Below are positions 1 to 64,000 of a stretch of DNA of 64,000 nt, one piece after another (within the stretch, counting starts at the first letter, position 1; each line of letters begins with the position of its first letter). The stretch is from positions 1 through 64,000 of the forward strand of contig JAGFZX010000001.1 of the NCBI GenBank assembly GCA_017889585.1. The letters run 5' to 3'. The notes under the pieces are model-generated. The model was given only the letters and a program-made list of their open reading frames with translations. It was not told the DNA's origin and ran no database searches. This DNA comes from Bacillota bacterium. Lineage in GTDB: Bacteria > Bacillota > Negativicutes > DSM-13327. The translations under genes and the position numbers were made by a program.

Positions 1-1
1 G

Positions 2-130
2 TGTAATACTTTTGAAGAGTTGCAATCTATGATTGATGAATATATGGACTATTATAACAATTACAGATATCAGTGGGGATTAAAAAAGCTGACTCCTGTG
101 CAATACAAAAATCAGCTTTTAGTAGCCTAG
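2..130 (+). CDS. IS3-family transposase, C-terminal end (partial)
   Basis: The first 42 codons, open at the window edge, encode the end of an IS3/IS150-type integrase-core transposase. The visible peptide has the family's terminal pattern: an acidic helix followed by YMDYYNNYRYQW, then LTPVQYKNQL just before the stop. In this family the terminal RxQ(W)xLKxLTPxxYR segment follows the DDE catalytic core, so the catalytic part lies outside the window. The reading frame is clean up to the TAG, so the element may be intact to the left. The next gene converges on it. Confidence 0.85.
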   Translation, partial: CNTFEELQSMIDEYMDYYNNYRYQWGLKKLTPVQYKNQLLVA

Positions 131-166
131 CTTTTTTAAGATGTCCTTGACATAGGGTCCAGTTTA
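131..166. mobile_element. Right end of the IS3-family element
   Basis: Immediately after the transposase stop comes TGTCCTTGACATAGGGTCCAG, which has the form of an IS3-family terminal inverted repeat (the other end would read TGGACCC inwards). The exact edge and target duplication cannot be fixed because the left end is outside the window. Confidence 0.55.
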
Positions 167-214
167 ATAGCTGATACGGTCTTTTATTTTAGTCTTTTAT
201 TTTAGTTTTTTATA

Positions 215-1132
215 TCAATTTAAAAAACTAGCAGGATTAACAGCAGTACCATTCACCCTAACTTCATAATGAACATGAGGGCCAGTACTATATCCAGTAT
301 TGCCAACATAAGCAATAACTTGTCCTTTTTTAACGTTTTCCCCATTATGTACAACAATTTGAGAAGTGTGACCATAGAGTGTAACTATACCATTATTATG
401 ATCAATCTTCACTAGCTTGCCATAACCACCGCTATCCCAGTCACTATATACAACCTGACCATCACCAGTAGCAACAATAGGGGTTCCAATATTATTAGCA
501 ATATCAATTCCTGGATGATACTCACCACCGCCCAAACTGCGCCAGCCAAAGCGTGAAGTAACTTCCCCTCTCGCGGGCCAGATAGAAGGCTTAGCCGCTA
601 TTTTTCTTTGTTTATCTAATAATTGTTGCTTAAGTTCCTCTAAACTTTGTTCACGCACTTTAACTGCTACCTGTAAATCATCGACTACATGATTAAGCTC
701 ATCCAGATTAAGCTGTTCTTGTGGCTTGTATTGACTAGTGCCAGTAACTGAAGGGCGAATCAAGCCCGCTCGTGATGTATTTTTCAAATCCTCATTATTA
801 AGAATATGCCGTATTTCGGCATCAAGAGAGTTCAATCTCTCCATATCAGCCTGCAAACCGATAGTAACTCTAGATAATTGTGCAATTTCATTAACTTGAA
901 CATCATTACTCTTCCGCAAAGTTTCTAACTCCGCTTGGTCCGCAATAGCCATATGTGAGGCCTGTCGATAGTAACAAAAAACTCCCATCAGCAAGACCGT
1001 TAGTAAACACAATGTGCCTGCTATGTATTTTGCTGCAATCATAGGTATTCGAATACTACGTGTCTCCTGATTCTCTGTTTGCATACTTATCTTTCTTTGC
1101 CGCGTATCCGTTTTTTTCTTTCTTCTTGCCAA
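215..1132 (-). CDS. Membrane-anchored M23 family metallopeptidase
   Basis: A 305-residue murein endopeptidase of the LytM/M23 type. A basic N-terminus is followed by one transmembrane segment (about residues 33-54), then a coiled-coil region (about 65-175), then the M23 domain (about 185-300). The zinc and catalytic residues are visible: HPGID (H206, D210), YGH (H255) and HVH (H286/H288). The start is TTG, with AAGGAGG seven bases upstream; the nearby ATG is in another frame. It follows the small zinc-ribbon gene by about 23 bp and is probably co-transcribed with it. It likely trims peptidoglycan cross-links in the periplasm or acts in division or sporulation. The family is sure, the cellular role is not. 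Confidence 0.9.
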   Translation of the reverse strand: MARRKKKTDTRQRKISMQTENQETRSIRIPMIAAKYIAGTLCLLTVLLMGVFCYYRQASHMAIADQAELETLRKSNDVQVNEIAQLSRVTIGLQADMERLNSLDAEIRHILNNEDLKNTSRAGLIRPSVTGTSQYKPQEQLNLDELNHVVDDLQVAVKVREQSLEELKQQLLDKQRKIAAKPSIWPARGEVTSRFGWRSLGGGEYHPGIDIANNIGTPIVATGDGQVVYSDWDSGGYGKLVKIDHNNGIVTLYGHTSQIVVHNGENVKKGQVIAYVGNTGYSTGPHVHYEVRVNGTAVNPASFLN

Positions 1133-1155
1133 AGCATGTCCTCCTTACAAGCAAA

Positions 1156-1413
1156 CTAAGCTTTCTTTCTTTTCAGTAATAAAGTTTTGTTATTATCCCG
1201 CTTAACTCTACGATCCTCCTTCAAATATTCCCCCACTATATTAATTGTCCAACAATACTTCTGACAAGATTTGCAAAGATAAACAGACTTGAAAATTAAT
1301 GTTCCTGCCTTCCTGAGATAAACTTCGCCTGCTGCAGTTTTTCCACATTTCTCACAACAATGAAATATCCGGCTTAAAAGTCGGCGTAAAACTCCCCTGA
1401 TGACAGTAATCAC
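1156..1413 (-). CDS. Small zinc-ribbon-like protein, unknown function
   Basis: An 85-residue basic protein with CCEKC near residue 19 and CKSCQKYC near residue 47, a spacing that fits a zinc ribbon. The tail is rich in Lys and Arg. The start appears to be GTG with a weak AGGAAAGG about 12 bases upstream. It lies just upstream of the M23 peptidase gene on the same strand, so the two probably form an operon. I do not recognise a family, and function cannot be stated. Confidence 0.55.
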   Translation of the reverse strand: MITVIRGVLRRLLSRIFHCCEKCGKTAAGEVYLRKAGTLIFKSVYLCKSCQKYCWTINIVGEYLKEDRRVKRDNNKTLLLKRKKA

Positions 1414-1562
1414 AAAATTTACCAGCCTTTCCTATTTAATTTTTCCTCTTACCATGCTTAAAAACCAACATCTAATAACTTTTATATACAGATTCAATTT
1501 CCAGCAACTCGTTGTACCCTATATGATAACAAAACTGCTGTGACAAAAACTGATAACACAAC

Positions 1563-1590
1563 AGTCCTATAGTCCTAGCACTATAGGACT
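1563..1590. repeat. 11-bp perfect inverted repeat
   Basis: AGTCCTATAGT (1563-1573) and its exact reverse complement (1580-1590) are separated by six bases. No T-run follows on either side, so an operator or a weak terminator are both possible. It lies between the divergently transcribed zinc-ribbon gene and the hybrid kinase gene. Confidence 0.6.
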
Positions 1591-1645
1591 ATTATACCAT
1601 TTTTCTCCTTTTTGTGCTATTATCCATATGTCTAAATATTTGCAT

Positions 1646-1673
1646 TCCACATTATCCAATTGGATAATGTGGA
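1646..1673. promoter_or_regulatory. 28-bp perfect palindrome upstream of the hybrid kinase
   Basis: TCCACATTATCCAA is followed without any spacer by its exact reverse complement, so all 28 bases are palindromic. Its centre lies about 35 bp upstream of the -35 hexamer of the promoter at 1695-1723, the usual place for an activator site. A dimeric regulator site is the simplest reading; the regulator is unknown. Confidence 0.7.
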
Positions 1674-1694
1674 TATAAAATTCCATTAAAAGGG

Positions 1695-1723
1695 TTGCCA
1701 CTACTTTTCATAGTTGGTATAGT
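1695..1723 (+). promoter_or_regulatory. Sigma-70 type promoter of the hybrid kinase gene
   Basis: TTGCCA (1695-1700), a 17-bp spacer and TATAGT (1718-1723) match the housekeeping consensus closely. The predicted start of transcription is near 1730, giving a leader of about 75 nt before the kinase start. Confidence 0.7.
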
Positions 1724-1803
1724 ATTGAAACAGTATGTAAATCTGCATTTATGCTTATAATTGTTATCGAAGATTATCTACCATAGAAATGAGGATGCTA
1801 TTC

Positions 1804-4800
1804 ATGAAATTGTCTTTACATAAAAAATATATTCTAATTGTCGTCCTTCTTTTCGGCCTAGTATCTCTAATAACATTTACTACATCGGCACCTACCATGC
1901 CGCATAAAAAAGAACCCCAAGTAAAAGATGGGGTTTTAGATCTTACGGAATGGGATCTAAAAAAAGATGGTGCGATAAATCTTGATGGTGAGTGGGAATT
2001 TTATTGGAATCAGTTGCTAACCTATGATGATTTTCATGGAAAAAATCATACTCTCAGCGGATATTTTCCCGTCCCAAATATATGGAATAATTATATCGTC
2101 GAAGACAAAAGTCTGCCAGGCTATGGGTATGGTACATACCGGGTAAAAATAAAAGTAAATGACAAGGTTTCCTTAAAGGGATTAAAAATTTCGACTATGT
2201 CTACTGCCTATAAACTAATGATCAATGATGTAATTCTTGCTGAAAATGGTATAGTCGGCAGTAGCGAAGCAACCTCCTCACCAGAATACAAGCCCATGAT
2301 TCGTTTTTTTCAAAATGCTTCCGAAGAATTTGAGATCATTGTACAAGTATCCAACTTCACTTATGCTCGAGGCGGTATATGGTATTCGATAATTCTTGGA
2401 ACCGACCAGCAAATAGTGACCATAAAAGAAAGTGCCTCCAGACGAGAAGTGTTTATATTAGGGGCTGTATTAATGATGGCATTATATCACATCCCCTTTT
2501 TTTCCTTTCAGAGAAAGTATAAATTAGCCCTGTACTTTACTTTAATGCTTGTTGCTGGAATGATTCGTACTGCGTTCCACGGTGAATATGTGATTCTCAG
2601 TATAACTCCCTCTCTTGACATTCATAAATTAGTCTTTTTCGAATATATGACAATACATTGGGGCTGCACCGCCCTACTAGCATTTCTTCACGAACTATAT
2701 CCTGAAGAATCCTCCTTGCGAATTAGGAACTTCTCAATTGGCATTGTTGTATTATTGACTATAATGGCTATCGTATACCCCATCAATGTTTATACACGAT
2801 TCATATTGTATTATGAAATATTTTGGGGACTCATCGTATTATATTGTATATCGGTTACTTTGACTGCTGCCATAAGAAAAAAACCAGGTGCTACTTTGTT
2901 AGCCATTGGCACTACATTTTTTTTAGTAATAGTTATCTATGATTCTTTGTATAATTGGAACATCGTCAAAAACAGTTACGGTGGAATGTTCCCATTGTCG
3001 ATCTTCTTTCTTATATTTGTCCAAGCATTCGCTGTAGCCCAGCGCTTTTCTACAGCATTTTCTGAAGTCGAAAAATTATCCAATCAGCTTATCTCCTTAA
3101 ATGAACGCAAAGATGAATTTATGGCCAATACCTCTCACGAATTGCGAACTCCTTTACATGGAATGATCAATATCACAGAATCGGTTTTGCAAAGTGCATC
3201 TGGAACACTTACTCACGAGCAACAAGAAAATCTATCCATTGTTGTAGCAAGTGGTAAAAGGCTTGCTACTCTTGTTAATGACATATTGGACTATTCCAAA
3301 TTAAGAAATGGTGATATAAAGCTTAACAAAAAAACGATTGCTATACACCCAGTGATTATGGTTGTATTTGATATAACCAAGTATTTAGCAGCAACTAAAC
3401 CTATCATCTTTAAAAGCGATATCCCCAATCACCTTCCTGCTATTTATGCTGATGAGGACCGTTTTGTACAGATTATTTACAATTTATTAGGAAATGCTAT
3501 TAAATTTACGGAAAATGGACAAATAACCCTTTCCGCCCATATAAATAAGGATATGATAGAAATAAGTGTTGAAGACACAGGAATTGGTATACCGCAAGGT
3601 AAATTAGAGGATATTTTCAAATCCTTTGAGCAAGTGGATACATCATTAATAAGAGAGTATGGAGGAACGGGTCTTGGTTTAAGCATTACAAAATATCTTG
3701 TCGAAATACATAATGGGAAAATTACTGTTGATTCTACCTTAGGAAAAGGCTCAAAATTCACCGTTAGTATGCCAATCAGCAGTGAACAGCAGCCATCAAT
3801 TCAACATAAAGTAGGTCTAAAAAATGTACCGTCTAGTGAACTACAACAGCAATTCTTTAACACTCCTGCCGTTTTTGAACAAACAGGAGAATTCACAATC
3901 TTAATTGTTGATGATGATTATGTTAATTTACAAGTGCTGATTAATACATTATTAGCAGAAAAACACTCAATTATTGCCGTTACCAATGGCATGGAAGCAT
4001 TAAACGTACTCTCCCACAACAAAAAGATCGACCTTGTTATTCTTGATATTATGTTGCCAAAAATGTCAGGCTATGAAGTATGCCAAATCCTCCGGAAAGA
4101 ATATTCTTTGTCCGACCTGCCTGTACTAATGCTTACTGCACAAAATTCTCCTGCTGGTATATTGACAGGCTTTGAAGCAGGTGCCAATGATTTTTTGACA
4201 AAACCTTTTGATACTAGCGAACTAAAAGCGCGTGTAAAAACACTTCTGCAATTAAAAAAATCTGTCAGTCAGGCAATTCATGTAGAGATGGCTTTTTTGC
4301 AGGCGCAAATCAAACCTCATTTCCTATATAATGCTTTAAATACTATTGTTTCTTTTTGCTGGACAGAGCCAGAAAAAGCAGGCGACTTACTACTCGAATT
4401 AAGCAATTACTTACGAGGCAGCTTTAATTTTAGTAACATGAATCAATTTGTTTCCATAGAAAAAGAATTGGAATTTGTTCAATCCTATATCGCCATTGAG
4501 AAAGCACGTTTTGAGGAAAAACTAAGCTGTCACTATGATCTAAATGTCCCGCTAGATTTTATGGTTCCCACACTCATTTTACAGCCTATCGTAGAAAACG
4601 CAGTAAAACATGGTCTACTTCCTAAAGCAGAAGGAGGAATCATAAAAATTTCAATTGATCCCCAAGACGAAGGCATTCTTATCACAGTAGAGGATGACGG
4701 CGTCGGCATCCCTCCAACTAAACTAGCAACTCTTTTGACTGAAAATTTTTCTCACGAGAGTGTAGGCCTACAGAATATTAACAAACGAATGAAGCGTATA

Positions 4801-4881
4801 TATGGCTATGGTATTGAGATTGTCAGTAACCTTCAAATGGGGACAAGAGTAAGTATTCAAATTCCTTATGAAAGAAAGTGA
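1804..4881 (+). CDS. 7TMR-DISM hybrid sensor kinase with a second LytS-type kinase module
   Basis: A roughly 1025-residue multi-domain sensor. In order: a signal or membrane anchor; an extracellular beta-rich 7TMR-DISMED-like domain (to about residue 205); seven membrane helices (about 215-410); HisKA with phospho-acceptor His (SHELRTPL, H445); HATPase_c with GTGLGLS; a receiver domain with Asp in VILDIML (D748); then a second kinase of the His_kinase/LytS type (KPHFLYNAL, H839) with its own HATPase (LQPIVENAVKHG). GAGGA sits eight bases before the ATG at 1804, so I prefer it to the upstream ATG at 1789. The stop overlaps the response regulator start (TGATG), implying translational coupling. 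The ligand is unknown; the 7TMR-DISM fold is thought to bind carbohydrates or other small molecules. Confidence 0.9.
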   Translation: MKLSLHKKYILIVVLLFGLVSLITFTTSAPTMPHKKEPQVKDGVLDLTEWDLKKDGAINLDGEWEFYWNQLLTYDDFHGKNHTLSGYFPVPNIWNNYIVEDKSLPGYGYGTYRVKIKVNDKVSLKGLKISTMSTAYKLMINDVILAENGIVGSSEATSSPEYKPMIRFFQNASEEFEIIVQVSNFTYARGGIWYSIILGTDQQIVTIKESASRREVFILGAVLMMALYHIPFFSFQRKYKLALYFTLMLVAGMIRTAFHGEYVILSITPSLDIHKLVFFEYMTIHWGCTALLAFLHELYPEESSLRIRNFSIGIVVLLTIMAIVYPINVYTRFILYYEIFWGLIVLYCISVTLTAAIRKKPGATLLAIGTTFFLVIVIYDSLYNWNIVKNSYGGMFPLSIFFLIFVQAFAVAQRFSTAFSEVEKLSNQLISLNERKDEFMANTSHELRTPLHGMINITESVLQSASGTLTHEQQENLSIVVASGKRLATLVNDILDYSKLRNGDIKLNKKTIAIHPVIMVVFDITKYLAATKPIIFKSDIPNHLPAIYADEDRFVQIIYNLLGNAIKFTENGQITLSAHINKDMIEISVEDTGIGIPQGKLEDIFKSFEQVDTSLIREYGGTGLGLSITKYLVEIHNGKITVDSTLGKGSKFTVSMPISSEQQPSIQHKVGLKNVPSSELQQQFFNTPAVFEQTGEFTILIVDDDYVNLQVLINTLLAEKHSIIAVTNGMEALNVLSHNKKIDLVILDIMLPKMSGYEVCQILRKEYSLSDLPVLMLTAQNSPAGILTGFEAGANDFLTKPFDTSELKARVKTLLQLKKSVSQAIHVEMAFLQAQIKPHFLYNALNTIVSFCWTEPEKAGDLLLELSNYLRGSFNFSNMNQFVSIEKELEFVQSYIAIEKARFEEKLSCHYDLNVPLDFMVPTLILQPIVENAVKHGLLPKAEGGIIKISIDPQDEGILITVEDDGVGIPPTKLATLLTENFSHESVGLQNINKRMKRIYGYGIEIVSNLQMGTRVSIQIPYERK

Positions 4882-6083
4882 TGACCGTGTATAAGACCAT
4901 TTTAATTGATGATGAAAAACCAGCTTTGAAAGTTTTAGCACACTTGCTCAAATCATATAGCGATATTGAAATTACTGGATCTTTTACAGATATCACCAAT
5001 GCATTAGAGTACATCTCCACTAAAGGTACTGATCTGATTTTTTGTGATATTGATATGCCAACGATGAATGGCATTCAAGTTGCCAAAAAACTAATGGCAA
5101 TCAATCCTGATACAAACATTGTATTTGTTACCGCTTACACCGATTTTGCACTGGATGCTTTTGAAGTAAATGCCATAGATTATATTATGAAACCTGTATC
5201 AAAAAAAAGATTAGATAGTACAATGGAGCGGCTTGCCAAGAAGCTCCCCCTATCTAATCATGCCTTGATGCGCCAACAACGTAGGAACTTTTTTAACGAT
5301 TTAATTACAGGAAAAATAATGAATGGGCAAGAAATAATGGCACTAGCAAAACAATTACATCTCGACCTTACCCAGTCGTTCTCTTTCTTTTTCTTGCGCA
5401 TTGGTACTTATAAGCAGCAATCTATCCAAGCAGTATCTGAGGAATCCCATAGTTTCATAATAAGCATCATTGACAAACTTTCTGCAGCATCGAATATTAT
5501 AGCATGGGAAACAACATCACAGGGAATTAGTATTTTGAACTTTACTCCTTTATCTTCCGAGGATTGCAGGACAGACGAATTAGCAATGGCCGAAAACTTA
5601 CAAGCAATGCTCCTCACCCATTTCCCAGAAATAGCAATTTTTATTGGCATTGCTGAACGTGAACTAGGTATGAACAACTTTACCAACAGATATATACAAG
5701 CCCGTAATACGGTAGTAGTTGGCATGAAAGTATCGCCTGATTTGGGTATTTACCATTTTTCAAACAGCGGCTTATTCCCCCTACTAGCTCAATCGATCAG
5801 TAGCCATGAAGCAGATTTTTTTATCAATAATACCATTGATAAAATTATTGAATATGATCATAAAAATGGTACGGATCTGTTTCATACTATGGAATTAATT
5901 GTGATTAATAATAATTTACGCTCTGTAGCGGAAAAACTGTTTGTTCATTATAAGACAGTCCTCTTCCGCAAACAAAGTATTGAAAAAATCCTGGAAATTT
6001 CTATGGATTCTTTTGAGGGACGAACAATGTTAGGAACAGCATTAACTCTTTACTATCTGCGCGAGTATAGATCCCTTCCGTAA
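4881..6083 (+). CDS. Response regulator, REC plus PucR-type C-terminal HTH
   Basis: A 400-residue response regulator. The N-terminal receiver (about residues 5-120) has the acidic pair DDE, phospho-acceptor D56 (FCDIDMP), the T in VTAYTD and the K in MKPVSKKR. A middle region of about 200 residues resembles the cyclic-nucleotide-cyclase-like spacer of PucR/CdaR regulators. The last 65 residues match the HTH_30 helix-turn-helix (NNNLRSVAEKLFVHYKTV). The ATG at 4881 overlaps the kinase stop by one base, and a GTG at 4878 is an alternative. It is almost certainly the partner of the preceding kinase. Its targets are unknown; the nearest candidate is the convergent symporter. Confidence 0.85.
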   Translation: MTVYKTILIDDEKPALKVLAHLLKSYSDIEITGSFTDITNALEYISTKGTDLIFCDIDMPTMNGIQVAKKLMAINPDTNIVFVTAYTDFALDAFEVNAIDYIMKPVSKKRLDSTMERLAKKLPLSNHALMRQQRRNFFNDLITGKIMNGQEIMALAKQLHLDLTQSFSFFFLRIGTYKQQSIQAVSEESHSFIISIIDKLSAASNIIAWETTSQGISILNFTPLSSEDCRTDELAMAENLQAMLLTHFPEIAIFIGIAERELGMNNFTNRYIQARNTVVVGMKVSPDLGIYHFSNSGLFPLLAQSISSHEADFFINNTIDKIIEYDHKNGTDLFHTMELIVINNNLRSVAEKLFVHYKTVLFRKQSIEKILEISMDSFEGRTMLGTALTLYYLREYRSLP

Positions 6084-6087
6084 TAAC

Positions 6088-6126
6088 AAAAACACGCTTT
6101 GTCTGAAAATATCAAAGCGTGTTTTA
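6088..6126. terminator. Bidirectional terminator
   Basis: AAAACACGCTTTG pairs with CAAAGCGTGTTTT around an 11-nt loop, flanked by A-rich and T-rich sequence on both sides. It separates the convergent response regulator and symporter genes. Confidence 0.85.
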
Positions 6127-6140
6127 TATTTCTAGCACTA

Positions 6141-7571
6141 TCAGAAGCTAGCATTCTTCTTTGAAGCTGGAAAGGCATACATCATAAAAATCATAATAAC
6201 AATGGTCAATAAAATCGCTGTTGATTGACCATTCAGTATACCTAGCCCTTTACCATCATTCCAAAAATGCAAAAATACCGCTACTGCCACCCCTACTGTT
6301 GCAGAAATGAAGGCAGCAGCTGTACTAGGTCGTTTAGAAAACAGTCCAAAAAGTAAGGGTGCCGTCAAAGAAACAGACATTAAAGAATAAAAAATTGACA
6401 AGGCAGTAATAATATTAGGTAATACAATCGCCATGCCAACTCCTAATAGACCAGCGACTACCGCAACGACCCGACTACTCTTCAACAGCATTTCATCAGA
6501 GATATCCGGTTTAATAAATCCTTTGTACAAATCCTTAGTAAAAGAAGAAGTTATCATATATAGAACTGCATCTGCTGCGCTAACCTCAGCGGAAAAAATC
6601 GCTGCCAGGGCTAAAGCTGATGCCCAAAAGGGCATACATTCTTTCATAACGATAGGTAGTGCTAGTTCACGTTCTGTCAAATTAGGAACAATCGCTGCTG
6701 CTGCCATACCAAGAAACGGTGGTATAAGAGCAAAGGCCAACATGACAAGCCCGCATAAGCATGTGCCAAGAATGACAGTTCTTTTATTTTTTGCCCCATA
6801 TACTTTACCAATAAGGCCTGGGGATATAAAGAAAGATGGCGTAAGCATCAGGAAAAAACCTATAATTGTACTTACCCCTGCCCCATCAAAACTAAAATAA
6901 CTAGCAGACTTAACAGAATCCGCCATATTACCTACAATCGTAGCCTCAAGACCACTCCATCCACCAATAAAATTAAGAACAAAGGGGACGGCAATCAGAA
7001 ATCCGATGAGCTTTACCGTTGCTTCAATAATATTTACATATGCCGCAGCCAACATACCACCTGCTCCAAAATATAAAATAACAACTACAGCACCAATTAA
7101 AATGCCTACTGTTTTCGAGATGCCAGCTACGGCAGACAAGATCCATGCGATCCCCATAAGCTGTCCCGCAAAAATCGCCACAGTACCAATCGCCATCATC
7201 AACGATATTAATCCACGAAAATATTTATTATATCGATAATCCAGATAATCTCCTAAGGTATAAAAATTATGTTCTTTAGCCAATCGCCAAATAACTGGTC
7301 CAACAACAAAGGCCAAAATAAAAGTACCTACTGATGAAGCCACAATCCACCAGGCAGCCGATATCCCTACTTTAAATCCTAATCCTGCAACACCAACTGT
7401 TGAACCGGCACCGATATTAGGAGCAACCAGCGTAATAAAAAGTAGAGCCGATCCAAACTTCCGACCACCGACAAAATAGTCAACCGATCCCTTGACACGT
7501 TTTGTAATAATAAACCCCACACCAACTAATAACAGTGCATACAGCACAATGACCCAAGTATACCCATTCAT
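6141..7571 (-). CDS. Sodium:solute symporter (SSS family)
   Basis: A 476-residue inner-membrane protein with about 13 hydrophobic segments. Family features include the N-terminal DYFVGGRKFGS and the APNIGAGSTVG segment of helix 2, and GAGGMLAAAYVN in the middle, as in the SSS (SLC5-like) family that couples Na+ entry to uptake of a solute. The substrate cannot be read from sequence. It lies downstream of panB on the same strand, with a 170-bp gap holding a structured repeat, so a link to pantothenate or branched-chain precursors is conceivable but unproven. GGGGGAGG lies about ten bases before the ATG. Confidence 0.85.
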   Translation of the reverse strand: MNGYTWVIVLYALLLVGVGFIITKRVKGSVDYFVGGRKFGSALLFITLVAPNIGAGSTVGVAGLGFKVGISAAWWIVASSVGTFILAFVVGPVIWRLAKEHNFYTLGDYLDYRYNKYFRGLISLMMAIGTVAIFAGQLMGIAWILSAVAGISKTVGILIGAVVVILYFGAGGMLAAAYVNIIEATVKLIGFLIAVPFVLNFIGGWSGLEATIVGNMADSVKSASYFSFDGAGVSTIIGFFLMLTPSFFISPGLIGKVYGAKNKRTVILGTCLCGLVMLAFALIPPFLGMAAAAIVPNLTERELALPIVMKECMPFWASALALAAIFSAEVSAADAVLYMITSSFTKDLYKGFIKPDISDEMLLKSSRVVAVVAGLLGVGMAIVLPNIITALSIFYSLMSVSLTAPLLFGLFSKRPSTAAAFISATVGVAVAVFLHFWNDGKGLGILNGQSTAILLTIVIMIFMMYAFPASKKNASF

Positions 7572-7631
7572 TTACAAACTGCCTCCCCCAAAACTCATCT
7601 ATATAAGTTAAACTATTATAACTAACGATCG

Positions 7632-7732
7632 TCAGGAATGGGGTATAGGGCTCCGTGGCGTTATATAGAAAGCACGCAATATCCTATACCCATTTCTGGC
7701 AGACTAACAATATAGATATAACTTTCTTAATA
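7632..7732 (-). repeat. Structured dispersed element, family C, copy 1
   Basis: An about 100-bp element just 3' of the panB stop. Read on the minus strand it contains ATTGTTAGTCTGCCAGAAAT, and its arms pair as a stem (near 7633-7650 with 7681-7700). A second copy lies at 60745-60850, also directly 3' of a minus-strand stop codon. No T-run follows, so it is not an ordinary terminator. Function unknown. Confidence 0.6.
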
Positions 7733-7744
7733 CATCATATCTAT

Positions 7745-8581
7745 TTAATACAGTTTTTTAAGCACTTCTTCCTTCATAGCAAAACTATGCTCGGGTCCAG
7801 GGAACTCACCACTATCCACTTCTGTAGCATACTTCTGTAAAGCTTCCATAATTATGCCGTTCAAATTCCCATATTGTTTTACAAACTTCGGGACAAAGCG
7901 GTCAAACATTCCCAGCATATCTTGGGTAACCAGCACTTGACCATCGCAATGAGGTCCTGCACCAATACCAATAATCGGGATGGATAGGTTTTCGGTGACT
8001 AATTTGGTCACAGGTGCCGGCACACATTCCATAACTATGGAAAAAGCCCCTGCCTCTTCTAGTTTTTGAGCGTCGTGGAGCAGTTTTAGGGCAGCATCAG
8101 CATCTTTACCCTGTACTTTAAAACCTCCGAGCTGGGATACTGTCTGGGGTGTAAGTCCGATATGCCCCATGACTGGAATACCTGCATTGACGATGGCGCG
8201 TACTGTCTCCACCATGACTGCCCCACCCTCCAGCTTTACACAATCCGCCCCGCCTTCCTTCATAATCCTGTTAGCATTAACAATGGCTTCATTGATACTG
8301 ACATTATAAGAACCAAATGGCATATCACCAATAATTAATGTATTAGGAGCGCCTTTCACCACCGGCTTAATATGATGTAACATATCATCCATTGTTACGC
8401 TCACTGTACTGTCATAACCAAGCACTACCATTCCCAGGGAATCACCCACTAAAATTAATTCGATGGGCGACTTATCAATGACTGAAGCTAAGAGATAATC
8501 ATAAGCAGTCACCATCTTAAATCTTTTTCCTTGCTGTTTTAGCTCCTTGAGCTGGGGAATTGTTACTTTTTTTTTCTCCAC
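7745..8581 (-). CDS. panB: 3-methyl-2-oxobutanoate hydroxymethyltransferase
   Basis: First committed enzyme of pantothenate synthesis: it transfers a hydroxymethyl group from 5,10-methylene-THF to 2-oxoisovalerate to give ketopantoate. The protein of about 278 residues has the full family pattern: KMVTAYDY, VGDSLGMV with the metal-binding Asp, GDMPFGSY, KLEGG, MGHIGLTPQ and the C-terminal GIGAG..CDGQVLV. The ATG at 8599 contains the ribosome binding site itself (GAGGAGG), so the GTG at 8581, eight bases after that site, is the better start. panC and panD are not in the window. A structured leader with a terminator precedes it. Confidence 0.93.
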   Translation of the reverse strand: MEKKKVTIPQLKELKQQGKRFKMVTAYDYLLASVIDKSPIELILVGDSLGMVVLGYDSTVSVTMDDMLHHIKPVVKGAPNTLIIGDMPFGSYNVSINEAIVNANRIMKEGGADCVKLEGGAVMVETVRAIVNAGIPVMGHIGLTPQTVSQLGGFKVQGKDADAALKLLHDAQKLEEAGAFSIVMECVPAPVTKLVTENLSIPIIGIGAGPHCDGQVLVTQDMLGMFDRFVPKFVKQYGNLNGIIMEALQKYATEVDSGEFPGPEHSFAMKEEVLKKLY

Positions 8582-8689
8582 TGTTATTACCCTCCTCATT
8601 TATTATGTACTCTTCTAACCCCAATGATGCTTACTATCTGTTTCTGCACAAACATTCCTTTCATCCTTTTAGCAGACCCCATGGAGGAG

Positions 8690-8790
8690 AGCAAAATAAA
8701 AAGCCTTACGGCACTTGTCCGAAAGGCATAGCTTTCCCTGCTACCTCCCGTCTCAGTCCATTACACAGATCTAAGCGGATAATTAATTTT
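8690..8790 (-). promoter_or_regulatory. Structured leader of panB with internal terminator
   Basis: On the minus strand, upstream of panB, a GC-rich block (GGACTGAGACGGGAGGTAGC and following) runs into a hairpin GCCTTTCGG/CCGTAAGGC followed by TTTTTATTTT. An alternative pairing is possible between GGGAGG near 8755 and CCTCC at 8685. No gene lies upstream on this strand, so a terminator here implies attenuation of panB. A pan-motif RNA, known upstream of pantothenate genes in Firmicutes, is a candidate; I could not match its consensus from memory. Confidence 0.5.
8692..8727 (-). terminator. Intrinsic terminator inside the panB leader
   Basis: The stem at 8703-8727 has one mismatch. On the minus strand it is followed by a T-rich tract (plus-strand 8692-8702 reads as a run of A). 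It lies about 110 bp before the panB start. Confidence 0.65.
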
Positions 8791-8828
8791 TAATATTGAA
8801 TACTATTACTATATAATCAAAGCCTGCT

Positions 8829-8870
8829 TGTTTACGGTATGGTTCATCACGATACCATCCATAGTAAACA
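8829..8870. repeat. Imperfect inverted repeat between panB and lysC
   Basis: TGTTTACGGTAT pairs with ATACC-(7 nt)-GTAAACA, leaving one bulge. The remainder of 8791-9090 is AT-rich, with no recognised site except the lysC ribosome binding site. It could be an operator or an RNA hairpin for the divergent promoters. Confidence 0.45.
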
Positions 8871-9112
8871 CTTCGATAATAACATAAACTCTATTTAAAA
8901 TTCAAGTATTTTTTGGTAATTTAGTAGCCATAACCCAAATAGGAAAATAAGTTGAAATTAAAGTATTATCAGCATAACAGTTTAACTTGATAACATTAGA
9001 TAAACTTTTTTATGATAATATATTTTTTTGTCCATTCTTAGGAGGGTTTTGTTTTTTTAGGGAGAATAATATATATCATTGCCAGTAACAACTGAGCTAA
9101 AGGAGGATGGGA

Positions 9113-10345
9113 ATGGCTTTAACTGTAAAAAAATTCGGTGGTAGTTCAGTAGCTACAACTGAAAAAATTATGGCAGTAGCGCAAAGAGTGCTACGTGAAA
9201 AAGGACCTGAAGATAAAGTTGTCGTTGTGGTATCTGCCATGGGAGATACTACAGATGATTTGATAACCTTAGCCAAGGATTTAGTCGGACAGCCTTATCA
9301 ATATACTCGTGAAATGGATATGCTATTATCAACAGGCGAGCAGGTAACCATTGCCTTATTGGCAATGACTCTTAATAAATTAGGACATCCAGCAGTATCA
9401 TTAACTGGTTCACAGGCAGGCATTAAAACAAATAATGCCTATACTAAAGGCAAAATTCTTAGTGTAGAACCTGAGCGCGTATTAGGCGAACTAGCTAAAG
9501 GCAATATTGTCGTAGTGGCTGGTTTCCAGGGTGTTAATGGAGATGGGGATATTCTCACATTAGGCCGAGGCGGTTCTGATACTTCAGCTGTAGCTTTAGC
9601 TGGAGCACTACAAGCAGACTCCTGTGAAATTTTCACAGATGTTGATGGTGTATATTCAGCCGATCCTAGGGTAGTTACAGATGCAAGGCGTATGAAGGAA
9701 ATTACGTACACTGAAATGCTGGAAATGGCGCGCCTAGGAGCAGGTGTAATGCAACCACGTTCTGTAGAAATGGGTAAACATTATGGTGTACCTATTCATG
9801 TGCGTTCAACTTTCACCCAGGATTCGGGTACATTTATAAGGGAGGCATATACAGTGGAAGAAAAAGAATTTATTATTAGAGGCGTTACCCATGATACAAA
9901 TGTAGCCAAAATTGCCATCTTAGGTTTACCTGATCACCCAGGTGTTGCCTATAAAATTTTCTCTGCACTAGCAACAGCCAATATTGATGTTGATATGATT
10001 GTACAAAGTATTCGCAATACGGATAAGAATATTATTGATATGGTATTTACTGTTGCCCAGCCTGATTTACCCCAGGCTAAAGAACTAGTAGAAAAACTCG
10101 GCACGGAAATGCAAGTTTTTGGTATATTGGTAGATTATAATGTCGCCAAGGTATCTGTAGTAGGTGCAGGAATGCTTGGCCATCCTGGTATTGCAGCCAA
10201 TATGTTTGGCGCTATGTCTGATGCAGGAGTAAATATTGAAGTCATTAGTACATCTGAAATCAGTATTTCCTGTCTCATTCAAGCAGATAAAGTCAATGAA
10301 GCTGTTAATGCCATTCATACGCGCTTCTTCCCTCGTGAGTCTTAA
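9113..10345 (+). CDS. lysC: Aspartate kinase
   Basis: It phosphorylates aspartate, the first step to lysine, threonine, methionine and diaminopimelate. The kinase domain (about residues 1-245) shows KKFGGSS, GFQGV, TLGRGGSDTSA and the EIFTDVDGVYSADPR segment. Two ACT domains follow (about 265-400, LGLPDHPGVAYKIFSALA and VVGAGMLGHPGIAANMF), so feedback inhibition by end product is expected. The length of about 410 residues is normal for a monofunctional enzyme. AAAGGAGG is six bases before the ATG at 9113; an ATG at 9107 abuts the site and is unlikely. I did not recognise a lysine riboswitch upstream. The symbol is by family; which isozyme it is cannot be told. Confidence 0.92.
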   Translation: MALTVKKFGGSSVATTEKIMAVAQRVLREKGPEDKVVVVVSAMGDTTDDLITLAKDLVGQPYQYTREMDMLLSTGEQVTIALLAMTLNKLGHPAVSLTGSQAGIKTNNAYTKGKILSVEPERVLGELAKGNIVVVAGFQGVNGDGDILTLGRGGSDTSAVALAGALQADSCEIFTDVDGVYSADPRVVTDARRMKEITYTEMLEMARLGAGVMQPRSVEMGKHYGVPIHVRSTFTQDSGTFIREAYTVEEKEFIIRGVTHDTNVAKIAILGLPDHPGVAYKIFSALATANIDVDMIVQSIRNTDKNIIDMVFTVAQPDLPQAKELVEKLGTEMQVFGILVDYNVAKVSVVGAGMLGHPGIAANMFGAMSDAGVNIEVISTSEISISCLIQADKVNEAVNAIHTRFFPRES

Positions 10346-10364
10346 TAATAAATTCTGATTCTGC

Positions 10365-10400
10365 AAAGAAAATGCGCCAGCTATGGCGCATTTTCTTTTT
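10365..10400 (+). terminator. Terminator of lysC
   Basis: AAAATGCGCC-(6)-GGCGCATTTT followed by CTTTTT. The right arm and tail are homologous to the terminator next to the chemoreceptor gene at 15595-15622. Confidence 0.8.
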
Positions 10401-10500
10401 ATACCTTAAACTAAGATATTAGATTTTCTTACTCATAAGACATGCCATGAAATTTTTCAATAGCTAAAATAATCTCCTTGAATGCAGCAGCTTATTCATA
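10386..10500 (-). pseudogene. Decayed 3' end of a methyl-accepting chemotaxis protein gene
   Basis: About 110 bp align with the 3' end of the chemoreceptor gene at 15629, including the terminator side and the final FKV-stop. Read in the chemoreceptor frame it gives AAAFKEIILAIEKFHGMSYE with in-frame stops before, within and after, so it is not coding. It shows that a related receptor gene once stood here, or that this tail was copied. Confidence 0.75.
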
Positions 10501-10548
10501 TTATGGATAATTGGTAATGGATTGAAGTGTATATGTATAATTGGAAAA

Positions 10549-10602
10549 TTAATCAAATATTAACGTAATCATAATAGTAGAATACTATTTATCCAATATA
10601 AT
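10549..10602 (+). promoter_or_regulatory. Pho box and promoter of phoA
   Basis: Half-sites TTAATC (10549), TTAACG (10560) and ATAATA (10571) are spaced exactly 11 bp. A 20-bp gap leads to the -10 hexamer TATAAT (10597-10602). This matches the PhoP-box form known from Bacillus (TTAACA-type repeats with 5-bp spacers). Confidence 0.75.
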
Positions 10603-10635
10603 AAACATGGAAAGCAAACTATAGGAGGGCTAAGT

Positions 10636-12120
10636 GTGAATAAAAAGACAAAATGGTTAAGTGGTTCCTTAGTTATTGTCGTGATGTTTATGGCGTTGGT
10701 CATATCCGCATTGCCAAGGCAGTCAACGGTTAATGCTGGTGTTGACAATGGCTACTATGGTAAGAAAGCAAAATACGTATTTTTCTTCATAGGTGATGGT
10801 ATGGCTATGCCCCAGATTACTTCGACGGAAATTTTCAAAGGCACTCTTACAAGTGATAACCCAATGAACCAGGAAAAATTGAGTTTCACATCATTCCCTA
10901 ATTTAGGAATGCAAACAACACATTCCTCTAATTCATTTATCACAGATTCAGCAGCAGCTGGTACTGCCTTAGCCACTGGCCACAAAACAGATAATGATGT
11001 GGTGGGTGTGGACCCCAGTAAAAAAATTAAATTTAAAACCATGGCAGAAATGGCAAAAGAAAAAGGCTTGAAAATAGGGATTGTCTCGAGTGTATCCTTA
11101 GATCATGCCACTCCTGCAGCCTTTTATGCTCATGAGGGAAGTCGTAATGATCTTTATGAAATCGGAATTGATATGGTAAATAGCGGGTTTGACTATTTCG
11201 CAGGCGGGAGCTTACTTCAGCCTACAGGAAAGAAAAAAGATCAAACCAACATATTAGATATTGCAAAAGAGAAAGGTTACAAGATTGTTAATGAGCCAGA
11301 TGCTATTATGAATTTAACCGAAAAAGATGGCAAGGTCATTGCATTTAGAAACGATCTTGCGGCAGAATCAGCAATGCAGTATGATATCGATCGCCAAGAT
11401 AAAACTTCCTTGGCAGATTACACAAAAAAAGGTATTGAGATACTAGATAATCCTAATGGTTTCTTTATGATGGTAGAGGGCGGTAAAATCGATTGGGCCT
11501 GTCATGCCAATGATGCTGCCACTACAGTACGTGATGTTATGTCTTTTGATAATGCCATTATGGAGGCGCTGAAATTCTATGCTTTACATCCCAATGAAAC
11601 TTTGATTGTTGTTACAGGAGATCACGAAACTGGCGGTATGACAGTAGGGTTTGCAGGTACAAAATATACTACAGCTTTCAGTATGATTGGCAATCAGAAA
11701 CTATCTTTTGAAGAATTTGATAAGTCAATTAAAAACTACCGAGAAACTGTTGGTGCTAATGACGCAAATTTAGAAGATTGGCTACCAGTTCTTGCGCAAA
11801 ATTTTGGCCTTACAGAGTTCAGTGATTTTGAAAAAAACCGTTTACAAGAGTCTCTATCAGCTAGCATGATGGATCCTAAAAAGAGAATCAAAGATGAACA
11901 CTCTTACTTATTATATGGCGGTTATGAGCCTTTTTCTATTACCGTTACTCATATTTTAAATCAGAAAGCTGGAATTGGTTGGACTACCTATGCACATACT
12001 GGTGTTGCATTACCTGTATATGCTCAAGGTGTAGGTGGAGAATTATTTGGAGGATATTATGATAATACCGATGTCGCTAAGAAAGTGATGAGTATAATGG
12101 GGGTCGAGTTTCAGCAATAA
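10636..12120 (+). CDS. phoA: Alkaline phosphatase, exported
   Basis: A 494-residue phosphomonoesterase of the alkaline phosphatase superfamily that releases phosphate from organic esters outside the cytoplasm. An N-terminal signal peptide (hydrophobic about residues 8-28) is followed by GDGM (D54, metal), the catalytic Ser in TDSAAAGTALATG (S105), EGGKIDWACHAND, and GDHETGG with metal ligands. It starts with GTG, six bases after AGGAGGG. Being free-standing behind a Pho box, with its own terminator, it should be induced by phosphate starvation. The nearest characterised relatives are PhoA and the Bacillus PhoA/PhoB enzymes. Confidence 0.92.
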   Translation: MNKKTKWLSGSLVIVVMFMALVISALPRQSTVNAGVDNGYYGKKAKYVFFFIGDGMAMPQITSTEIFKGTLTSDNPMNQEKLSFTSFPNLGMQTTHSSNSFITDSAAAGTALATGHKTDNDVVGVDPSKKIKFKTMAEMAKEKGLKIGIVSSVSLDHATPAAFYAHEGSRNDLYEIGIDMVNSGFDYFAGGSLLQPTGKKKDQTNILDIAKEKGYKIVNEPDAIMNLTEKDGKVIAFRNDLAAESAMQYDIDRQDKTSLADYTKKGIEILDNPNGFFMMVEGGKIDWACHANDAATTVRDVMSFDNAIMEALKFYALHPNETLIVVTGDHETGGMTVGFAGTKYTTAFSMIGNQKLSFEEFDKSIKNYRETVGANDANLEDWLPVLAQNFGLTEFSDFEKNRLQESLSASMMDPKKRIKDEHSYLLYGGYEPFSITVTHILNQKAGIGWTTYAHTGVALPVYAQGVGGELFGGYYDNTDVAKKVMSIMGVEFQQ

Positions 12121-12149
12121 TCATCTGCTGATATCAATAGATGATATGG

Positions 12150-12180
12150 TAGAGGGAGAGTTTACTCTCCCTCTATTATT
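12150..12180 (+). terminator. Terminator of phoA
   Basis: TAGAGGGAGAG-(3)-CTCTCCCTCTA followed by TTATT. Confidence 0.85.
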
Positions 12181-12215
12181 CTAGGTAAAGAGGTTTTTAG
12201 AAAGGAATGAATGAT

Positions 12216-13331
12216 ATGCTGCATCGCCTTAAAGCTGATAAAATTTTTGTTTTAGTCATCACAATCCTTTGTATTATTTTATATTTTATTCCTACAGATT
12301 TTCCTAATCAAGGGGACGACTATGAGCGCAGTAGAGGAAAGGTATTGGCTGTAGATAACCAGAATGTTCATCAACGAGGTGTAGTCAAAACCGGTATACA
12401 GAGTGTTTCTTTAGAAATCATGGACGGGGTCTACAAAGGGCAAAGGGTGGAAACTTCCAATACTTTACTTGGAAAGCTGGAAATGGATAAGATATTTCAA
12501 ACAGGAGATGTCGCTTTGCTCGTTTTTAAAGGGAATCATGATAAGATTCAAGAAGCTAATATTATTGATCATTATCGACTGGATATAGAAGGTTTGCTAT
12601 TTGCCTTATTTGCACTAGTTTTATTTTGGTATGCCAGGTGGACGGGAGTCAAAGCCTTATTATCTTTTGTATTTACCATTCTAGTTCTTTGGAAAGTGTT
12701 ATGGCCATTGCTACTAAAAGGATGGGATCCTATTATTATTTCCCAATTAATAGTATGCTCTATTGTTGGTTGCGTCACCTTTCTGATTGCAGGATGTAAT
12801 CGCAAAGGGTTAGTGGCTTTTTTAGGAACAGTTAGCGGCATGATTGCGGCTTGCCTATTAGGTATTATTTTTGGTGGTTTGTTAAAAATCCATGGTGCAG
12901 TAGTGCCTTTTTCTGAAACTCTACTTCACGTAGGTTTTAGCACTCTTGATTTGACAAAAGTATTTTTAGCAGGTATATTTTTGGCTTCTTCAGGGGCAAT
13001 GATGGATGTGGCTATGGATATCTCTGTATCAGTAGCAGAAATCGTAGAGAAAAAACCAAGTATTAGTCGAAAAGAAGTAATAGCATCTGGTCTGACTGTT
13101 GGCAGGGCTGTTGTGGGCACCATGACGACAACCCTACTGTTGGCATACTCAGGTTCTTTTACGGCCCTGATGATGGTATTCATTGCACAAGGAACATCTG
13201 TTGTTAATATCTTAAACCTAACTTACATTGCGGCAGAGATATTACACACGATTGTCGGTAGTTTTGGCGTGGTGCTTGTAGCTCCATTTACTGCCTTATT
13301 AGCTGGTTGGTTATTGGTTCCCCAAAAATAA
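12216..13331 (+). CDS. YibE/F-like membrane protein
   Basis: A roughly 371-residue protein of the YibE/F family. One N-terminal membrane segment (about residues 10-27) is followed by an extracytoplasmic beta-rich domain (about 35-125), then six to seven membrane helices. The conserved GIFLASSGAMMDVAMDIS segment is present near residue 260. The family's function is not established; transport has been suggested. The track ATG at 12207 abuts AAAGGA, so the ATG at 12216, nine bases after it, is preferred. It follows phoA behind a terminator, so co-regulation with phoA is not implied. Confidence 0.8.
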   Translation: MLHRLKADKIFVLVITILCIILYFIPTDFPNQGDDYERSRGKVLAVDNQNVHQRGVVKTGIQSVSLEIMDGVYKGQRVETSNTLLGKLEMDKIFQTGDVALLVFKGNHDKIQEANIIDHYRLDIEGLLFALFALVLFWYARWTGVKALLSFVFTILVLWKVLWPLLLKGWDPIIISQLIVCSIVGCVTFLIAGCNRKGLVAFLGTVSGMIAACLLGIIFGGLLKIHGAVVPFSETLLHVGFSTLDLTKVFLAGIFLASSGAMMDVAMDISVSVAEIVEKKPSISRKEVIASGLTVGRAVVGTMTTTLLLAYSGSFTALMMVFIAQGTSVVNILNLTYIAAEILHTIVGSFGVVLVAPFTALLAGWLLVPQK

Positions 13332-13371
13332 CAACTTAGTGTACAGCTGTAGTATTTTTTTATATAAAACA

Positions 13372-13402
13372 GGATTATGCCTATCTATTTAGGCATAATC
13401 CC
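13372..13402. terminator. Hairpin between convergent genes
   Basis: GGATTATGCCTA-(6)-TAGGCATAATCC, with an AT-rich flank on the minus-strand side. It probably ends the YibE/F and/or phospholipase C transcripts. Confidence 0.65.
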
Positions 13403-13456
13403 GTTTCCACTCACCTTATAAAACTACTGTCTATAATACCATATCCAATAAAATAC

Positions 13457-14179
13457 TTAAGCATCCGATAATAGCTGTAACGATGATACACCAATAATCT
13501 TCTTTACCCTAGCGAAAAAATAGCAAAAAAGATTAACAGTACTTTGATTTGCTAATGGCAATAATACCTCTGTTGCTTTTTTATATTGCTCCACGCTAGC
13601 TTCTGCACTTACATAACTATATAAATCTAAGGCAGTCGATGCATTCTCAAATAAGATTGCAACTGGATTAGAAAAACCAATCTCACCTTTTTGCGAAAAA
13701 GAAAGATCTTGCAAGTTTTTCTCAACCCATACTTCATATTTTTTATGTCCATCAAATAATTGACACTTTGCATGATGGGGAACGCACATGTCTTGTACTA
13801 GATGAGCGGCGGCACCTAAATAAAATATAGCCTCTCTCATATACCCCAGTCTTACATATTTTATTGCTGTATTAATACACTGTAAATAATCCAAAGCGGC
13901 ATTTGAAAAATGCCAAAAACCACGCCGCGTTTTAGGATGTAAAAAATGATGGATATTTTTCCAATTTAAATCAGCCCAAACTACACCATCTTGCAGTTGT
14001 TCATAATATGCACCAATCAGCATAACCTCGTGAATAAAGCCATTTTCTCGTAAAATAGCTAATGCTTGATCATTGCAATATTGATGAGTAATACAGTAGG
14101 AACGATCAATTAATTGCAGTGCAGGATCATCACTAAAGGTAATGGTTTTCAAGCTAGCAGCAACTACATCTTTTAGCAT
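13457..14179 (-). CDS. Zinc-dependent phospholipase C-like protein (copy 1)
   Basis: A 240-residue protein with the metal-ligand pattern of the Bacillus/Clostridium zinc phospholipases C: H32 (THQYCNDQA), D70 (VWADLNW), H77/H78, H126 and D130 (AAAHLVQDMCVPHH), H135/H136, and H145 with E149 (GHKKYE). The secreted enzymes begin with a ligand Trp after signal cleavage; here there is no signal peptide and no such Trp, so it may act on the cytoplasmic face. Its ATG overlaps the stop of the glycosyltransferase gene (TAATG), so the two are translationally coupled. The inferred role is to cleave phospholipid to diacylglycerol for that enzyme. A paralogue with the same neighbour is at 37539. Confidence 0.82.
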   Translation of the reverse strand: MLKDVVAASLKTITFSDDPALQLIDRSYCITHQYCNDQALAILRENGFIHEVMLIGAYYEQLQDGVVWADLNWKNIHHFLHPKTRRGFWHFSNAALDYLQCINTAIKYVRLGYMREAIFYLGAAAHLVQDMCVPHHAKCQLFDGHKKYEVWVEKNLQDLSFSQKGEIGFSNPVAILFENASTALDLYSYVSAEASVEQYKKATEVLLPLANQSTVNLFCYFFARVKKIIGVSSLQLLSDA

Positions 14180-15360
14180 TATCTAGCACCTGCTTTCTTC
14201 CAATATTCTGGATTAGGCACAGTTCTCTTTATACTATTCTCAGCAAAAGTATTTAGTTTTTCTGCTATCCGAATACCAGCATTTTGGGGACTAACTTCAG
14301 CACATTTTTTCTGCATTCTTCTTAACATCTCGGGTTTATCAAATACAATCTTTGCAATTTTTGATATAATATCGCCTTCGTCCTTAATCCAAAGTCCAGA
14401 GCCTTGTTGGTGAAGATAGTTAGCATTTTCCTCTTCCTGTCCAGGTAATGGGTTGAGTAAAATCATCGGAAGGTTGACGGCTAAGGCTTCACTACAGGTA
14501 AGTCCACCCGGCTTAGTAATTAATAAATCAGCCTCTTTCATCAATGACGCAATATGAGTTGAAAAGGATAATACCGTAATTTTATTGCGTAATGATTTTG
14601 TCAGGAACATTAATTGCTGTTGTAATTCTTCATTTTTTCCTGTCACAACTGTCACTTCCACAGCACTCGGTAGTTCCTCCAGTTTACATAAAGTTTTCTC
14701 CATCCGTCCAAAACCTAATCCCCCACCCATGACCAATAGCTTGGGAACTTTATTCATGACTACTCTTTCAGATGGCTTAAATTGACTGCCAACAGGAATA
14801 CCACTGACCGTAACCCCACCAGAAGAAATCCCATATTCCAGCAACTCCTTTGCCATCACTTCATTAGCAATAAAATAATGATCAACCCCGCCTGCAACCC
14901 ACCAAGGATGTACTGCAAAATCTGTAATCACTCCAGACAATGCATAGCTCAGCCTTTTCTTATCACGTAATGATGAGGCTGCTCCTAACGGAAACGGATG
15001 TGTGCATACCACTGCATGAGGACGATAACGTGTAATAAGACTCGCCATATTTTTTTGATTAGCGGCATTAATAAAATCAAGTATTTTGCGAGTTTGCTGA
15101 TTTTCAGTAATTTTATATAGTTCCTTGTATACATTCGGTGCAATCTTAAGCATTCCATAATAAGATGTTTTCATTACATTCATTAGTTCTATTTGTAAAC
15201 GATTTAATTTGGGATATCGGAATTGACCAACCTGTAGAAAATCAACTACTTCTACCGAGCAAGAATTATTAGCCCTTAATTCTTCATATAACGCAGTCGC
15301 GGCCTGCATATGCCCATTTCCTATTGATGCTGAGACAATGAGAATCTTCTTTGATTTCAT
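14179..15360 (-). CDS. MGDG-synthase-like diacylglycerol glycosyltransferase (copy 1)
   Basis: A 393-residue GT28-type enzyme. The N-terminal lipid-acceptor domain opens with SASIGNGHMQAA, the glycine-histidine loop of MGDG synthases and UgtP. The C-terminal nucleotide-sugar domain carries VMGGGLGFGRME and KPGGLTCSEALA. The family moves a hexose from a UDP-sugar to diacylglycerol at the inner face of the cytoplasmic membrane. GAGAGG lies seven bases before the ATG at 15360; the longer upstream reading has no ribosome site. It is the first gene of a two-gene unit with the phospholipase C-like gene, behind a Pho box, which argues for phosphate-free glycolipid production under phosphate stress. 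The sugar and product are not known. Confidence 0.85.
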   Translation of the reverse strand: MKSKKILIVSASIGNGHMQAATALYEELRANNSCSVEVVDFLQVGQFRYPKLNRLQIELMNVMKTSYYGMLKIAPNVYKELYKITENQQTRKILDFINAANQKNMASLITRYRPHAVVCTHPFPLGAASSLRDKKRLSYALSGVITDFAVHPWWVAGGVDHYFIANEVMAKELLEYGISSGGVTVSGIPVGSQFKPSERVVMNKVPKLLVMGGGLGFGRMEKTLCKLEELPSAVEVTVVTGKNEELQQQLMFLTKSLRNKITVLSFSTHIASLMKEADLLITKPGGLTCSEALAVNLPMILLNPLPGQEEENANYLHQQGSGLWIKDEGDIISKIAKIVFDKPEMLRRMQKKCAEVSPQNAGIRIAEKLNTFAENSIKRTVPNPEYWKKAGAR

Positions 15361-15417
15361 AATCACACCTCTCATTATATATATCATCAACCGAATAGTC
15401 CTCACGCTTATATATTG

Positions 15418-15471
15418 ACAATACCATAATTGTTACAACAATAAATTATGCTTATATTAATTTTTAGTTAA
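15418..15471 (-). promoter_or_regulatory. Pho box and promoter of the first glycosyltransferase-PLC pair
   Basis: On the minus strand, TTAACT (15471-15466), TTAATA (15460-15455) and ATAATT (15449-15444) are spaced 11 bp. A 20-bp gap leads to -10 TATTGT (15423-15418). The whole layout matches the promoter of the chemoreceptor gene at 25137-25190. Confidence 0.75.
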
Positions 15472-15472
15472 T

Positions 15473-15555
15473 ATAAAGAAAACTTGGCTTACGCCAAGCC
15501 TTAGTTGCCCTTACTTGGAATCGAGAAAGTGTATACTTTCTGATTCCGTAGCAAA
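15473..15555. repeat. Dispersed repeat family A, copy 1
   Basis: An about 80-bp unit holding two hairpins: CTTGGCTTACGCCAAG and GGAATC..AGAAAGT/ACTTTCTGATTCC. Further copies are at 46542 and 54113, and a partial one at 48939. It lies between the Pho box and the chemoreceptor terminator. Confidence 0.75.
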
Positions 15556-15594
15556 ATAGAGTATCCACTCATTTATAAGTATCTATACAAAGTT

Positions 15595-15622
15595 AAAAAA
15601 AATGCGCCCGCTGTCGCGCATT
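15595..15622 (-). terminator. Terminator of the first chemoreceptor gene
   Basis: AATGCGC-(8)-GCGCATT followed on the minus strand by a run of eight T. Confidence 0.8.
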
Positions 15623-15628
15623 TTCTTT

Positions 15629-17752
15629 TTATACCTTAAACTGAGATACTAGATTTTCTAGCTCATAAGACATTCCATGGAGTTTTTCAATAGAAAAAGT
15701 AATTTCCTGAGATGCAGCTGCCTGTTCCTCACATACTGCGGCAATTTCATGTGCACTGCTTGTATTACGAGATGCTAACATGCTAATGCTCGACACGGCT
15801 TCCATAGCTTCTCTACATAAGGCCACTTGACTTTCCGTTTCTAAGGTAATTCTATGAGCCTGTAACTGAACATGACGTACAGCTTCCACAATTTTTTCAA
15901 AAGCAACACCACTGGTTTGCGCCATTTCCAATCCCTGTTCTACATGTTCAACACTTTGCTGCATCGCGGTAACGCTACCACTGGTTTGCGTTTGAATCCT
16001 AGTAATGAGTACTGAGATGTCTTTAGCAGCGCGAGCCGACTGCTCGGCTAGCTTCCTCACTTCATCGGCCACTACAGCAAAGCCCCGCCCTGCATCCCCA
16101 GCCCGAGCGGCTTCAATGGCCGCATTTAAGGCTAAAAGATTAGTCTGACTAGCAATTTGGCCAATCATACCAGTAATTGCCCCAATTTCTCTCGTGCTTT
16201 CCCCTAATAAGTCAACAGTCTTGGCGGTACCATTAACAAGTCCTTTTATATTCTCCATCTTAGTCACTGTATCATTAATGACCCCTTGCCCCTGTACAGC
16301 TGCGGATGAACACTCATCACTCGAAACGGCTACCTGCTGAGTACTATCTGAAACAGTAACTGTAATATCAACAAGTCTTTGCAACAGTTCTTCTGTTCTT
16401 TTTGTATCTTTTCCCTGCTCAGCGATCTGCCTAGCAATCCCTTCTACAGACTGTGATACCTGAATACTACCCACCCGTGACTGTTCGGAAGTGGCGGCAA
16501 CACTATTGGTTGATTCTAAAACAAGAGCCGATGACTGTTTTACTGACTGAACAATCCCCTGCAAGCTAACTGTCATACTATTGAAAGCCTTGGCCAAATA
16601 GCTTAATTCATCATGCTTGTATTTCATCATGATATGGGTTAAATCTCCCTGAGCGACAATTTCTACACCTGCAGCTAATTCTTTCAAAGGTGCCAATGCT
16701 TTCCTAGTAAGAAATAAACCAATAACGATAAATAGTATAATCATAAATAACGTGACCATCGTGCTATTCTCCACCATATCATAAGCTGATTGTAGGGCTA
16801 CTTGCTTGGGATAGGCAGATATAGCAATCCAATCGGTATTTGCAATAGAACGGTAAGATATAAAGTACTCCTGTCCACGAATCTCGCCTAGGGTGGTGCC
16901 TGTCTGTTTTTCCGCAGCCTCATTATAATACCCATCACTTAATTGTTTCGACTCAGCAACTGCTGCTGAATTCCCTGGATAGAATATAGGTACCCTCTTC
17001 TTATTGATGATTGTAATTGAATATCCTGGGTTCTGGGATAATATCTGCTCAACAACACCATTCACATTCTGTAATGATATATTGGCTCCCAAAACGCCTT
17101 TTACTTTATTATCTGCTCCTAAAATAGGCGCTGAAGCAATAATGGTCATTTGATTCGTAACTTTACTATGTATGGGATCGGAAAATTGAATATAACCTTG
17201 TAATGCTTGTTTGAAGTAATCTCGATCAGCAATATTCACTAGAGCAGCACTATCAGTCCGAAAAATTTGATTACCATCAGCCAAGGCAACAAACAGAGCA
17301 TCATTACTGCCATAGTAAGGTTTGATCTGGGCAAGATATCTTGCTATAGTATCTTTTTGCATCTCACGTATGCCACTATCAGCACTTGCAACCATCAAAA
17401 AGTTTTTCTTTGATAAAATATTAGACTGAATATCACTGGCAATTCGATCAGCAACTTTATTATTTTTTTCAACTGCCGCCTGGGTGAGACTCTCCATTGT
17501 CTGTATAGTAAAATACCAACTAATTATACTGAGTGGAATAATACATGTTAGAATTATTAATATGGTAGCTTGAGTAGCAAGAGACGACCAAGAAAATCTA
17601 GCAATGATCTGACGAAAAGTTTCTGCCTTTAGTAATTTGAATTTAAAGGATAGTTGAATAATTTTCTTCATTCTCAGCGCTATAACCCTTGTCTTGAATA
17701 ATTCAAAATGCGAAGGTAGTTGTTTTATCCGCTTCATGATTTGCTTAAACAT
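15629..17752 (-). CDS. Methyl-accepting chemotaxis protein, dCache sensor (1)
   Basis: A transmembrane chemoreceptor of about 707 residues. After a basic cytoplasmic leader come one membrane helix, an extracytoplasmic double-Cache-like domain (about 220 residues, with [11 protein letters not shown]), a second helix, a HAMP domain and the signalling helices. The hairpin tip reads [22 protein letters not shown], as expected for CheA/CheW binding. The start is uncertain: the ATG at 17752 has GGAGGG about 14 bases upstream, while an in-frame TTG at 17803 has no better site. It lies downstream of pstS and its terminator, and upstream of the lipid pair. The ligand is unknown. Confidence 0.85.
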
Positions 17753-17820
17753 ATGTCGAACGTTCGCCCTCCATCCATAATAAATATTAAATGACCAGGC
17801 CAATCATAGGTAGGTGGTCT

Positions 17821-17861
17821 AAAAATAAAAGGTCATGATGTTAACATGACCTTTTATTTTT
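17821..17861 (-). terminator. Terminator of pstS
   Basis: AAAATAAAAGGTCATG pairs with CATGACCTTTTATTTT around a 7-nt loop, with T-rich sequence on the minus strand side. Confidence 0.85.
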
Positions 17862-17884
17862 AACCCTATTAAATTCGGCTAAAA

Positions 17885-18742
17885 TTATTTCTTCATTTTT
17901 GTAATCGGTACAAATCCATTCTTTTCAGCAAATGAATCTTGGAATTCTGGGCTAGTTGCATAGTCCATAAATGCTTTTACAGCACCAGTTGGTTCACCCT
18001 TAGTAAACATGCGACCGAAAGTATATACAGGATAAGTTCCATTCACAACATTCTCAACAGAGTATTTAACGCCATTATATGCTAGGCCTTTTATGCTTTG
18101 GTCCACATAAGCTGCGTCCACATAACCAATCGCACCAGGCGTACTGGCAATAGCCGATCGCACCGCACCATTGGAATCTTGAATAACCGCATTATCAGTG
18201 AAGGCTGCATTGTTAAGAACTACCTCGGCAATCGTAGCACGGGAACCTGAAGATTTTGCACGATGAACCAAAGTGATTTTCTGATCTTTACCGCCAACGT
18301 CTTTCCAGTTAGTGATTTTACCAGTCATGATATCAACATACTGCTCTTTAGTCAGATTATCAACACTTACATCAGTATTAGCAATAAACACAAAAGGAAT
18401 TCCTACAAGCTTAGTTTCCACAAGGCCTTTATCTTTCAAGGTGTCTTGCAGAGCAACATCAGAGTTACCAATATTAACTGCTCCAGTAGCTACTTGGTTT
18501 TGTCCTGTAAAGGATCCACCCCCTGCAATCGTCACAGTCGCCTTAGCATATTTCTTTTGGAATTCTTCCTGAGCTGGTTTTAATAAAGGAAGTAAAGCAG
18601 TAGAACCAGATGCAGTCACTGTTCCTTGAACGTCAGTCCCTTTAGCTTCTTCTTTTTTACCACCACAGCCAGCAATCAAGCTAGCCCCTAATGCCAATGT
18701 CATAACCGCCATAAGCATTTTATTTTTCTGAAAAAATTTCAT
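17885..18742 (-). CDS. pstS: Phosphate ABC transporter substrate-binding lipoprotein
   Basis: A 285-residue periplasmic phosphate-binding protein. The signal ends in the lipobox LIAGC (Cys26), so it is a lipoprotein. The phosphate-binding segments of PstS are visible: TASGSTALLPLL near residue 42, GAVNIGNSDVAL, and RAKSSGSRATIAE. It delivers phosphate to PstCAB, whose genes are not in this window; the gene is followed by its own terminator and stands alone. GGGGGA precedes the ATG by about eight bases. A three-site Pho box with a TACAAT -10 lies directly upstream, so phosphate-starvation control is strongly supported. Confidence 0.93.
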   Translation of the reverse strand: MKFFQKNKMLMAVMTLALGASLIAGCGGKKEEAKGTDVQGTVTASGSTALLPLLKPAQEEFQKKYAKATVTIAGGGSFTGQNQVATGAVNIGNSDVALQDTLKDKGLVETKLVGIPFVFIANTDVSVDNLTKEQYVDIMTGKITNWKDVGGKDQKITLVHRAKSSGSRATIAEVVLNNAAFTDNAVIQDSNGAVRSAIASTPGAIGYVDAAYVDQSIKGLAYNGVKYSVENVVNGTYPVYTFGRMFTKGEPTGAVKAFMDYATSPEFQDSFAEKNGFVPITKMKK

Positions 18743-18774
18743 ATCAAGTCCCCCTATTTTTTTACTATAGTTAT

Positions 18775-18828
18775 ATTGTAAAGTAATACGTTTTTTTATA
18801 TGTTAAGGCCATGTTAACGTTTTGTTAA
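18775..18828 (-). promoter_or_regulatory. Pho box and promoter of pstS
   Basis: Three identical TTAACA half-sites on the minus strand (18828-18823, 18817-18812, 18806-18801), each separated by five bases, then 20 bp, then -10 TACAAT (18780-18775). This is the cleanest Pho box of the window and serves as the reference. Confidence 0.88.
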
Positions 18829-18841
18829 TACTAACCACTTT

Positions 18842-20674
18842 TTATTCGATACAATAGCAGCTTTCCCAAATCAGTTTGCATTTCTTTTTCACAACACTGG
18901 CGGCTTCAGCCAAATCCGCTGGATTTTTGAAAATTTGCCCTATACTTGTCAGGACTGCAATGGAAAGGGATACTACCGGAAAATTTTCTTCTACCCCATG
19001 TCGATTTTTGGCAACAATATAACCACGCTTTATGTCCTCTTCTGCATAAAAACCTCTGATCCTCACATCAAAATAATCAATAATAGTTTGACATACAGAT
19101 ATGACGTCAATATCTCTTACTACAGCAATAAAATCGTCACCACCAATATGACCGATAAATACATCCAGCATATTACTATCTTTAAATTGATCTTGAATGA
19201 TCTGAGCAGTCATACACAAAACTTTATCGCCATTGTCAAAACCATAAGCATCATTGTAGGCTTTAAAATTATCTAAATCAAAATACAATACCGAATAAGG
19301 CTGCCCAGCATCAATCACCAACTTTAATTTTTCCTCAATTAGAATGTTTCCTGGCAGACCGCTGAGCGGATTGCTGTGTTTTGCCCATTTGATCTCCAAA
19401 TCAGTGGTTTTTTCCAGCAATTGTTTGACTGTAGTGATGCCATAATATTTATTACTCTTGGTTATAACAATATAATCATATAAACTATCCTCCCCCCTGG
19501 CTACGGCTAATTTTGATACCTGCTCCAAAGGTGTGTTATAATCTACAACCAAAAAATTCTGATCCATTAAGAGTCCAGCAGGTCTATTCATATAAACGGC
19601 AACTCCATATTTAGTGGCTAAATGAGTCAGAAATTTATTTTTCATTAGCAGCCCCACTGGAGTGTCCCCCTGTAGAATAGTGATGCCCATCACATTAGGA
19701 TTATCGTTAAAATGATCCAGGACTTGACCGCCTGTTACCACGGCAGAAAAGCCTTGATCTCGACGACCAATTTCGCCAATGGGCATGGTTAAGGCAGTTT
19801 GAAATGCCTCCTGTTTTTTTCTATGATTTTTACTAATGATAGCATCTTTAACCCCTGGACTAATATCTAAAAACTGGGCAGCAGGTCTCTGTAGCAGATA
19901 GCCCTGACCATAAGGTATACCAATATTAATTAGGGTATTTAACTCATCAAATGTTTCAATACCTTCGGCAATCATTTTCATATTGGCCACAACAGAAAAT
20001 TCATAAAACGCTTTCATTAGCCCTTTTTTAAAAGCATCCTTATCAATATTCCGCACTAAATCCATATCTATTTTAATAAACTGGGGCCGGGTTTCAGCTA
20101 ACAATTTGAGCCCTGAATAGCCTGATCCTGTGTCATCAATTGCAATTTTATAACCCTGGCTAGTATAATTATCAAGGACTTTTCGAAAACTTTTATAATC
20201 TTCAATTGAGTTTTTTTCCGTAATTTCAAAAATAATATTACTAGCATCAATCTGATAATGAGCTAACATGTCCAAGGTAACGCCCTTTTGGAACCGAGGA
20301 TCGTTAATGATTTTGGGATCAACATTGACAAAAAGCATCTTATCCTTTGGCAAACCATTGGCTCTAGCGAAGGCCTTGCTTCGACAGAGGAACTCTAGTT
20401 CCCAGACCTTATTAAATTGTTCAGCTGCTGGGAATAGAACATCTGGTCTCTCTAACAATGATCCCTTTGGACCCCGACTCAAAGCCTCATAGCCAAAAAC
20501 CTCCCCATCTACAAGAGATACGATGGGCTGAAAAATAGCCTTAATATCTTTAGACTTCAGAATTATTTCTAGTTCATTATAGGTTTCTTGTTCCTCCTGA
20601 CTATAGGTATTGTTACTCTCTATAATCTTTTTATTCATCATATCATCTATATTGAGTCTAATCACATCTCCCAT
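18842..20674 (-). CDS. EAL-CBS-GGDEF cyclic-di-GMP protein
   Basis: A 610-residue cytoplasmic protein. The N-terminal EAL phosphodiesterase domain (about residues 35-275) has YEALSRG, FEITE, AIDDTGSGYSGL, KIDMDL and AEGIE, so the metal-binding and catalytic set appears intact. Next come paired CBS modules (about 300-430) and a C-terminal GGDEF domain (about 440-600) with LYFDLDNFKAYND, where the signature reads GGDDF instead of GGDEF/GGEEF. It may degrade c-di-GMP while the GGDDF part is a sensor or a weak cyclase. A CBS-GGDEF paralogue without the EAL part is at 34577. A Pho box drives it, and it is divergent from the PhoR-like kinase. Confidence 0.9.
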   Translation of the reverse strand: MGDVIRLNIDDMMNKKIIESNNTYSQEEQETYNELEIILKSKDIKAIFQPIVSLVDGEVFGYEALSRGPKGSLLERPDVLFPAAEQFNKVWELEFLCRSKAFARANGLPKDKMLFVNVDPKIINDPRFQKGVTLDMLAHYQIDASNIIFEITEKNSIEDYKSFRKVLDNYTSQGYKIAIDDTGSGYSGLKLLAETRPQFIKIDMDLVRNIDKDAFKKGLMKAFYEFSVVANMKMIAEGIETFDELNTLINIGIPYGQGYLLQRPAAQFLDISPGVKDAIISKNHRKKQEAFQTALTMPIGEIGRRDQGFSAVVTGGQVLDHFNDNPNVMGITILQGDTPVGLLMKNKFLTHLATKYGVAVYMNRPAGLLMDQNFLVVDYNTPLEQVSKLAVARGEDSLYDYIVITKSNKYYGITTVKQLLEKTTDLEIKWAKHSNPLSGLPGNILIEEKLKLVIDAGQPYSVLYFDLDNFKAYNDAYGFDNGDKVLCMTAQIIQDQFKDSNMLDVFIGHIGGDDFIAVVRDIDVISVCQTIIDYFDVRIRGFYAEEDIKRGYIVAKNRHGVEENFPVVSLSIAVLTSIGQIFKNPADLAEAASVVKKKCKLIWESCYCIE

Positions 20675-20726
20675 ATTTCCTCACCTCCGAACGGTTTTTC
20701 TCCCGATTCTATATTGTTCATAACTA

Positions 20727-20780
20727 ATACTAACTAATTATTTATTCTTCAATGTTAATTAAAGATTAATTTTATGTTAA
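20727..20780 (-). promoter_or_regulatory. Pho box and promoter of the EAL-CBS-GGDEF gene
   Basis: Minus-strand half-sites TTAACA (20780-20775), TTAATC (20769-20764) and TTAACA (20758-20753), 11 bp apart, then 20 bp, then -10 TAGTAT (20732-20727). The direction points to the c-di-GMP gene rather than to the divergent kinase. Confidence 0.78.
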
Positions 20781-20872
20781 TTATTCCCCCCAGCTAAACT
20801 GCAATATTTTTGTGGCTAGTCTTTCCATTTTATTGTATGATCTTACTATAATTTTTTACGGGGAGGATCATC

Positions 20873-22651
20873 ATGTTTAAATGGGGTATCAAATTTAGAC
20901 TCATTGTTACTTATCTTGTATTAATTTTACTCACCATGTCACTATTAAGCAGTTATCTATTATGGTTTTTTTACCAACACAACTTAGAAATATTAACATC
21001 CAGCCTGCTCACACACGCGGGCGTTACTGAACAGTTTTTGGAAGATCATATGAAAGGTCCTAAGGAAAAATCCAGTATTGATAAGCGTATCAAAGAGCTG
21101 GCTACCAAGAATGATCTTAGAATCACAGTCATTGATAGCACTGGTACTGTGATTGCTGATTCTTGGGAAAATCCGGAACTCATGGAAAATCATTTAGAAC
21201 GCCCTGAAATATCCACCGCCCTAATTGGAGGTCAAGGTAATTCCATCCGTTACAGCACCACCATTAACCAGAACATGCTGTATGTGGCCATTCCTGTATG
21301 GCAAGAAAGTGAAATAGCAGGGGTTGTCCGAATCGCCAGCACCCTTGCCGCAGTTGATGCTGGCTTTAATCGTATCAGATCCACCCTCCTTGCCGCCATT
21401 TTTCTGACCGCGTTATTGGCAATTGCCCTCAGCATTCGCTTAGCCCAAAAATATACTGCTCCCTTAGAAGAAATAACCACCGCCGCCCGGGAAATCGGAG
21501 ATGGCAATTTAGATCGCCGCCTGCACATACGTACTGGCGATGAACTAGAACTGCTGAGCCATACTCTTAACAACCTAGCATCCAATCTTGATGATAAAAT
21601 CAATGAATCAATTGCTGAAAACCAAAAGTTCTCCCTCATACTTCAGCATATGGACAATGCCGTCATCCTCCTTGATCGCTATGGACGAGTAACAACCGCT
21701 AATAAAATGGCTCGCAACATCTTTGACATTAAAGATTCTATGTTGAATCAACATAATATTCAGGTTCTGGGTAATAGTCAGCTAGACCGTTCAATACACC
21801 AGACCATTAACAGCGGTAAAAGTCTGCGTATGCATCTTAAAACCAATATCCATGGCAGCAAGCGGGTATTTCAGGTGTTTCTAGCCCCCATTACTGCCAA
21901 TGAAAATGATATAACCGGCGTCTTAAGCGTGTTTCATGATATCACTACCCTCCAAGATCTGCATGAGCGCCAGGCAGATTTTGTTGCCAACGCTTCTCAC
22001 GAACTGGCTACTCCTCTTACAGCCATAAAAGGCTTCGCCGAAACACTGCTAGATGGGGCCATCGACGACCCCAAACTCAGCATTAAATTTGTCAATATCA
22101 TTCATACGGAAGCTGAACGAATGCAGCGCTTGATCAATGAGCTACTACAATTAGCTAAGCTCAATTCTCAGGAATACCGCCAGCAGGTCAAATTAGAACG
22201 GACTGATCTGACACCATTACTCCATAAAGTACAACAATATCTTGCCGCAAATGCGATGGAAAAAAACATTATCATTACCATTGATGCTCCTACTGAGCCA
22301 ATCACCATCATGGCTAACCCCGATTGGCTCAAGCAAGTACTCATTAACCTACTGGATAACAGCATCAAATATACACTCTCCGCCGGCCAGGTCATTTTGA
22401 AGTGTCATCAAGAAAATAACCAAGCAATACTGATGGTAGAAGACTCTGGTATTGGTATTCCCGCTACAGACCTGCCACTAATTTTTGACCGTTTTTATCG
22501 AGTCGATAAGGCTCGTGCTCGCAGTGCTGGAGGAACTGGCCTGGGGCTAGCAATTGTGAAATTCATCGTCGAAATGCATGGTGGGCGCATTGATGTAAAA
22601 AGCACTATAAATAGAGGCACTACCTTTACTATTACGTTGCCATTGGCGTAA
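20873..22651 (+). CDS. PhoR/WalK-like sensor histidine kinase
   Basis: A 592-residue membrane kinase: helix (about 10-32), an extracytoplasmic sensor of about 130 residues, second helix (about 168-190), HAMP (YTAPLEEITTAAREI), PAS (about 255-355), HisKA with H376 and HATPase_c with NLLDNSIKYT and GGTGLGLAIVK. The domain order is that of PhoR/PnpS. The H box reads SHELATPL, with Ala where Arg is usual. No response regulator gene follows, so the PhoP partner must be elsewhere. Its position facing a Pho-box gene and near pstS supports a role in phosphate sensing, but PhoR cannot be told from WalK on sequence alone. Confidence 0.85.
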   Translation: MFKWGIKFRLIVTYLVLILLTMSLLSSYLLWFFYQHNLEILTSSLLTHAGVTEQFLEDHMKGPKEKSSIDKRIKELATKNDLRITVIDSTGTVIADSWENPELMENHLERPEISTALIGGQGNSIRYSTTINQNMLYVAIPVWQESEIAGVVRIASTLAAVDAGFNRIRSTLLAAIFLTALLAIALSIRLAQKYTAPLEEITTAAREIGDGNLDRRLHIRTGDELELLSHTLNNLASNLDDKINESIAENQKFSLILQHMDNAVILLDRYGRVTTANKMARNIFDIKDSMLNQHNIQVLGNSQLDRSIHQTINSGKSLRMHLKTNIHGSKRVFQVFLAPITANENDITGVLSVFHDITTLQDLHERQADFVANASHELATPLTAIKGFAETLLDGAIDDPKLSIKFVNIIHTEAERMQRLINELLQLAKLNSQEYRQQVKLERTDLTPLLHKVQQYLAANAMEKNIIITIDAPTEPITIMANPDWLKQVLINLLDNSIKYTLSAGQVILKCHQENNQAILMVEDSGIGIPATDLPLIFDRFYRVDKARARSAGGTGLGLAIVKFIVEMHGGRIDVKSTINRGTTFTITLPLA

Positions 22652-22665
22652 ACCAAATCAAAAAA

Positions 22666-22725
22666 AATCTGCCCCTTTCAGGCTGTTGAAAAAGCTATTT
22701 CTCAACAGCCTGAAAGGGGCAGATT
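22666..22725. terminator. Long perfect hairpin with T-run on the minus strand
   Basis: A 24-bp perfect stem (22666-22689 with 22702-22725). The T-run lies on the minus-strand side, so as an intrinsic terminator it faces the decayed rraA-like gene, though it may also stop the kinase transcript. The core GCTGTTGA..CAACAGC and loop recur at 38806-38839. Confidence 0.75.
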
Positions 22726-22834
22726 GAATTTCAATCGGCCTTTCTGAAGTTTAATTTATAAACAAGGTTATGGAAATCTCTACTTGATATTATGAAGAAC
22801 ATCCGCGGATCTTTGACTTTGTAGACTCTTTGCA

Positions 22835-23021
22835 CTAACGACATGCCTTAGCGGTAAAAGCCGGTCCCAGTAATGGCACGTCATTGATTGGACGAAATTT
22901 AGCGTCCATGCAAGCCATGCGGTCCATATTATCTACTGACTGGTATTTCTGCAAATCCTTCAATTAAAGCTTTGGGTGGTCGAATAATATGCGGAAATAT
23001 ACGCAATCCTACACTTGACAT
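22835..23021 (-). pseudogene. Decayed RraA-family gene
   Basis: From an ATG at 23021 the minus strand reads SVGLRIFPHIIRPPKAL and AEIPVS, then a stop. In the next frame it resumes as MDRMACMDAKFRPIND and PLLGPAFTAKA before another stop. The second block matches the start region of RraA / HMG-aldolase proteins (GPAFTV motif). The frameshift and the loss of the rest of the domain mark it as a pseudogene. The remainder of 22652-23062 holds only the hairpin at 22666. Confidence 0.7.
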
Positions 23022-23062
23022 AATTCATCGTTCCATTCTTATCGCTAATTTTTAGAATTGAT

Positions 23063-25030
23063 CTAAATCCTAAACTTAGACACTATTGCCTGCAGATTTC
23101 CCGCCATACTGGATAGATCCGTACTGGAAGAGGCAATCTCTTGGATAGATGCGGTTTGTTCTTCAGTAGCAGCAGATACCGTTTGTGCTTGACCAGTAAC
23201 ATCCTTACTAATCTGCGCAATGTCTTTTATCGAAGATACAATTTGCTGACTACCACTTGCCATCTGTTCAATGGCCGCAGAAATATCACGAATTTGATCC
23301 GACACTTCTGCAATAAGTAATGCAATCTCGCTAAATGATTGCCCTGCAGCACTAGCGACTTCAGTACCTTTTTTTACTTCACTAGTACCCTCGTTCATGG
23401 CCAGTACAGCAGTATTCGTATCTTCCTGAATATCTCCAATTAAGACAGCAATCTCTTTAGCCGCATTTTGAGACTGCTCCGCGAGTTTTCTAACCTCCTC
23501 AGCTACCACAGCAAAACCACGACCTTGTTCGCCAGCCCGAGCAGCTTCAATAGCAGCGTTTAATGCTAGTAGATTCGTTTGACCGGCTATTCCCGCGATA
23601 GTATCGACGATTTGCCCAATTTCCTTAGAGCGCTCACCGAGCTTAGCCACTACTTGCGCTGAATTAGTCACCGAAAATTCAATATTAACCATCTGACTGG
23701 TAACTTTTTGGACAGCCTTCCCACCTTCTAAGGCCGTATTTGATGTTTTCTCGGCCGCAGCAGAAGCGCTACCAGTATTTGCAGCAATTTGCTGAAGGCC
23801 TGCTGACATTTGTTCAACTATATTCATTGTGTCATCTACAGCCTGCATTTGGTGCGATGTTCCGTTGGTCACATCTATTATTGCAGTTGCTACTTGATCT
23901 GCAGCCTGGGCCAATTGTTCTGTGCTTGCTGTAAGCTCTTCGGAAGAAGCTGATACTGTCTCGCTTGCCTCCTGGACTTCAATAATCATTTTCTTAAAAT
24001 TCCCAATTGCTGTTGACAGAACACTGGCCAAAATTCCAATCTCATCCTTAGATGAGGAAGTAATGACCATAGACAGATCTCCGTCGCCAATCTTCGCAAC
24101 TTGCTTGCAAATTTCCTCAATTGGTCGTAACACTTTGAGAAGGAATATCCATGCAAAAAGGCCGACAGCAATAAGAGCCACTAAAAGTGCAAGGACCATG
24201 GTAGTAAGACTAGCATAAAAATCACTTTTGATCTCACTCTGAGGCATACTAACAAGAGCCACCCACGGGGTATTCTTGATTGGTACAGCCAAGGCTAGAG
24301 AATCTCTACCGGCAGAATCAGAATAAGACATCATTTTTCCTGAATTCGCTATCAAAGATCGCAACATATCCTCAGGAACTTTTTTTTGTTCTTTAATCAA
24401 ATCTTTGTTCGTATGAGCTAGTATCGATCCATCTTGAGCAACTATACCAACCACTCCGGCTTCGCCAACTTTGACTGGCGCCAAGAAATTTTGTAGGGTG
24501 TCTAAAGAGATTGATTGCGCAACAATTCCTGCCATTTTGCCGTCTTCCACCTTGACCGGATGTGTAACAATGACTGAAGGCATTCCTGTTACCCTGTTTA
24601 CTATCACATCGCTGATGTGTGACTTCTGGTCCTTCATCGTGTCTTTAAAGAAATCCCGGTCAGCCACACTACCTCCTATGCTTTTAGCATCGTACGGGGC
24701 TGAGGCAAATCGCGCACCCGCGGAATTGATAAACACCAGACGATCGATTCCCCATGTGGCAGCAAAATATGTATTCATTTTCCCTTGTATGCGTGAAACA
24801 TCCCCTGACTTAAGATCAGGATCTTCACCGTAAAATTTTCCACTTCTTGAAAAGGAAAAAAATAATTCACTGACCCCACCCGCAAGCTGAGAAGCCTGAC
24901 CATTCATACCCACTTGAGTGTTGTGCAATATTCTTCCATAGAGAACATACATACCTGACCCTCCGATGATGAGTCCTGTCACGAGAAGGGCGATCAGCAG
25001 CAATGTAACGGTTTTTGCTTTAATAGACAT
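23063..25030 (-). CDS. Methyl-accepting chemotaxis protein, dCache sensor (2)
   Basis: A 655-residue chemoreceptor. Membrane helix at about residues 7-30, a double-Cache-like sensor ([12 protein letters not shown], then [10 protein letters not shown]), second helix at about 280-300, HAMP, and the signalling domain with [19 protein letters not shown] at the tip. AAAGGAG lies a little upstream of the ATG. Unlike receptor 1 it sits directly behind a Pho box whose layout is shared with the lipid pair, so it should be induced when phosphate is scarce. Whether it senses phosphate or a carbon or phosphonate compound is unknown. Confidence 0.88.
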
Positions 25031-25136
25031 TCTTCTTATTCTCCTTTATCTAAAATAACTGAACATTAATTTATTGAAAAGTCACCCCTATTATTATATA
25101 TATCATGAGCCTAACAAAATTCATGCTCTTAAAATT

Positions 25137-25190
25137 ACAATACCATACTTAATATAAATATAAATTATAGTAATATTAATTTTTGGTTAA
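25137..25190 (-). promoter_or_regulatory. Pho box and promoter of chemoreceptor 2
   Basis: Minus-strand half-sites TTAACC (25190-25185), TTAATA (25179-25174) and ATAATT (25168-25163) with 11-bp period, 20-bp gap, -10 TATTGT (25142-25137). It has the same hexamers and gap as the promoter at 15418-15471. Confidence 0.75.
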
Positions 25191-25249
25191 TCTTACTATA
25201 ATTAACGAGTGCAACTCCATCTAATAATGAAACTTCCCCTGCTCATTTT

Positions 25250-25450
25250 CATGCTTACTTTTAATGGAAGTCTTTCAGTCAAAACAACGCTTCTAAAAGT
25301 AAAATACTTAAACAATATTATTGAGCAGGATCATCGCTTTTTTAAACCAAACGTCAAGTCTATGCTTGGATTTGATAGTTTTGAAACGGCTGAAAAACAA
25401 TTTGCGGGATTGAGACCATGCATATAATTAGGATGGAACAGTATTATATC
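25250..25450 (+). pseudogene. IS6-family transposase remnant (C-terminal)
   Basis: The plus strand encodes VKYLNNIIEQDHRFFKP and SMLGFDSFETAEKQFAG, the conserved end of IS6/IS26/IS240 transposases. A frameshift near 25410 moves the expected continuation IETMHIIRMEQ into the next frame. The catalytic core is missing. The following 400 bp show no recognisable gene. Confidence 0.78.
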
Positions 25451-25854
25451 TAGGTCTTCCTGTGCTTCGTAAAGGATTACGCTGTGCTAACTGCAAGAGC
25501 TCTATATTCTGTAACCGATGGAGCTAGAAATATCAAAAATCAAGCTTTACATCCTGAGGAAGGCACTTCATGAATATCCTGCGTTATGGTTCACGCTTGT
25601 TAACGAGAAGTTCTCCTGCCGGAATCATCTTAGGTAGAAATTCAAGAAACTACAAGTAGTCATCATAGTTCCGAATCTTATGACTTAGAAATACCCAAAC
25701 ACTAACCTAAATAGTATAATAAAGAAGCCTTGGCTTACTCTTTATTATATACAGGCATAGGAGCAGGGCAGCAAGGCGCAAGTGCTTGATCATCTTTAGA
25801 TAGTCCATCCCATATTCTTTCTATCCCTGCATCAATTACAGATGTACCCCTCTC

Positions 25855-25960
25855 ATTATAGTGGTGTGGGTTAGATCTAAGCTCTTTTCTTCAATCATTT
25901 CAGCAAGTATCTTATACCCTAACGAGTACTTGGGGGACCATCGAATACATACTATTATAA
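25855..25960 (-). pseudogene. IS6-family transposase remnant (N-terminal part)
   Basis: On the minus strand VCIRWSPKYSLGYKILAEMI followed by EEKSLDLTHTTI matches the helix-turn-helix region of IS6 transposases (RWYLxYxLSYRDLxEMxxERG). A stop follows at once. It is in opposite orientation to the C-terminal fragment at 25250, so the two need not come from one insertion. Confidence 0.68.
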
Positions 25961-25980
25961 TTTTTGACTCAAAATCCATA

Positions 25981-26023
25981 AAAAATTAGCAGTCTATGCA
26001 AAATACATATACTGCTAGTTTTT
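25981..26023 (-). terminator. Terminator of the HTH protein gene
   Basis: AAAAATTAGCAGT pairs with ACTGCTAGTTTTT (one mismatch) around a 17-nt loop and is T-rich on the minus strand. Confidence 0.75.
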
Positions 26024-26045
26024 ATAATTTTTAGTTACTTCATAC

Positions 26046-26552
26046 TCATTCTATAATTTCATGCTTCAGTATCTCTTTTTTAGTTTTTTCAATCTGATGC
26101 GCTACGCTCTTTTTAGTCCACGCTTTATTTGTTATTGTCAAAGAGCCACTAGAATTGAGTTTATCGGCTATCTGCTGATATGTGAACCCTAATTTTATAA
26201 GTTCACCAATATCTATACTATCAGTCACTTTGTTATTAGGAATATTTTCAGCATTTTGTTCATTCTCTGGCTGCTCAATAACCTTTTCTAAGATATTGAT
26301 AGGCATAGCACTATCAGAGGCATGTAAATTATTTTCAACAACAGTTTCAGATTTATCAATCTTATCCTTTATCTTTTTTTTGCTAATCATTAGCATATTA
26401 TTTACATATTCATCAATACTACTTTCAGCTACACGCCATTGTTGACCAATTTTAAAGGCAATTAGCTTACCATTATCAATAAGCTTTTGTGTTGTTTTAA
26501 CACTGGTCTTTAACATGCCAGCGGTTTCCTTTAAAGTATATACGTTATTCAT
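26046..26552 (-). CDS. Excisionase-type helix-turn-helix protein
   Basis: A 168-residue protein. Residues 1-50 match the HTH_17 / excisionase-family fold (YTLKETAGMLKTSVKTT followed by the GKLIAFKIGQQWRV wing). A charged linker (about 55-110) leads to a C-terminal region with a second possible helix-turn-helix (GFTYQQIADKLNSSG). AGAGGAG is eight bases before the ATG at 26552; the upstream reading lacks a ribosome site. No integrase or phage gene is near, so it is probably a small regulator rather than an excisionase. Targets unknown. Confidence 0.7.
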   Translation of the reverse strand: MNNVYTLKETAGMLKTSVKTTQKLIDNGKLIAFKIGQQWRVAESSIDEYVNNMLMISKKKIKDKIDKSETVVENNLHASDSAMPINILEKVIEQPENEQNAENIPNNKVTDSIDIGELIKLGFTYQQIADKLNSSGSLTITNKAWTKKSVAHQIEKTKKEILKHEIIE

Positions 26553-26639
26553 ATAAATCACTCCTCTTTTAGCAAATAGTATATCAACAATACCCAACCT
26601 TGTACAGCAGTATATTTACGATTGCACATCAATAAACAA

Positions 26640-28157
26640 TTATTGGCTAATGATCAATTCAAAACCTGTTTCTTTTTTAAACCATTTACTGTGTTTATTT
26701 ATAGATTGCAATTCCAGGGGAATAGCTTGCATGGCTTCTAATCTTAGCTCCGCTTTTTTATTTGTAAACACGGTGGTTACTTTTTCTACAAGTTTCATTT
26801 GAGTGGTATCAAGACTTTCGGCTACTGCCAATAATAGGGCTAGTTTGCGGGCTGTTTGCCAGTTGCCTTCATCTAAGAATTCGTTATAGATTTTATTGAA
26901 GGCGTGTTTAGCGGAAGAACTATGATGCCAACCAACAATGAGAGATGCCATAATTTGTTCTCGATGAGAAAGTCCGAAGAGACGGGCATTTTCCACTAAA
27001 TACGCACTGTGGCGCGCATGGTCATAATAATTAATACTAATGCCGATATCATGTAGTACGGCAGCAACATGTAATAGTATTTTATCAGCGGGATTTAAAT
27101 TTAGTATTTGCTGCCATTCATTAAATAAATTATTGGCCAGTTTGGCAACATGATAGGCGTGAGTAGTATTGCCATTGTAAGATAATAAGGTGTTATGTAT
27201 GCTTTGTGTAAGAGGATCCGTTAAGGTTTCTGTTTGTCCGCCTTGGGAGAAGTAATACTGCAAAAATAATCCTTCTCGTACGCCGCAGCTACTAATAATA
27301 AGCTGGGTGCTCTCTATCTCTTCAAATAAGTTTTTGACAATTGCCAGTCCAGCTAGAATGATATCAGCACGGTCGTTGCTGAGACCAGGTATTTTACGGC
27401 GTTTCTCACATGACATTACTTTAACATCTTGCCACAATGAATGAAAAGCTATCGAGCTGGTGCGATAGTTATGGAGTTTGAGTATCGGGTAATTTTTGCG
27501 TTTTTGTTCCATTTTAGCAATGCCACGGGCTGTTCCCCCAATACCGATCAAAGGGACGCCCAGGTTTTTTAACCAGGGAATTTTATCAAGTTCCTGCACA
27601 ATAAAGGTATCTAGGCTGGCTAATTGTGCCTCGCTCGCTTTCTTTTGCAAGTTAAAGCGCTCTGTCAAAGTAACGGCACCAAAAGGCAAGCTGATAAATT
27701 TCTCAGCTTTTCGATCTTTTATTAGTGTTAGTTCAGTGCTGCCACCGCCTAAGTCAAAGAGCACAGCATCTGTAACGTTAAGAGTATTAATTACTCCGAT
27801 ATAGCCTAGTTTGGCCTCTGTTTCACCGCTAATGATTTTAATGGTAATTCCTGTTTCCCCTTTAACGTTCTCTACAAATTCTGTGCCGTTATGGGCATTG
27901 CGTATGGCTGCTGTGCCTACGGCTATGATTTTATCGGTATCATGTAATTTGCAAATATGTGCAAAATTTTGTAACAAGGTCATCCCACGAGCCATGGCGA
28001 CCGGTTGTAGTTGCTGATTTTTATCTGCGTCCTGACTTAGGCGGATCGTTTCTTTTTGGTGGTAGATGAGATTATAGGCTCTGTTTTTATATATTTCTAC
28101 AATAATTAAACGGGCCGAATTTGATCCTAAATCAATAATCCCAATTCGTTGGCTCAT
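26640..28157 (-). CDS. ppx: Exopolyphosphatase / GppA phosphatase with HD-like C-terminus
   Basis: A 505-residue member of the Ppx/GppA family that removes phosphate from polyphosphate ends or hydrolyses pppGpp. The ASKHA fold is visible: GIIDLGSNSARL at residue 6, GTAAIRNA near 93, LFDLGGGSTEL near 144. The C-terminal half (about 320-505) is helical with HVAAVLHDIGISIN, as in long Ppx proteins with an HD domain. It shares its strand with ppk across about 320 bp holding a possible small gene, so polyphosphate synthesis and breakdown are encoded together. I see no Pho box before it. Confidence 0.88.
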   Translation of the reverse strand: MSQRIGIIDLGSNSARLIIVEIYKNRAYNLIYHQKETIRLSQDADKNQQLQPVAMARGMTLLQNFAHICKLHDTDKIIAVGTAAIRNAHNGTEFVENVKGETGITIKIISGETEAKLGYIGVINTLNVTDAVLFDLGGGSTELTLIKDRKAEKFISLPFGAVTLTERFNLQKKASEAQLASLDTFIVQELDKIPWLKNLGVPLIGIGGTARGIAKMEQKRKNYPILKLHNYRTSSIAFHSLWQDVKVMSCEKRRKIPGLSNDRADIILAGLAIVKNLFEEIESTQLIISSCGVREGLFLQYYFSQGGQTETLTDPLTQSIHNTLLSYNGNTTHAYHVAKLANNLFNEWQQILNLNPADKILLHVAAVLHDIGISINYYDHARHSAYLVENARLFGLSHREQIMASLIVGWHHSSSAKHAFNKIYNEFLDEGNWQTARKLALLLAVAESLDTTQMKLVEKVTTVFTNKKAELRLEAMQAIPLELQSINKHSKWFKKETGFELIISQ

Positions 28158-28274
28158 AGAAAGTTCAACTCCCTTTGTATATTGCTGTTAGTATGCACGT
28201 CCCGCACCTTGGTATTTTTATATATTTTTTTCTGCATAAAAATATACTTCCGTTCCTACGCGATTTAAACAACT

Positions 28275-28481
28275 TTATAATCCGATCATTTTCATTATGC
28301 GATCCATAAATTCGGGAGCTACCGTAGAAAGAAATAACATCAGCGTTAATGTAATTAATATGATAGTAAAAGCCCATGCTACAACATTATCACATGCTAA
28401 TCCTCCTTCTTTGCCGAGACGATCAATACGATAATCAGCAAGGCAGACTTGGTCCAGCCAAGTCTGCCTTATTTTTTTCAT
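28275..28481 (-). CDS. Possible small single-span membrane protein
   Basis: A 68-codon frame whose last 37 residues form one clear membrane helix (VVAWAFTIILITLTL then MLFLSTVA) and a short tail. The only start in frame, ATG at 28481, lacks a ribosome site, and its first codons are occupied by the perfect hairpin at 28440. GAAGGAGGATTAGC occurs inside the frame, but no in-frame start codon follows it at the right distance. Either the gene has an unusual start or a frameshift has broken a shorter one. Uncertain. Confidence 0.4.
   Translation of the reverse strand: MKKIRQTWLDQVCLADYRIDRLGKEGGLACDNVVAWAFTIILITLTLMLFLSTVAPEFMDRIMKMIGL
28440..28479 (+). terminator. Perfect hairpin with T-run, next to the ppk stop
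   Basis: AAGGCAGACTTGG-(5)-CCAAGTCTGCCTT followed by ATTTTTTT on the plus strand. No plus-strand gene lies to the left. It may still end the ppk transcript on the minus strand, although the T-run is on the other side. Confidence 0.65.
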
Positions 28482-30557
28482 CTACTTTATACTGACTTGC
28501 TCTATTGCAAAAGCGCGTCCAGCTCTGATTTCAGCCTCCCGAAATAGCTCTTCCTGACTATCGATAGCCCTACCTCGCCTACCCGTAGGGCGGTAATAAC
28601 CATCACTGTTCATTATATAAGCTCTCCGATTATCCTTAAGCATAATTTCTAAAATAGCTTTTATACGTGCACTATTTTCTTGACCATCTACTGGAAATAA
28701 TAATTCCACCCGTTCACTTAAATTACGATTCATCCAGTCAGCACTGGATAAGTAAATGTCAGCCCTGCCGCCATTAGCAAAATACACAATACGATGATGT
28801 TCTAGAAAGCGCCCGACAATACTCCGCACTGTAATATTGTGACTAACACCCTCAATACCTGGTATTAAAGAGCAAATACCGCGAACAATAAGCTGAATTT
28901 TAACCCCTTTACTAGAAGCCTCATATAATTTAAGAATTATCTCTTTATCCAATAAGGAATTCATTTTAGCAATAATATGTCCGCCTTTTCCTGCTTCAGC
29001 AAACTCAATTTCCCGCTCAATGAGTTCCTTCAAACGCGTCCTTAAACTGACAGGAGCAACCACCAATTTCTTCCACAAGGGCGGTTGGGAATAACCCAAG
29101 AGCATATTAAAAAATTCAGAAGCATCAGCACCAACTTCTCTATTGGCAGTAAATAAGCTCATATCTGTATACAGACGAGCAGTGGTATCATTATAATTGC
29201 CTGTTCCCATATGTATATAGCGTCTAATGCAATTTGCTTCCTGCCTGATAATCAATGCCATCTTACCATGGACTTTTAAACCAACTAAACCATAAATAAC
29301 ATGACAACCTGCTTCTTCCAACCGCCGTGCCCATAAGATATTGTTTTCCTCATCAAACCGAGCCCTGACTTCTATGACGACAGTCACTTGTTTACCATTT
29401 TCCGCAGCTTGGACCAGAGCCTTTACAATGGACGAATTACCACTGACTCTGTACAATGTTTGTTTAATCGCCAATACATTAGGATCAATAGCTGCTTGAC
29501 GAATAAAACTCACAACTGGTCTAAATGATTCATAGGGATGATGCAGCAAAATATCTTTATCTCGAATCACGTCAAATAAATTTTCAGCGTCTTGAAGGTC
29601 AAGGGGAGTTTGCGATGTAAAAGGGTCATGACGTAAATGATCATAACCAGGTAAAGCAGTAATACTCATAAAACATGAAACATCAATCCGCCCACTAATC
29701 TTATAAACATCCTGCCCTGCAATTTCAAATTCCTCTAGCAAAAAGTCTTTCAAAAAAGTCTTCTGGGTTTTAGCGATTTCTAAACGCACCGGTTCCCCTC
29801 GTTTGCGCTGACGTAAAGACTTTTCCACTTCAACTAGCAAATCTTCAGCGCCTTCCCCATCAATCAATAAATCCGCATTCCGCGTAATGCGAAAAGGGAT
29901 AACCTCTTTAACAAGATAACCGCAAAACAAATACGCACAATAGCTTGTAATAATATCTTCTAAAAAAATAAAGGTATTGCCCTTGCCTTGGTCTGGCACT
30001 TCAATAATTCGCGGCAATACACTTGGTACCGGAATGATTGCAATCTGACTTTCTTCTTTACTCCTACTGAGCAGCACTGCCAAATTCAGCGTTTTATTAG
30101 CTAATAAAGGAAAAGGGTGGCTAGCATTAATTGCGAGTGGAGTCAGGATGGGGTAAATTGTGTTATAAAAGTAATCATCCATCCACTCTCGTCCAGTACT
30201 AGATAAACCTTCCACATTCTTTAAAAAAATGTTTTCCTGTTGCATACAATCAATAATTCTCTTCAAAAACCGATACTGCTTGTGCACCAAATTACGTACG
30301 CTCTGATCAATTAATCTTAGTTGTTCTTCAGCCCCCAGACCGGCAGCGTCCTTTTTTGAAATGCCACTCTCTACTTGTTGTTTCAGCCCAGCAACTCGAA
30401 TCATGAAAAATTCATCTAAATTAGAACTGGCAATCGCTACAAACTTTAGTCGTTCCAGCAATGGTTTACTAAGATCATTGGCTTCATTCAGCACACGATC
30501 ATTAAATTTCAGCCAGCTTAATTCTCTGTTCAAGAAATATTCTTCTTTATCAAACAT
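28482..30557 (-). CDS. ppk: Polyphosphate kinase 1
   Basis: A 691-residue enzyme that polymerises ATP gamma-phosphate into polyphosphate. The N domain opens with FLNRELSWLKFNDRVL, and the head domain follows. The two PLD-like catalytic domains carry the family histidines (VHGKMALIIR with the autophosphorylated His, near residue 430, and LEHHRIVYF near 590) and GTGNYND. Length and order are typical of PPK1. A ribosome site of the form GGGTGG lies close to the ATG. With ppx downstream it forms a polyphosphate module. No good Pho box was seen upstream. Confidence 0.93.
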   Translation of the reverse strand: MFDKEEYFLNRELSWLKFNDRVLNEANDLSKPLLERLKFVAIASSNLDEFFMIRVAGLKQQVESGISKKDAAGLGAEEQLRLIDQSVRNLVHKQYRFLKRIIDCMQQENIFLKNVEGLSSTGREWMDDYFYNTIYPILTPLAINASHPFPLLANKTLNLAVLLSRSKEESQIAIIPVPSVLPRIIEVPDQGKGNTFIFLEDIITSYCAYLFCGYLVKEVIPFRITRNADLLIDGEGAEDLLVEVEKSLRQRKRGEPVRLEIAKTQKTFLKDFLLEEFEIAGQDVYKISGRIDVSCFMSITALPGYDHLRHDPFTSQTPLDLQDAENLFDVIRDKDILLHHPYESFRPVVSFIRQAAIDPNVLAIKQTLYRVSGNSSIVKALVQAAENGKQVTVVIEVRARFDEENNILWARRLEEAGCHVIYGLVGLKVHGKMALIIRQEANCIRRYIHMGTGNYNDTTARLYTDMSLFTANREVGADASEFFNMLLGYSQPPLWKKLVVAPVSLRTRLKELIEREIEFAEAGKGGHIIAKMNSLLDKEIILKLYEASSKGVKIQLIVRGICSLIPGIEGVSHNITVRSIVGRFLEHHRIVYFANGGRADIYLSSADWMNRNLSERVELLFPVDGQENSARIKAILEIMLKDNRRAYIMNSDGYYRPTGRRGRAIDSQEELFREAEIRAGRAFAIEQVSIK

Positions 30558-30671
30558 GTTGCCACCCTACTTATGTTAATTTTAAACTATTTAATTGAGA
30601 CTGTTCTAACACACTCACCTGTGTCGCTCATTCTGCATAATTTTTAGAACATATTCCCTCAATTTATAGTG

Positions 30672-30707
30672 GCCTTATATTCGTCATATTAGCCTTATAT
30701 TCGTCAT
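30672..30707. repeat. Direct repeat of 16 bp, two copies
   Basis: GCCTTATATTCGTCAT occurs at 30672-30687 and again at 30692-30707 (20-bp period), about 115 bp before ppk. The rest of the 30558-31193 gap is AT-rich, and I see no gene in it. A regulator binding site is possible. Confidence 0.6.
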
Positions 30708-31193
30708 AAATCCCTATATTTACTACTATTTTATCATCAAGGCCGGCTTTTAAATGTTATATTATTGTTAATTTTTTCAAAATTGCACCTTTCACTGCAG
30801 TAAAAACAAGTGTCGATATCGAATTCACGTAAACGTAAAACGGTTGCACGGCCTCTTGCTTTTGAATCAATTAGAATGTATTTTATTAGTACAGGCTAGA
30901 GTTAGGAGGATTCCCAATAACTTTTCACACCGTCTTCCCTCCTTGTGGCATCTGAAATTTTAATTAAAATTTCATTAAAGCCTAACATTTTTTTTGATTT
31001 TTAAGTTATTATATAATCAAATCGAGCCTGAATTTATAATGTTATACGTTTGCTGGTATCTATAGAGAGTAAGATTGTACTTGATGAAGAATATGCCAAT
31101 ACCGAATTGCACATATTGTAATAAATCAAGATTTAATTCATTATATTTGATAAATTAAGTGCTATAACCTAATGGAAGATCGGAGAAATTGTT

Positions 31194-31427
31194 ATGATAT
31201 CCTTGCTAGAACGTACTCGTAAAATTAATAAATTGCTGCAAAAATCCGAAAAAGTGGAGTATATTGAAATGTCTACTTTGCTTAGTACGGTAATGGGTGC
31301 TAATGTATATATTGTTAATAAAGACGGTAAACTATTTGGGTATGCTTATTTAGATAACTTTGAATGTGATTTGATGCGTGATAAAGTACTGTTACCAGAA
31401 ATCTTCCCAGCGCACTATGTGGAGTAG
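31194..31427 (+). pseudogene. Truncated CodY, N-terminal GAF part only
   Basis: A 77-residue frame that matches the start of CodY (SLLERTRKINKLLQKS, then ANVYIVNKDGKLFGYAY) but stops within the GAF domain. It lacks both the remaining ligand pocket and the C-terminal winged helix that binds DNA. No continuation in another frame is visible downstream. It could be a decayed paralogue or a stand-alone fragment that still dimerises with full CodY. An ATG start is present but without a strong ribosome site. Confidence 0.75.
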
Positions 31428-31574
31428 TTGCTTAGAATTTATGAGACTTTTATAAAAGTACTGAATGATCGCTTATTTGAAGAAATTAAGAAACTTAAAA
31501 AATAATAGAGTTTCTTAAAACAAACATAGAAACAAGTGCGCAATTTTTAGTGTTTTATATGCCCAATCATAAAA

Positions 31575-31646
31575 GTAAAAAGTATGTTCCTTTGGATTGT
31601 TTGGTTTAACAGTTAAACAATACCATAAATAGGACATACTTTTTAC
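31575..31646. repeat. 72-bp imperfect inverted repeat
   Basis: GTAAAAAGTATGTTCCT (31575) is mirrored by AGGACATACTTTTTAC (31631-31646), and the centre holds a smaller palindrome GTTTAAC-A-GTTAAAC. The whole could fold into one long arm. It resembles a small palindromic mobile element or a double terminator. No gene is adjacent. Confidence 0.6.
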
Positions 31647-31787
31647 GTTTTTATGAGTTTTTTTAAGAGACTATAGCTATCCCGACTAGCAAATTCCTAG
31701 ATCATTAAACGGATATATTCATTATTAGCATTATGGATAACCGGCCAAATACATTAGCAATTTATCTCTTGACAGAGAAGGGCTAAA

Positions 31788-31901
31788 TTAGTAGCCTTGG
31801 ATCCTATCACCCTGTGCATCTAATACAAATTTCGCCTGTTCAGCTGCTTCGACCCCCTCGACGACATCTTTCATCTCCAAAGCATGCGCCAGCTTTATAT
31901 G
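31788..31901 (-). pseudogene. Possible remnant of an unidentified coding sequence
   Basis: An open stretch of about 37 codons on the minus strand ends in a stop and has a protein-like composition (LAHALEMKDVVEGVEAAEQ). It is preceded in frame by a stop. I cannot assign it to a family; it may be the last piece of a deleted gene. Confidence 0.3.
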
Positions 31902-31920
31902 GTATTAAGTATATAGTTGG

Positions 31921-33306
31921 CTATAGCCTCATTGCAGCTTCAGCCGCTAAGGGGGATCTTTCACATTCTTCGGGTAACATCGTTACTTGAAAACATAATT
32001 TAGATCCCATCATTTTTTCACTGGCATAGCTGAGTCCATTGGATTGACTATCTAGTAAGGGATTATCAATTTGCGCTGGATCGCCAAGTAAGATTATTTT
32101 GGTACCGAGGCCAGGCCGCGTGAGTACTGTCTTTGACTGACGAGGAGTAGAATTTTGCATTTCGTCAAACATAACCCAATATTTTTGCAGTGACCGACCT
32201 CTCTGGTAGGCCAATGCTTCTGTTTGAATGATACGTTTTTCGAAGAGCATGTTAACCGTATCTTCCGTTTGTAGCACATCTTTATCTTCCATTGAGGAAC
32301 TTCCTGACATTAATGTAAATAGATTATCTTTAATAGCCCGCATGTAGGGTTCAATTTTCTCAGCCTCTGTGCCGGGAAGGAAGCCTATTCCCTCATCTAA
32401 CATTGAGTTTGGTCGACAGATAAGAATATGTTGATATTGTTTGGGACGACATTCCATATAGTTGTAAAGTCCCACTGCTAAGGAATAAAATGTCTTAGCA
32501 GTTCCTGACATTCCTTTTAAAATAACTAGAGGTGCTTCGACGGCACTCATCATGAGGCATTCTTGCATGAAAACTTGACCCACATTTTTAGGAACCACCC
32601 CAAAAGGATTATGATTTCGATATTTTAAGTGAATTACTTTTTTTCCATCGAAGCGACCTAGTGCAGTATGACGTTCGTTATCAGTTGATTTTATTAGCAG
32701 AAATTGGTTGGTAATAAAGGTAGCAGGAATCAATATACCTGCTAGATCATCGAAAATATATAATTTATCTGGATCTATGTACTGATTGTCATCTTTATGG
32801 AAAGCGTCTATTACGTCGCTAGAAGTATAAGCAATGATGCGTCCGGTGTATTGCTCCTCGATGCTTGAAACCTTATCATTGCGAAAGTCCTCAGCTTGAA
32901 TTTTTAAGATAGATGACTTGACACGCATATTGGTATCACGGCTCACTAAAATAGTATGCTGACCGCTTTCGGCCAGTCCTTTACAGACTTGTAGAATACG
33001 ATTATCAGCTTTATCATTTTCCCAGTAAATAGGCATATTCGTAGCTGTGTGATTGGACTCTAGAATGAGAGTTCCGCCATTGTCATTTAAAAGAACTCCT
33101 TCTAACAGATTACCTTGGGTACGCATATTATCAATAATACGGCTAACATGGCGACTGTTGGCACCTCGTTCTGTTGATTCCTTTTTGAATCGATCTAATT
33201 CTTCAATAACAACTTCGGGAATTACCACTGTATGTTCATTAAAAGCGTACAGTGCATTGGGTGAGTGCAGTAAAACATTAGTGTCTACGACATAATATTT
33301 TTTCAA
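31921..33306 (-). CDS. phoH2: PIN-PhoH fusion ATPase (PhoH2), copy 1
   Basis: A 461-residue protein. Residues 1-150 are a PIN ribonuclease domain (VVDTNVLLHSPNAL, VIEELDRFK, with acidic metal-binding positions DNRIL and SRDTNMR). The C-terminal PhoH/RecD-like ATPase (about 245-461) has Walker A KGMSGTAKT, Walker B MFDEMQN and the GDPAQID segment. Proteins of this build are called PhoH2 and act on RNA as helicase and nuclease. The start is TTG. A near-identical paralogue is at 47448. Both stand alone behind Pho-type promoters, so a role in RNA turnover during phosphate starvation is likely but unproven. Confidence 0.9.
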   Translation of the reverse strand: MKKYYVVDTNVLLHSPNALYAFNEHTVVIPEVVIEELDRFKKESTERGANSRHVSRIIDNMRTQGNLLEGVLLNDNGGTLILESNHTATNMPIYWENDKADNRILQVCKGLAESGQHTILVSRDTNMRVKSSILKIQAEDFRNDKVSSIEEQYTGRIIAYTSSDVIDAFHKDDNQYIDPDKLYIFDDLAGILIPATFITNQFLLIKSTDNERHTALGRFDGKKVIHLKYRNHNPFGVVPKNVGQVFMQECLMMSAVEAPLVILKGMSGTAKTFYSLAVGLYNYMECRPKQYQHILICRPNSMLDEGIGFLPGTEAEKIEPYMRAIKDNLFTLMSGSSSMEDKDVLQTEDTVNMLFEKRIIQTEALAYQRGRSLQKYWVMFDEMQNSTPRQSKTVLTRPGLGTKIILLGDPAQIDNPLLDSQSNGLSYASEKMMGSKLCFQVTMLPEECERSPLAAEAAMRL

Positions 33307-33345
33307 CAGTTAGCCCCCCTTTATTGAGAATATCTTCTCCTTTCC

Positions 33346-33399
33346 AGTATAGGCTGTCCAAGGGATTATTGAGTTAGGAATTCATTAAGATTAGGTTAA
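33346..33399 (-). promoter_or_regulatory. Pho box and promoter of phoH2 copy 1
   Basis: Minus-strand half-sites TTAACC (33399-33394), TTAATG (33388-33383) and CTAACT (33377-33372), 11-bp period, 20-bp gap, -10 TATACT (33351-33346). Confidence 0.72.
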
Positions 33400-33450
33400 T
33401 ATTTTGGTCGTAAGAATAGAAAGAGTCACAAGCCACCAGCGGTGCGCAGA

Positions 33451-33570
33451 GGATGGATACTCAAGTTTATGGAACATAGAGTCAAAGACCCGAGGATAAT
33501 AAGCTTAATCAGAAGATCACTGAAAGCGGAAGTAATGAAAAAACACAATATGAGAGTGACCCACATATAG
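33451..33570 (+). pseudogene. Group II intron reverse transcriptase/maturase remnant
   Basis: A 39-codon stretch reads GWILKFMEHRVKDPRIISLI followed by RRSLKAEVMKK. This is the RT segment between the DTI/DxxH region and the next block in group II intron proteins (usual form WLMKFLEHRIADKRxLRLIxKWLKAG). Neither the YADD box nor intron ends are visible, so it is only a scar. Confidence 0.65.
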
Positions 33571-33693
33571 AGATCTATATAAAAGATCGACATATTGATG
33601 GAACTTGAAAGGAAAATCAGTAACCGCTACTATATCGCTCTGTTAATTAACACTATATCTAAAATATGTAATAAAAGTATGACAAAATAAAAA

Positions 33694-33722
33694 AACCACC
33701 TACCCAAAGATAGACGGTTCAT
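33694..33722 (-). terminator. Terminator of the 35-residue zinc peptide gene
   Basis: On the minus strand AACCGTCTA pairs, with two G-U pairs, to TAGGTGGTT and is followed by TTTTT. Confidence 0.6.
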
Positions 33723-33830
33723 TTACTTATTCGATATTCGTACCTTAACTTTTTTGCCACAACCAGAGCATTTTCCTTTACCTTGATCACTAAGGCTAAC
33801 GGCACATCCACATTGCGTATGAACCAGCAA
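33723..33830 (-). CDS. Small zinc-ribbon peptide (35 residues)
   Basis: A TTG start eight bases after AAGGAGG opens a 35-codon gene with CGC near residue 7 and CSGCGKKVKVR near residue 23, a CxC/CxxC pair that could hold one zinc. It is basic and ends after ISNK. The strong ribosome site and the terminator directly behind it support a real gene, although it is too short for usual ORF callers. Family not recognised. It lies between the reverse transcriptase scar and the GlsB-like gene. Confidence 0.65.
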   Translation of the reverse strand: MLVHTQCGCAVSLSDQGKGKCSGCGKKVKVRISNK

Positions 33831-34076
33831 GTTTAACACCTCCTTGTTTTGTATTTACTAAAATAGCATCTGTTATTAGGTTTATTATACTATAAAATAG
33901 TTAATAAGTTTGTTAGTATATTGTTAATTTTACAACTGATAACACACCAATTAACCTGGACAAAAAAAATAAAACCCTGTCTTAGGATTAATCTTCCCCG
34001 ACATGGTTGTGAATGTTATTGTTGCGCATCAGCATATTCATTTTATTCCTAGTAAATTTTTTCACCAGTTATAAAC

Positions 34077-34102
34077 AAAAAAACGCCTCACCCCGAAAGG
34101 CA
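34077..34102 (-). terminator. Terminator of the GlsB-like gene
   Basis: GCCT-(9)-AGGC followed on the minus strand by TTTTTTT. The stem is short. Confidence 0.5.
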
Positions 34103-34121
34103 AGACGACTAAATGAAAAAT

Positions 34122-34379
34122 TCATTCTTTCTTGTGTGCAGGAGCTGCTACTCTAAACATCCGTATAACCCATAGAAGTATAATGGCTCCTACCGTACTA
34201 GAAATTATTGATCCTATTGTGCCATACGCAGAGATACCCATAAAGCCAAATAAATAGCCGCCGATGAAAGAACCTATGACTCCTGTTATTAAGTCGCCCC
34301 AGATACCGAAACCTCCGCCACGTGAAATCATGCCAGCTAACCAGCCCAAAATCAATCCAATTAATAAAAACGAAAGCAT
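34122..34379 (-). CDS. GlsB/YeaQ/YmgE family stress membrane protein
   Basis: An 85-residue protein with three predicted membrane helices and the glycine-rich pattern of the family formerly called transglycosylase-associated (LGWLAGMISRGGGFG, then GVIGSFIGGYLFG). Family members are small inner-membrane proteins linked to general and acid stress in several bacteria. AAAGGAGG lies ten bases before the ATG. It is divergent from the CBS-GGDEF gene. Confidence 0.85.
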   Translation of the reverse strand: MLSFLLIGLILGWLAGMISRGGGFGIWGDLITGVIGSFIGGYLFGFMGISAYGTIGSIISSTVGAIILLWVIRMFRVAAPAHKKE

Positions 34380-34460
34380 TTTTATATCGCCTCCTTTAAA
34401 GCTTACTCGCTAGACATTCTCGTTGCGATTACTGATGGTCTTGACGTTAATCTAATAGAA

Positions 34461-34512
34461 TTTACAGAACATTAACATTACTCTTGCAGGAGTACATTTT
34501 TCAACGTAGAAT
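34461..34512 (+). promoter_or_regulatory. Weak Pho-box-like promoter of the CBS-GGDEF gene
   Basis: TTTACA (34461), TTAACA (34472) and a poor third site CTTGCA (34483) at 11-bp period, then 18 bp to TAGAAT (34507-34512). The third site and the gap depart from the other eight boxes, so this may be chance. Confidence 0.35.
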
Positions 34513-34576
34513 ACATACTGCAGCTAAATATCATGTTCGTTAGTTTCCGCAGGAAAGCACGAAGGAGGTTTTTCTC

Positions 34577-35590
34577 TTGTCGGCAAAAAAGAACGATAAA
34601 ACAAACTCCCTATGGTCATCCGAAGATTTCGCAATTATCATCGGCGAAATCTCCCAAACGTGCCCAAGTTTCCCCTCAAACATAACTGTAGATAAAATCA
34701 TCAAAGCTTTTGAAGTTCCTGAAATACAAGGCGTTGTACTAACTGAAGAAGAAAAGCCAGTTGGTTTAATTATGAAGAACAAATTATATTACCAATTAGG
34801 CAGCTTTTATGGCGTATCGCTATACTATCGCCGCCCCATAGCCTCATTAATGGATAAAAGCCCCTTAATCGTTGATTCCGGATTACCCCTTGAGGCTGTA
34901 GCCCAACTTGCCATGCAGCGTAAAAAAGATAACTTATATGACCTTATCATTGTTGTAAAAAGGAAAAGACTACTGGGAACAGTGTCTATCATCGACCTCT
35001 TAAAACACGTCACTAATATGCAAATTCGCCAGGCGGCCAATGCCAATGCCTTGACTGGCTTACCAGGAAACTTAATTATTGAGGAAAAATTGCGACGGCA
35101 TGTAAAAGATAACAGCTGTTTTTCCCTGCTGTACATTGATATTGACAATTTTAAAGCCTTTAATGATAAATACGGTTTTGAGCGCGGTGACAAAGCACTG
35201 TTACTAACGGCCGAAATTCTAAATTCTGCTATTGCTGAATTTGACGAAGAACATAACTTCTTAGGCCATATCGGAGGTGATGATTTTGTTATCATCGCAA
35301 ACCCCGTTAACAGAACAGTCATGTGTGATAAAATCATCACCGCCTTTGATGAAAGGATTGCAACCTTGTATGATGCGGTCGATCAACATGCTGAAGGCAT
35401 TGTTATTGAAAACCGTCAGGGTATTCAGGTTAAACATCCTCTCATGACCATCTCCATTGGCGTTATTAACAGCACCCACCATAATTTCGTCAATCACCTG
35501 GAGATTTCATCCATAGCCGCTGAACTCAAAAAAAAGGCAAAATCCATTCAGGGCTCAGTTTGGATAGAAGATTCGCGACGGGTGGTATAA
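34577..35590 (+). CDS. CBS-GGDEF protein, GGDDF variant
   Basis: A 337-residue protein that matches the C-terminal two thirds of the EAL-CBS-GGDEF protein at 18842. Paired CBS modules (about residues 35-155) with VGLIMKNKLYYQLG are followed by a GGDEF domain (about 165-330) with LYIDIDNFKAFND and GHIGGDDFVII. The signature is again GGDDF. No EAL domain is present. It starts with TTG eight bases after GAAGGAGG. It could be a diguanylate cyclase or a degenerate nucleotide sensor. The two proteins clearly share descent. Confidence 0.87.
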   Translation: MSAKKNDKTNSLWSSEDFAIIIGEISQTCPSFPSNITVDKIIKAFEVPEIQGVVLTEEEKPVGLIMKNKLYYQLGSFYGVSLYYRRPIASLMDKSPLIVDSGLPLEAVAQLAMQRKKDNLYDLIIVVKRKRLLGTVSIIDLLKHVTNMQIRQAANANALTGLPGNLIIEEKLRRHVKDNSCFSLLYIDIDNFKAFNDKYGFERGDKALLLTAEILNSAIAEFDEEHNFLGHIGGDDFVIIANPVNRTVMCDKIITAFDERIATLYDAVDQHAEGIVIENRQGIQVKHPLMTISIGVINSTHHNFVNHLEISSIAAELKKKAKSIQGSVWIEDSRRVV

Positions 35591-35635
35591 TATTTATTAA
35601 GTATCTCTCGCTTAGTTTTAGAGGAGGTGTTTTCA

Positions 35636-35869
35636 ATGAACAAAGGTTTTAGTTGGAAGTTACTTCTAAATCACACAAATGTAGCTGGTAGTCGACTCCT
35701 TTTTACTAACTTTGATGGTAGACATCTTATTGATATTACCATGAATCCTATTGTAGCTAATAAAGTTATTGACGAGGTTCTTGAACGCGATTGGGAAAAA
35801 GATGATCTAATAGATTATTTAGACTTAATGTCTGGAAATATCATAGATAATGATTACCATACATGCTAA
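35636..35869 (+). CDS. Small conserved-looking protein, unknown function
   Basis: A 77-residue acidic protein without membrane segments or recognisable domain (FTNFDGRHLIDITM, then EVLERDWEKDDLIDYLDL). GAGGAGG is eight bases before the ATG at 35636; the GTG at 35627 lies inside that site. It follows the CBS-GGDEF gene by 45 bp on the same strand and ends at a strong terminator, so the two are probably one transcript. Function unknown. Confidence 0.65.
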   Translation: MNKGFSWKLLLNHTNVAGSRLLFTNFDGRHLIDITMNPIVANKVIDEVLERDWEKDDLIDYLDLMSGNIIDNDYHTC

Positions 35870-35905
35870 GAATAAGCACCCGTTCGGGTGCTTATTCTTA
35901 TTTTA
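35868..35905 (+). terminator. Terminator of the CBS-GGDEF operon
   Basis: AAGAATAAGCACCC-(4)-GGGTGCTTATTCTT followed by ATTTTATT: a 14-bp perfect stem. Confidence 0.9.
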
Positions 35906-35974
35906 TTGAACTCTGCATGTCCTTAAAAATATGAATTGATTTCTCTCCTCTGAAAGTCAACATAATCAATCGTA

Positions 35975-36026
35975 TATAATGTATAAAAGACGCTACGATA
36001 CGTTATCACGTCGCAGCGTCTTTTTC
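35975..36026 (+). ncRNA. Orphan promoter-like hexamer plus terminator hairpin
   Basis: TATAAT (35975-35980) is followed within five bases by a hairpin (35985-35998 with 36011-36024, one mismatch) and TTTTT. There is no gene between the terminator at 35868 and this one. The stem has A- and T-runs on both sides, so it may be bidirectional. It could be a very short RNA or a leftover terminator; the -35 match is poor. Confidence 0.35.
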
Positions 36027-36126
36027 TTACATATCCATTTCTCAGTAGTATAACCATTGCAAGGTTTTAACATCATCGTTAATATCATTATATGCTATTA
36101 TTTGGGGGAATTAAAACAATACCACA

Positions 36127-36179
36127 TTTACGAATTTTTAACATATCCATAACCTACAAAATTTTCATTCCTGTACAAT
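36127..36179 (+). promoter_or_regulatory. Pho box and promoter of the second glycosyltransferase-PLC pair
   Basis: TTTACG (36127), TTAACA (36138) and ATAACC (36149) at 11-bp period, a 19-bp gap, then -10 TACAAT (36174-36179). Confidence 0.68.
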
Positions 36180-36249
36180 AAAATTAAGTACGTCTATGAA
36201 TTGAAGGCATATCCTGGTTTACAGACAAACTTAATGAAGGGGTGTATGT

Positions 36250-37431
36250 ATGATAGATATCCCAAAAAAGATTATGTTTGCAATATCTGATACAGGCGGT
36301 GGACATCGCAGTGCCGCAACAGCAATTATTGCCGCACTTGATCCAAACAATAGTCCACAGTGCTCTATTGTTGATTTCTTGCGAGCAACAGGTTTTCCTG
36401 GTTTAAAACAGGCACCAGAAATCTATGATTATTGTTCAATAAATCATCTCTGGTTAAACAACCTATTTTTTCAAAAGACAAACAGCATCAATCGCATAAA
36501 TGCACTAACACGAATGATTTACTTCCAATGTCGACAACAACTTGAACGGGAATTAAAGAATATAGAGCCTGACATGGTCGTCGCAGTTCATCCACTTGTC
36601 ATTGGCTTGTTACGTATGGTCCGGAAAAACTCCAATGCTACCTGGCCAATCATAACAGTGGTAACAGACCTGGTTACACTTCACGCCTCTTGGGCGACCC
36701 CCGGAGCAGACTTATATTTGGTTCCCACACAAGAAGCCTTTCACTCCTTGGTTAAATATGGAGTTCCCGGCAGCCGTATTATCTTTACAGGCTTTCCAGT
36801 ACACCCAAAATTCACGGGTAGCCAAGTAATACAGAGTGAGGCTCGCACCAAACTGAACATCGAATTGGATCGATTCACGGTTTTGATGACAGGGGGTGGC
36901 GTTGGTGCCGGAAATATGAGGGAATGGATAAATACTTTAGAACAAGAATGTTGTGATAAGCAAATCTTGATTATAACAGGTAATAATAAGCAATTATACA
37001 ATGAACTAATGAATGATCAAAACCGTTCTGATCGCCTGCGTGTATATGGTTTTGTTAGCAATATGGAGACATTGATGTCTGCAAGTGATGTTATTATTTC
37101 AAAAGCTGGACCAGGCACAATTATGGAAGGCATTACTATAAAACGACCACTCATCATTACTGAAGCAGTTGGTATACAGGAAACTGGCAACATTGATTAT
37201 ACCATTAAAAGACAATTGGGATATTATTGCCCTATTCCCACAGCAGCGTGCAAAATAATTAATGAAATAGCTACGAAAGTACGTAATGACGATAGACTTT
37301 ATAATCATGAAGAAATCATTACAAATGGCTCTATGCGCATAGCTGATATTATCCTTGCCCAATTGAATGGAATAGGGTCCATAAATCAGCCTCCTATCGA
37401 AGAGCACAATACTATTTTTCGCGGCGCATAA
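36250..37431 (+). CDS. MGDG-synthase-like diacylglycerol glycosyltransferase (copy 2)
   Basis: A 393-residue GT28-type enzyme, paralogous to the one at 14179. It has the acceptor-loop motif ISDTGGGHRSAA at the N-terminus, VVTDLVTLHASW in the middle, MTGGGVGAGNM at the start of the sugar-nucleotide domain and SKAGPGTIMEGI for UDP-sugar binding. The HASW and GPGT variants differ from copy 1 (HPWW, GGLT), so the sugar or acceptor may differ. GAAGGGG precedes the ATG by about seven bases. It is followed after 107 bp by a second phospholipase C-like gene on the same strand, repeating the pairing at 13457-15360. Confidence 0.85.
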   Translation: MIDIPKKIMFAISDTGGGHRSAATAIIAALDPNNSPQCSIVDFLRATGFPGLKQAPEIYDYCSINHLWLNNLFFQKTNSINRINALTRMIYFQCRQQLERELKNIEPDMVVAVHPLVIGLLRMVRKNSNATWPIITVVTDLVTLHASWATPGADLYLVPTQEAFHSLVKYGVPGSRIIFTGFPVHPKFTGSQVIQSEARTKLNIELDRFTVLMTGGGVGAGNMREWINTLEQECCDKQILIITGNNKQLYNELMNDQNRSDRLRVYGFVSNMETLMSASDVIISKAGPGTIMEGITIKRPLIITEAVGIQETGNIDYTIKRQLGYYCPIPTAACKIINEIATKVRNDDRLYNHEEIITNGSMRIADIILAQLNGIGSINQPPIEEHNTIFRGA

Positions 37432-37538
37432 TAATCTCAGCCATATGATTGCCTGAAGATGGCACCTGTTACGAATTTTAGAACATTCTACTATGTTATG
37501 AATAGCTACACCGTCCATAATATGAAGGAGGTACTGGC

Positions 37539-38330
37539 ATGCATTTACCAACTCTAGGCAATTATCTGGCGGTTGGCGGGGCCAAACTAGTACTGACAAC
37601 AATTAGCCCATTTCAGAAATTGTTTGATCCTCCAGGAATCACTCATGAATTTTGCAATCATCAAGCCATGACTATTTTACATAATGATGGTTTTGAGCTT
37701 TATGCAAAATTTCTTACTACATACATGACAGAGCTAAAGGCTGGAGTATACTGGGCTGATAAAGGTTGGAGAAATGTTAGTCACTATTTTGAACCTTCAA
37801 GCGGCAAAGGATTGTGGCAGTTTGCTACCGCTATCGAAACATTCCATAGTTATTACCAACAAGGGATACATGATATGCACCGCAAAAACTATCGCCAAGC
37901 AGCATTTTTGCTTGGCGCTGCAGCTCATTTGATGCAAGATCTCTGTGTGCCTCATCACGCCCGAGCCAAAATTCTCTCTGGGCACAAAGAATATGAGTCT
38001 TGGGTTCAGCAATGCTATGCTAATTATGCTGTTGCAGGCAATGGCATGTATAATCAAAATTCAACTCTAGCTACTCAACTACTTGACAATGCGGTGGTGG
38101 CAGCTGATTTGTTTGACTGGGTCAATCTTGACAGAGGCGCAAGTAACTTTCATGACGCAACCACTATTCTTCTCCCACTAGCACAACGTTCTACAGCTGG
38201 ATTATTTCTGAAATTTTGTGCATCATTTAGTAATATCATCCACCACCTAATGACTCCAGCCATCTCAAACGATGGTATTGGAAGGGGAGACTGGAGAGTG
38301 GCCTGCAATCGTAGCAGTAACAGCTTTTAA
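37539..38330 (+). CDS. Zinc-dependent phospholipase C-like protein (copy 2)
   Basis: A 263-residue paralogue of the protein at 13457. The ligand set is complete: H36 (THEFCNHQA), D74 (YWADKGW), H82, H130 and D134 (AAAHLMQDLCVPHH), H139/H140, H149 and E153 (GHKEYE). It has no clear signal peptide. GAAGGAGG is seven bases before the ATG. The last 25 residues have no counterpart in copy 1 and run into sequence next to the IS1182 remnant, so the natural C-terminus may have been altered by that insertion. Pairing with the preceding glycosyltransferase supports a lipid-turnover role. Confidence 0.82.
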   Translation: MHLPTLGNYLAVGGAKLVLTTISPFQKLFDPPGITHEFCNHQAMTILHNDGFELYAKFLTTYMTELKAGVYWADKGWRNVSHYFEPSSGKGLWQFATAIETFHSYYQQGIHDMHRKNYRQAAFLLGAAAHLMQDLCVPHHARAKILSGHKEYESWVQQCYANYAVAGNGMYNQNSTLATQLLDNAVVAADLFDWVNLDRGASNFHDATTILLPLAQRSTAGLFLKFCASFSNIIHHLMTPAISNDGIGRGDWRVACNRSSNSF

Positions 38331-38749
38331 CAGTGAATTACATCCCCTATTATACATGTATCCACTTTCCGAGTCAGTAGTGCTAATCTTGATTTCCTTT
38401 TCCTCTGCCGCTTCCTCTCTAACTTTTAAAGGCTTTTTTCCTTGTTCTTCTCGATCTTTTACAACTGCTTCATTTAAGTCTTCTATATAGGCTTGCGTTG
38501 AAGCGAGCACCTGCTGTCTTATTAGCTTTTTCTTATTAGCATTCTCTTTTAAATGAGTAGAATCAGAGAATAGAACCCTTCCACCAACCATTTTATACAC
38601 AATCGCAATCTGTACGATTTCATCAAAGATTTCCTGAAAAACAGTTGTTCCTATTGGTTAATCTTTCTTAGCAAATGATCTTGAGGAACTAATTGATCAA
38701 TGCAAACCAGTTCCCATTCCATTTGATGAGCATGGCGTTCTTTTAACAT
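38331..38749 (-). pseudogene. Internally deleted IS1182-family transposase
   Basis: From ATG 38749 the minus strand encodes the family N-terminus (MLKERHAHQMEWELVCIDQL, then VPQDHLLRKI) and stops after about 32 codons. It resumes near 38640 with FQEIFDEIVQIAIVYKMVGG and DSTHLKENANKKKL, a segment normally well over 100 residues further on. The end is lost at DSESGY. The centre of the DDE domain is therefore deleted. The hairpin at 38806 probably belongs to the same element. Confidence 0.75.
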
Positions 38750-38805
38750 ACTGATTCCCCCCACAATCTAACTGCAAAAAACTCTTCTTTTATTATAAAA
38801 TAAAA

Positions 38806-38839
38806 CAAGCTGTTGAGAAATAGCTTTCTCAACAGCTTG
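38806..38839 (-). terminator. Hairpin upstream of the IS1182 remnant
   Basis: CAAGCTGTTGAGA-(8)-TCTCAACAGCTTG, with the T-run on the minus strand. The core and loop are the same as in the hairpin at 22681-22709, suggesting an IS-end feature. 38840-38984 holds nothing else recognisable. Confidence 0.65.
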
Positions 38840-38984
38840 AGCTGACACTACGTGCCATCTTTTTTAACATAATTTTAACAAATTCCTAACTTAATACTAA
38901 TTTGCATAGCCTATACTTAAAGAACATCTTACCAGTATAAAGAAGAGTCTCTTGCTACTTTAAAAAATAATTTTATATAACGAT

Positions 38985-40070
38985 TCAATCTCTATTCAAA
39001 ATACAAACATTGCCCTCTGGCGTACGACACTTGTTGCAATACCGGCATTTTGAAGGCATGGAATCACCTTTCTGCCAGCGTTTAATTAAACCCGGTTCCG
39101 CCAACAGCGGACGCGCCATACCAAAATATTGAATTGGTGTTTGCTCTAAAATTCTTTCCATAACTTGCATTGTACGTAAGCCACCGGTTAATATCACCGG
39201 TATACTAGTTTCACTAGCGATTTGAGCGGCATAAGGCTCAAAATAGGCTTCCTTTTCCGGGCAATTGATATTAGGGCGAAAGGCGCATAACTCTTTAGCC
39301 GCTAAAATTCCTCCGCTTATTTCTATTGCATCCATACCATGTCTAGCCAGTTCCTTGCAAACATATAAGACATCGGCAAATTCGGTACCTCCAGGCACAA
39401 AATCCTGGCAATTAATCTTAATCAATACACCATAGTCTGGTCCTACCCGCCGACGGATTTCTTCGTAAACTTCAACTAGCAACCTAGACCGATTTTCTAT
39501 ACTACCACCATATTCATCTTGTCTGCAGTTGTGCAACGGACTTAACCATTGGCCTAATAAATACCCGTGAGAAGCATGTATTTCCACCCCGTCAAAGCCG
39601 GCCTGTTGCGCGCGAAAAGCCGCATCTCCAAACGCCCCCACCAAGATTTTTATTTCTTCTTTATTCATCTCTTTCGGTACTACACCTGTACCTATTTCCG
39701 GCACAGCAGATGGCCCCCAAATCACGCGTTGCTCTGGCTTATATAACGTTTGCGATCCACCATAAACCAGCTGTACTATAACGCTGCTGCCATAACTGTG
39801 TATCATATCTGTCAGACGACCATAATCCGCAATAAGTGAATCAGAGTAAATTCCCAGCATACCTGAATTGGGTTGCTCCTCCTTTAAAATAAATGCATAA
39901 CTCGTAATAATGAGACCTACCTGACCCTCAGCCAGCTCTTCATATACTTTCCATAATCTATCGGTTACCCCCCCTTCCGAGTCAGCCATATTCTCCCATG
40001 TTGCGCCTCGTACAAAACGATTTTTTAATTGAATATTATTAATAGACGTCCTATCAAATAAAGTCTTCAT
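38985..40070 (-). CDS. NADH:flavin oxidoreductase, old yellow enzyme family
   Basis: A 361-residue FMN-dependent TIM-barrel enzyme that reduces activated double bonds. Family marks: NIQLKNRFVRGATWEN at the N-terminus, VQLVYGGSQT, the HASHGYLLGQWLSP loop and GGLRTMQVME. The C-terminus CRYCNKCRTPEG holds cysteines of the type that bind an iron-sulfur cluster in the larger 2,4-dienoyl-CoA reductase group, but the extra domains of that group are absent. GAGGGGGACGG lies just before the ATG at 40070. Substrate unknown; no operon partners. Confidence 0.87.
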   Translation of the reverse strand: MKTLFDRTSINNIQLKNRFVRGATWENMADSEGGVTDRLWKVYEELAEGQVGLIITSYAFILKEEQPNSGMLGIYSDSLIADYGRLTDMIHSYGSSVIVQLVYGGSQTLYKPEQRVIWGPSAVPEIGTGVVPKEMNKEEIKILVGAFGDAAFRAQQAGFDGVEIHASHGYLLGQWLSPLHNCRQDEYGGSIENRSRLLVEVYEEIRRRVGPDYGVLIKINCQDFVPGGTEFADVLYVCKELARHGMDAIEISGGILAAKELCAFRPNINCPEKEAYFEPYAAQIASETSIPVILTGGLRTMQVMERILEQTPIQYFGMARPLLAEPGLIKRWQKGDSMPSKCRYCNKCRTPEGNVCILNRD

Positions 40071-40247
40071 ATCCGTCCCCCTCATATAGATTGTTATACT
40101 TCCCTTATATACATATTAGTCATAATCGAAGATTTACCTTCAACTATAACGAATATATGTATATTAAAAAATAAAATTATTAACATTTTTCCAGCAAATA
40201 GGTGTATAATTAAATAAAAAAACTAACGCGAAAGGCTGGGATGTTTT

Positions 40248-40490
40248 ATGTCGATTTGGCAAGTCCAACTAGATAGCAGAGATGTTAGTCAATATCGCAA
40301 AAAATTGAACATGCAAGGATTTATTTCAGCAAATTATTATTCTTATAATGGATTTGACCTAAAAAAAATGAGACAACTGGCCCTAGAAGGAAAAATTGAT
40401 GCGATACGTTGCATTATTGGAAAAGGGTCACGATGGTACTATTCTGAAAACCAAGCCGAAACAGCTCGCCTTAGGGGTGAACTTTATTAA
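40248..40490 (+). CDS. Small protein, unknown function
   Basis: An 80-residue protein without membrane segment or known motif (WQVQLDSRDVSQYRKKLNMQ, then KGSRWYYSENQAE). GAAAGGCTGGG sits somewhat far from the ATG. Codon use looks like that of the neighbours, and a hairpin terminator follows directly. It stands alone and converges on the HAD phosphatase gene. I do not recognise it. Confidence 0.55.
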   Translation: MSIWQVQLDSRDVSQYRKKLNMQGFISANYYSYNGFDLKKMRQLALEGKIDAIRCIIGKGSRWYYSENQAETARLRGELY

Positions 40491-40496
40491 AAATAT

Positions 40497-40558
40497 AGGG
40501 TTCAGGTCTTACTTGTTAATTTTAATCAATTACAAGGAAAGCCTGAACCCTTATTTAT
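40497..40558. terminator. Bidirectional terminator
   Basis: AGGGTTCAGG pairs with CCTGAACCCT over a long inner stem-loop (ACTTGT..ACAAGG), followed by TTATTTATTTT. It lies between convergent genes. Confidence 0.7.
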
Positions 40559-40559
40559 T

Positions 40560-41207
40560 TTATTTAAGCAAGATTGCTCCGAGCTCTGAAATTGTTCCAA
40601 CTATATAGTTAGGCTTAGCTGTCTTGAGCTCCTCATAACTACCATATCCGTAAGCAACAGCAATCACATCAATACCATTTTGCTTAGCCCCAATTACATC
40701 AAACTTACGATCGCCCACCATAATAATTTTCTTCAAATCATGACCATCTATTTCTGACAGCACATACTCTATAACTTCATTTTTTTCCACTCGTGTGCCA
40801 TCAAGTTCACTACCGATCACAGCTTTAAAAAAATGGATCAGACCAAAATGCTCTAATATTTTTATAGAAAATATAGTCGGTTTTGAAGTAGCGACAAACA
40901 TTGTTTTCCCTTGGTTTTGTAATTCTTCTAGCAGTTCTTTCATCCCGACATAAACCGCATTTTCATACAATCCAACCGTAGAAAAACGTTCCCGATAATA
41001 CCCTAGAGCCTGGTTTGCCTCATCATCATTCATGCTATAAAACTCTTTAAAAGAAGTGGTCAGTGGCGGTCCGATAAAGGAAGTTAGCTTATCCAAATCA
41101 TCTTCTGCAATACCCATTTTTTCAAGAGCATATTGTACTGATTTCGTGATCCCTGGCTTCGGATCTGTTAGCGTCCCATCAAGGTCAAACAATATGATAT
41201 CATACAT
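40560..41207 (-). CDS. HAD-family phosphatase, phosphoglycolate phosphatase-like
   Basis: A 215-residue HAD hydrolase with the catalytic DLDGTLTD at residue 6, ATSKPT (motif II) and [17 protein letters not shown] (motif III/IV), plus a helical cap. It resembles Gph/PgpB-like enzymes that dephosphorylate small phosphorylated metabolites or nucleotides. The gene overlaps the end of xpt by eight bases, so it is translationally coupled to purine salvage, which hints at a nucleotide-related substrate. Confidence 0.85.
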
Positions 41208-41769
41208 AATTCACCTGTCCATTTGAAAAGGACTGGATGCGAACCAGAGATTCTACCCGATATCCCGCATTTTTCAGTTTCTCAGCTCCTGGTTGAAATG
41301 CCTTCTCAATGACAATACCTATTCCCACAACATTAGCACCTGCCTGCTCTACAATATTCGTAAGACCAAGAGCAGCTTCACCATTAGCTAAAAAGTCATC
41401 GATAATCATTATATTTTCACCAGCTGTCAATAATTCTGTGGAAACAGTCACATAATTACTTTCTTTTTTGGTAAAGGAGTACACTGTTGTGCTATAAACA
41501 TCATCATTGCAAACAGCGGATTTTTTCTTTCTGGCAAAAACAACAGGCACCTGAAGTACCAATCCTACCATAATTGCAACAGCAATACCTGAAGACTCAA
41601 TTGTTAGTACTTTGGTTACATTACTATTTTTAAACCGAAGAGCAAACTCTTCTCCTATTTGCATCATCAAATTTGGATCAATTTGATGATTTAAAAAAGA
41701 ATCTACTTTCAGTAAAGAATTCTGTACTACTACTCCCTCCGCCTGAATTTTGTCTTTCAATACTTGCAT
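41200..41769 (-). CDS. xpt: Xanthine phosphoribosyltransferase
   Basis: A 189-residue purine-salvage enzyme converting xanthine and PRPP to XMP. The PRPP loop is visible as [13 protein letters not shown] near residue 125 and the base-side segment as [12 protein letters not shown] near 54. Length and N-terminus ([11 protein letters not shown]) are typical of Bacillus Xpt. It is the first gene of a pair with the HAD phosphatase. No purine riboswitch is visible in the short upstream gap, unlike in Bacillus. Confidence 0.92.
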
Positions 41770-41820
41770 AACTTACCTCCAAACTCTTACTTATATCGAT
41801 TGTATCATAATGATGCCCAT

Positions 41821-41868
41821 ATGTTAAATTAAACATAATACTTAACAATATTATTATGTTTAATAACA
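41821..41868. repeat. Inverted repeat between the DUF401 gene and xpt
   Basis: TTAAACATAATA (41829-41840) and its exact reverse complement (41852-41863), with outer arms ATGTTA/TAACAT that extend the symmetry with one bulge. It may be a terminator for the upstream minus-strand gene or an operator for xpt. Confidence 0.55.
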
Positions 41869-41876
41869 TTAGAAAA

Positions 41877-43085
41877 TCACATTATCGCTGTAATAGATAG
41901 TACAACTAATACAGCTATTTCCATCATGATAACACTCCATAGGGACTTCAAGTAATCAGCCTTAAAATAATCCAGCGTCACCAATAGGCATAAATGTGCT
42001 GGCGACAACATCTGACCAGCAAAACCAGCGACATAGGCAACCACAGCCATATCAATATTACCCATAGAAATCGCAGCTATGAGGGGAAATGTAATAGCCA
42101 CGTAGCCTTGGGAAGAACCTGTAAGTATCCCGGCAATTAAACCAACGATACCAATGACAATCATCATCGAAATGCCTAAACTTTTGAGCACTAAAGCAAC
42201 GTCAGCAATAATACCTGTTTGTTTTAACATGTACTGAAAGAATAAAATGCCAACAACACCCCATAATAACTTACGATCAAACGCATGGTGGATCATATTG
42301 ATAATAGTATTAAATCGTAACCGCAGTATTAACGTCATAGTGATAACCACTAACAACATTGACATCGCTGGCCCAAAATCCAAGGCAACAACCAGCAAGA
42401 AATTAGCGCAAATTGGCCCAGCTGCCAAGAACAAATGCCAATATTTTTTCCCTTGTTCTGAACTGGTGGAACTTGTCACTTGACTCTCTACTCGACTTCT
42501 TAATGGTGAGATATAAAGAAGCCATCCTAATAGCCAACACAGCCCCGAAACCCAAAGCATATGGGCAATCATTACGCTAACAGACACTTGTGCAATTTGG
42601 CTAGCCAATAATAGTCCAGGGAGAATGGGATTTGTGCATTCCCATAAGTGGCGGAACCAGTAATTAATGGCCGTTTTTCTTTCTGGCGAAAGATCATATG
42701 GTTTTCCAGCCGCTTCTACCAATGGTGCTGAAAAAATGGCACCTCCCAACGAAGGTAAAAAACCAAGAAAAGCCGGCATTAAAACCAATAGCACCTTATC
42801 ACTCTTTAGTAAGACACGAGCAGTGGCCATCAAACCATCGATAATCCCCTGAGTTCGCAACTGATACTCTAAACACATGACTAAATAAAGAGCCGCTAAT
42901 ATTTCCCACGTGCTGGAACTAAATAATAAATCCCTCCCAGCTGCCTGGAATGTAATCCACTGGGGTGAACACATAAGAAACAGCATCCCTGCACCAGTTA
43001 ACATAGCATTACCTATGCTAATTTTTCGTTGCAGCAAAACAACGATTACGCTTAGAGTCAACAATACCTCCATAATAGGAATCAT
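41877..43085 (-). CDS. DUF401 family membrane transport protein
   Basis: A 402-residue membrane protein with about ten helices. It carries the family pattern with FLPSLGGAIFSAPL near residue 105, NYWFRHLWECTNPILPG near 140 and GSSQGYVAITFPL in the second half, a repeat architecture seen in ion-transporter-like families. Substrate unknown. CAGGAGG lies six bases before the ATG at 43085, which is preferred to the longer frame from 43139. It is upstream of xpt on the same strand but separated by an inverted repeat. Confidence 0.82.
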   Translation of the reverse strand: MIPIMEVLLTLSVIVVLLQRKISIGNAMLTGAGMLFLMCSPQWITFQAAGRDLLFSSSTWEILAALYLVMCLEYQLRTQGIIDGLMATARVLLKSDKVLLVLMPAFLGFLPSLGGAIFSAPLVEAAGKPYDLSPERKTAINYWFRHLWECTNPILPGLLLASQIAQVSVSVMIAHMLWVSGLCWLLGWLLYISPLRSRVESQVTSSTSSEQGKKYWHLFLAAGPICANFLLVVALDFGPAMSMLLVVITMTLILRLRFNTIINMIHHAFDRKLLWGVVGILFFQYMLKQTGIIADVALVLKSLGISMMIVIGIVGLIAGILTGSSQGYVAITFPLIAAISMGNIDMAVVAYVAGFAGQMLSPAHLCLLVTLDYFKADYLKSLWSVIMMEIAVLVVLSITAIM

Positions 43086-43298
43086 AATATCCTCCTGAGG
43101 ATTTATAGGTATGAACATAAAACTTCTTTTATGTACCATTATCCCACTTACACTAACTGCAAGTTTTTTTACTAATCTAGACTATATAATATAAATTCCT
43201 GCATTCAATTATATTTAAAAAAGTCCCTAATGAAACCAATTTACCATCTACGATTTTAAATACTAGAGAGTGGTTGACTTCTATCACCATTGCATTTC

Positions 43299-43337
43299 AA
43301 AAGCAGCTAGACCCCTAATATAGGCCTAGCTGCTTTT
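43299..43337. terminator. Hairpin in the gap before the DUF401 gene
   Basis: AAAAGCAGCTAG-(15)-CTAGCTGCTTTT. It probably ends the dehydrogenase transcript on the minus strand. The rest of 43086-43462 shows only a 31-codon open stretch of uncertain nature near 43360-43455 on the minus strand. Confidence 0.55.
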
Positions 43338-43462
43338 AAACTCACAAAATTACAAAACTATTTCTGTACCAACAATTTGTAAGTCCTAGTCGAAGATAAC
43401 CATTCATCTGGATACCATACAGTAGAAGACCCATTCAGTTTAGGATGCAAATCTTATAATCC

Positions 43463-44434
43463 TTATTTACCCTTATTGATATTCACGCAAGCAGGCAACG
43501 GTCTGCCTGCCAATCCTGCAAGTAAATTATCAGCTGCAAGTTGTGCCATTGCAGTACGGGTTTCCGTGGTAGCACTGCCAATATGGGGAGTAACAAGAAT
43601 ATTAGAAAGCTTTAGCAATGGATGATCTCCTGGCAAGGGTTCAGGATCAGTAACATCAAGTGCCCCATAAGCTATTTTTCCTGTTTTTAGAGCATCTAAC
43701 AGTGCATCAGTATCTACAACCGGTCCCCGGGAAACATTGATAAAATATGCCGTCGGCTTCATCCTTGAAAATTGTTCCCGCCCAAACAATCCTCTAGTCT
43801 CCTTAGATAGGGGCGTTAGTACTATTACACAGTCAGCCTTGCCCAACAAGACATCAAAAGTCTCATATGTTGCACCAATCTTTTCATCGTCAATCCGGCG
43901 ATTACGATTATAATAAATTACATTCATACCAAAAGCTCTTGCCCTCTTCGCAACTGCAGCTCCAATTTGCCCCATACCCACTATCCCCAGAGTTTTACCA
44001 GCAAGATCAATGCCAAAAGACATGTTATACCCAGGACGCCAAGAACCAGCACGCACAAAGTCCCATCCCTCATGAATCCGTCGTGCTGAACATAAAAGAA
44101 GAGAAAATGCTAGATCAGCAGTAGCATCAACAAGGACCCCTGGAGTATTTCCAAATAATATGCCGTGCCGTGTACAGGCTTCAATATCTATATTATCATA
44201 GCCAACTGCTGCCTGGACAATAACCTTAAGTTTCGGCGCATGCTGCAGGAGTTCTTCATCAACCCGGATATTGCCTGTCACAATAAGTCCCTCGGCATCT
44301 TTAAGCCAGTCAAATAAGATCTCGCGCGGAATTGGATCAACTTTTTCCCATTGTTTAACTGCGCATTCTTTTTGTATACGCTCTAAAGCAGGAACCATAA
44401 GACCACCAGTCATTACTACTTTATATTTATTCAT
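43463..44434 (-). CDS. D-isomer-specific 2-hydroxyacid dehydrogenase
   Basis: A 323-residue NAD(P)-dependent enzyme of the glyoxylate/hydroxypyruvate reductase group. The nucleotide fold shows [20 protein letters not shown] followed by YYNRNRR, where the basic residues after the second strand suggest NADPH. The catalytic set is present: the Arg in [10 protein letters not shown], the Glu in VTDPEPLP and the His in TPHIGSAT. It likely reduces glyoxylate or a 2-keto acid. It stands alone, with GGGTGG shortly before the ATG. Confidence 0.9.
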
Positions 44435-44611
44435 TTGCCACCCGCCTATTTATTGTTGTTTAGACCTTTATCAATATTAGCTTTTTTAATTTTCTCTATA
44501 TATTTTTATTTCTATAATACAAAGCCTAAATCCTTTTGACCATACAATAAACAATTGAGTAAGATATTTAATATTGATATTAGTACACTAATGAACATGC
44601 CATGCTAGAAA

Positions 44612-44646
44612 AAATCCCTATTTGTCCAAATGACAAATAGGGATTT
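44612..44646 (-). terminator. Terminator of the KimA-like gene
   Basis: A 15-bp perfect stem, AAATCCCTATTTGTC / GACAAATAGGGATTT, with a T-run on the minus strand. Confidence 0.88.
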
Positions 44647-44674
44647 CCTATATAATTGGGGCGGTCGCTGTTCT

Positions 44675-46519
44675 TTACTTATTTAAGTGATAGGGTATCG
44701 TTATCACACTTACATTTTCCTTTAAAACTAGCATGGCATGTAATATCCAACCAGTTTGGTTATGTAACAGTCTATGCCACCATTTCCTGGTCTCAAACTC
44801 GGGAATGAGAACCGTAATGTAGTCCTGAGGATTCTTCTTCGCCTGTAGTTCTTCTACATAATCAAGTAATGGTTGGACGGTAAGTCGATAGGGTGAATGA
44901 ACAATTTCTAAATCAATTCCAGGATTCCATTCGTTCCACTTTGCTTGCACTCTAGTAGCGCTTTCATCATCTTTAGCAACATGTAGAACAATTATATCTT
45001 TACTTAGTGTTTTGGCAAACTTCAGTGATTCATAGACCACTCGTGTTGGTGATGAAATCGGGACTATTACATAATTCCGCACTACAGCCTGGTCATCACA
45101 TTCTAATTTTTCTTCCATGGGCAGATGCAGTTGGTCTGCCATATCATCATAGTGGCCCCGAATTTTTTTAAATATTAAAACCATGACTGGGATAAAAACT
45201 AAGACGGTCCATGCACCATGTGAAAACTTGGTTAACGTGATAATAATTACGACCAAGCCAGTAGCTGAAGCCCCAATACCATTCACAATAGCTCGTACTA
45301 TCCAGCCTGATCCCTTTTCACGCTTCCAATGAAGGACCATGCTAAATTGAGCAATGGTAAAAGATATAAATACTCCAATTGCATACAATGATATTAAATG
45401 TTCAATGTTTCCACCGTAAACAATAATTAATAGGCCTGCCGCAAGGGTTATCAATATAATTCCGTTAGAGAAAGTAAGCCGTTCACCACGAGAATTAAGA
45501 TATCTTGGCAAATAACCATCCTTAGCAACAATAGACAATAGTACTGGCAAACCGTTATATGCGGTATTCGCTGCCAAGTACAATACAATCATCGTCGTGA
45601 CCTGAATATAATAATAGAAAAACGATCGATGGAAAATATGCTCTGCAAGCTGAGATAATGCAGTAATTTCCGATAAAGGCATGATATGAAAGTGCATCAT
45701 CATGAAAGTAACACCGCCAAGCATGGTCACTAAGATACCTGCCATCCAGTAAGTTGTAATTGTAGCATTATATGCTTCCGGTTTTCTAAATAGGGGTACA
45801 CTATCGGCGATTGCCTCCACGCCGGTCATCGAACTACAGCCATTGGCAAAGGCCCTGAGTACAATATATAACATTGCCATATTCAAGGGTTGTCTCTCTA
45901 AGGATGCCACAGGAATAAATGTATCAACATGGGTAAAGGCTTGATAAACGCCTGATCCAATTAACACGATCATGCCTAGTAGAAATGCATAAGTGGGATA
46001 TACGAATATGTTAGAAGACTCCTTCATACCTCGTAAATTAACCAGCATAAGAATAAAAAATAATACCGCTAAATCAATTCCAACTTCCTTCCCACTTAGC
46101 CCTGGAAAAGCAGATACAATAGCAGCAGTACCAGCCGCAACACTGACAGCTGCTGTTAGAACATAATCCGCAAATACTGCGCCAGCGGCTACTAACGCTG
46201 GAAGCTCACCCATATTCTTCTTAGCAATGGCATATGCACCGCCACCACCTGGATTGGCTTTGGAAACTTGCACATAGGATAAAGCAACAATCATTAAAAG
46301 GATTGATACTGCTACAATGACTGGTGATAAATAGCCATAAGCAATAACCCCTTGGGTAGCAACTAAGATCATCAAGGCTTGTTCTGGCCCATAGGCAACT
46401 GAGGATAGGGCATCAGATGAGAATATGGACAAAGCTTTCCATTTTGGTAACCGTTCATGCATCATTTCTTTGTTATGAAGGGGCTTGCCAATAAGAACAC
46501 GGCGAGCAATTCTAATCAA
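44675..46519 (-). CDS. APC-superfamily permease, KimA-like potassium importer
   Basis: A 614-residue protein with 12 predicted membrane helices and a cytosolic C-terminal domain of about 140 residues (NYVIVPISSPTRVVYESLKF). The N-terminus (RRVLIGKPLHNKE, then LSIFSSDALSSVAYGPEQ) and the helix-2 region NPGGGGAYAIAKKN match the KimA/YdaO family of Bacillus, high-affinity potassium/proton symporters inhibited by c-di-AMP. The annotation as amino acid permease would also be met in databases. No ydaO-type riboswitch is visible upstream; a family-A repeat occupies the leader region instead. Confidence 0.85.
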   Translation of the reverse strand: MIRIARRVLIGKPLHNKEMMHERLPKWKALSIFSSDALSSVAYGPEQALMILVATQGVIAYGYLSPVIVAVSILLMIVALSYVQVSKANPGGGGAYAIAKKNMGELPALVAAGAVFADYVLTAAVSVAAGTAAIVSAFPGLSGKEVGIDLAVLFFILMLVNLRGMKESSNIFVYPTYAFLLGMIVLIGSGVYQAFTHVDTFIPVASLERQPLNMAMLYIVLRAFANGCSSMTGVEAIADSVPLFRKPEAYNATITTYWMAGILVTMLGGVTFMMMHFHIMPLSEITALSQLAEHIFHRSFFYYYIQVTTMIVLYLAANTAYNGLPVLLSIVAKDGYLPRYLNSRGERLTFSNGIILITLAAGLLIIVYGGNIEHLISLYAIGVFISFTIAQFSMVLHWKREKGSGWIVRAIVNGIGASATGLVVIIITLTKFSHGAWTVLVFIPVMVLIFKKIRGHYDDMADQLHLPMEEKLECDDQAVVRNYVIVPISSPTRVVYESLKFAKTLSKDIIVLHVAKDDESATRVQAKWNEWNPGIDLEIVHSPYRLTVQPLLDYVEELQAKKNPQDYITVLIPEFETRKWWHRLLHNQTGWILHAMLVLKENVSVITIPYHLNK

Positions 46520-46541
46520 GTTCGATTCTACCTCCTATTTG

Positions 46542-46642
46542 ATAAAGAAAACTTGGTTTCCGTCAAGCCTCAGCCCAGGCTGAAGTCTTAGTTGTCCTTA
46601 CTTAGAATCAGAAAGCATTATATTTTCTGATTCAGAAGTAAA
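46542..46642. repeat. Dispersed repeat family A, copy 2
   Basis: It matches the copies at 15473 and 54113, with an extra about 19-bp internal palindrome (CAGCCCAGGCTGAAG) between the first hairpin and TTAGTTGTCCTTA. It lies directly before the KimA-like gene. Confidence 0.72.
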
Positions 46643-46767
46643 GTTTTGAGGAATATAGCCTTTAGAGATTTATTATATGTTCTTATTTATTTAAATGCAA
46701 TGGTAGCTCCTAAAACTTTGCTTTATTATTAAGTTTTTATCCATTATTTTAATTGCAAAAGGAGAAA

Positions 46768-46826
46768 CCTGAGTGTTATTGCCAGTCTCGCACCAAGCGA
46801 CCTGCAGCAACACTCAGGCTTTTTTT
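46768..46826 (+). ncRNA. Orphan structured RNA or terminator, no plus-strand gene
   Basis: CCTGAGTGTT (46768) pairs with AACACTCAGG (46809) and encloses further paired blocks (TTGC/GCAA and TCGC/GCGA), followed by TTTTTTT at 46820. On the plus strand there is no gene upstream, since both neighbours are on the minus strand. A small RNA ending here is possible; the rest of 46643-46867 shows no gene. Confidence 0.45.
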
Positions 46827-46867
46827 AGTGATTTATATATAATGTACTTATAATCTATAGTCATTTA

Positions 46868-47345
46868 TTATTTTATCATACCAGGCAGTATCTGTACAAT
46901 CCATGGATTGGCTGTTATTAAAGACAATACAATCAAATTGGCCAAAGCAAAAGGCCATACAACTTTAGTAACATCCTCTAAGCTAACATTAGTGATTGCC
47001 GTAGAGACAAACAGGCAAATACCAATTGGCGGTAAAATCATACCCAATGCTGAGTTGACAGCCACAATAATATCAAAATGAATTGGATCCACCCCTGCGG
47101 CTAGCATTGCCGTTAATAGTATAGGAATAACCACTAGAATACAAGTCCCTGTTTCCAATACCGTATGAATTGAGAATGAGGAAGATATTGACGATTACTA
47201 AAATCCAGAAGGGATCTTTAGTAATGCTAAACAGCATACCAACTATCTCTTGCGCAATCTGCTGAGATGCTAGATGCCACGCGAGCAGCATTCCTGATGA
47301 GGCTATAGACATAATACGAGCAGTATTGATAGCACCGGTATTTAC
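46868..47345 (-). pseudogene. TRAP transporter large subunit (DctM) remnant
   Basis: Two minus-strand frames join into the C-terminal third of a DctM-type permease: TGAINTARIMSIASSGMLLA in the first, and METGTCILVVIPILL with VNSALGMILPPIGICLF in the second. They are in different frames with a break near 47160, and the N-terminal two thirds are missing. The partner DctP and DctQ genes are absent, so the system is dead here. It directly abuts the Pho box of the second phoH2. Confidence 0.82.
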
Positions 47346-47358
47346 TACTATCAAAACA

Positions 47359-47412
47359 TTTACCTAATATTAATAAATTCAGAACTTAACACTACCTTAC
47401 AAAGCATATACT
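47359..47412 (+). promoter_or_regulatory. Pho box and promoter of phoH2 copy 2
   Basis: TTTACC (47359), TTAATA (47370) and AGAACT (47381) at 11-bp period, a 20-bp gap, -10 TATACT (47407-47412). The spacers and -10 are the same as or close to those of the first phoH2 promoter. A further TTAACA-N5-TTACAA pair lies within the gap. Confidence 0.65.
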
Positions 47413-47447
47413 GATAAAGAGAAGATATTCTCAACAAGAGGGGGATC

Positions 47448-48836
47448 ATGTTGAAAAAATATTATGTCTTAGACACTAATGTTTTACTACACTCACCAAA
47501 TGCCCTATACGCTTTTAACGAGCATATAGTAATAATTCCCGAAGTTGTGATCGAAGAACTTGATAAATTTAAAAAAGAAGCAACTGAAAGAGGCAACAAT
47601 AGTCGCCATATCAGCCGTATTATCGACAGCCTCCGCACCAACGGTAATCTCTTGGAGGGTGTACCTCTAAACGACCAGGGTGGAATTCTTATTCTAGAGT
47701 CTAATCATAACGACACCACTATGCCTATTCACTGGGAAAAAGACAATGCTGATAACCGCATTCTACAAGTATGTAAAGGATTAACAGAAGATGGTCACCA
47801 AGCCATCTTAGTAAGTCGCGATACAAATATGAGAGTTAAATCATCTATACTAAAAATTCAAGCCGAAGACTTTCGCAATGATAAAGTCTCAAGCATTGCA
47901 GAGCAATATACAGGGCGTATAACCGTTTATACTTCTAGTGAAATAATCAATGCCTTCCATAAAGACGATATCAATCAAATAGACCCAGCTACACTCTTTG
48001 TATTTGATGAACTAGCAGGTATGCTGATACCAGCCACTTTTGTCACCAATCAATTTTTACTAATAAAGTCAATAGACAACGATCGTCACACAGCACTAGG
48101 GCGTTTTGATGGTAAAAAGATCATTCATCTGAAATATAAAAACCATAAGCCCTTTGGTGTAACTCCCAGAAATATTGGACAAATTTTCATGCAAGAATGC
48201 CTCATGATGAGTGCGACAGAAGCCCCTTTGGTCATTTTAAAAGGAATCTCTGGAACGGCTAAAACTTTTTACTCCTTAGCAGTAGGGCTTTATAAATACA
48301 TGGAATGTCGCCCAAAAGACTATCATCATATTCTTATTTGCCGTCCAAATTCAATGTTAGATGAAGGTATCGGTTTCCTTCCTGGAACAGAAGCAGATAA
48401 AATTGAACCCTATATGCGTGCTATTAAAGATAATCTATTCTTATTAATGTCAGGAAACTCTATCGTAGACGACAAAGATGTAGCGCAAACAGAAGACACT
48501 GTTAATATGCTGTTTGAAAAACGTATTATTCATACGGAAGCATTGGCGTACCAGAGAGGTCGTTCACTGCAAAAATATTGGGTTATGTTTGACGAAATGC
48601 AAAATTCTACCCCGCGTCAGGCCAAAGCAGTACTTACCCGCCCTGGCCTGGGTACCAAAATGATTCTTCTTGGCGATCCTGCGCAAATTGATAATCCACT
48701 ACTTGACAGCCAATCCAATGGCCTCAGTTATGCCAGTGAAAAAATGATGGGTTCCAAATTGTGTTTTCAAGTAACCATGCTACCAGAAGAGTGCGAAAGA
48801 TCCGCCTTAGCCGCAGAAGCTGCAATGAGGCTATAA
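47448..48836 (+). CDS. phoH2: PIN-PhoH fusion ATPase (PhoH2), copy 2
   Basis: A 462-residue protein nearly identical in sequence to the one at 31921 (same PIN start YVLDTNVLLHSPNAL, same Walker A KGISGTAKT, same C-terminal LPEECERSALAAEAAMRL with one change). Here the start is ATG followed by TTG, whereas copy 1 starts at the TTG. Most differences are conservative, so both copies look functional and the duplication is not very recent at DNA level. It is free-standing, followed by a family-B repeat. Confidence 0.9.
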   Translation: MLKKYYVLDTNVLLHSPNALYAFNEHIVIIPEVVIEELDKFKKEATERGNNSRHISRIIDSLRTNGNLLEGVPLNDQGGILILESNHNDTTMPIHWEKDNADNRILQVCKGLTEDGHQAILVSRDTNMRVKSSILKIQAEDFRNDKVSSIAEQYTGRITVYTSSEIINAFHKDDINQIDPATLFVFDELAGMLIPATFVTNQFLLIKSIDNDRHTALGRFDGKKIIHLKYKNHKPFGVTPRNIGQIFMQECLMMSATEAPLVILKGISGTAKTFYSLAVGLYKYMECRPKDYHHILICRPNSMLDEGIGFLPGTEADKIEPYMRAIKDNLFLLMSGNSIVDDKDVAQTEDTVNMLFEKRIIHTEALAYQRGRSLQKYWVMFDEMQNSTPRQAKAVLTRPGLGTKMILLGDPAQIDNPLLDSQSNGLSYASEKMMGSKLCFQVTMLPEECERSALAAEAAMRL

Positions 48837-48840
48837 CTAA

Positions 48841-48940
48841 AAGAAAAACGTTAGCGCATCCTTTAAACAGCAGAGGCGCAGAGACCGCAGAGAAAAATAT
48901 CTCTGCGTCCTCCGCGCTTCTGTGGTTCTTAAAATTTATA
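48841..48940. repeat. Dispersed repeat family B, copy 1
   Basis: An about 100-bp imperfect palindrome with the core CAGAGGCGCAGAG..CTCTGCGTCCTC and the edges AGAAAAACGTTAGCGC and GGTTCTTAAAATTTATA. It relates to 50169-50304 and 61721-61978. Confidence 0.72.
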
Positions 48941-48960
48941 CTTTCTGATTCCGGAACCAA
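48939..48960. repeat. Partial family A repeat fused to family B
   Basis: Only the last arm of family A (ACTTTCTGATTCCG) is present, joined to the right edge of the family B copy. It may be a recombination junction. Confidence 0.5.
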
Positions 48961-49111
48961 GGGATAAAAATACGATTCGGCAATGTTTTTTTTGAATTTC
49001 TTCCCAGAGCACCAATCGACTTGAATATCATTAAATCATTGACCCCCCAACTATTTAATGATATTTTATTCTTTGGATACTATCTTATATATGCAAAAGG
49101 AGACTTACTCA

Positions 49112-50170
49112 TTGATAGACAACATTATCATTTTCCTACTCGCCACCACTGGGGGCATTATTTTCTATGAAATTCATATACCTCTTCCCTGGATGCTGGG
49201 TCCACTAGTTACCACACTACTTTGGAAGATGCTGCGAAAAAAAGCAGTGTCCTGGTCAAAACCGATTCGTAATAGCGGTCTAGTCATTCTCGGATATACA
49301 ATGGGTAGCCCATTTACACTACAAATAGGACGACAAATTTTCGGACAACTTCCCGGAATGATATTATCCACCCTCGCTATAATGACGATTAGTCTTCTAG
49401 TCGGTTGGTTCACTAGCCGTCGTACAGGCGTAGGTCTAATAAATGGAATCCTAGGCAGTGTGCCAGGGGGCCTTTCTCAAATGGTTATTGTCTGTGAAGA
49501 AATTGAAGGTGCCGATGTGGCAATCGTCACACTTATGCAAATTACTAGACTACTGACTGTCGTCTTCACAGTGCCACTGCTTGCCACTTATGGTCTGGCG
49601 AATGATACCAGTGGCGTAACTAACGCTGTTACTCCACTGTTTTTAGATCCTTGGACACTGACATTATTCGCAATTGTATCTATTATATCTGCACAGCTAG
49701 CTAGAATGATTAACTTTCCTACCCCTTACCTCATGGGTCCTGCACTTGGCACAATAGCCCTCATCATAGAAGGAAATACTGCGCCCCATCTCCCACAAGT
49801 GATCATCGCATTAGCTCAGATCTCGATTGCAATTCAGATGGGTGCAGACATTGAATTTAATGGTTTAAAAAACTGGAAAGCCATTGTTCTATATAGTTTT
49901 GGGGGAATCCTCACAGTCATCATTTCATCATTAGGTATTGATTACATTCTAAGCAAAGTATATCCTATCTCCTTTTTAACTGCGTTTATCAGTACCTCAC
50001 CTGGAGGAATGGTAGAAATGGGCATTACTGCCATGACAGTCCATGCCGATGTCTCACTCGTAGTCGCTTACCAACTTTTTAGACTTTTATCCATACTAAT
50101 ACTCGCCATACCTACTGTTAAATGGTGCTTAATCAGACATTCTGGAAACAAATCACTACAACCAGAATAA
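49112..50170 (+). CDS. AbrB-family (ammonia monooxygenase-type) membrane protein
   Basis: A 352-residue protein with a duplicated set of membrane helices, matching the AbrB_dup/PF05145 family whose members are annotated as putative ammonia monooxygenase or AbrB transporters. Marks: IHIPLPWMLGPLV at the start, GILGSVPGGLSQMV in repeat 1 and FISTSPGGMVEMGI at the same place in repeat 2. AAAGGAG lies nine bases before a TTG at 49112, the likely start; in-frame ATGs at 49058 and 49091 have no ribosome site. Function of the family is not settled. Confidence 0.82.
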   Translation: MIDNIIIFLLATTGGIIFYEIHIPLPWMLGPLVTTLLWKMLRKKAVSWSKPIRNSGLVILGYTMGSPFTLQIGRQIFGQLPGMILSTLAIMTISLLVGWFTSRRTGVGLINGILGSVPGGLSQMVIVCEEIEGADVAIVTLMQITRLLTVVFTVPLLATYGLANDTSGVTNAVTPLFLDPWTLTLFAIVSIISAQLARMINFPTPYLMGPALGTIALIIEGNTAPHLPQVIIALAQISIAIQMGADIEFNGLKNWKAIVLYSFGGILTVIISSLGIDYILSKVYPISFLTAFISTSPGGMVEMGITAMTVHADVSLVVAYQLFRLLSILILAIPTVKWCLIRHSGNKSLQPE

Positions 50171-50304
50171 GAAAAAAGGATACGCGCCCTTTGAAACAAA
50201 CATAGATGCGATTTAACCGCAGAGGTGCAGAGAGCAAAGAGAAGGGATTGTTATTATAACCCCTCTGCGTCCTCTGTGCCTTTGCAGTTCGTAAGACTTA
50301 TACA
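50169..50304. repeat. Dispersed repeat family B, copy 2
   Basis: The core CCGCAGAGGTGCAGAGAG..CCCTCTGCGTCCTCTG forms an imperfect palindrome. The edges GAAAAAAGGATACGCG and GTTCGTAAGACTTATA relate it to copies 1 and 3. It directly follows the AbrB-type gene. Confidence 0.72.
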
Positions 50305-50349
50305 TTCTTATGCTAGAAAGTATTCCTGTATTAAAGGAATACTTTGCGG

Positions 50350-50973
50350 CTAATTATTATCTCTCATCGTCAACGGAACATGCTTGATATCCTGGGCTCG
50401 TCTTCCCATGATCGTAAAGGCCCACTGAATGGAAGGACCCAAGGTAAAAACAATAATTACAGTCCCAACTCCCACTGGCCCCCCTAGAAAGTATCCAGCA
50501 GTAGCCACACTTGCTTCAATAACGGTTCTCACCTTCCATACAGGCCAACCTGTTTTATGAATAGATCCCACCATAAAACTATCTCTAGGTCCAGCGCCTA
50601 AAGCGGCAGACAGGTAGAAAAAACTAGCCCAGCCTATAACCCAAATACCTCCCAACAACATGGTCAATTGAGAATACCATTGATTAGGAACAGGTATCCA
50701 CTGGCAATCCATAAAAACATCAATAAACAGACCAATAAAGTACATATTAGCAATCGTACCCCAGCCAGGTTTCACTCCTAAAAACCAACTGCTTATAATA
50801 ACAAGGATTCCTGTCAACTGAGAAACTTGTCCCAAGGTCAAAGAAATATAATTAATTATCCCCAAATGAAGGACATCCCATGGCGCCGTCCCCAAATTAC
50901 TTTTGACGGTCATGACAATTCCAAAACCAAACAGTAAAAGACCCCACAGTAAAAAAATAATTCTTCTTATCAT
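50350..50973 (-). CDS. YczE/YitT-like membrane protein
   Basis: A 207-residue protein with five or six membrane helices and the family pattern of YczE-type proteins: GFGIVMTVKSNLGTAPWDVLH at the start and LGAGPRDSFM in the middle. These proteins are of unknown function. It follows the NusG-II-domain gene on the same strand by 12 bp, so they form an operon. Confidence 0.82.
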   Translation of the reverse strand: MIRRIIFLLWGLLLFGFGIVMTVKSNLGTAPWDVLHLGIINYISLTLGQVSQLTGILVIISSWFLGVKPGWGTIANMYFIGLFIDVFMDCQWIPVPNQWYSQLTMLLGGIWVIGWASFFYLSAALGAGPRDSFMVGSIHKTGWPVWKVRTVIEASVATAGYFLGGPVGVGTVIIVFTLGPSIQWAFTIMGRRAQDIKHVPLTMRDNN

Positions 50974-50985
50974 CCAACTACTCCT

Positions 50986-51375
50986 TTAACGGGCAATATC
51001 ATCCACATCAAGGGATTCATTTGACACTACATTAATCACAATACGATATGGTAAATTAACAACTTGTTGAGGTGGTTTACTAATCCAGCCAGTTTGCACA
51101 CCAATTTGACGTGGCGAGTCATCTTGCCTGATTCTTACTCTCCCATCTTTAACTTCAATCACTGCATATTCAGTTTGTCCCCCAATGCGAATTTCTTCAT
51201 TATAGCCTTTGCGGAGAGTAATACTCTTCACTAGTTTACTATCAACACGAATTTCAGCAATTGTATTAGCTTGAGCTGGAAAGAGCACAAAACTCAGGAT
51301 GATCCCTGTAATAGATAATAAAAAGAGTATGCCCATTAGCCATTTATCTGCTATTGTAATTTCAATTTTTTTCAT
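50986..51375 (-). CDS. NusG domain II-containing protein
   Basis: A 129-residue protein. One N-terminal membrane helix (about residues 12-34) is followed by a small extracytoplasmic beta domain that matches NusG_II (EIRVDSKLVKSITL, then GQTEYAVIEVKDGRVRIRQD and GWISKPPQQVVNLPYRI). In other Firmicutes this domain occurs next to heptaprenyl diphosphate synthase component I and FMN-binding genes; here it sits in front of the YczE-like gene. Role unknown. Confidence 0.85.
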   Translation of the reverse strand: MKKIEITIADKWLMGILFLLSITGIILSFVLFPAQANTIAEIRVDSKLVKSITLRKGYNEEIRIGGQTEYAVIEVKDGRVRIRQDDSPRQIGVQTGWISKPPQQVVNLPYRIVINVVSNESLDVDDIAR

Positions 51376-51465
51376 AATGCATCCCCCCTGCCATATTGTA
51401 AATTCTATCTAATTTCGGGTAGGTATGCAAATGATTTAAATACCTATATGAAAAATACTACTGAC

Positions 51466-52500
51466 CTACTTCATCCCAGTCAAGGATTCTGCTAATTTTT
51501 GCAGATCTTCCTTTGTCTTTTTCCCCTCAATCGTTATAGAGTACTTGCCAGCTTTTACAGTTAAGCTGTTAATAACATCTTTAGTGTCTTTACTAATAGT
51601 TTTTATTGCTGTACTTTCAGCAACTGCTTGCGTTGCACCCTCTCTAGTTTTTTGCATATTCTCATCAAGTAGGCGCTGGGTAATAATTATTTCATCATTA
51701 GTTCCTTGATTATAAACCTGCCGTATTACACCACTGGTATTATCTACAGTTATAGACTGTGCCTTTTGATTAGGTAGTACCATCATGGCACTTCTGCGTT
51801 CAAGCTGACTGTTTCTATCTTCCTGCAAAGAATTAATATTCGTTTTTGCCATTAATGTACTTTTTGTCCTAGCCATATCGTTAGACGTTTCTTGTTGTAG
51901 TAAGGTTTCCTTCTGCAACATAGCCACCTGATTAGGCTTTTGATCTGTTTTTGGTGATTCTACCACCTGTATTATTTCTGCAATAACCTTAGAAAGATCA
52001 TCAGTAGATTTTTTTTCAACTGATTGGGGCCCAGGAGCTTCTGTACTATTATCTGACTGAACCTGTTGCTCAATCATTGCATTTGTTGATTGTGAAATAT
52101 TAGGAATACTAACTTCATCAGCAACCGCTACATTTTTTTGTAACATTATATTATCATCAATTTGCTGAGCAGTATTATTACCAGCTGATTGCGGCAATAA
52201 AAACTGTATAAAGGCGACAATTAATACAGCAGCCGCTACGCTGCTAAGACCACCATATAGCCAATATCTACGCTGTTTCTGTTGTTTTTGCGCCTTAAGT
52301 TCAGTCGCCAGATTGTCAACAAGTTCACTAATCAGTAATTGGGGTACCTCGCCCTGACTGTAAGACTGCTTAACAAGGTTAGCCATTTCAACTAATTCCT
52401 TTACTTCTTCATCCTGAGTAATACGATGCCTGCCCTCATTAAAATCATCTAAACACTTCGAAAGTTCCTCTGCCTGATTAAATTCTTTATTTTGTAACAT
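51466..52500 (-). CDS. Putative anti-sigma factor
   Basis: A 344-residue single-span protein. A charged cytoplasmic region (about residues 1-80) leads to one membrane helix (about 85-105) and a long extracytoplasmic part rich in Gln, Ser and Thr, ending in a compact region (SITIEGKKTKEDLQKLAESL). The gene overlaps the ECF sigma factor gene, the usual arrangement for an anti-sigma pair. No zinc-binding HxxxCxxC motif is visible, so it would not be a classic ZAS domain. A GTG at 52512 is an alternative start. The call rests mainly on context. Confidence 0.68.
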   Translation of the reverse strand: MLQNKEFNQAEELSKCLDDFNEGRHRITQDEEVKELVEMANLVKQSYSQGEVPQLLISELVDNLATELKAQKQQKQRRYWLYGGLSSVAAAVLIVAFIQFLLPQSAGNNTAQQIDDNIMLQKNVAVADEVSIPNISQSTNAMIEQQVQSDNSTEAPGPQSVEKKSTDDLSKVIAEIIQVVESPKTDQKPNQVAMLQKETLLQQETSNDMARTKSTLMAKTNINSLQEDRNSQLERRSAMMVLPNQKAQSITVDNTSGVIRQVYNQGTNDEIIITQRLLDENMQKTREGATQAVAESTAIKTISKDTKDVINSLTVKAGKYSITIEGKKTKEDLQKLAESLTGMK

Positions 52501-53089
52501 CTCTCGGTCCACCTCCCCAGTGCATTATGCCTATATCCAGGCACATCTTACGTAAATTTTTCAAAGCTCGCTGTTGCAGCATCTTAATTGCCGGTTCAGT
52601 CTTTTGCATCTGCATGGCAACATCACGAACAGATAATCCTAAAATAACTCTTAATTTTACCGCTTGGCGCTGCTCTTCAGGCAAACTTTCAACTAAATTG
52701 ACTATTTGTTCTTGACCTTCAAGCCGAAGGGTATATTCTTCCGGATTTTCCCTTACATCAATAATTGATTCCTGATATCCAGTAATATTTACAAGTTGAG
52801 GTGTGCGACCTTTCTTACGCCAAAAATCAGTCACTAAGTTTATGCCAATTCGTCCTAAATAGCTTTTAAATGAAACATCCATAACTTTATATCGGGGTAG
52901 TGAGCGAAATGCATTCATAAAAGTATCCTGAGTTAGTTCCTTTGCGTCTTCTTCATTCCCAACTTTACTATAAATAAGCCTGTAAATCGGCTGCCAGTAG
53001 CATGAAACCAACGTATTTAATGCTTCCCTGTCTCCGTCTTGCGCTTTTGTAATCAATATATTTTCATTGGTCACTGCCACTTTCACCAC
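52487..53089 (-). CDS. ECF-type RNA polymerase sigma factor
   Basis: A 200-residue sigma-70 family protein. Region 2 is visible as ALNTLVSCYWQPIYRLIYSK with EEDAKELTQDTFMNAFRSL, and region 4 as LPEEQRQAVKLRVILGLSVRD followed by AMQMQKTEPAIKM. It should direct transcription of an envelope or stress regulon under control of the overlapping membrane protein. The start is one of several GTG codons near 53080-53089. The divergent 3D-domain gene is a possible target. Confidence 0.88.
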   Translation of the reverse strand: MVKVAVTNENILITKAQDGDREALNTLVSCYWQPIYRLIYSKVGNEEDAKELTQDTFMNAFRSLPRYKVMDVSFKSYLGRIGINLVTDFWRKKGRTPQLVNITGYQESIIDVRENPEEYTLRLEGQEQIVNLVESLPEEQRQAVKLRVILGLSVRDVAMQMQKTEPAIKMLQQRALKNLRKMCLDIGIMHWGGGPRDVTK

Positions 53090-53250
53090 CTTTTAATCAG
53101 AAACTCTTCTGACATCTATTAATAACGATATTACTTAAAAAAAGTAACTCCGTCAATTAACTGTCAGTTACTTTCTAAAAAATACTTAGAATTTTAATTT
53201 TTTTTTAACAAATACTATCAAAAAGAACCTCGTAAAGGAGGAATATAACT

Positions 53251-54076
53251 ATGACACATAAGCATCGCAACAAACAAATTCAGCGTGTTAAGAAAAAATA
53301 TAAAAATCTTGCCGGTATTGTCGCCGCAGCAACAATACTGTCAACTACCATGCTGCCAGGTCTCCCCACTTCAATAGCTCATGCTTCTGCCAGTTCAAAT
53401 ACTAGTAATATGTCAGCTACCACTTCCCAACAAGTTGCAAAAACAAGCGATTCAGGCATTCAAATCAATTTTAATTCTAAAGTCTTACCAACTAATGAAC
53501 TCAAAGCTCAAAATCAGAATCCTCGAACAACTACAGAAACAAAGCAAGAAAACAAGGCATCACGACCAAGTTCTGATGTGGGCAAAGCTCCAGTTACTAC
53601 CCCAAAAACAACTGAGCAAGCTAAGCCTAACGTCCAACCAGATCCTAATATAGGAAAAGCTCCAACTACTATCCCAAAAACAACTGCTCAGGCCAATCCT
53701 AACGTCCAGCCAGATCCCAATATAGGCAAAGCTCCAGTTACTACACCAAAACCAATTGAGCAGGCAAATCCTAACGCTCAACCAGATCCGAATGTAGGCA
53801 AAGCCCCAGTTACTACACCAAAACCAATTGAGCAGGCAAATCCTAACGCTCAACCAGATCCGAATATAGGCAAAGCTCCAGTTACTACACCAAAACCAAT
53901 TGAGGGTATATATCCAGTATCCTGATGGCCATGGCGAGTATGCAATAGCAGAAGATACAGGTGGTGCCATTAAAGGCAATCGTGTGGATATTGCAAAATG
54001 GACGGTAAACGAAGCTAAGGACTTTGGCATTCAAAACGTAAAAGTATTTGTTGTAAGTACCCCGGAAAAAGTATAA
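53251..54076 (+). pseudogene. Broken secreted protein with 24-residue repeats and half a 3D domain
   Basis: The first frame (to 53925) has a basic start, a membrane or signal helix (GIVAAATILSTTMLPGLP), a low-complexity part and 4.6 tandem repeats of 24 residues (GKAPVTTPKPIEQANPNA and similar), then stops after EGIYPVS. Shifted by one base, the frame continues to 54076 with GEYAIAEDTGGAIKGNRVDI, the second half of a 3D (MltA-like, peptidoglycan lytic) domain with its catalytic DTGGAIKG segment. The first half of that domain is absent. So an internal deletion and a frameshift have broken it. AAAGGAGG precedes the ATG. It is divergent from the ECF sigma factor. Confidence 0.72.
53578..53907 (+). 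repeat. 72-bp tandem repeats, 4.6 copies
   Basis: Units at 53578, 53650, 53722, 53794 and a partial one at 53866. Units 3 and 4 are almost identical, units 1 and 2 more diverged, which fits recent copy-number change. Each unit encodes 24 Pro/Asn/Thr-rich residues, typical of a wall-spanning linker. Confidence 0.9.
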
Positions 54077-54112
54077 ATAGATATAGCGTACGTTAGATCT
54101 ACTTTTGAATCA

Positions 54113-54191
54113 TATAAAGAAAACTTGGCTTCCGCCAAGCCTTAGTTGCCCTTAATTGGAATCAGAAAGTATAACACTTTCTGATTCCGCT
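54113..54191. repeat. Dispersed repeat family A, copy 3
   Basis: Two hairpins, CTTGGCTTCCGCCAAG and GGAATCAGAAAGT..ACTTTCTGATTCC, joined by CCTTAGTTGCCCTTAATT. It is closest to copy 1. Confidence 0.78.
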
Positions 54192-54240
54192 AAAAATGAC
54201 AACCCCATGGCATAAGATCGCCACAGGGTTGTCATTTTTC
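54192..54240. terminator. Terminator of the VOC protein gene
   Basis: AAAAATGACAACCC pairs with GGGTTGTCATTTTT around a 20-nt loop. It can serve both strands. Confidence 0.8.
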
Positions 54241-54242
54241 TA

Positions 54243-54650
54243 TCACTTTTTATACGCATCATAAACTTTCTGATACTCTGGTTCTGGTAAAGTTGATGTA
54301 TAAATATAAAGATGAACACCATTGGGGTCATCAACGACAAAGCTTCTCTCGCCCCAAGGTTTATTTTGCACTTCTTGATAAATGTGTACGCCTTCTGTTT
54401 TTAAACGTTCATATTCAGCATCTACATCATCTACTTCGAATGAGATGATCAAACCCTTCCCATTAAAGAATTCACCCTCTTCTCGCTGAGGTAAGGTAAA
54501 ACTTATACCATTCGGCATGTCCCGTGAAATTAATTCTATATACCAGTCACTTTCATAAACCAGTCGAAAATTAAAATGCTGCATATAAAACCCTTTCGAC
54601 TCTTGTAGCTTATTCGTACTAATGGTTGTATCAACCCGCTTTATTTTCAT
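54243..54650 (-). CDS. VOC-family (glyoxalase/bleomycin-resistance-like) protein
   Basis: A 135-residue single-domain protein with the paired beta-alpha-beta-beta-beta pattern: KRVDTTISTNKLQESKGFYM at the start, GLIISFEVDDVDAEYERLK in the middle and RSFVVDDPNGVHLYIY near the end, where the Glu metal ligand of true glyoxalase is not obvious. GGAGGAGAGG lies before the ATG at 54650. Substrate and reaction are unknown. Confidence 0.83.
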   Translation of the reverse strand: MKIKRVDTTISTNKLQESKGFYMQHFNFRLVYESDWYIELISRDMPNGISFTLPQREEGEFFNGKGLIISFEVDDVDAEYERLKTEGVHIYQEVQNKPWGERSFVVDDPNGVHLYIYTSTLPEPEYQKVYDAYKK

Positions 54651-54931
54651 AAAAATCCTCTCCTCCAAAATAAATTAATATAGGTCATCCCAAAATAGTT
54701 CACAATCGTTATACAAAAATAAGAACTATATGTATTAAATTATATTACTTATTCAAGGTTTTATACAAAAACCCGCTCAAAAATATAAATCAGTCCTGAG
54801 TTATTGAAAACCACTATGACTTATAAAGCATTGATTTCATGTTCCATACATCCATTTTATCAGATTATTCAAGCATTCACAATTGCATTTCAAAATATCA
54901 GAACCCCTCTTGACTACTTGACCTCTACTGT

Positions 54932-55819
54932 TCACCCCTTCTGACGGGTCAAATACATCCCCCCAAAAATCACCACCGCACCAAAAAACTGTAACCAACC
55001 AAAGCTTTCTCCTAAAAAAATATAGCCTGTAGCCACAGCAAAAATTGGCGACAAATTATTATAAAGAGCTGTTCTGGTACTACCTATTTTGCCAATTGCC
55101 CACATCCATAAAAAATTCCCCACACAAATGGCAAAAACCCCCGAATACAACACACTAAACCAAGCAGTCAGTGGAACATCCGTCCATTCAATTAACATCA
55201 TACTGGGAATAGCTACTGGAATAAACAGCACTGTAGCAATCGTCACCATATATGCGGTAACCTGATAGGTGGAATATTTATTTAAAAGGGGTTTGGAAAA
55301 GACCGAATAATAACCATAGGCAAATTGGGCAATGAGCATCATAAATGCACCCAAAAGATGGTTGCCACTAGTGCTGAATTCTTTTCCTGAACCAACCACA
55401 ATTAAGATAACCCCGAATAATGACATCCCTATACCTAAAACCATGGTTGTACTGATATCTTCGATTTTAAATAATTTATTAATAATAGCAACACTAGCAG
55501 GTACAAGAGCTAACAACAGTGACGAATTGCCTGCTGTCGTATTTTGCACCCCGAAGGTAAAGGTCAGCTGAAAAACAAAGAAGCCAGCAGCACCGATCAA
55601 TAATATAAGCTTTATATCTTGCCGCTCAAAAGGTTTATCGGTTTTAGACATCCAAAGTATCAACCAGGAAAATAATAAGGCAATCAACATTCTTACCGCA
55701 TTGTAAGGCATGGGCGGCAAATAGAGTAGTCCAACTTTCATAATAGTAGGGTTAATACCCCAAATAAAACTTACCAGGAGCAAAATCCCTTCAATAAATA
55801 ATAAGGGCCCAGATCTCAT
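54932..55819 (-). CDS. EamA/DMT-family transporter
   Basis: A 295-residue membrane protein with ten predicted helices in two EamA repeats (GINPTIMKVGLLYLPPMP near residue 23, and QFAYGYYSVFSKPLLNKY in the second half, ending in LGESFGWLQFFGAVVIFGG). Members export amino acids or other metabolites; the substrate is not readable. GGAGG is eight bases before the ATG. It is monocistronic. Confidence 0.88.
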   Translation of the reverse strand: MRSGPLLFIEGILLLVSFIWGINPTIMKVGLLYLPPMPYNAVRMLIALLFSWLILWMSKTDKPFERQDIKLILLIGAAGFFVFQLTFTFGVQNTTAGNSSLLLALVPASVAIINKLFKIEDISTTMVLGIGMSLFGVILIVVGSGKEFSTSGNHLLGAFMMLIAQFAYGYYSVFSKPLLNKYSTYQVTAYMVTIATVLFIPVAIPSMMLIEWTDVPLTAWFSVLYSGVFAICVGNFLWMWAIGKIGSTRTALYNNLSPIFAVATGYIFLGESFGWLQFFGAVVIFGGMYLTRQKG

Positions 55820-56029
55820 CTAATAAACCTCCACTACTATCTATATATACTAAACTAAAGATCATTAATAGTAATCGTCGAGGATATCCTATATTCTACT
55901 CTTTACCGTACATGCCCATAATTCCTGCAAAAGCAGAATATATTATTGTTTTTTAAGATAAGAATTGGTTTGTGCCAAGCCCTCAGACGCAAGAAAGATA
56001 TTCAGTTGCAACGCATCGAATAAAGCCCA

Positions 56030-57133
56030 TCACATCGTTGCTGAAGTAACGCGTTCCTGCCTTTGCTTCAAAGTGCCGGGACCATCCTCGGCAACAGCTA
56101 CCTCAGCTTCTCCAAAAGTTTTCATATCATTGATAACATGTAAGGAAGCATTAATCAATGACATTCCTAGCGCCCCTCCAGTTCCTTCTCCCAAATGCAT
56201 ATCAAGATGCAAGTAGCCAGGCACATTGATCAAATCCAGAGCCACTTTATGTGCTGGTTCTACATCAAAATGTGATGCCACTAGATATTCTTTCACCTGG
56301 GGAGCCATTTTCACTGCAATCAGTGCCGCCGCGCTGGTAGCAAGACCATCCAGGACCACTGCCGCACCACCTGCTGCTGCGCCTAAGATAACGCCTACCA
56401 AACCAGCAATCTCTAGTCCTCCGAGTTTGCTTAACACATCAAGAGCATCCCTTGGGTCTGGTTGATTAACAGCTAAGGCAGTTTCGAGCAAGTGGATTTC
56501 CTGATTAAGAAGTGACTGGGATATTCCTTTGCCCAGTCCCAAAAGTTCAGCTACTTTTCCTCCACTATAACAAGCAATAATCCCTGTACTTGAAATCGTA
56601 TTACCAATACCCATGGCACCTAGTCCCACAATTCGGCACCCTTTGCTCACCTCTGCCTGTGCTATTTTGATCCCTACTGCAATCCCTCTTATCCCTTCCT
56701 CTCTTGTCATTGCTGGCTCTTGGGTAATATTTTTTGTTCCGTAGGCAATTTTCTCGTAGTACAATTGGGGAAATTCAGGCAAATCTGTAGCGATTCCAAT
56801 ATCTACTAAGACAAGCTGAGCAGCAACATGATCAGCAAATACATTAATAGCACTGCCGCCCTGGCACGAATTAACCATCATTTCAGCAGTCACTGTTTGG
56901 GGATTTAGGCTTACTCCTGTAGCAGCCACTCCATGATCCCCTGCCATGACAACAATACTCTTTTTGAGCATTTGAGGCCGATGATTACCAGTAATTCCTG
57001 CCATTTGACGAGCGATATGCTCAAAAGAATGTAAGCTATCAAGTGGTTTCGTCAAATTTTCAAGTCTGAGCTGACATTTCTCCATTGCTTCTACATTCAA
57101 TGGTTTTATCAATGAAATTATATTTTCAAACAT
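56030..57133 (-). CDS. CobT homologue, second of a tandem pair (ArsB-like)
   Basis: A 367-residue nicotinate-mononucleotide:lower-ligand-base phosphoribosyltransferase homologue. It shows the CobT marks VVMAGDHGVAATG, VLVDIGIATDLP, GLGAMGIGNTISS and the catalytic-Glu segment HLGEGTGGALGMS at the end. A second CobT homologue lies 22 bp upstream on the same strand. Tandem homologues of this kind in Sporomusa (ArsA and ArsB) form a complex that attaches phenol or p-cresol instead of a benzimidazole to make phenolyl cobamides. That reading is inference from arrangement and taxon; a plain CobT duplicate is the alternative. Confidence 0.82.
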   Translation of the reverse strand: MFENIISLIKPLNVEAMEKCQLRLENLTKPLDSLHSFEHIARQMAGITGNHRPQMLKKSIVVMAGDHGVAATGVSLNPQTVTAEMMVNSCQGGSAINVFADHVAAQLVLVDIGIATDLPEFPQLYYEKIAYGTKNITQEPAMTREEGIRGIAVGIKIAQAEVSKGCRIVGLGAMGIGNTISSTGIIACYSGGKVAELLGLGKGISQSLLNQEIHLLETALAVNQPDPRDALDVLSKLGGLEIAGLVGVILGAAAGGAAVVLDGLATSAAALIAVKMAPQVKEYLVASHFDVEPAHKVALDLINVPGYLHLDMHLGEGTGGALGMSLINASLHVINDMKTFGEAEVAVAEDGPGTLKQRQERVTSATM

Positions 57134-57155
57134 GTACCTGTCCTCCCATCATTGT

Positions 57156-58223
57156 TTATCCTGCTATATCTATTTCGAAAGGTTGGTCTTTTTTCAAAGT
57201 CCCAATATGATCTAGCATCTTAGTAGATACTGTTAACATATCCATAACCATAGATGCACCGATAGCTTCCCCTAGACGTACTCCCATGTTTAGACAAGCC
57301 TCTAATTTTAGAAACCGCAAAGCAATAATGTGGGCAGGCTCACCAGATAAGTGAGAGGCAAACATATACTCTTTGCTTATAGGATGGATGGCATTGGCAA
57401 TGAGTGCTGCTGCTGTGGTATTAAGACCATCAATCACCACTCCGCATCTGTTGGCCGCACAGCCAAGAATAACTCCTGCAAGGGCGCCAATTTCAAAACC
57501 GCCAACCTTTGAGAGCACGTCAATGCCATCCTCAGCATTCGGCTGATTTTTTTCTAATCCTCTGCGAACAACATTAATTTTGACTTCCATTCGGCTATCT
57601 GATATCCCTGTTCCCCGTCCTGTAACTTCCTCAGGAGTCAAGCTAGTAAAAGCCGCAACAATAGCGGCACTCGCAGTCGTATTGCCAATTCCCATTTCAC
57701 CAAGGCTAAAGCATGTATATCCTTGTTTTACTTGTTCGTTAACAATTTGGATACCTGTTTCAATCGCCTGTACAGCCTGCTGGCGAGTCATGGCCGGTCC
57801 TTGTGTAAAATCCTCAGTTCCATAAGCAATTTTCCGATGAAGCAGCCCTGGCACATGGGATAAATCACCTGCTATTCCCATATCGACAACTACCATGTCG
57901 GCACCACAAAAATTGGCGAAAGCATTGGCACTCCCCCCTTTAGATATAAGATAATTAGCCGTCATATGTATAGTTGTCTCCACAGGATAAGCACTAATAC
58001 CTAGTCTAGCAACCCCATGATCAGCAGATGTAATCACCATACAATTACGTGGTATTTGGGGCTGTACCTGCCCGACTATTCCTGCATACTGTCGTACCAT
58101 ACTTTCTAACCGGCCAAGACTTCCTTTGGGCTGTATTAGACTATCTAACCTTGTTTGAACCGCCTCCATGACATCCTTATCTAGTTCACTAATTTTGAGC
58201 AATGTTTCTTGCAATAAACTCAT
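57156..58223 (-). CDS. CobT homologue, first of a tandem pair (ArsA-like)
   Basis: A 355-residue CobT-family protein: VITSADHGVARLG, VVVDMGIAGDLS, SLGEMGIGNTTASAA, and RLGEAIGASMVMD at the place of the catalytic Glu. It differs from its downstream partner (GASM against GGAL), so the two are diverged paralogues, not a recent duplication. A cobalamin riboswitch with a terminator precedes it, so B12 controls the pair. With the second gene it would activate the lower-ligand base of the cobamide. Confidence 0.83.
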   Translation of the reverse strand: MSLLQETLLKISELDKDVMEAVQTRLDSLIQPKGSLGRLESMVRQYAGIVGQVQPQIPRNCMVITSADHGVARLGISAYPVETTIHMTANYLISKGGSANAFANFCGADMVVVDMGIAGDLSHVPGLLHRKIAYGTEDFTQGPAMTRQQAVQAIETGIQIVNEQVKQGYTCFSLGEMGIGNTTASAAIVAAFTSLTPEEVTGRGTGISDSRMEVKINVVRRGLEKNQPNAEDGIDVLSKVGGFEIGALAGVILGCAANRCGVVIDGLNTTAAALIANAIHPISKEYMFASHLSGEPAHIIALRFLKLEACLNMGVRLGEAIGASMVMDMLTVSTKMLDHIGTLKKDQPFEIDIAG

Positions 58224-58314
58224 AGTAATCCCCCATTATCTTAAAATAAAAGTTACTTAAATATCAGCCTAAGCGCTAGGTTCATGTTATTCTAAGCGTA
58301 GGTTAAGTAACACC

Positions 58315-58348
58315 AGGTCGCGTTAATAACATGGGCCCAACGCGACCT
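58315..58348 (-). promoter_or_regulatory. Hairpin between riboswitch terminator and the CobT pair
   Basis: AGGTCGCGTT pairs with AACGCGACCT around a 14-nt loop. It has no T-run. It may form part of the leader structure or act as a translation-level element. Confidence 0.5.
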
Positions 58349-58377
58349 ATCGAGAATATTATGCCCTTAGATTGCAT

Positions 58378-58424
58378 AAAAAGAAGGTTCTTTGGGACAA
58401 TCAATCCCAAAAAACCTTCTTTTC
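58378..58424 (-). terminator. Terminator of the cobalamin riboswitch
   Basis: On the minus strand GAAAAGAAGGTT..TGGGA pairs with TCCCA..AACCTTCTTTT, followed by T-rich sequence. It lies directly 3' of the aptamer and before the CobT pair. Confidence 0.8.
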
Positions 58425-58440
58425 CATGAAGATTATTAAA

Positions 58441-58615
58441 CGGCGTAAAGGCAGGTCTCCTGGCTCCTGAATCAACGACGAATTACACCTTCCCCTTAAT
58501 GAGTGGTTTTGTAATGTCTCTTCAGTACAGTGGCGGGCCCGCGCTTATGCATGTTGTTCCCATGCTCAGACTTCCCTATTATCCCCAATGAATTGGTGGC
58601 ACCTTAACCGTATCG
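58441..58615 (-). ncRNA. Cobalamin riboswitch
   Basis: Read on the minus strand it has the conserved blocks in order: GGTTAAGGTGCCACC, GGGAAGTCTGAGC, GCGGGCCCGCCACTGTA (the B12-box core), GGGGAAGG and GATTCAGGAGCCAGGAGACC. A terminator follows, so binding of cobalamin should stop transcription of the tandem CobT genes. Confidence 0.93.
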
Positions 58616-58737
58616 TATTCAATTGCTGTCATTATATCAGTCAACAATATCGTCGTCAAGACAGTAACTTTTATTTTTGCGTTTAACTAATTTTATTGAT
58701 ATTGAAATTAGCTATACATTCTAGAAATCTATTTAAA

Positions 58738-58771
58738 GCATCACCACTCCTGCAAACAAGAGTGGTGATGC
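58738..58771. terminator. Terminator next to the Omp85 gene
   Basis: GCATCACCACTC-(10)-GAGTGGTGATGC, a 12-bp perfect stem. A stronger T-run is on the plus strand, but it directly follows the minus-strand Omp85 stop. Confidence 0.72.
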
Positions 58772-58777
58772 TTGTTT

Positions 58778-60550
58778 TTAAAATTGAGTACCAAAACTGA
58801 AATGGAATCTACCGCCTTCGTTACCATATCCATAATCAAGACGTATGGGGCCAAGGGGTGTATCAACACGCAGGCCAGTTCCAATACTGAACTTTAGATT
58901 GTTCAATTTGTAATTCCCATCCCAGGCATTACCAGCATCAGTAAAAATAACACCTTGAATTTTTTTCGCGACTGGATAGCGATATTCAACAGAAGCGGTA
59001 AACATCTTATCACCTTTAAATTCATTATCTTCATAGCCACGCAGTGTGTCACTACCGCCTGCAACAAACTTGCTGGCGTCTGGTACATTCCCTACAGCAG
59101 AACCAGCTGTTACTCGAAAAGCCAGGGTTTGTTTATTTCCTACTTTAACGTATTGGCGTCCATCAAAAATGTATTTATTGAAATCGAATTGACCGCCAAG
59201 GGCTTTACCAGCAAATTCACTGGTGAGAGAAATACGCTTGCCTTCTGTCGCGTCAAACACATTGTCACGAGTATCATATACTTTCGCTAGAGTCACGCTA
59301 TGTACTTCACCAAAATTTTCTTGGAGATATGTGGAGTTATATTTTTCATTGTAGGTCGTATCACCAATCGCAGCTGAATAGTCCACTGGTCCCGAATAGT
59401 ATTCCAGATAACTGTCTTTTCGCTTAGTAAAGGTAATAGAATTTCTTATGTACTCACCCTGTGGACGTCCGATAGAAATATTAAAGCCCCGGGACCTTCG
59501 ATAATAAGTCGAACGAAGGGTTGTGTTATCACCATTAAGGCCATAATCACTCAAGGTATTGACTGAGTTAAAATAATTCACACTTAATGACGTTTGCTTG
59601 TCATCTATCTGGGGATTAGTAAAGCTCAAATCCCAACCTGTACCAGCTATACTGGAGTAACCGTGCTGGAAGCTTACATTAACCTTATTACCAGATCCAT
59701 TAAAATTGCTATCGCCAACTCCGAAGATCGCTGCCATTCCATCGCTTTTACTATAGCCTCCACCAATCGTAAATGTCCCTGTTTTCTGTTCGTTAACATC
59801 AATCTCAACTGCAACGGCATTGGGCTCTCTACCAGGATTTAGTTTGATGTTTACATCTTCAAAGAAGCCCAGGTTATTTATTTTCTGCAGACTCCGCTTA
59901 GCATCCTTAGCGTTAAAAGGCTCATCCTTTTTTAATTTTATTTCACGAGTAATGATCTTGGTCTTTGTCTTTTCATTCCCCTTAACAATAATCCCCTCAA
60001 CCATACCCTCATTAATGAAAATGGTCACTATTCCCTCTTGATCCATTGTTATATTACTTACCTTTGTTAAGATATATCCTTGATCGTGATAATATTGCTC
60101 AATGGCCCGTGATTTATTATTTAGTATTGTATTATCTATGAGATTACCTTTCATCTCTGCAACTAAGCTTTGCAGTTTTTCGACAGAAACCTTTGTACTG
60201 CCATTAAAGATAATATCTTTTACTGCTGTTTTCTCTGTTACAGAATAAATCACCTTAATACCTTCTGGCACTTCAACAAATTTGGCTTGTACATCATAAA
60301 AGTTACCCAGTGCGTAAATAGCTTGCATATCTTGCTTGATTGCTTCATCGTTAAATGTATCCCCTATTTTAAGCTTAACTGCTGCAATGATACTGCTTTC
60401 TGTCATATTTTTATTGTCACTAATGCTAATATCAGCAATTGTTTTACCTGTAAAATCTGCAGCATAAACTAAATTGCCAGCACCAAGTAGACCATTTATA
60501 ATAAAGATAGCCCCAATTACTAAATGCCCAATACATCTTCTCGTCTTCAT
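58778..60550 (-). CDS. Omp85-family outer-membrane protein (BamA/TamA-like)
   Basis: A 590-residue precursor. A signal peptide (about residues 1-31, ending VYAADF) is followed by three POTRA-like domains (to about 260), then a 16-strand-type beta barrel. The barrel holds the L6 motif region GGSDTLRGYEDNEFKG and ends FHFSFGTQF, with the terminal Phe that outer-membrane proteins need. BamA has five POTRA domains and about 800 residues in proteobacteria; the shorter form suits Negativicutes BamA/TamA homologues or a two-partner-like Omp85. It proves an outer membrane in a Firmicute-like genome. No lipid A genes are adjacent. Confidence 0.87.
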   Translation of the reverse strand: MKTRRCIGHLVIGAIFIINGLLGAGNLVYAADFTGKTIADISISDNKNMTESSIIAAVKLKIGDTFNDEAIKQDMQAIYALGNFYDVQAKFVEVPEGIKVIYSVTEKTAVKDIIFNGSTKVSVEKLQSLVAEMKGNLIDNTILNNKSRAIEQYYHDQGYILTKVSNITMDQEGIVTIFINEGMVEGIIVKGNEKTKTKIITREIKLKKDEPFNAKDAKRSLQKINNLGFFEDVNIKLNPGREPNAVAVEIDVNEQKTGTFTIGGGYSKSDGMAAIFGVGDSNFNGSGNKVNVSFQHGYSSIAGTGWDLSFTNPQIDDKQTSLSVNYFNSVNTLSDYGLNGDNTTLRSTYYRRSRGFNISIGRPQGEYIRNSITFTKRKDSYLEYYSGPVDYSAAIGDTTYNEKYNSTYLQENFGEVHSVTLAKVYDTRDNVFDATEGKRISLTSEFAGKALGGQFDFNKYIFDGRQYVKVGNKQTLAFRVTAGSAVGNVPDASKFVAGGSDTLRGYEDNEFKGDKMFTASVEYRYPVAKKIQGVIFTDAGNAWDGNYKLNNLKFSIGTGLRVDTPLGPIRLDYGYGNEGGRFHFSFGTQF

Positions 60551-60744
60551 TTATTCGCTCCTCGCTTATTAATAACGATCTTCGCCTGCTACTGGAGAAT
60601 CTCCGCACGGATAGCCAACGTGTATTTCTCATAATCCTTAAGAAGTAAATGCCACATATGTATTTTCATGCAATGCTTATAATAAACTAACCAATCATAT
60701 CCTGATGTCCACATGGAAAAGACTATGAATATTATGCATGGCAA

Positions 60745-60850
60745 TAGCCAGAAATGGGATATATAGCTCTATTGCTTACATAGGCAGTAAGTAAGGCCTT
60801 ATATTCCCTTTCTGGCAGACCAACAATATAATTGTAATTTCTTTAATGTA
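60745..60850 (-). repeat. Structured dispersed element, family C, copy 2
   Basis: On the minus strand it reads ATTGTTGGTCTGCCAGAAAG, with arms near 60747-60765 and 60797-60818 that pair. It starts a few bases after the stop of the secreted duplicated-domain protein gene, the same placement as copy 1 after panB. The remaining gap to 60551 shows no other feature. Confidence 0.6.
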
Positions 60851-60864
60851 ATTTATATATCATC

Positions 60865-61638
60865 TCATCTTTGAGGTTCAGCATGATGTTCCATCATTTT
60901 TTTATCCACCATCTCCTGAGCTTTCTCCGCCGCATGAGCTTTCATTTCATTAGCTTGTTCCACAGTAATGCTTTCTGCCAACCTTCTATCAATATGCTCA
61001 TTCATATTTTTAACTACTAAGTCAACTAAATCCTGCCGAGAAACATTATGAGCTGACGCTATTTCTGCCAGTGACTTACCACTCTCTGCTTCCTGTTTAA
61101 AGGTTTGCTCATCAATCTGTAACAGTGTCAACAACTCTTGATGATCTGGTCTATCATGCATAGGCCTGCCATGCATAGGTTTTTCATTGCCACATTCTTT
61201 AGGACCATGCATCTTATCAAACCCCATATGTTGTCCATCAACCATTCTCTGAGCTTGTTCTACAGTACTGGTTTTCATTTCATTGGCTTGATCTGCAGTA
61301 AGGCGCTTTTCGGCCAAACCTTTATCGATATGCTGATTCATATGTTTAACAACTAAGTCAACTACAGCCTGCCGAGAAACGTTATGGGCCGCTGCGATTT
61401 CCGCCAATGACTTACCGCTGTTTTTTTCTTGTTTAAAGGTTTGCTCATCAATCTGTAACAGATCCAACATTTCTTGGTGATTCTCCTTTTCAAACATAGG
61501 CTTTTCATGCCCCATCTGCATATGTTCCATCCCTGCTGGTCTTTGATTTGCCTGCACCATTGTATATGTCCCCATTGTTAAACTTCCCACTGCCAAACCA
61601 AGACCTAGGGTAAGAGCCAATATTGATTTCTTTTTCAT
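60865..61638 (-). CDS. Secreted protein with a duplicated helical domain
   Basis: A 257-residue protein with a signal peptide (about residues 1-30). Two copies of an about 75-residue unit follow (about 55-135 and 165-245), each with LLQIDEQTFKQE, GKSLAEIA.AHNVSRQ and VVK.MN.HID, joined by a His/Met/Pro-rich linker (MHGRPMHDRPDH). The unit looks like a small helix-turn-helix-like fold but is exported. The Met- and His-rich parts could bind metal such as copper. It lies downstream of the two-component genes on the same strand and may be their target. Family not recognised with confidence. Confidence 0.7.
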   Translation of the reverse strand: MKKKSILALTLGLGLAVGSLTMGTYTMVQANQRPAGMEHMQMGHEKPMFEKENHQEMLDLLQIDEQTFKQEKNSGKSLAEIAAAHNVSRQAVVDLVVKHMNQHIDKGLAEKRLTADQANEMKTSTVEQAQRMVDGQHMGFDKMHGPKECGNEKPMHGRPMHDRPDHQELLTLLQIDEQTFKQEAESGKSLAEIASAHNVSRQDLVDLVVKNMNEHIDRRLAESITVEQANEMKAHAAEKAQEMVDKKMMEHHAEPQR

Positions 61639-61720
61639 TGTTAATCACCTTTCCTTGTGTTATTTGCTTACAATGTAATTATGCCATTTTATTCTTAAAA
61701 TTTTCTTAACTCTAAAAAAT

Positions 61721-61978
61721 AGTAAGAAAAAAGTTAGCGCGTCCTTTAGAATAAATCATTAGCTTTTTTTCATAGAATTTCGTCAAATAGCATAGAAATA
61801 ATCGATGTTCATTGCAAATTTGGTAGTTTCTTAATAAATATGACAACGATTGCAAAAATGATAGGGGTCACGAAGGAATTCGAAATTTTTAGCGTGCTAA
61901 ACTTTCTGAATTCTATCGTGACCCCTTATTATAAACTTTCAACGTTCTCTGCGCCTCTGTTGTTCGTAAAACTTATAT
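61721..61978. repeat. Dispersed repeat family B, copy 3, split by another palindrome
   Basis: The left edge (AGAAAAAAGTTAGCGCGTCC) and right edge (CTCTGCGCCTCTGTTGTTCG) match the edges of copies 1 and 2. Instead of the usual palindromic core, about 180 bp of other sequence lie between, including the hairpin at 61863. Confidence 0.6.
61863..61926. repeat. Inverted repeat inside family B copy 3
   Basis: AGGGGTCACGA (61863) pairs with TCGTGACCCCT (61916-61926), and inner blocks GAATTC / GAATTC add to the stem. It could be a separate small palindromic insertion. Confidence 0.62.
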
Positions 61979-61981
61979 CTT

Positions 61982-63328
61982 TTATACCTTTTTCTCTAGT
62001 GGTAATTGTAAATGAAATTGAGTACCTTCTCCCTTAACACTGGCGACGTTTATTTTCCCTCCATGTTTTTCGATAATCCATTTTGCGATTGCCAATCCCA
62101 GACCACTCCCGCCATCATCGCGGGACCTAACCTTATCCCCCCGGTAAAAACGTTCAAAAATAAAGGGTAGATCTTCTTTCGAAATACCGATACCTGTATC
62201 TTGTATAGAAACCTGTACTGAGCCTTGATTAATATGACCAGTAACTGTAATGTAACCGTTGGCAGTTGTATATTTAACTGCATTGTCCAGCAATATGACA
62301 AATAGCTGATACAACCTTTCCCTATCACCGGTTACTTCGATTTGTGGATCAATTTCAGTAGCTATGTGGATTGCCTTCATTTCTGCAATAGGCTTAAGTT
62401 GTTCGATGATATCGCGAAGAAGATCTGAAAGCAGTACCCCACGGAAATCCATTTCTATCTGATTGGAATCCGCCCTGGCTAACGTAAGCAAGGTAGCGAC
62501 CAATTTTCCCATACGAGTGGACTCCTTTAGAATCCCTGCTATCCTCATACTTTCCTCTTCGATGGTATGCTCAGGATGATGAAGCAGAAGCTCTGTATTG
62601 GTTTTAATGACAGCAATTGGTGTCCTCAGTTCATGAGAAGCATCTGTTACAAATTGCTGTTGCTTATCCCAAGAAGACTTAATTGGTACAAGGGCACGCC
62701 GCGCTAAATAATGACCTGCCCATATAATCACAAAAAAACCGATTATTGTCCCTGCCATAATAATAATCAATAACTGTTTTAACATACTTACTTCAGGATC
62801 AACAACAGTAATTGCACTTATTTTTTTTACAGCAATAAATTTCTCTCTCCCCACTCGCACAGTAGGATAGCTATCTGCTGGATATGAAGCACTCAAAATG
62901 CGGTAATCATGTTCATTTATTGTTTTATTCTGGGGACTACCATCACTAGTATTTGCCAACAACATTGCGATGTCTTCAATATCGATTTTTTCATTTGGCT
63001 CTGGAAGTAATATGCGACCATCCACATCTTCAGCCACAACTAAAATTCTAAGATCAACTAATGGTGGCGGTTTACGATGTTGCTCTTCTGGATGCTGGGG
63101 CTTGAATTTATCGTTTTGAGGCTGACGATAGGGTAATTCTGCTTTATTGCCACTAAAGTCTGTTATAGCCTCCACCATAGAATAATCAATATTATTAAAC
63201 AATTTATTATCAATATATAGATATATTACAGCACTATATATAATGAATACCAAGAGCATTACCGTCGAATTGAGTACCGTCAACTTTAACATAACCTTAC
63301 TAAACATACTCGAAACCTTTTGCAACAT
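61982..63328 (-). CDS. Two-component sensor histidine kinase
   Basis: A 448-residue membrane kinase. Helix 1 (about residues 10-35), an extracytoplasmic sensor of about 130 residues with a Pro/His/Gln-rich stretch, helix 2 (about 190-215), then HisKA with SHELRTPIAVIK, and HATPase_c with ILLDNAVKYT, DTGIGI and GGSGLGLAIAK. It follows the OmpR-type regulator gene by 12-42 bp, so they form one operon. The ATG at 63328 has GGGATGGG before it; a TTG at 63358 is possible. The signal is unknown; metal or envelope stress would suit the His-rich neighbour downstream. Confidence 0.87.
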   Translation of the reverse strand: MLQKVSSMFSKVMLKLTVLNSTVMLLVFIIYSAVIYLYIDNKLFNNIDYSMVEAITDFSGNKAELPYRQPQNDKFKPQHPEEQHRKPPPLVDLRILVVAEDVDGRILLPEPNEKIDIEDIAMLLANTSDGSPQNKTINEHDYRILSASYPADSYPTVRVGREKFIAVKKISAITVVDPEVSMLKQLLIIIMAGTIIGFFVIIWAGHYLARRALVPIKSSWDKQQQFVTDASHELRTPIAVIKTNTELLLHHPEHTIEEESMRIAGILKESTRMGKLVATLLTLARADSNQIEMDFRGVLLSDLLRDIIEQLKPIAEMKAIHIATEIDPQIEVTGDRERLYQLFVILLDNAVKYTTANGYITVTGHINQGSVQVSIQDTGIGISKEDLPFIFERFYRGDKVRSRDDGGSGLGLAIAKWIIEKHGGKINVASVKGEGTQFHLQLPLEKKV

Positions 63329-63370
63329 AAAACCCATCCCATTCTGTCCAAAATGCAACTTATATAGAAT

Positions 63371-64000
63371 CTATTTTTGAGAATTATCTTTCAGCATATA
63401 ACCCACACCGCGAACCGTCCGAATGAAATGATCACACCCTGTGACACTCATCTTCTTTCTTATATGATGAACATATACATCAACGATTCCGTAGCTACTG
63501 TCTGATTCATAACCCCAAAGCCGATCAAATATCTGTTCCCGCGTCAAAATACGCTCACGATTTAAAGCTAAATACTCCAGTAATTCGTATTCTTTAGCTG
63601 TTAACCCTATAGCCTCTGATTCATAATATGCTTCTTGCAATTTAGGATTAAGAGATATGTTCTTATACGTAAGCAGTTCTTCCACGCCGCCCCCTTGGCG
63701 CCGCAATAAGGCCTTGACCCTAGCCAAAAGTTCAGCTACAGCAAAAGGTTTTACCAAATAATCATCGGCGCCTATATTTAAACCTGTTACACGGTCCTCG
63801 ATACTATCTTTAGCAGTAAGAAATAGCACAGGAACATGAATTGTTTTTAGACGTAATTGTTTTACAATCTCAAGGCCACTCATGCCGGGAAGCATAATAT
63901 CTAATACTAATAAATCATATATCGCCTGTTCAGCTAAGAATAAACCTTCATCACCATGACCTGTATCTTCCACACTATATCCTTCACCTGTGAGTACAGA
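63371..64000 (-). CDS. OmpR-family response regulator (5' end outside window)
   Basis: A frame open to the window edge, 209 codons visible. The receiver domain shows LLVLDIMLPGMSG with the phospho-acceptor Asp, FLTAKDS and LVKPFAVAELLARV. The C-terminal winged helix follows (GLTAKEYELLEYLALNRERI, then VDVYVHHIRKKM and RTVRGVGYML). The first about 20 residues with the acidic pair are missing. It is the partner of the kinase downstream. Confidence 0.9.
   Translation of the reverse strand, partial: SVLTGEGYSVEDTGHGDEGLFLAEQAIYDLLVLDIMLPGMSGLEIVKQLRLKTIHVPVLFLTAKDSIEDRVTGLNIGADDYLVKPFAVAELLARVKALLRRQGGGVEELLTYKNISLNPKLQEAYYESEAIGLTAKEYELLEYLALNRERILTREQIFDRLWGYESDSSYGIVDVYVHHIRKKMSVTGCDHFIRTVRGVGYMLKDNSQK

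Follow-up and report, generated by a model that had tools for sequence, protein, structure and literature searches.

The window, by which is meant the whole 64,000-nucleotide stretch of DNA analysed here, comes from a Pelosinus-like bacterium and carries two overlapping genes on its reverse strand. GT1 (14179..15360) encodes a 393-aa MGDG-synthase/UgtP-like glycosyltransferase (GT) of family GT28, with the domains PF06925 and PF04101, and PLC1 (13457..14179) encodes a 240-aa homologue of the zinc-dependent phospholipases C (PF00882). At the junction, TAATG, the TAA stop codon of GT1 shares one base with the ATG start codon of PLC1 (position 14179), and the ATG at 15360, which matches the starts of the Pelosinus orthologues, is the likely start of GT1. 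The first-pass annotation had the genes, their overlap and their coordinates correct. Ahead of GT1 is a candidate Pho box, TTAACTAAAAATTAATATAAGCATAATT (15444..15471, reverse strand), whose three 6-mers recur with an 11-bp period in the degenerate layout TTAACT-N5-TTAATA-N5-ATAATT.

Phosphate genes and a second pair in the window

Around the pair lie genes for a phoA-type alkaline phosphatase (10636..12120, forward strand; PF00245, 1.9e-74), which has a degenerate Pho box at 10549-10576; the phosphate-binding protein PstS (17885..18742, reverse strand), which scores 205.9 bits against TIGR02136, just under the cut-off of 206.6; and a PhoR/PnpS-type sensor histidine kinase (20873..22651, forward strand), which reaches 402.4 bits against the NCBIfam PnpS model (cut-off 400) and scores higher against the WalK model (444), yet under WalK's own cut-off. 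Genes for an exopolyphosphatase (ppx; 26640-28157) and a polyphosphate kinase (ppk; 28482-30557) follow on the reverse strand, both over the cut-offs of their models (TIGR03706 and TIGR03705, respectively). Judged by its predicted gene content, the region from 10.6 to 30.6 kb around GT1-PLC1 is a phosphate-economy island; phoB, pstB and phoU are on another contig than the window.

The reverse strand also encodes an EAL-GGDEF protein (18842-20674), upstream of which there is a Pho-box-like triple (20753-20780), and EAL relatives of this protein are encoded directly downstream of PLC genes at the related loci L027, L029, L030 and L062. The second GT-PLC pair, described below, is preceded by a CBS-GGDEF gene (34577-35590). 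The placement of these EAL/GGDEF genes suggests that cyclic-di-GMP may be linked to the phosphate/PLC system. Additionally, two methyl-accepting chemotaxis proteins are encoded inside the island (15629-17803 and 23063-25030, reverse strand), possibly for phosphate-related taxis.

The second GT-PLC pair, absent from the first-pass annotation, occupies positions 36250-38330 of the same window, on the forward strand. It consists of GT2 (36250..37431), an MGDG-synthase-like glycosyltransferase (PF06925, 1.6e-23) that is 26 % identical to GT1, and PLC2 (37539..38330), a zinc PLC homologue (PF00882, 1.1e-12) that is 37 % identical to PLC1. Upstream of GT2 is a weak Pho-box-like triple, TTTACGAATTTTTAACATATCCATAACC (36127..36154, forward strand), with a score of 15/18 that is not significant alone. 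A third MGDG-type glycosyltransferase is encoded on contig C70, where no match to PF00882 was found.

Families and predicted activities of the two proteins

Lipid renovation by PlcP and Agt is known from Sinorhizobium, Agrobacterium, marine Alphaproteobacteria, Pseudomonas aeruginosa and Methylosinus (PMC4796936, PMC8528852, PMC9239053). The GT1-PLC1 pair resembles that system in that genes for a phospholipase C and a diacylglycerol (DAG) glycosyltransferase form one operon with a Pho box ahead, and, by analogy, the same chemistry and trigger are proposed for it; it differs in occurring in another phylum and in having a Pho box of the TTAACA 11-bp type. The identification of GT1-PLC1 as PlcP-Agt proper was rejected because both enzymes come from other families, which bears out the earlier suggestion that the pair is an independent version built on a zinc PLC.

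Whereas PlcP is a manganese metallophosphoesterase, PLC1 has the zinc-PLC fold. It matches Zn_dep_PLPC (PF00882) at 2.5e-13, with 50.7 bits against a gathering score of 26.8, and matches no other Pfam family, the metallophosphoesterases to which PlcP belongs included; among the NCBIfam models, none names it. The structures of the Bacillus cereus and Listeria PLCs were matched by a profile of 45 PLC homologues, with E-values of 1e-18 to 3e-20. The AlphaFold2 model of PLC1 (pLDDT 87, pTM 0.85), in which about the first 25 residues are predicted with low confidence, found 2huc as its best match in Foldseek (7e-8); every top match was a PLC, with TM values over the query of 0.63-0.72, and strong fold matches were confined to PLC structures, S1/P1 nucleases matching weakly. 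In fold, Pfam family and eight metal ligands, PLC1 is like the secreted zinc PLCs, i.e. B. cereus PC-PLC, Listeria PLC and the clostridial alpha-toxin family. It is unlike them in being without a signal peptide and without the N-terminal Trp, and in that its gene is paired with that of a lipid glycosyltransferase.

The ligands in question, H32, D70, H78, H126, D130, H136, H145 and E149, were placed by alignment with the zinc-binding residues of B. cereus PLC, and they are invariant in an alignment of 45 divergent PLC homologues. In secreted zinc PLCs, the N-terminal Trp binds the third zinc. No Trp was found upstream of H32 in either PLC1 or the family consensus, just as the first-pass annotation had said of an enzyme with all its metal ligands but that one, and the activity of PLC1 is for this reason not guaranteed. 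The annotation's further remark that a signal peptide is lacking agrees with hydropathy, which gave no hydrophobic core (the maximum over 15 residues is 1.0 for PLC1 and 1.3 for PLC2). Given the absent Trp, the poorly modelled N-terminus and the lack of an evident signal peptide, PLC1 probably resides in the cytosol and has an altered site for its third metal. The possibility that it is exported to scavenge phospholipid from outside the cell was considered and rejected, there being no signal peptide. The missing Trp ligand and the low-confidence N-terminal 25 residues would also fit a PLC homologue that is catalytically dead and assists the glycosyltransferase by binding lipid or by regulating it; however, the invariance of the eight remaining ligands across such divergent homologues is unexpected for a pseudoenzyme and makes this idea highly improbable.

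For GT1, the best Pfam matches are MGDG_synth (PF06925, 4.2e-30) and the GT28 C-terminal domain (Glyco_tran_28_C, PF04101, 7e-17), so that it is of the GT28, MGDG-synthase/UgtP type and not of the type of Agt, a GT4 family glycosyltransferase. GT1 shares its domain architecture with the processive diacylglycerol beta-glucosyltransferase UgtP/YpfP and with plant MGDG synthase, its best PDB matches being 9wde, an enzyme of the former kind (3.8e-44), and the plant enzyme 4wyi (6.8e-21), and the GxGH and QExxN motifs, with further motif residues, are invariant in the GT alignment. It differs from these enzymes in having a Pho box, in being coupled to a PLC, in having a separate unpaired paralogue in its genome and in falling under the NCBIfam equivalog cut-offs. 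Since its match to PRK13609 (2.8e-69) is below the equivalog cut-off, with 233.9 bits against the 500 needed for diglucosyl-DAG synthase, the prediction applies to the family and not to the exact product, acceptor or sugar. As a member of the DAG glycosyltransferase family, GT1 is predicted to transfer a hexose to diacylglycerol.

Pho boxes ahead of the pair

Pho boxes were scored as three copies of TT[ACT]A[CT]A with five bases between them, the maximum being 18. The GT1 box reaches 15/18, which alone is not significant against shuffled sequence (p about 0.12), so that the case for a Pho box, as first proposed for this pair, rests on orthology and on two controls. As to orthology, the box is aligned in position with that of other Pelosinus. 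When the spacer was varied over the 41 regions ahead of paired GTs, 39 of them from related loci and two from the window itself, 23 reached at least 16/18 at spacer 5, as against zero to two with any of the spacers 1-4 and 6-11. The same genomes also provided 20 unpaired GT paralogues, and none of the regions upstream of these reached 16/18 (0/20; p=8e-6); the p-value is only indicative since related genomes are non-independent samples, the spacer control being the stronger argument. In Desulfosporosinus, 12 of the 15 regions upstream of a pair in the order PLC-GT reach 16 and none does so at the other spacers from 2 to 8, and the box score is 17 at another two pairs with the reverse order, L162 and L166. 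Across the class, these comparisons strongly support the prediction that the Pho box before the pair is genuine, being far commoner than chance.

In the genome as a whole, the only zero-mismatch match is the perfect triple box of pstS, TTAACAAAACGTTAACATGGCCTTAACA (18801..18828, reverse strand), and on contig 12 a one-mismatch triple motif occurs between phoB and pstB and again after phoU. When one mismatch was allowed in a genome-wide scan, control matches were as numerous as true ones, so that a regulon cannot be defined from the scan, whose informative boxes are limited to the perfect one of pstS and those at phoB-pstB-phoU.

The control with unpaired GTs also bears on what the glycolipid is for. 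Enzymes of the UgtP type make glycolipid anchors in monoderm Bacillota, and the pair's product could likewise serve another purpose, such as an envelope anchor, a sporulation membrane or resistance to antimicrobial peptides, and phosphate could be one signal among several. In keeping with the last of these, glycolipids formed under phosphate stress shield P. aeruginosa against polymyxin B (PMC8528852). However, the genomes that hold the pair also hold a separate MGDG-type GT with neither PLC nor Pho box, and in the GTs tested the box accompanies the PLC-paired one alone, which renders such a purpose decidedly unlikely.

Distribution, origin and proposed role of the pair

The search for the pair across Clostridia and Negativicutes that the first-pass annotation had called for was positive, and it additionally uncovered the reverse-order version in Desulfosporosinus. 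The PLC occurs in 55 of the 301 Negativicutes genomes, and a GT is adjacent, with a gap of up to about 210 bases, at 47 of the 62 PLC genes that these contain. The 47 pairs span 46 genomes, 26 genera and 18 families, and all but one (46/47) have GT then PLC on one strand. Pelosinus fermentans JBW45 also has the pair (L010). With few such GTs per 4-Mb genome, we estimate that chance would place one beside a given PLC gene in well under one percent of cases. In Desulfosporosinus species the PLC gene comes first and the GT gene second. In the PLC tree, Negativicutes and Desulfosporosinus fall into separate supported groups, many GT-less relatives stand alongside the Desulfosporosinus rows, and the starred branches require four or more label changes for each gene order. 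The simplest reading of the tree is that the two orders were assembled independently, although they may represent rearrangement of one old pair.

Elsewhere in the phylum sample, PLC genes mostly lack a neighbouring MGDG-type GT; outside Negativicutes and Desulfosporosinus, some PLCs of the family adjoin instead a GT4 (L025, L058), EAL-type proteins or, at L028, a diacylglycerol kinase. In a Desulfotomaculum MAG (L025:4881-7101), a PLC with a perfect 18/18 Pho box is followed by a GT4, and at L058:4941-7679 two consecutive PLC genes are followed by a GT4 glycosyltransferase, apparently a case of the same PLC family paired with a different glycosyltransferase family. In Pelosinus bin.460 (L068:4998-5452), the PLC is split over two reading frames (109 and 78 aa) beside an intact GT, being either a pseudogene or an assembly error.

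That many family PLCs lack a GT, that PLC1 lacks the Trp and that S1/P1 nucleases have a fold related to that of the zinc PLCs, as in the weak Foldseek matches, would suit a PLC homologue that acts as a phosphatase or phosphodiesterase on something else, such as phosphatidic acid, phosphatidylglycerol phosphate, glycerophosphodiesters or nucleic acid, in which case the pair would salvage phosphate without making glycolipid in bulk. With PLC1 nearest to true PLCs in both profile and fold, and with the repeated pairing specifically with a DAG-glycosyltransferase family, salvage of this kind appears unlikely.

Instead, GT1-PLC1 is probably a PhoB-controlled operon for membrane-lipid remodelling, in line with the interpretation in the first-pass annotation, which the sequence evidence supports. 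This reading draws on the coupling of PLC and GT and its conserved recurrence, the Pho boxes, the phosphate-gene neighbourhood, the fold and metal ligands of the PLC, all of which are observed, and on the assignment of GT1 to the DAG-glycosyltransferase family. It is further favoured by the lack of an export signal, by phoB, pstB and phoU elsewhere in the genome with a like box before pstB, and by the GT4 or diacylglycerol kinase neighbours of some other PLCs of the family; the absent Trp, the degenerate boxes of the window, the sub-cut-off scores of the GTs and the GT-less state of most PLCs elsewhere counsel caution. When phosphate is scarce, PhoB would bind the 11-bp-period boxes and GT1-PLC1 would be switched on. 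At the inner membrane, the cytosolic zinc PLC would then cleave phospholipids into diacylglycerol and phosphorylated headgroups, the phosphate of which could be recycled, and the GT28 enzyme would glycosylate the diacylglycerol with the hexose of a UDP-sugar, giving a phosphorus-free glycolipid. Induction, the activity and substrate of the PLC, the flow of diacylglycerol between the enzymes and the identity of the glycolipid are thereby predicted from sequence and structure models.

Recurrence of the pair across relatives suggests that phosphorus-containing membrane lipids are swapped for sugar lipids by enzymes other than those of proteobacteria. With rather more belief than doubt, it can further be proposed that Bacillota have a lipid-remodelling pathway of their own for phosphate starvation, a non-orthologous counterpart of PlcP-Agt that combines a cytosolic branch of the zinc PLCs, with a two-metal or differently ligated site, and a GT28 enzyme, and that was assembled at least twice, as GT-PLC in Negativicutes and as PLC-GT in Desulfosporosinus. 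No description of a zinc-PLC/GT28 pair was found in the literature searched (Pelosinus, Negativicutes, and zinc PLC with glycolipid and phosphate), most subscription journals lying outside its scope. Replacement of membrane lipids under phosphate stress is known chiefly from Proteobacteria, marine bacteria, cyanobacteria and plants. If true, the present proposal would add a wide range of anaerobic Bacillota with unrelated enzymes to this list, would represent convergent evolution of the same solution and would mean that the fold familiar from secreted zinc PLCs also has a housekeeping function inside the cell. Since Negativicutes are diderm, it would also bear on how both of their membranes change as phosphate runs out.
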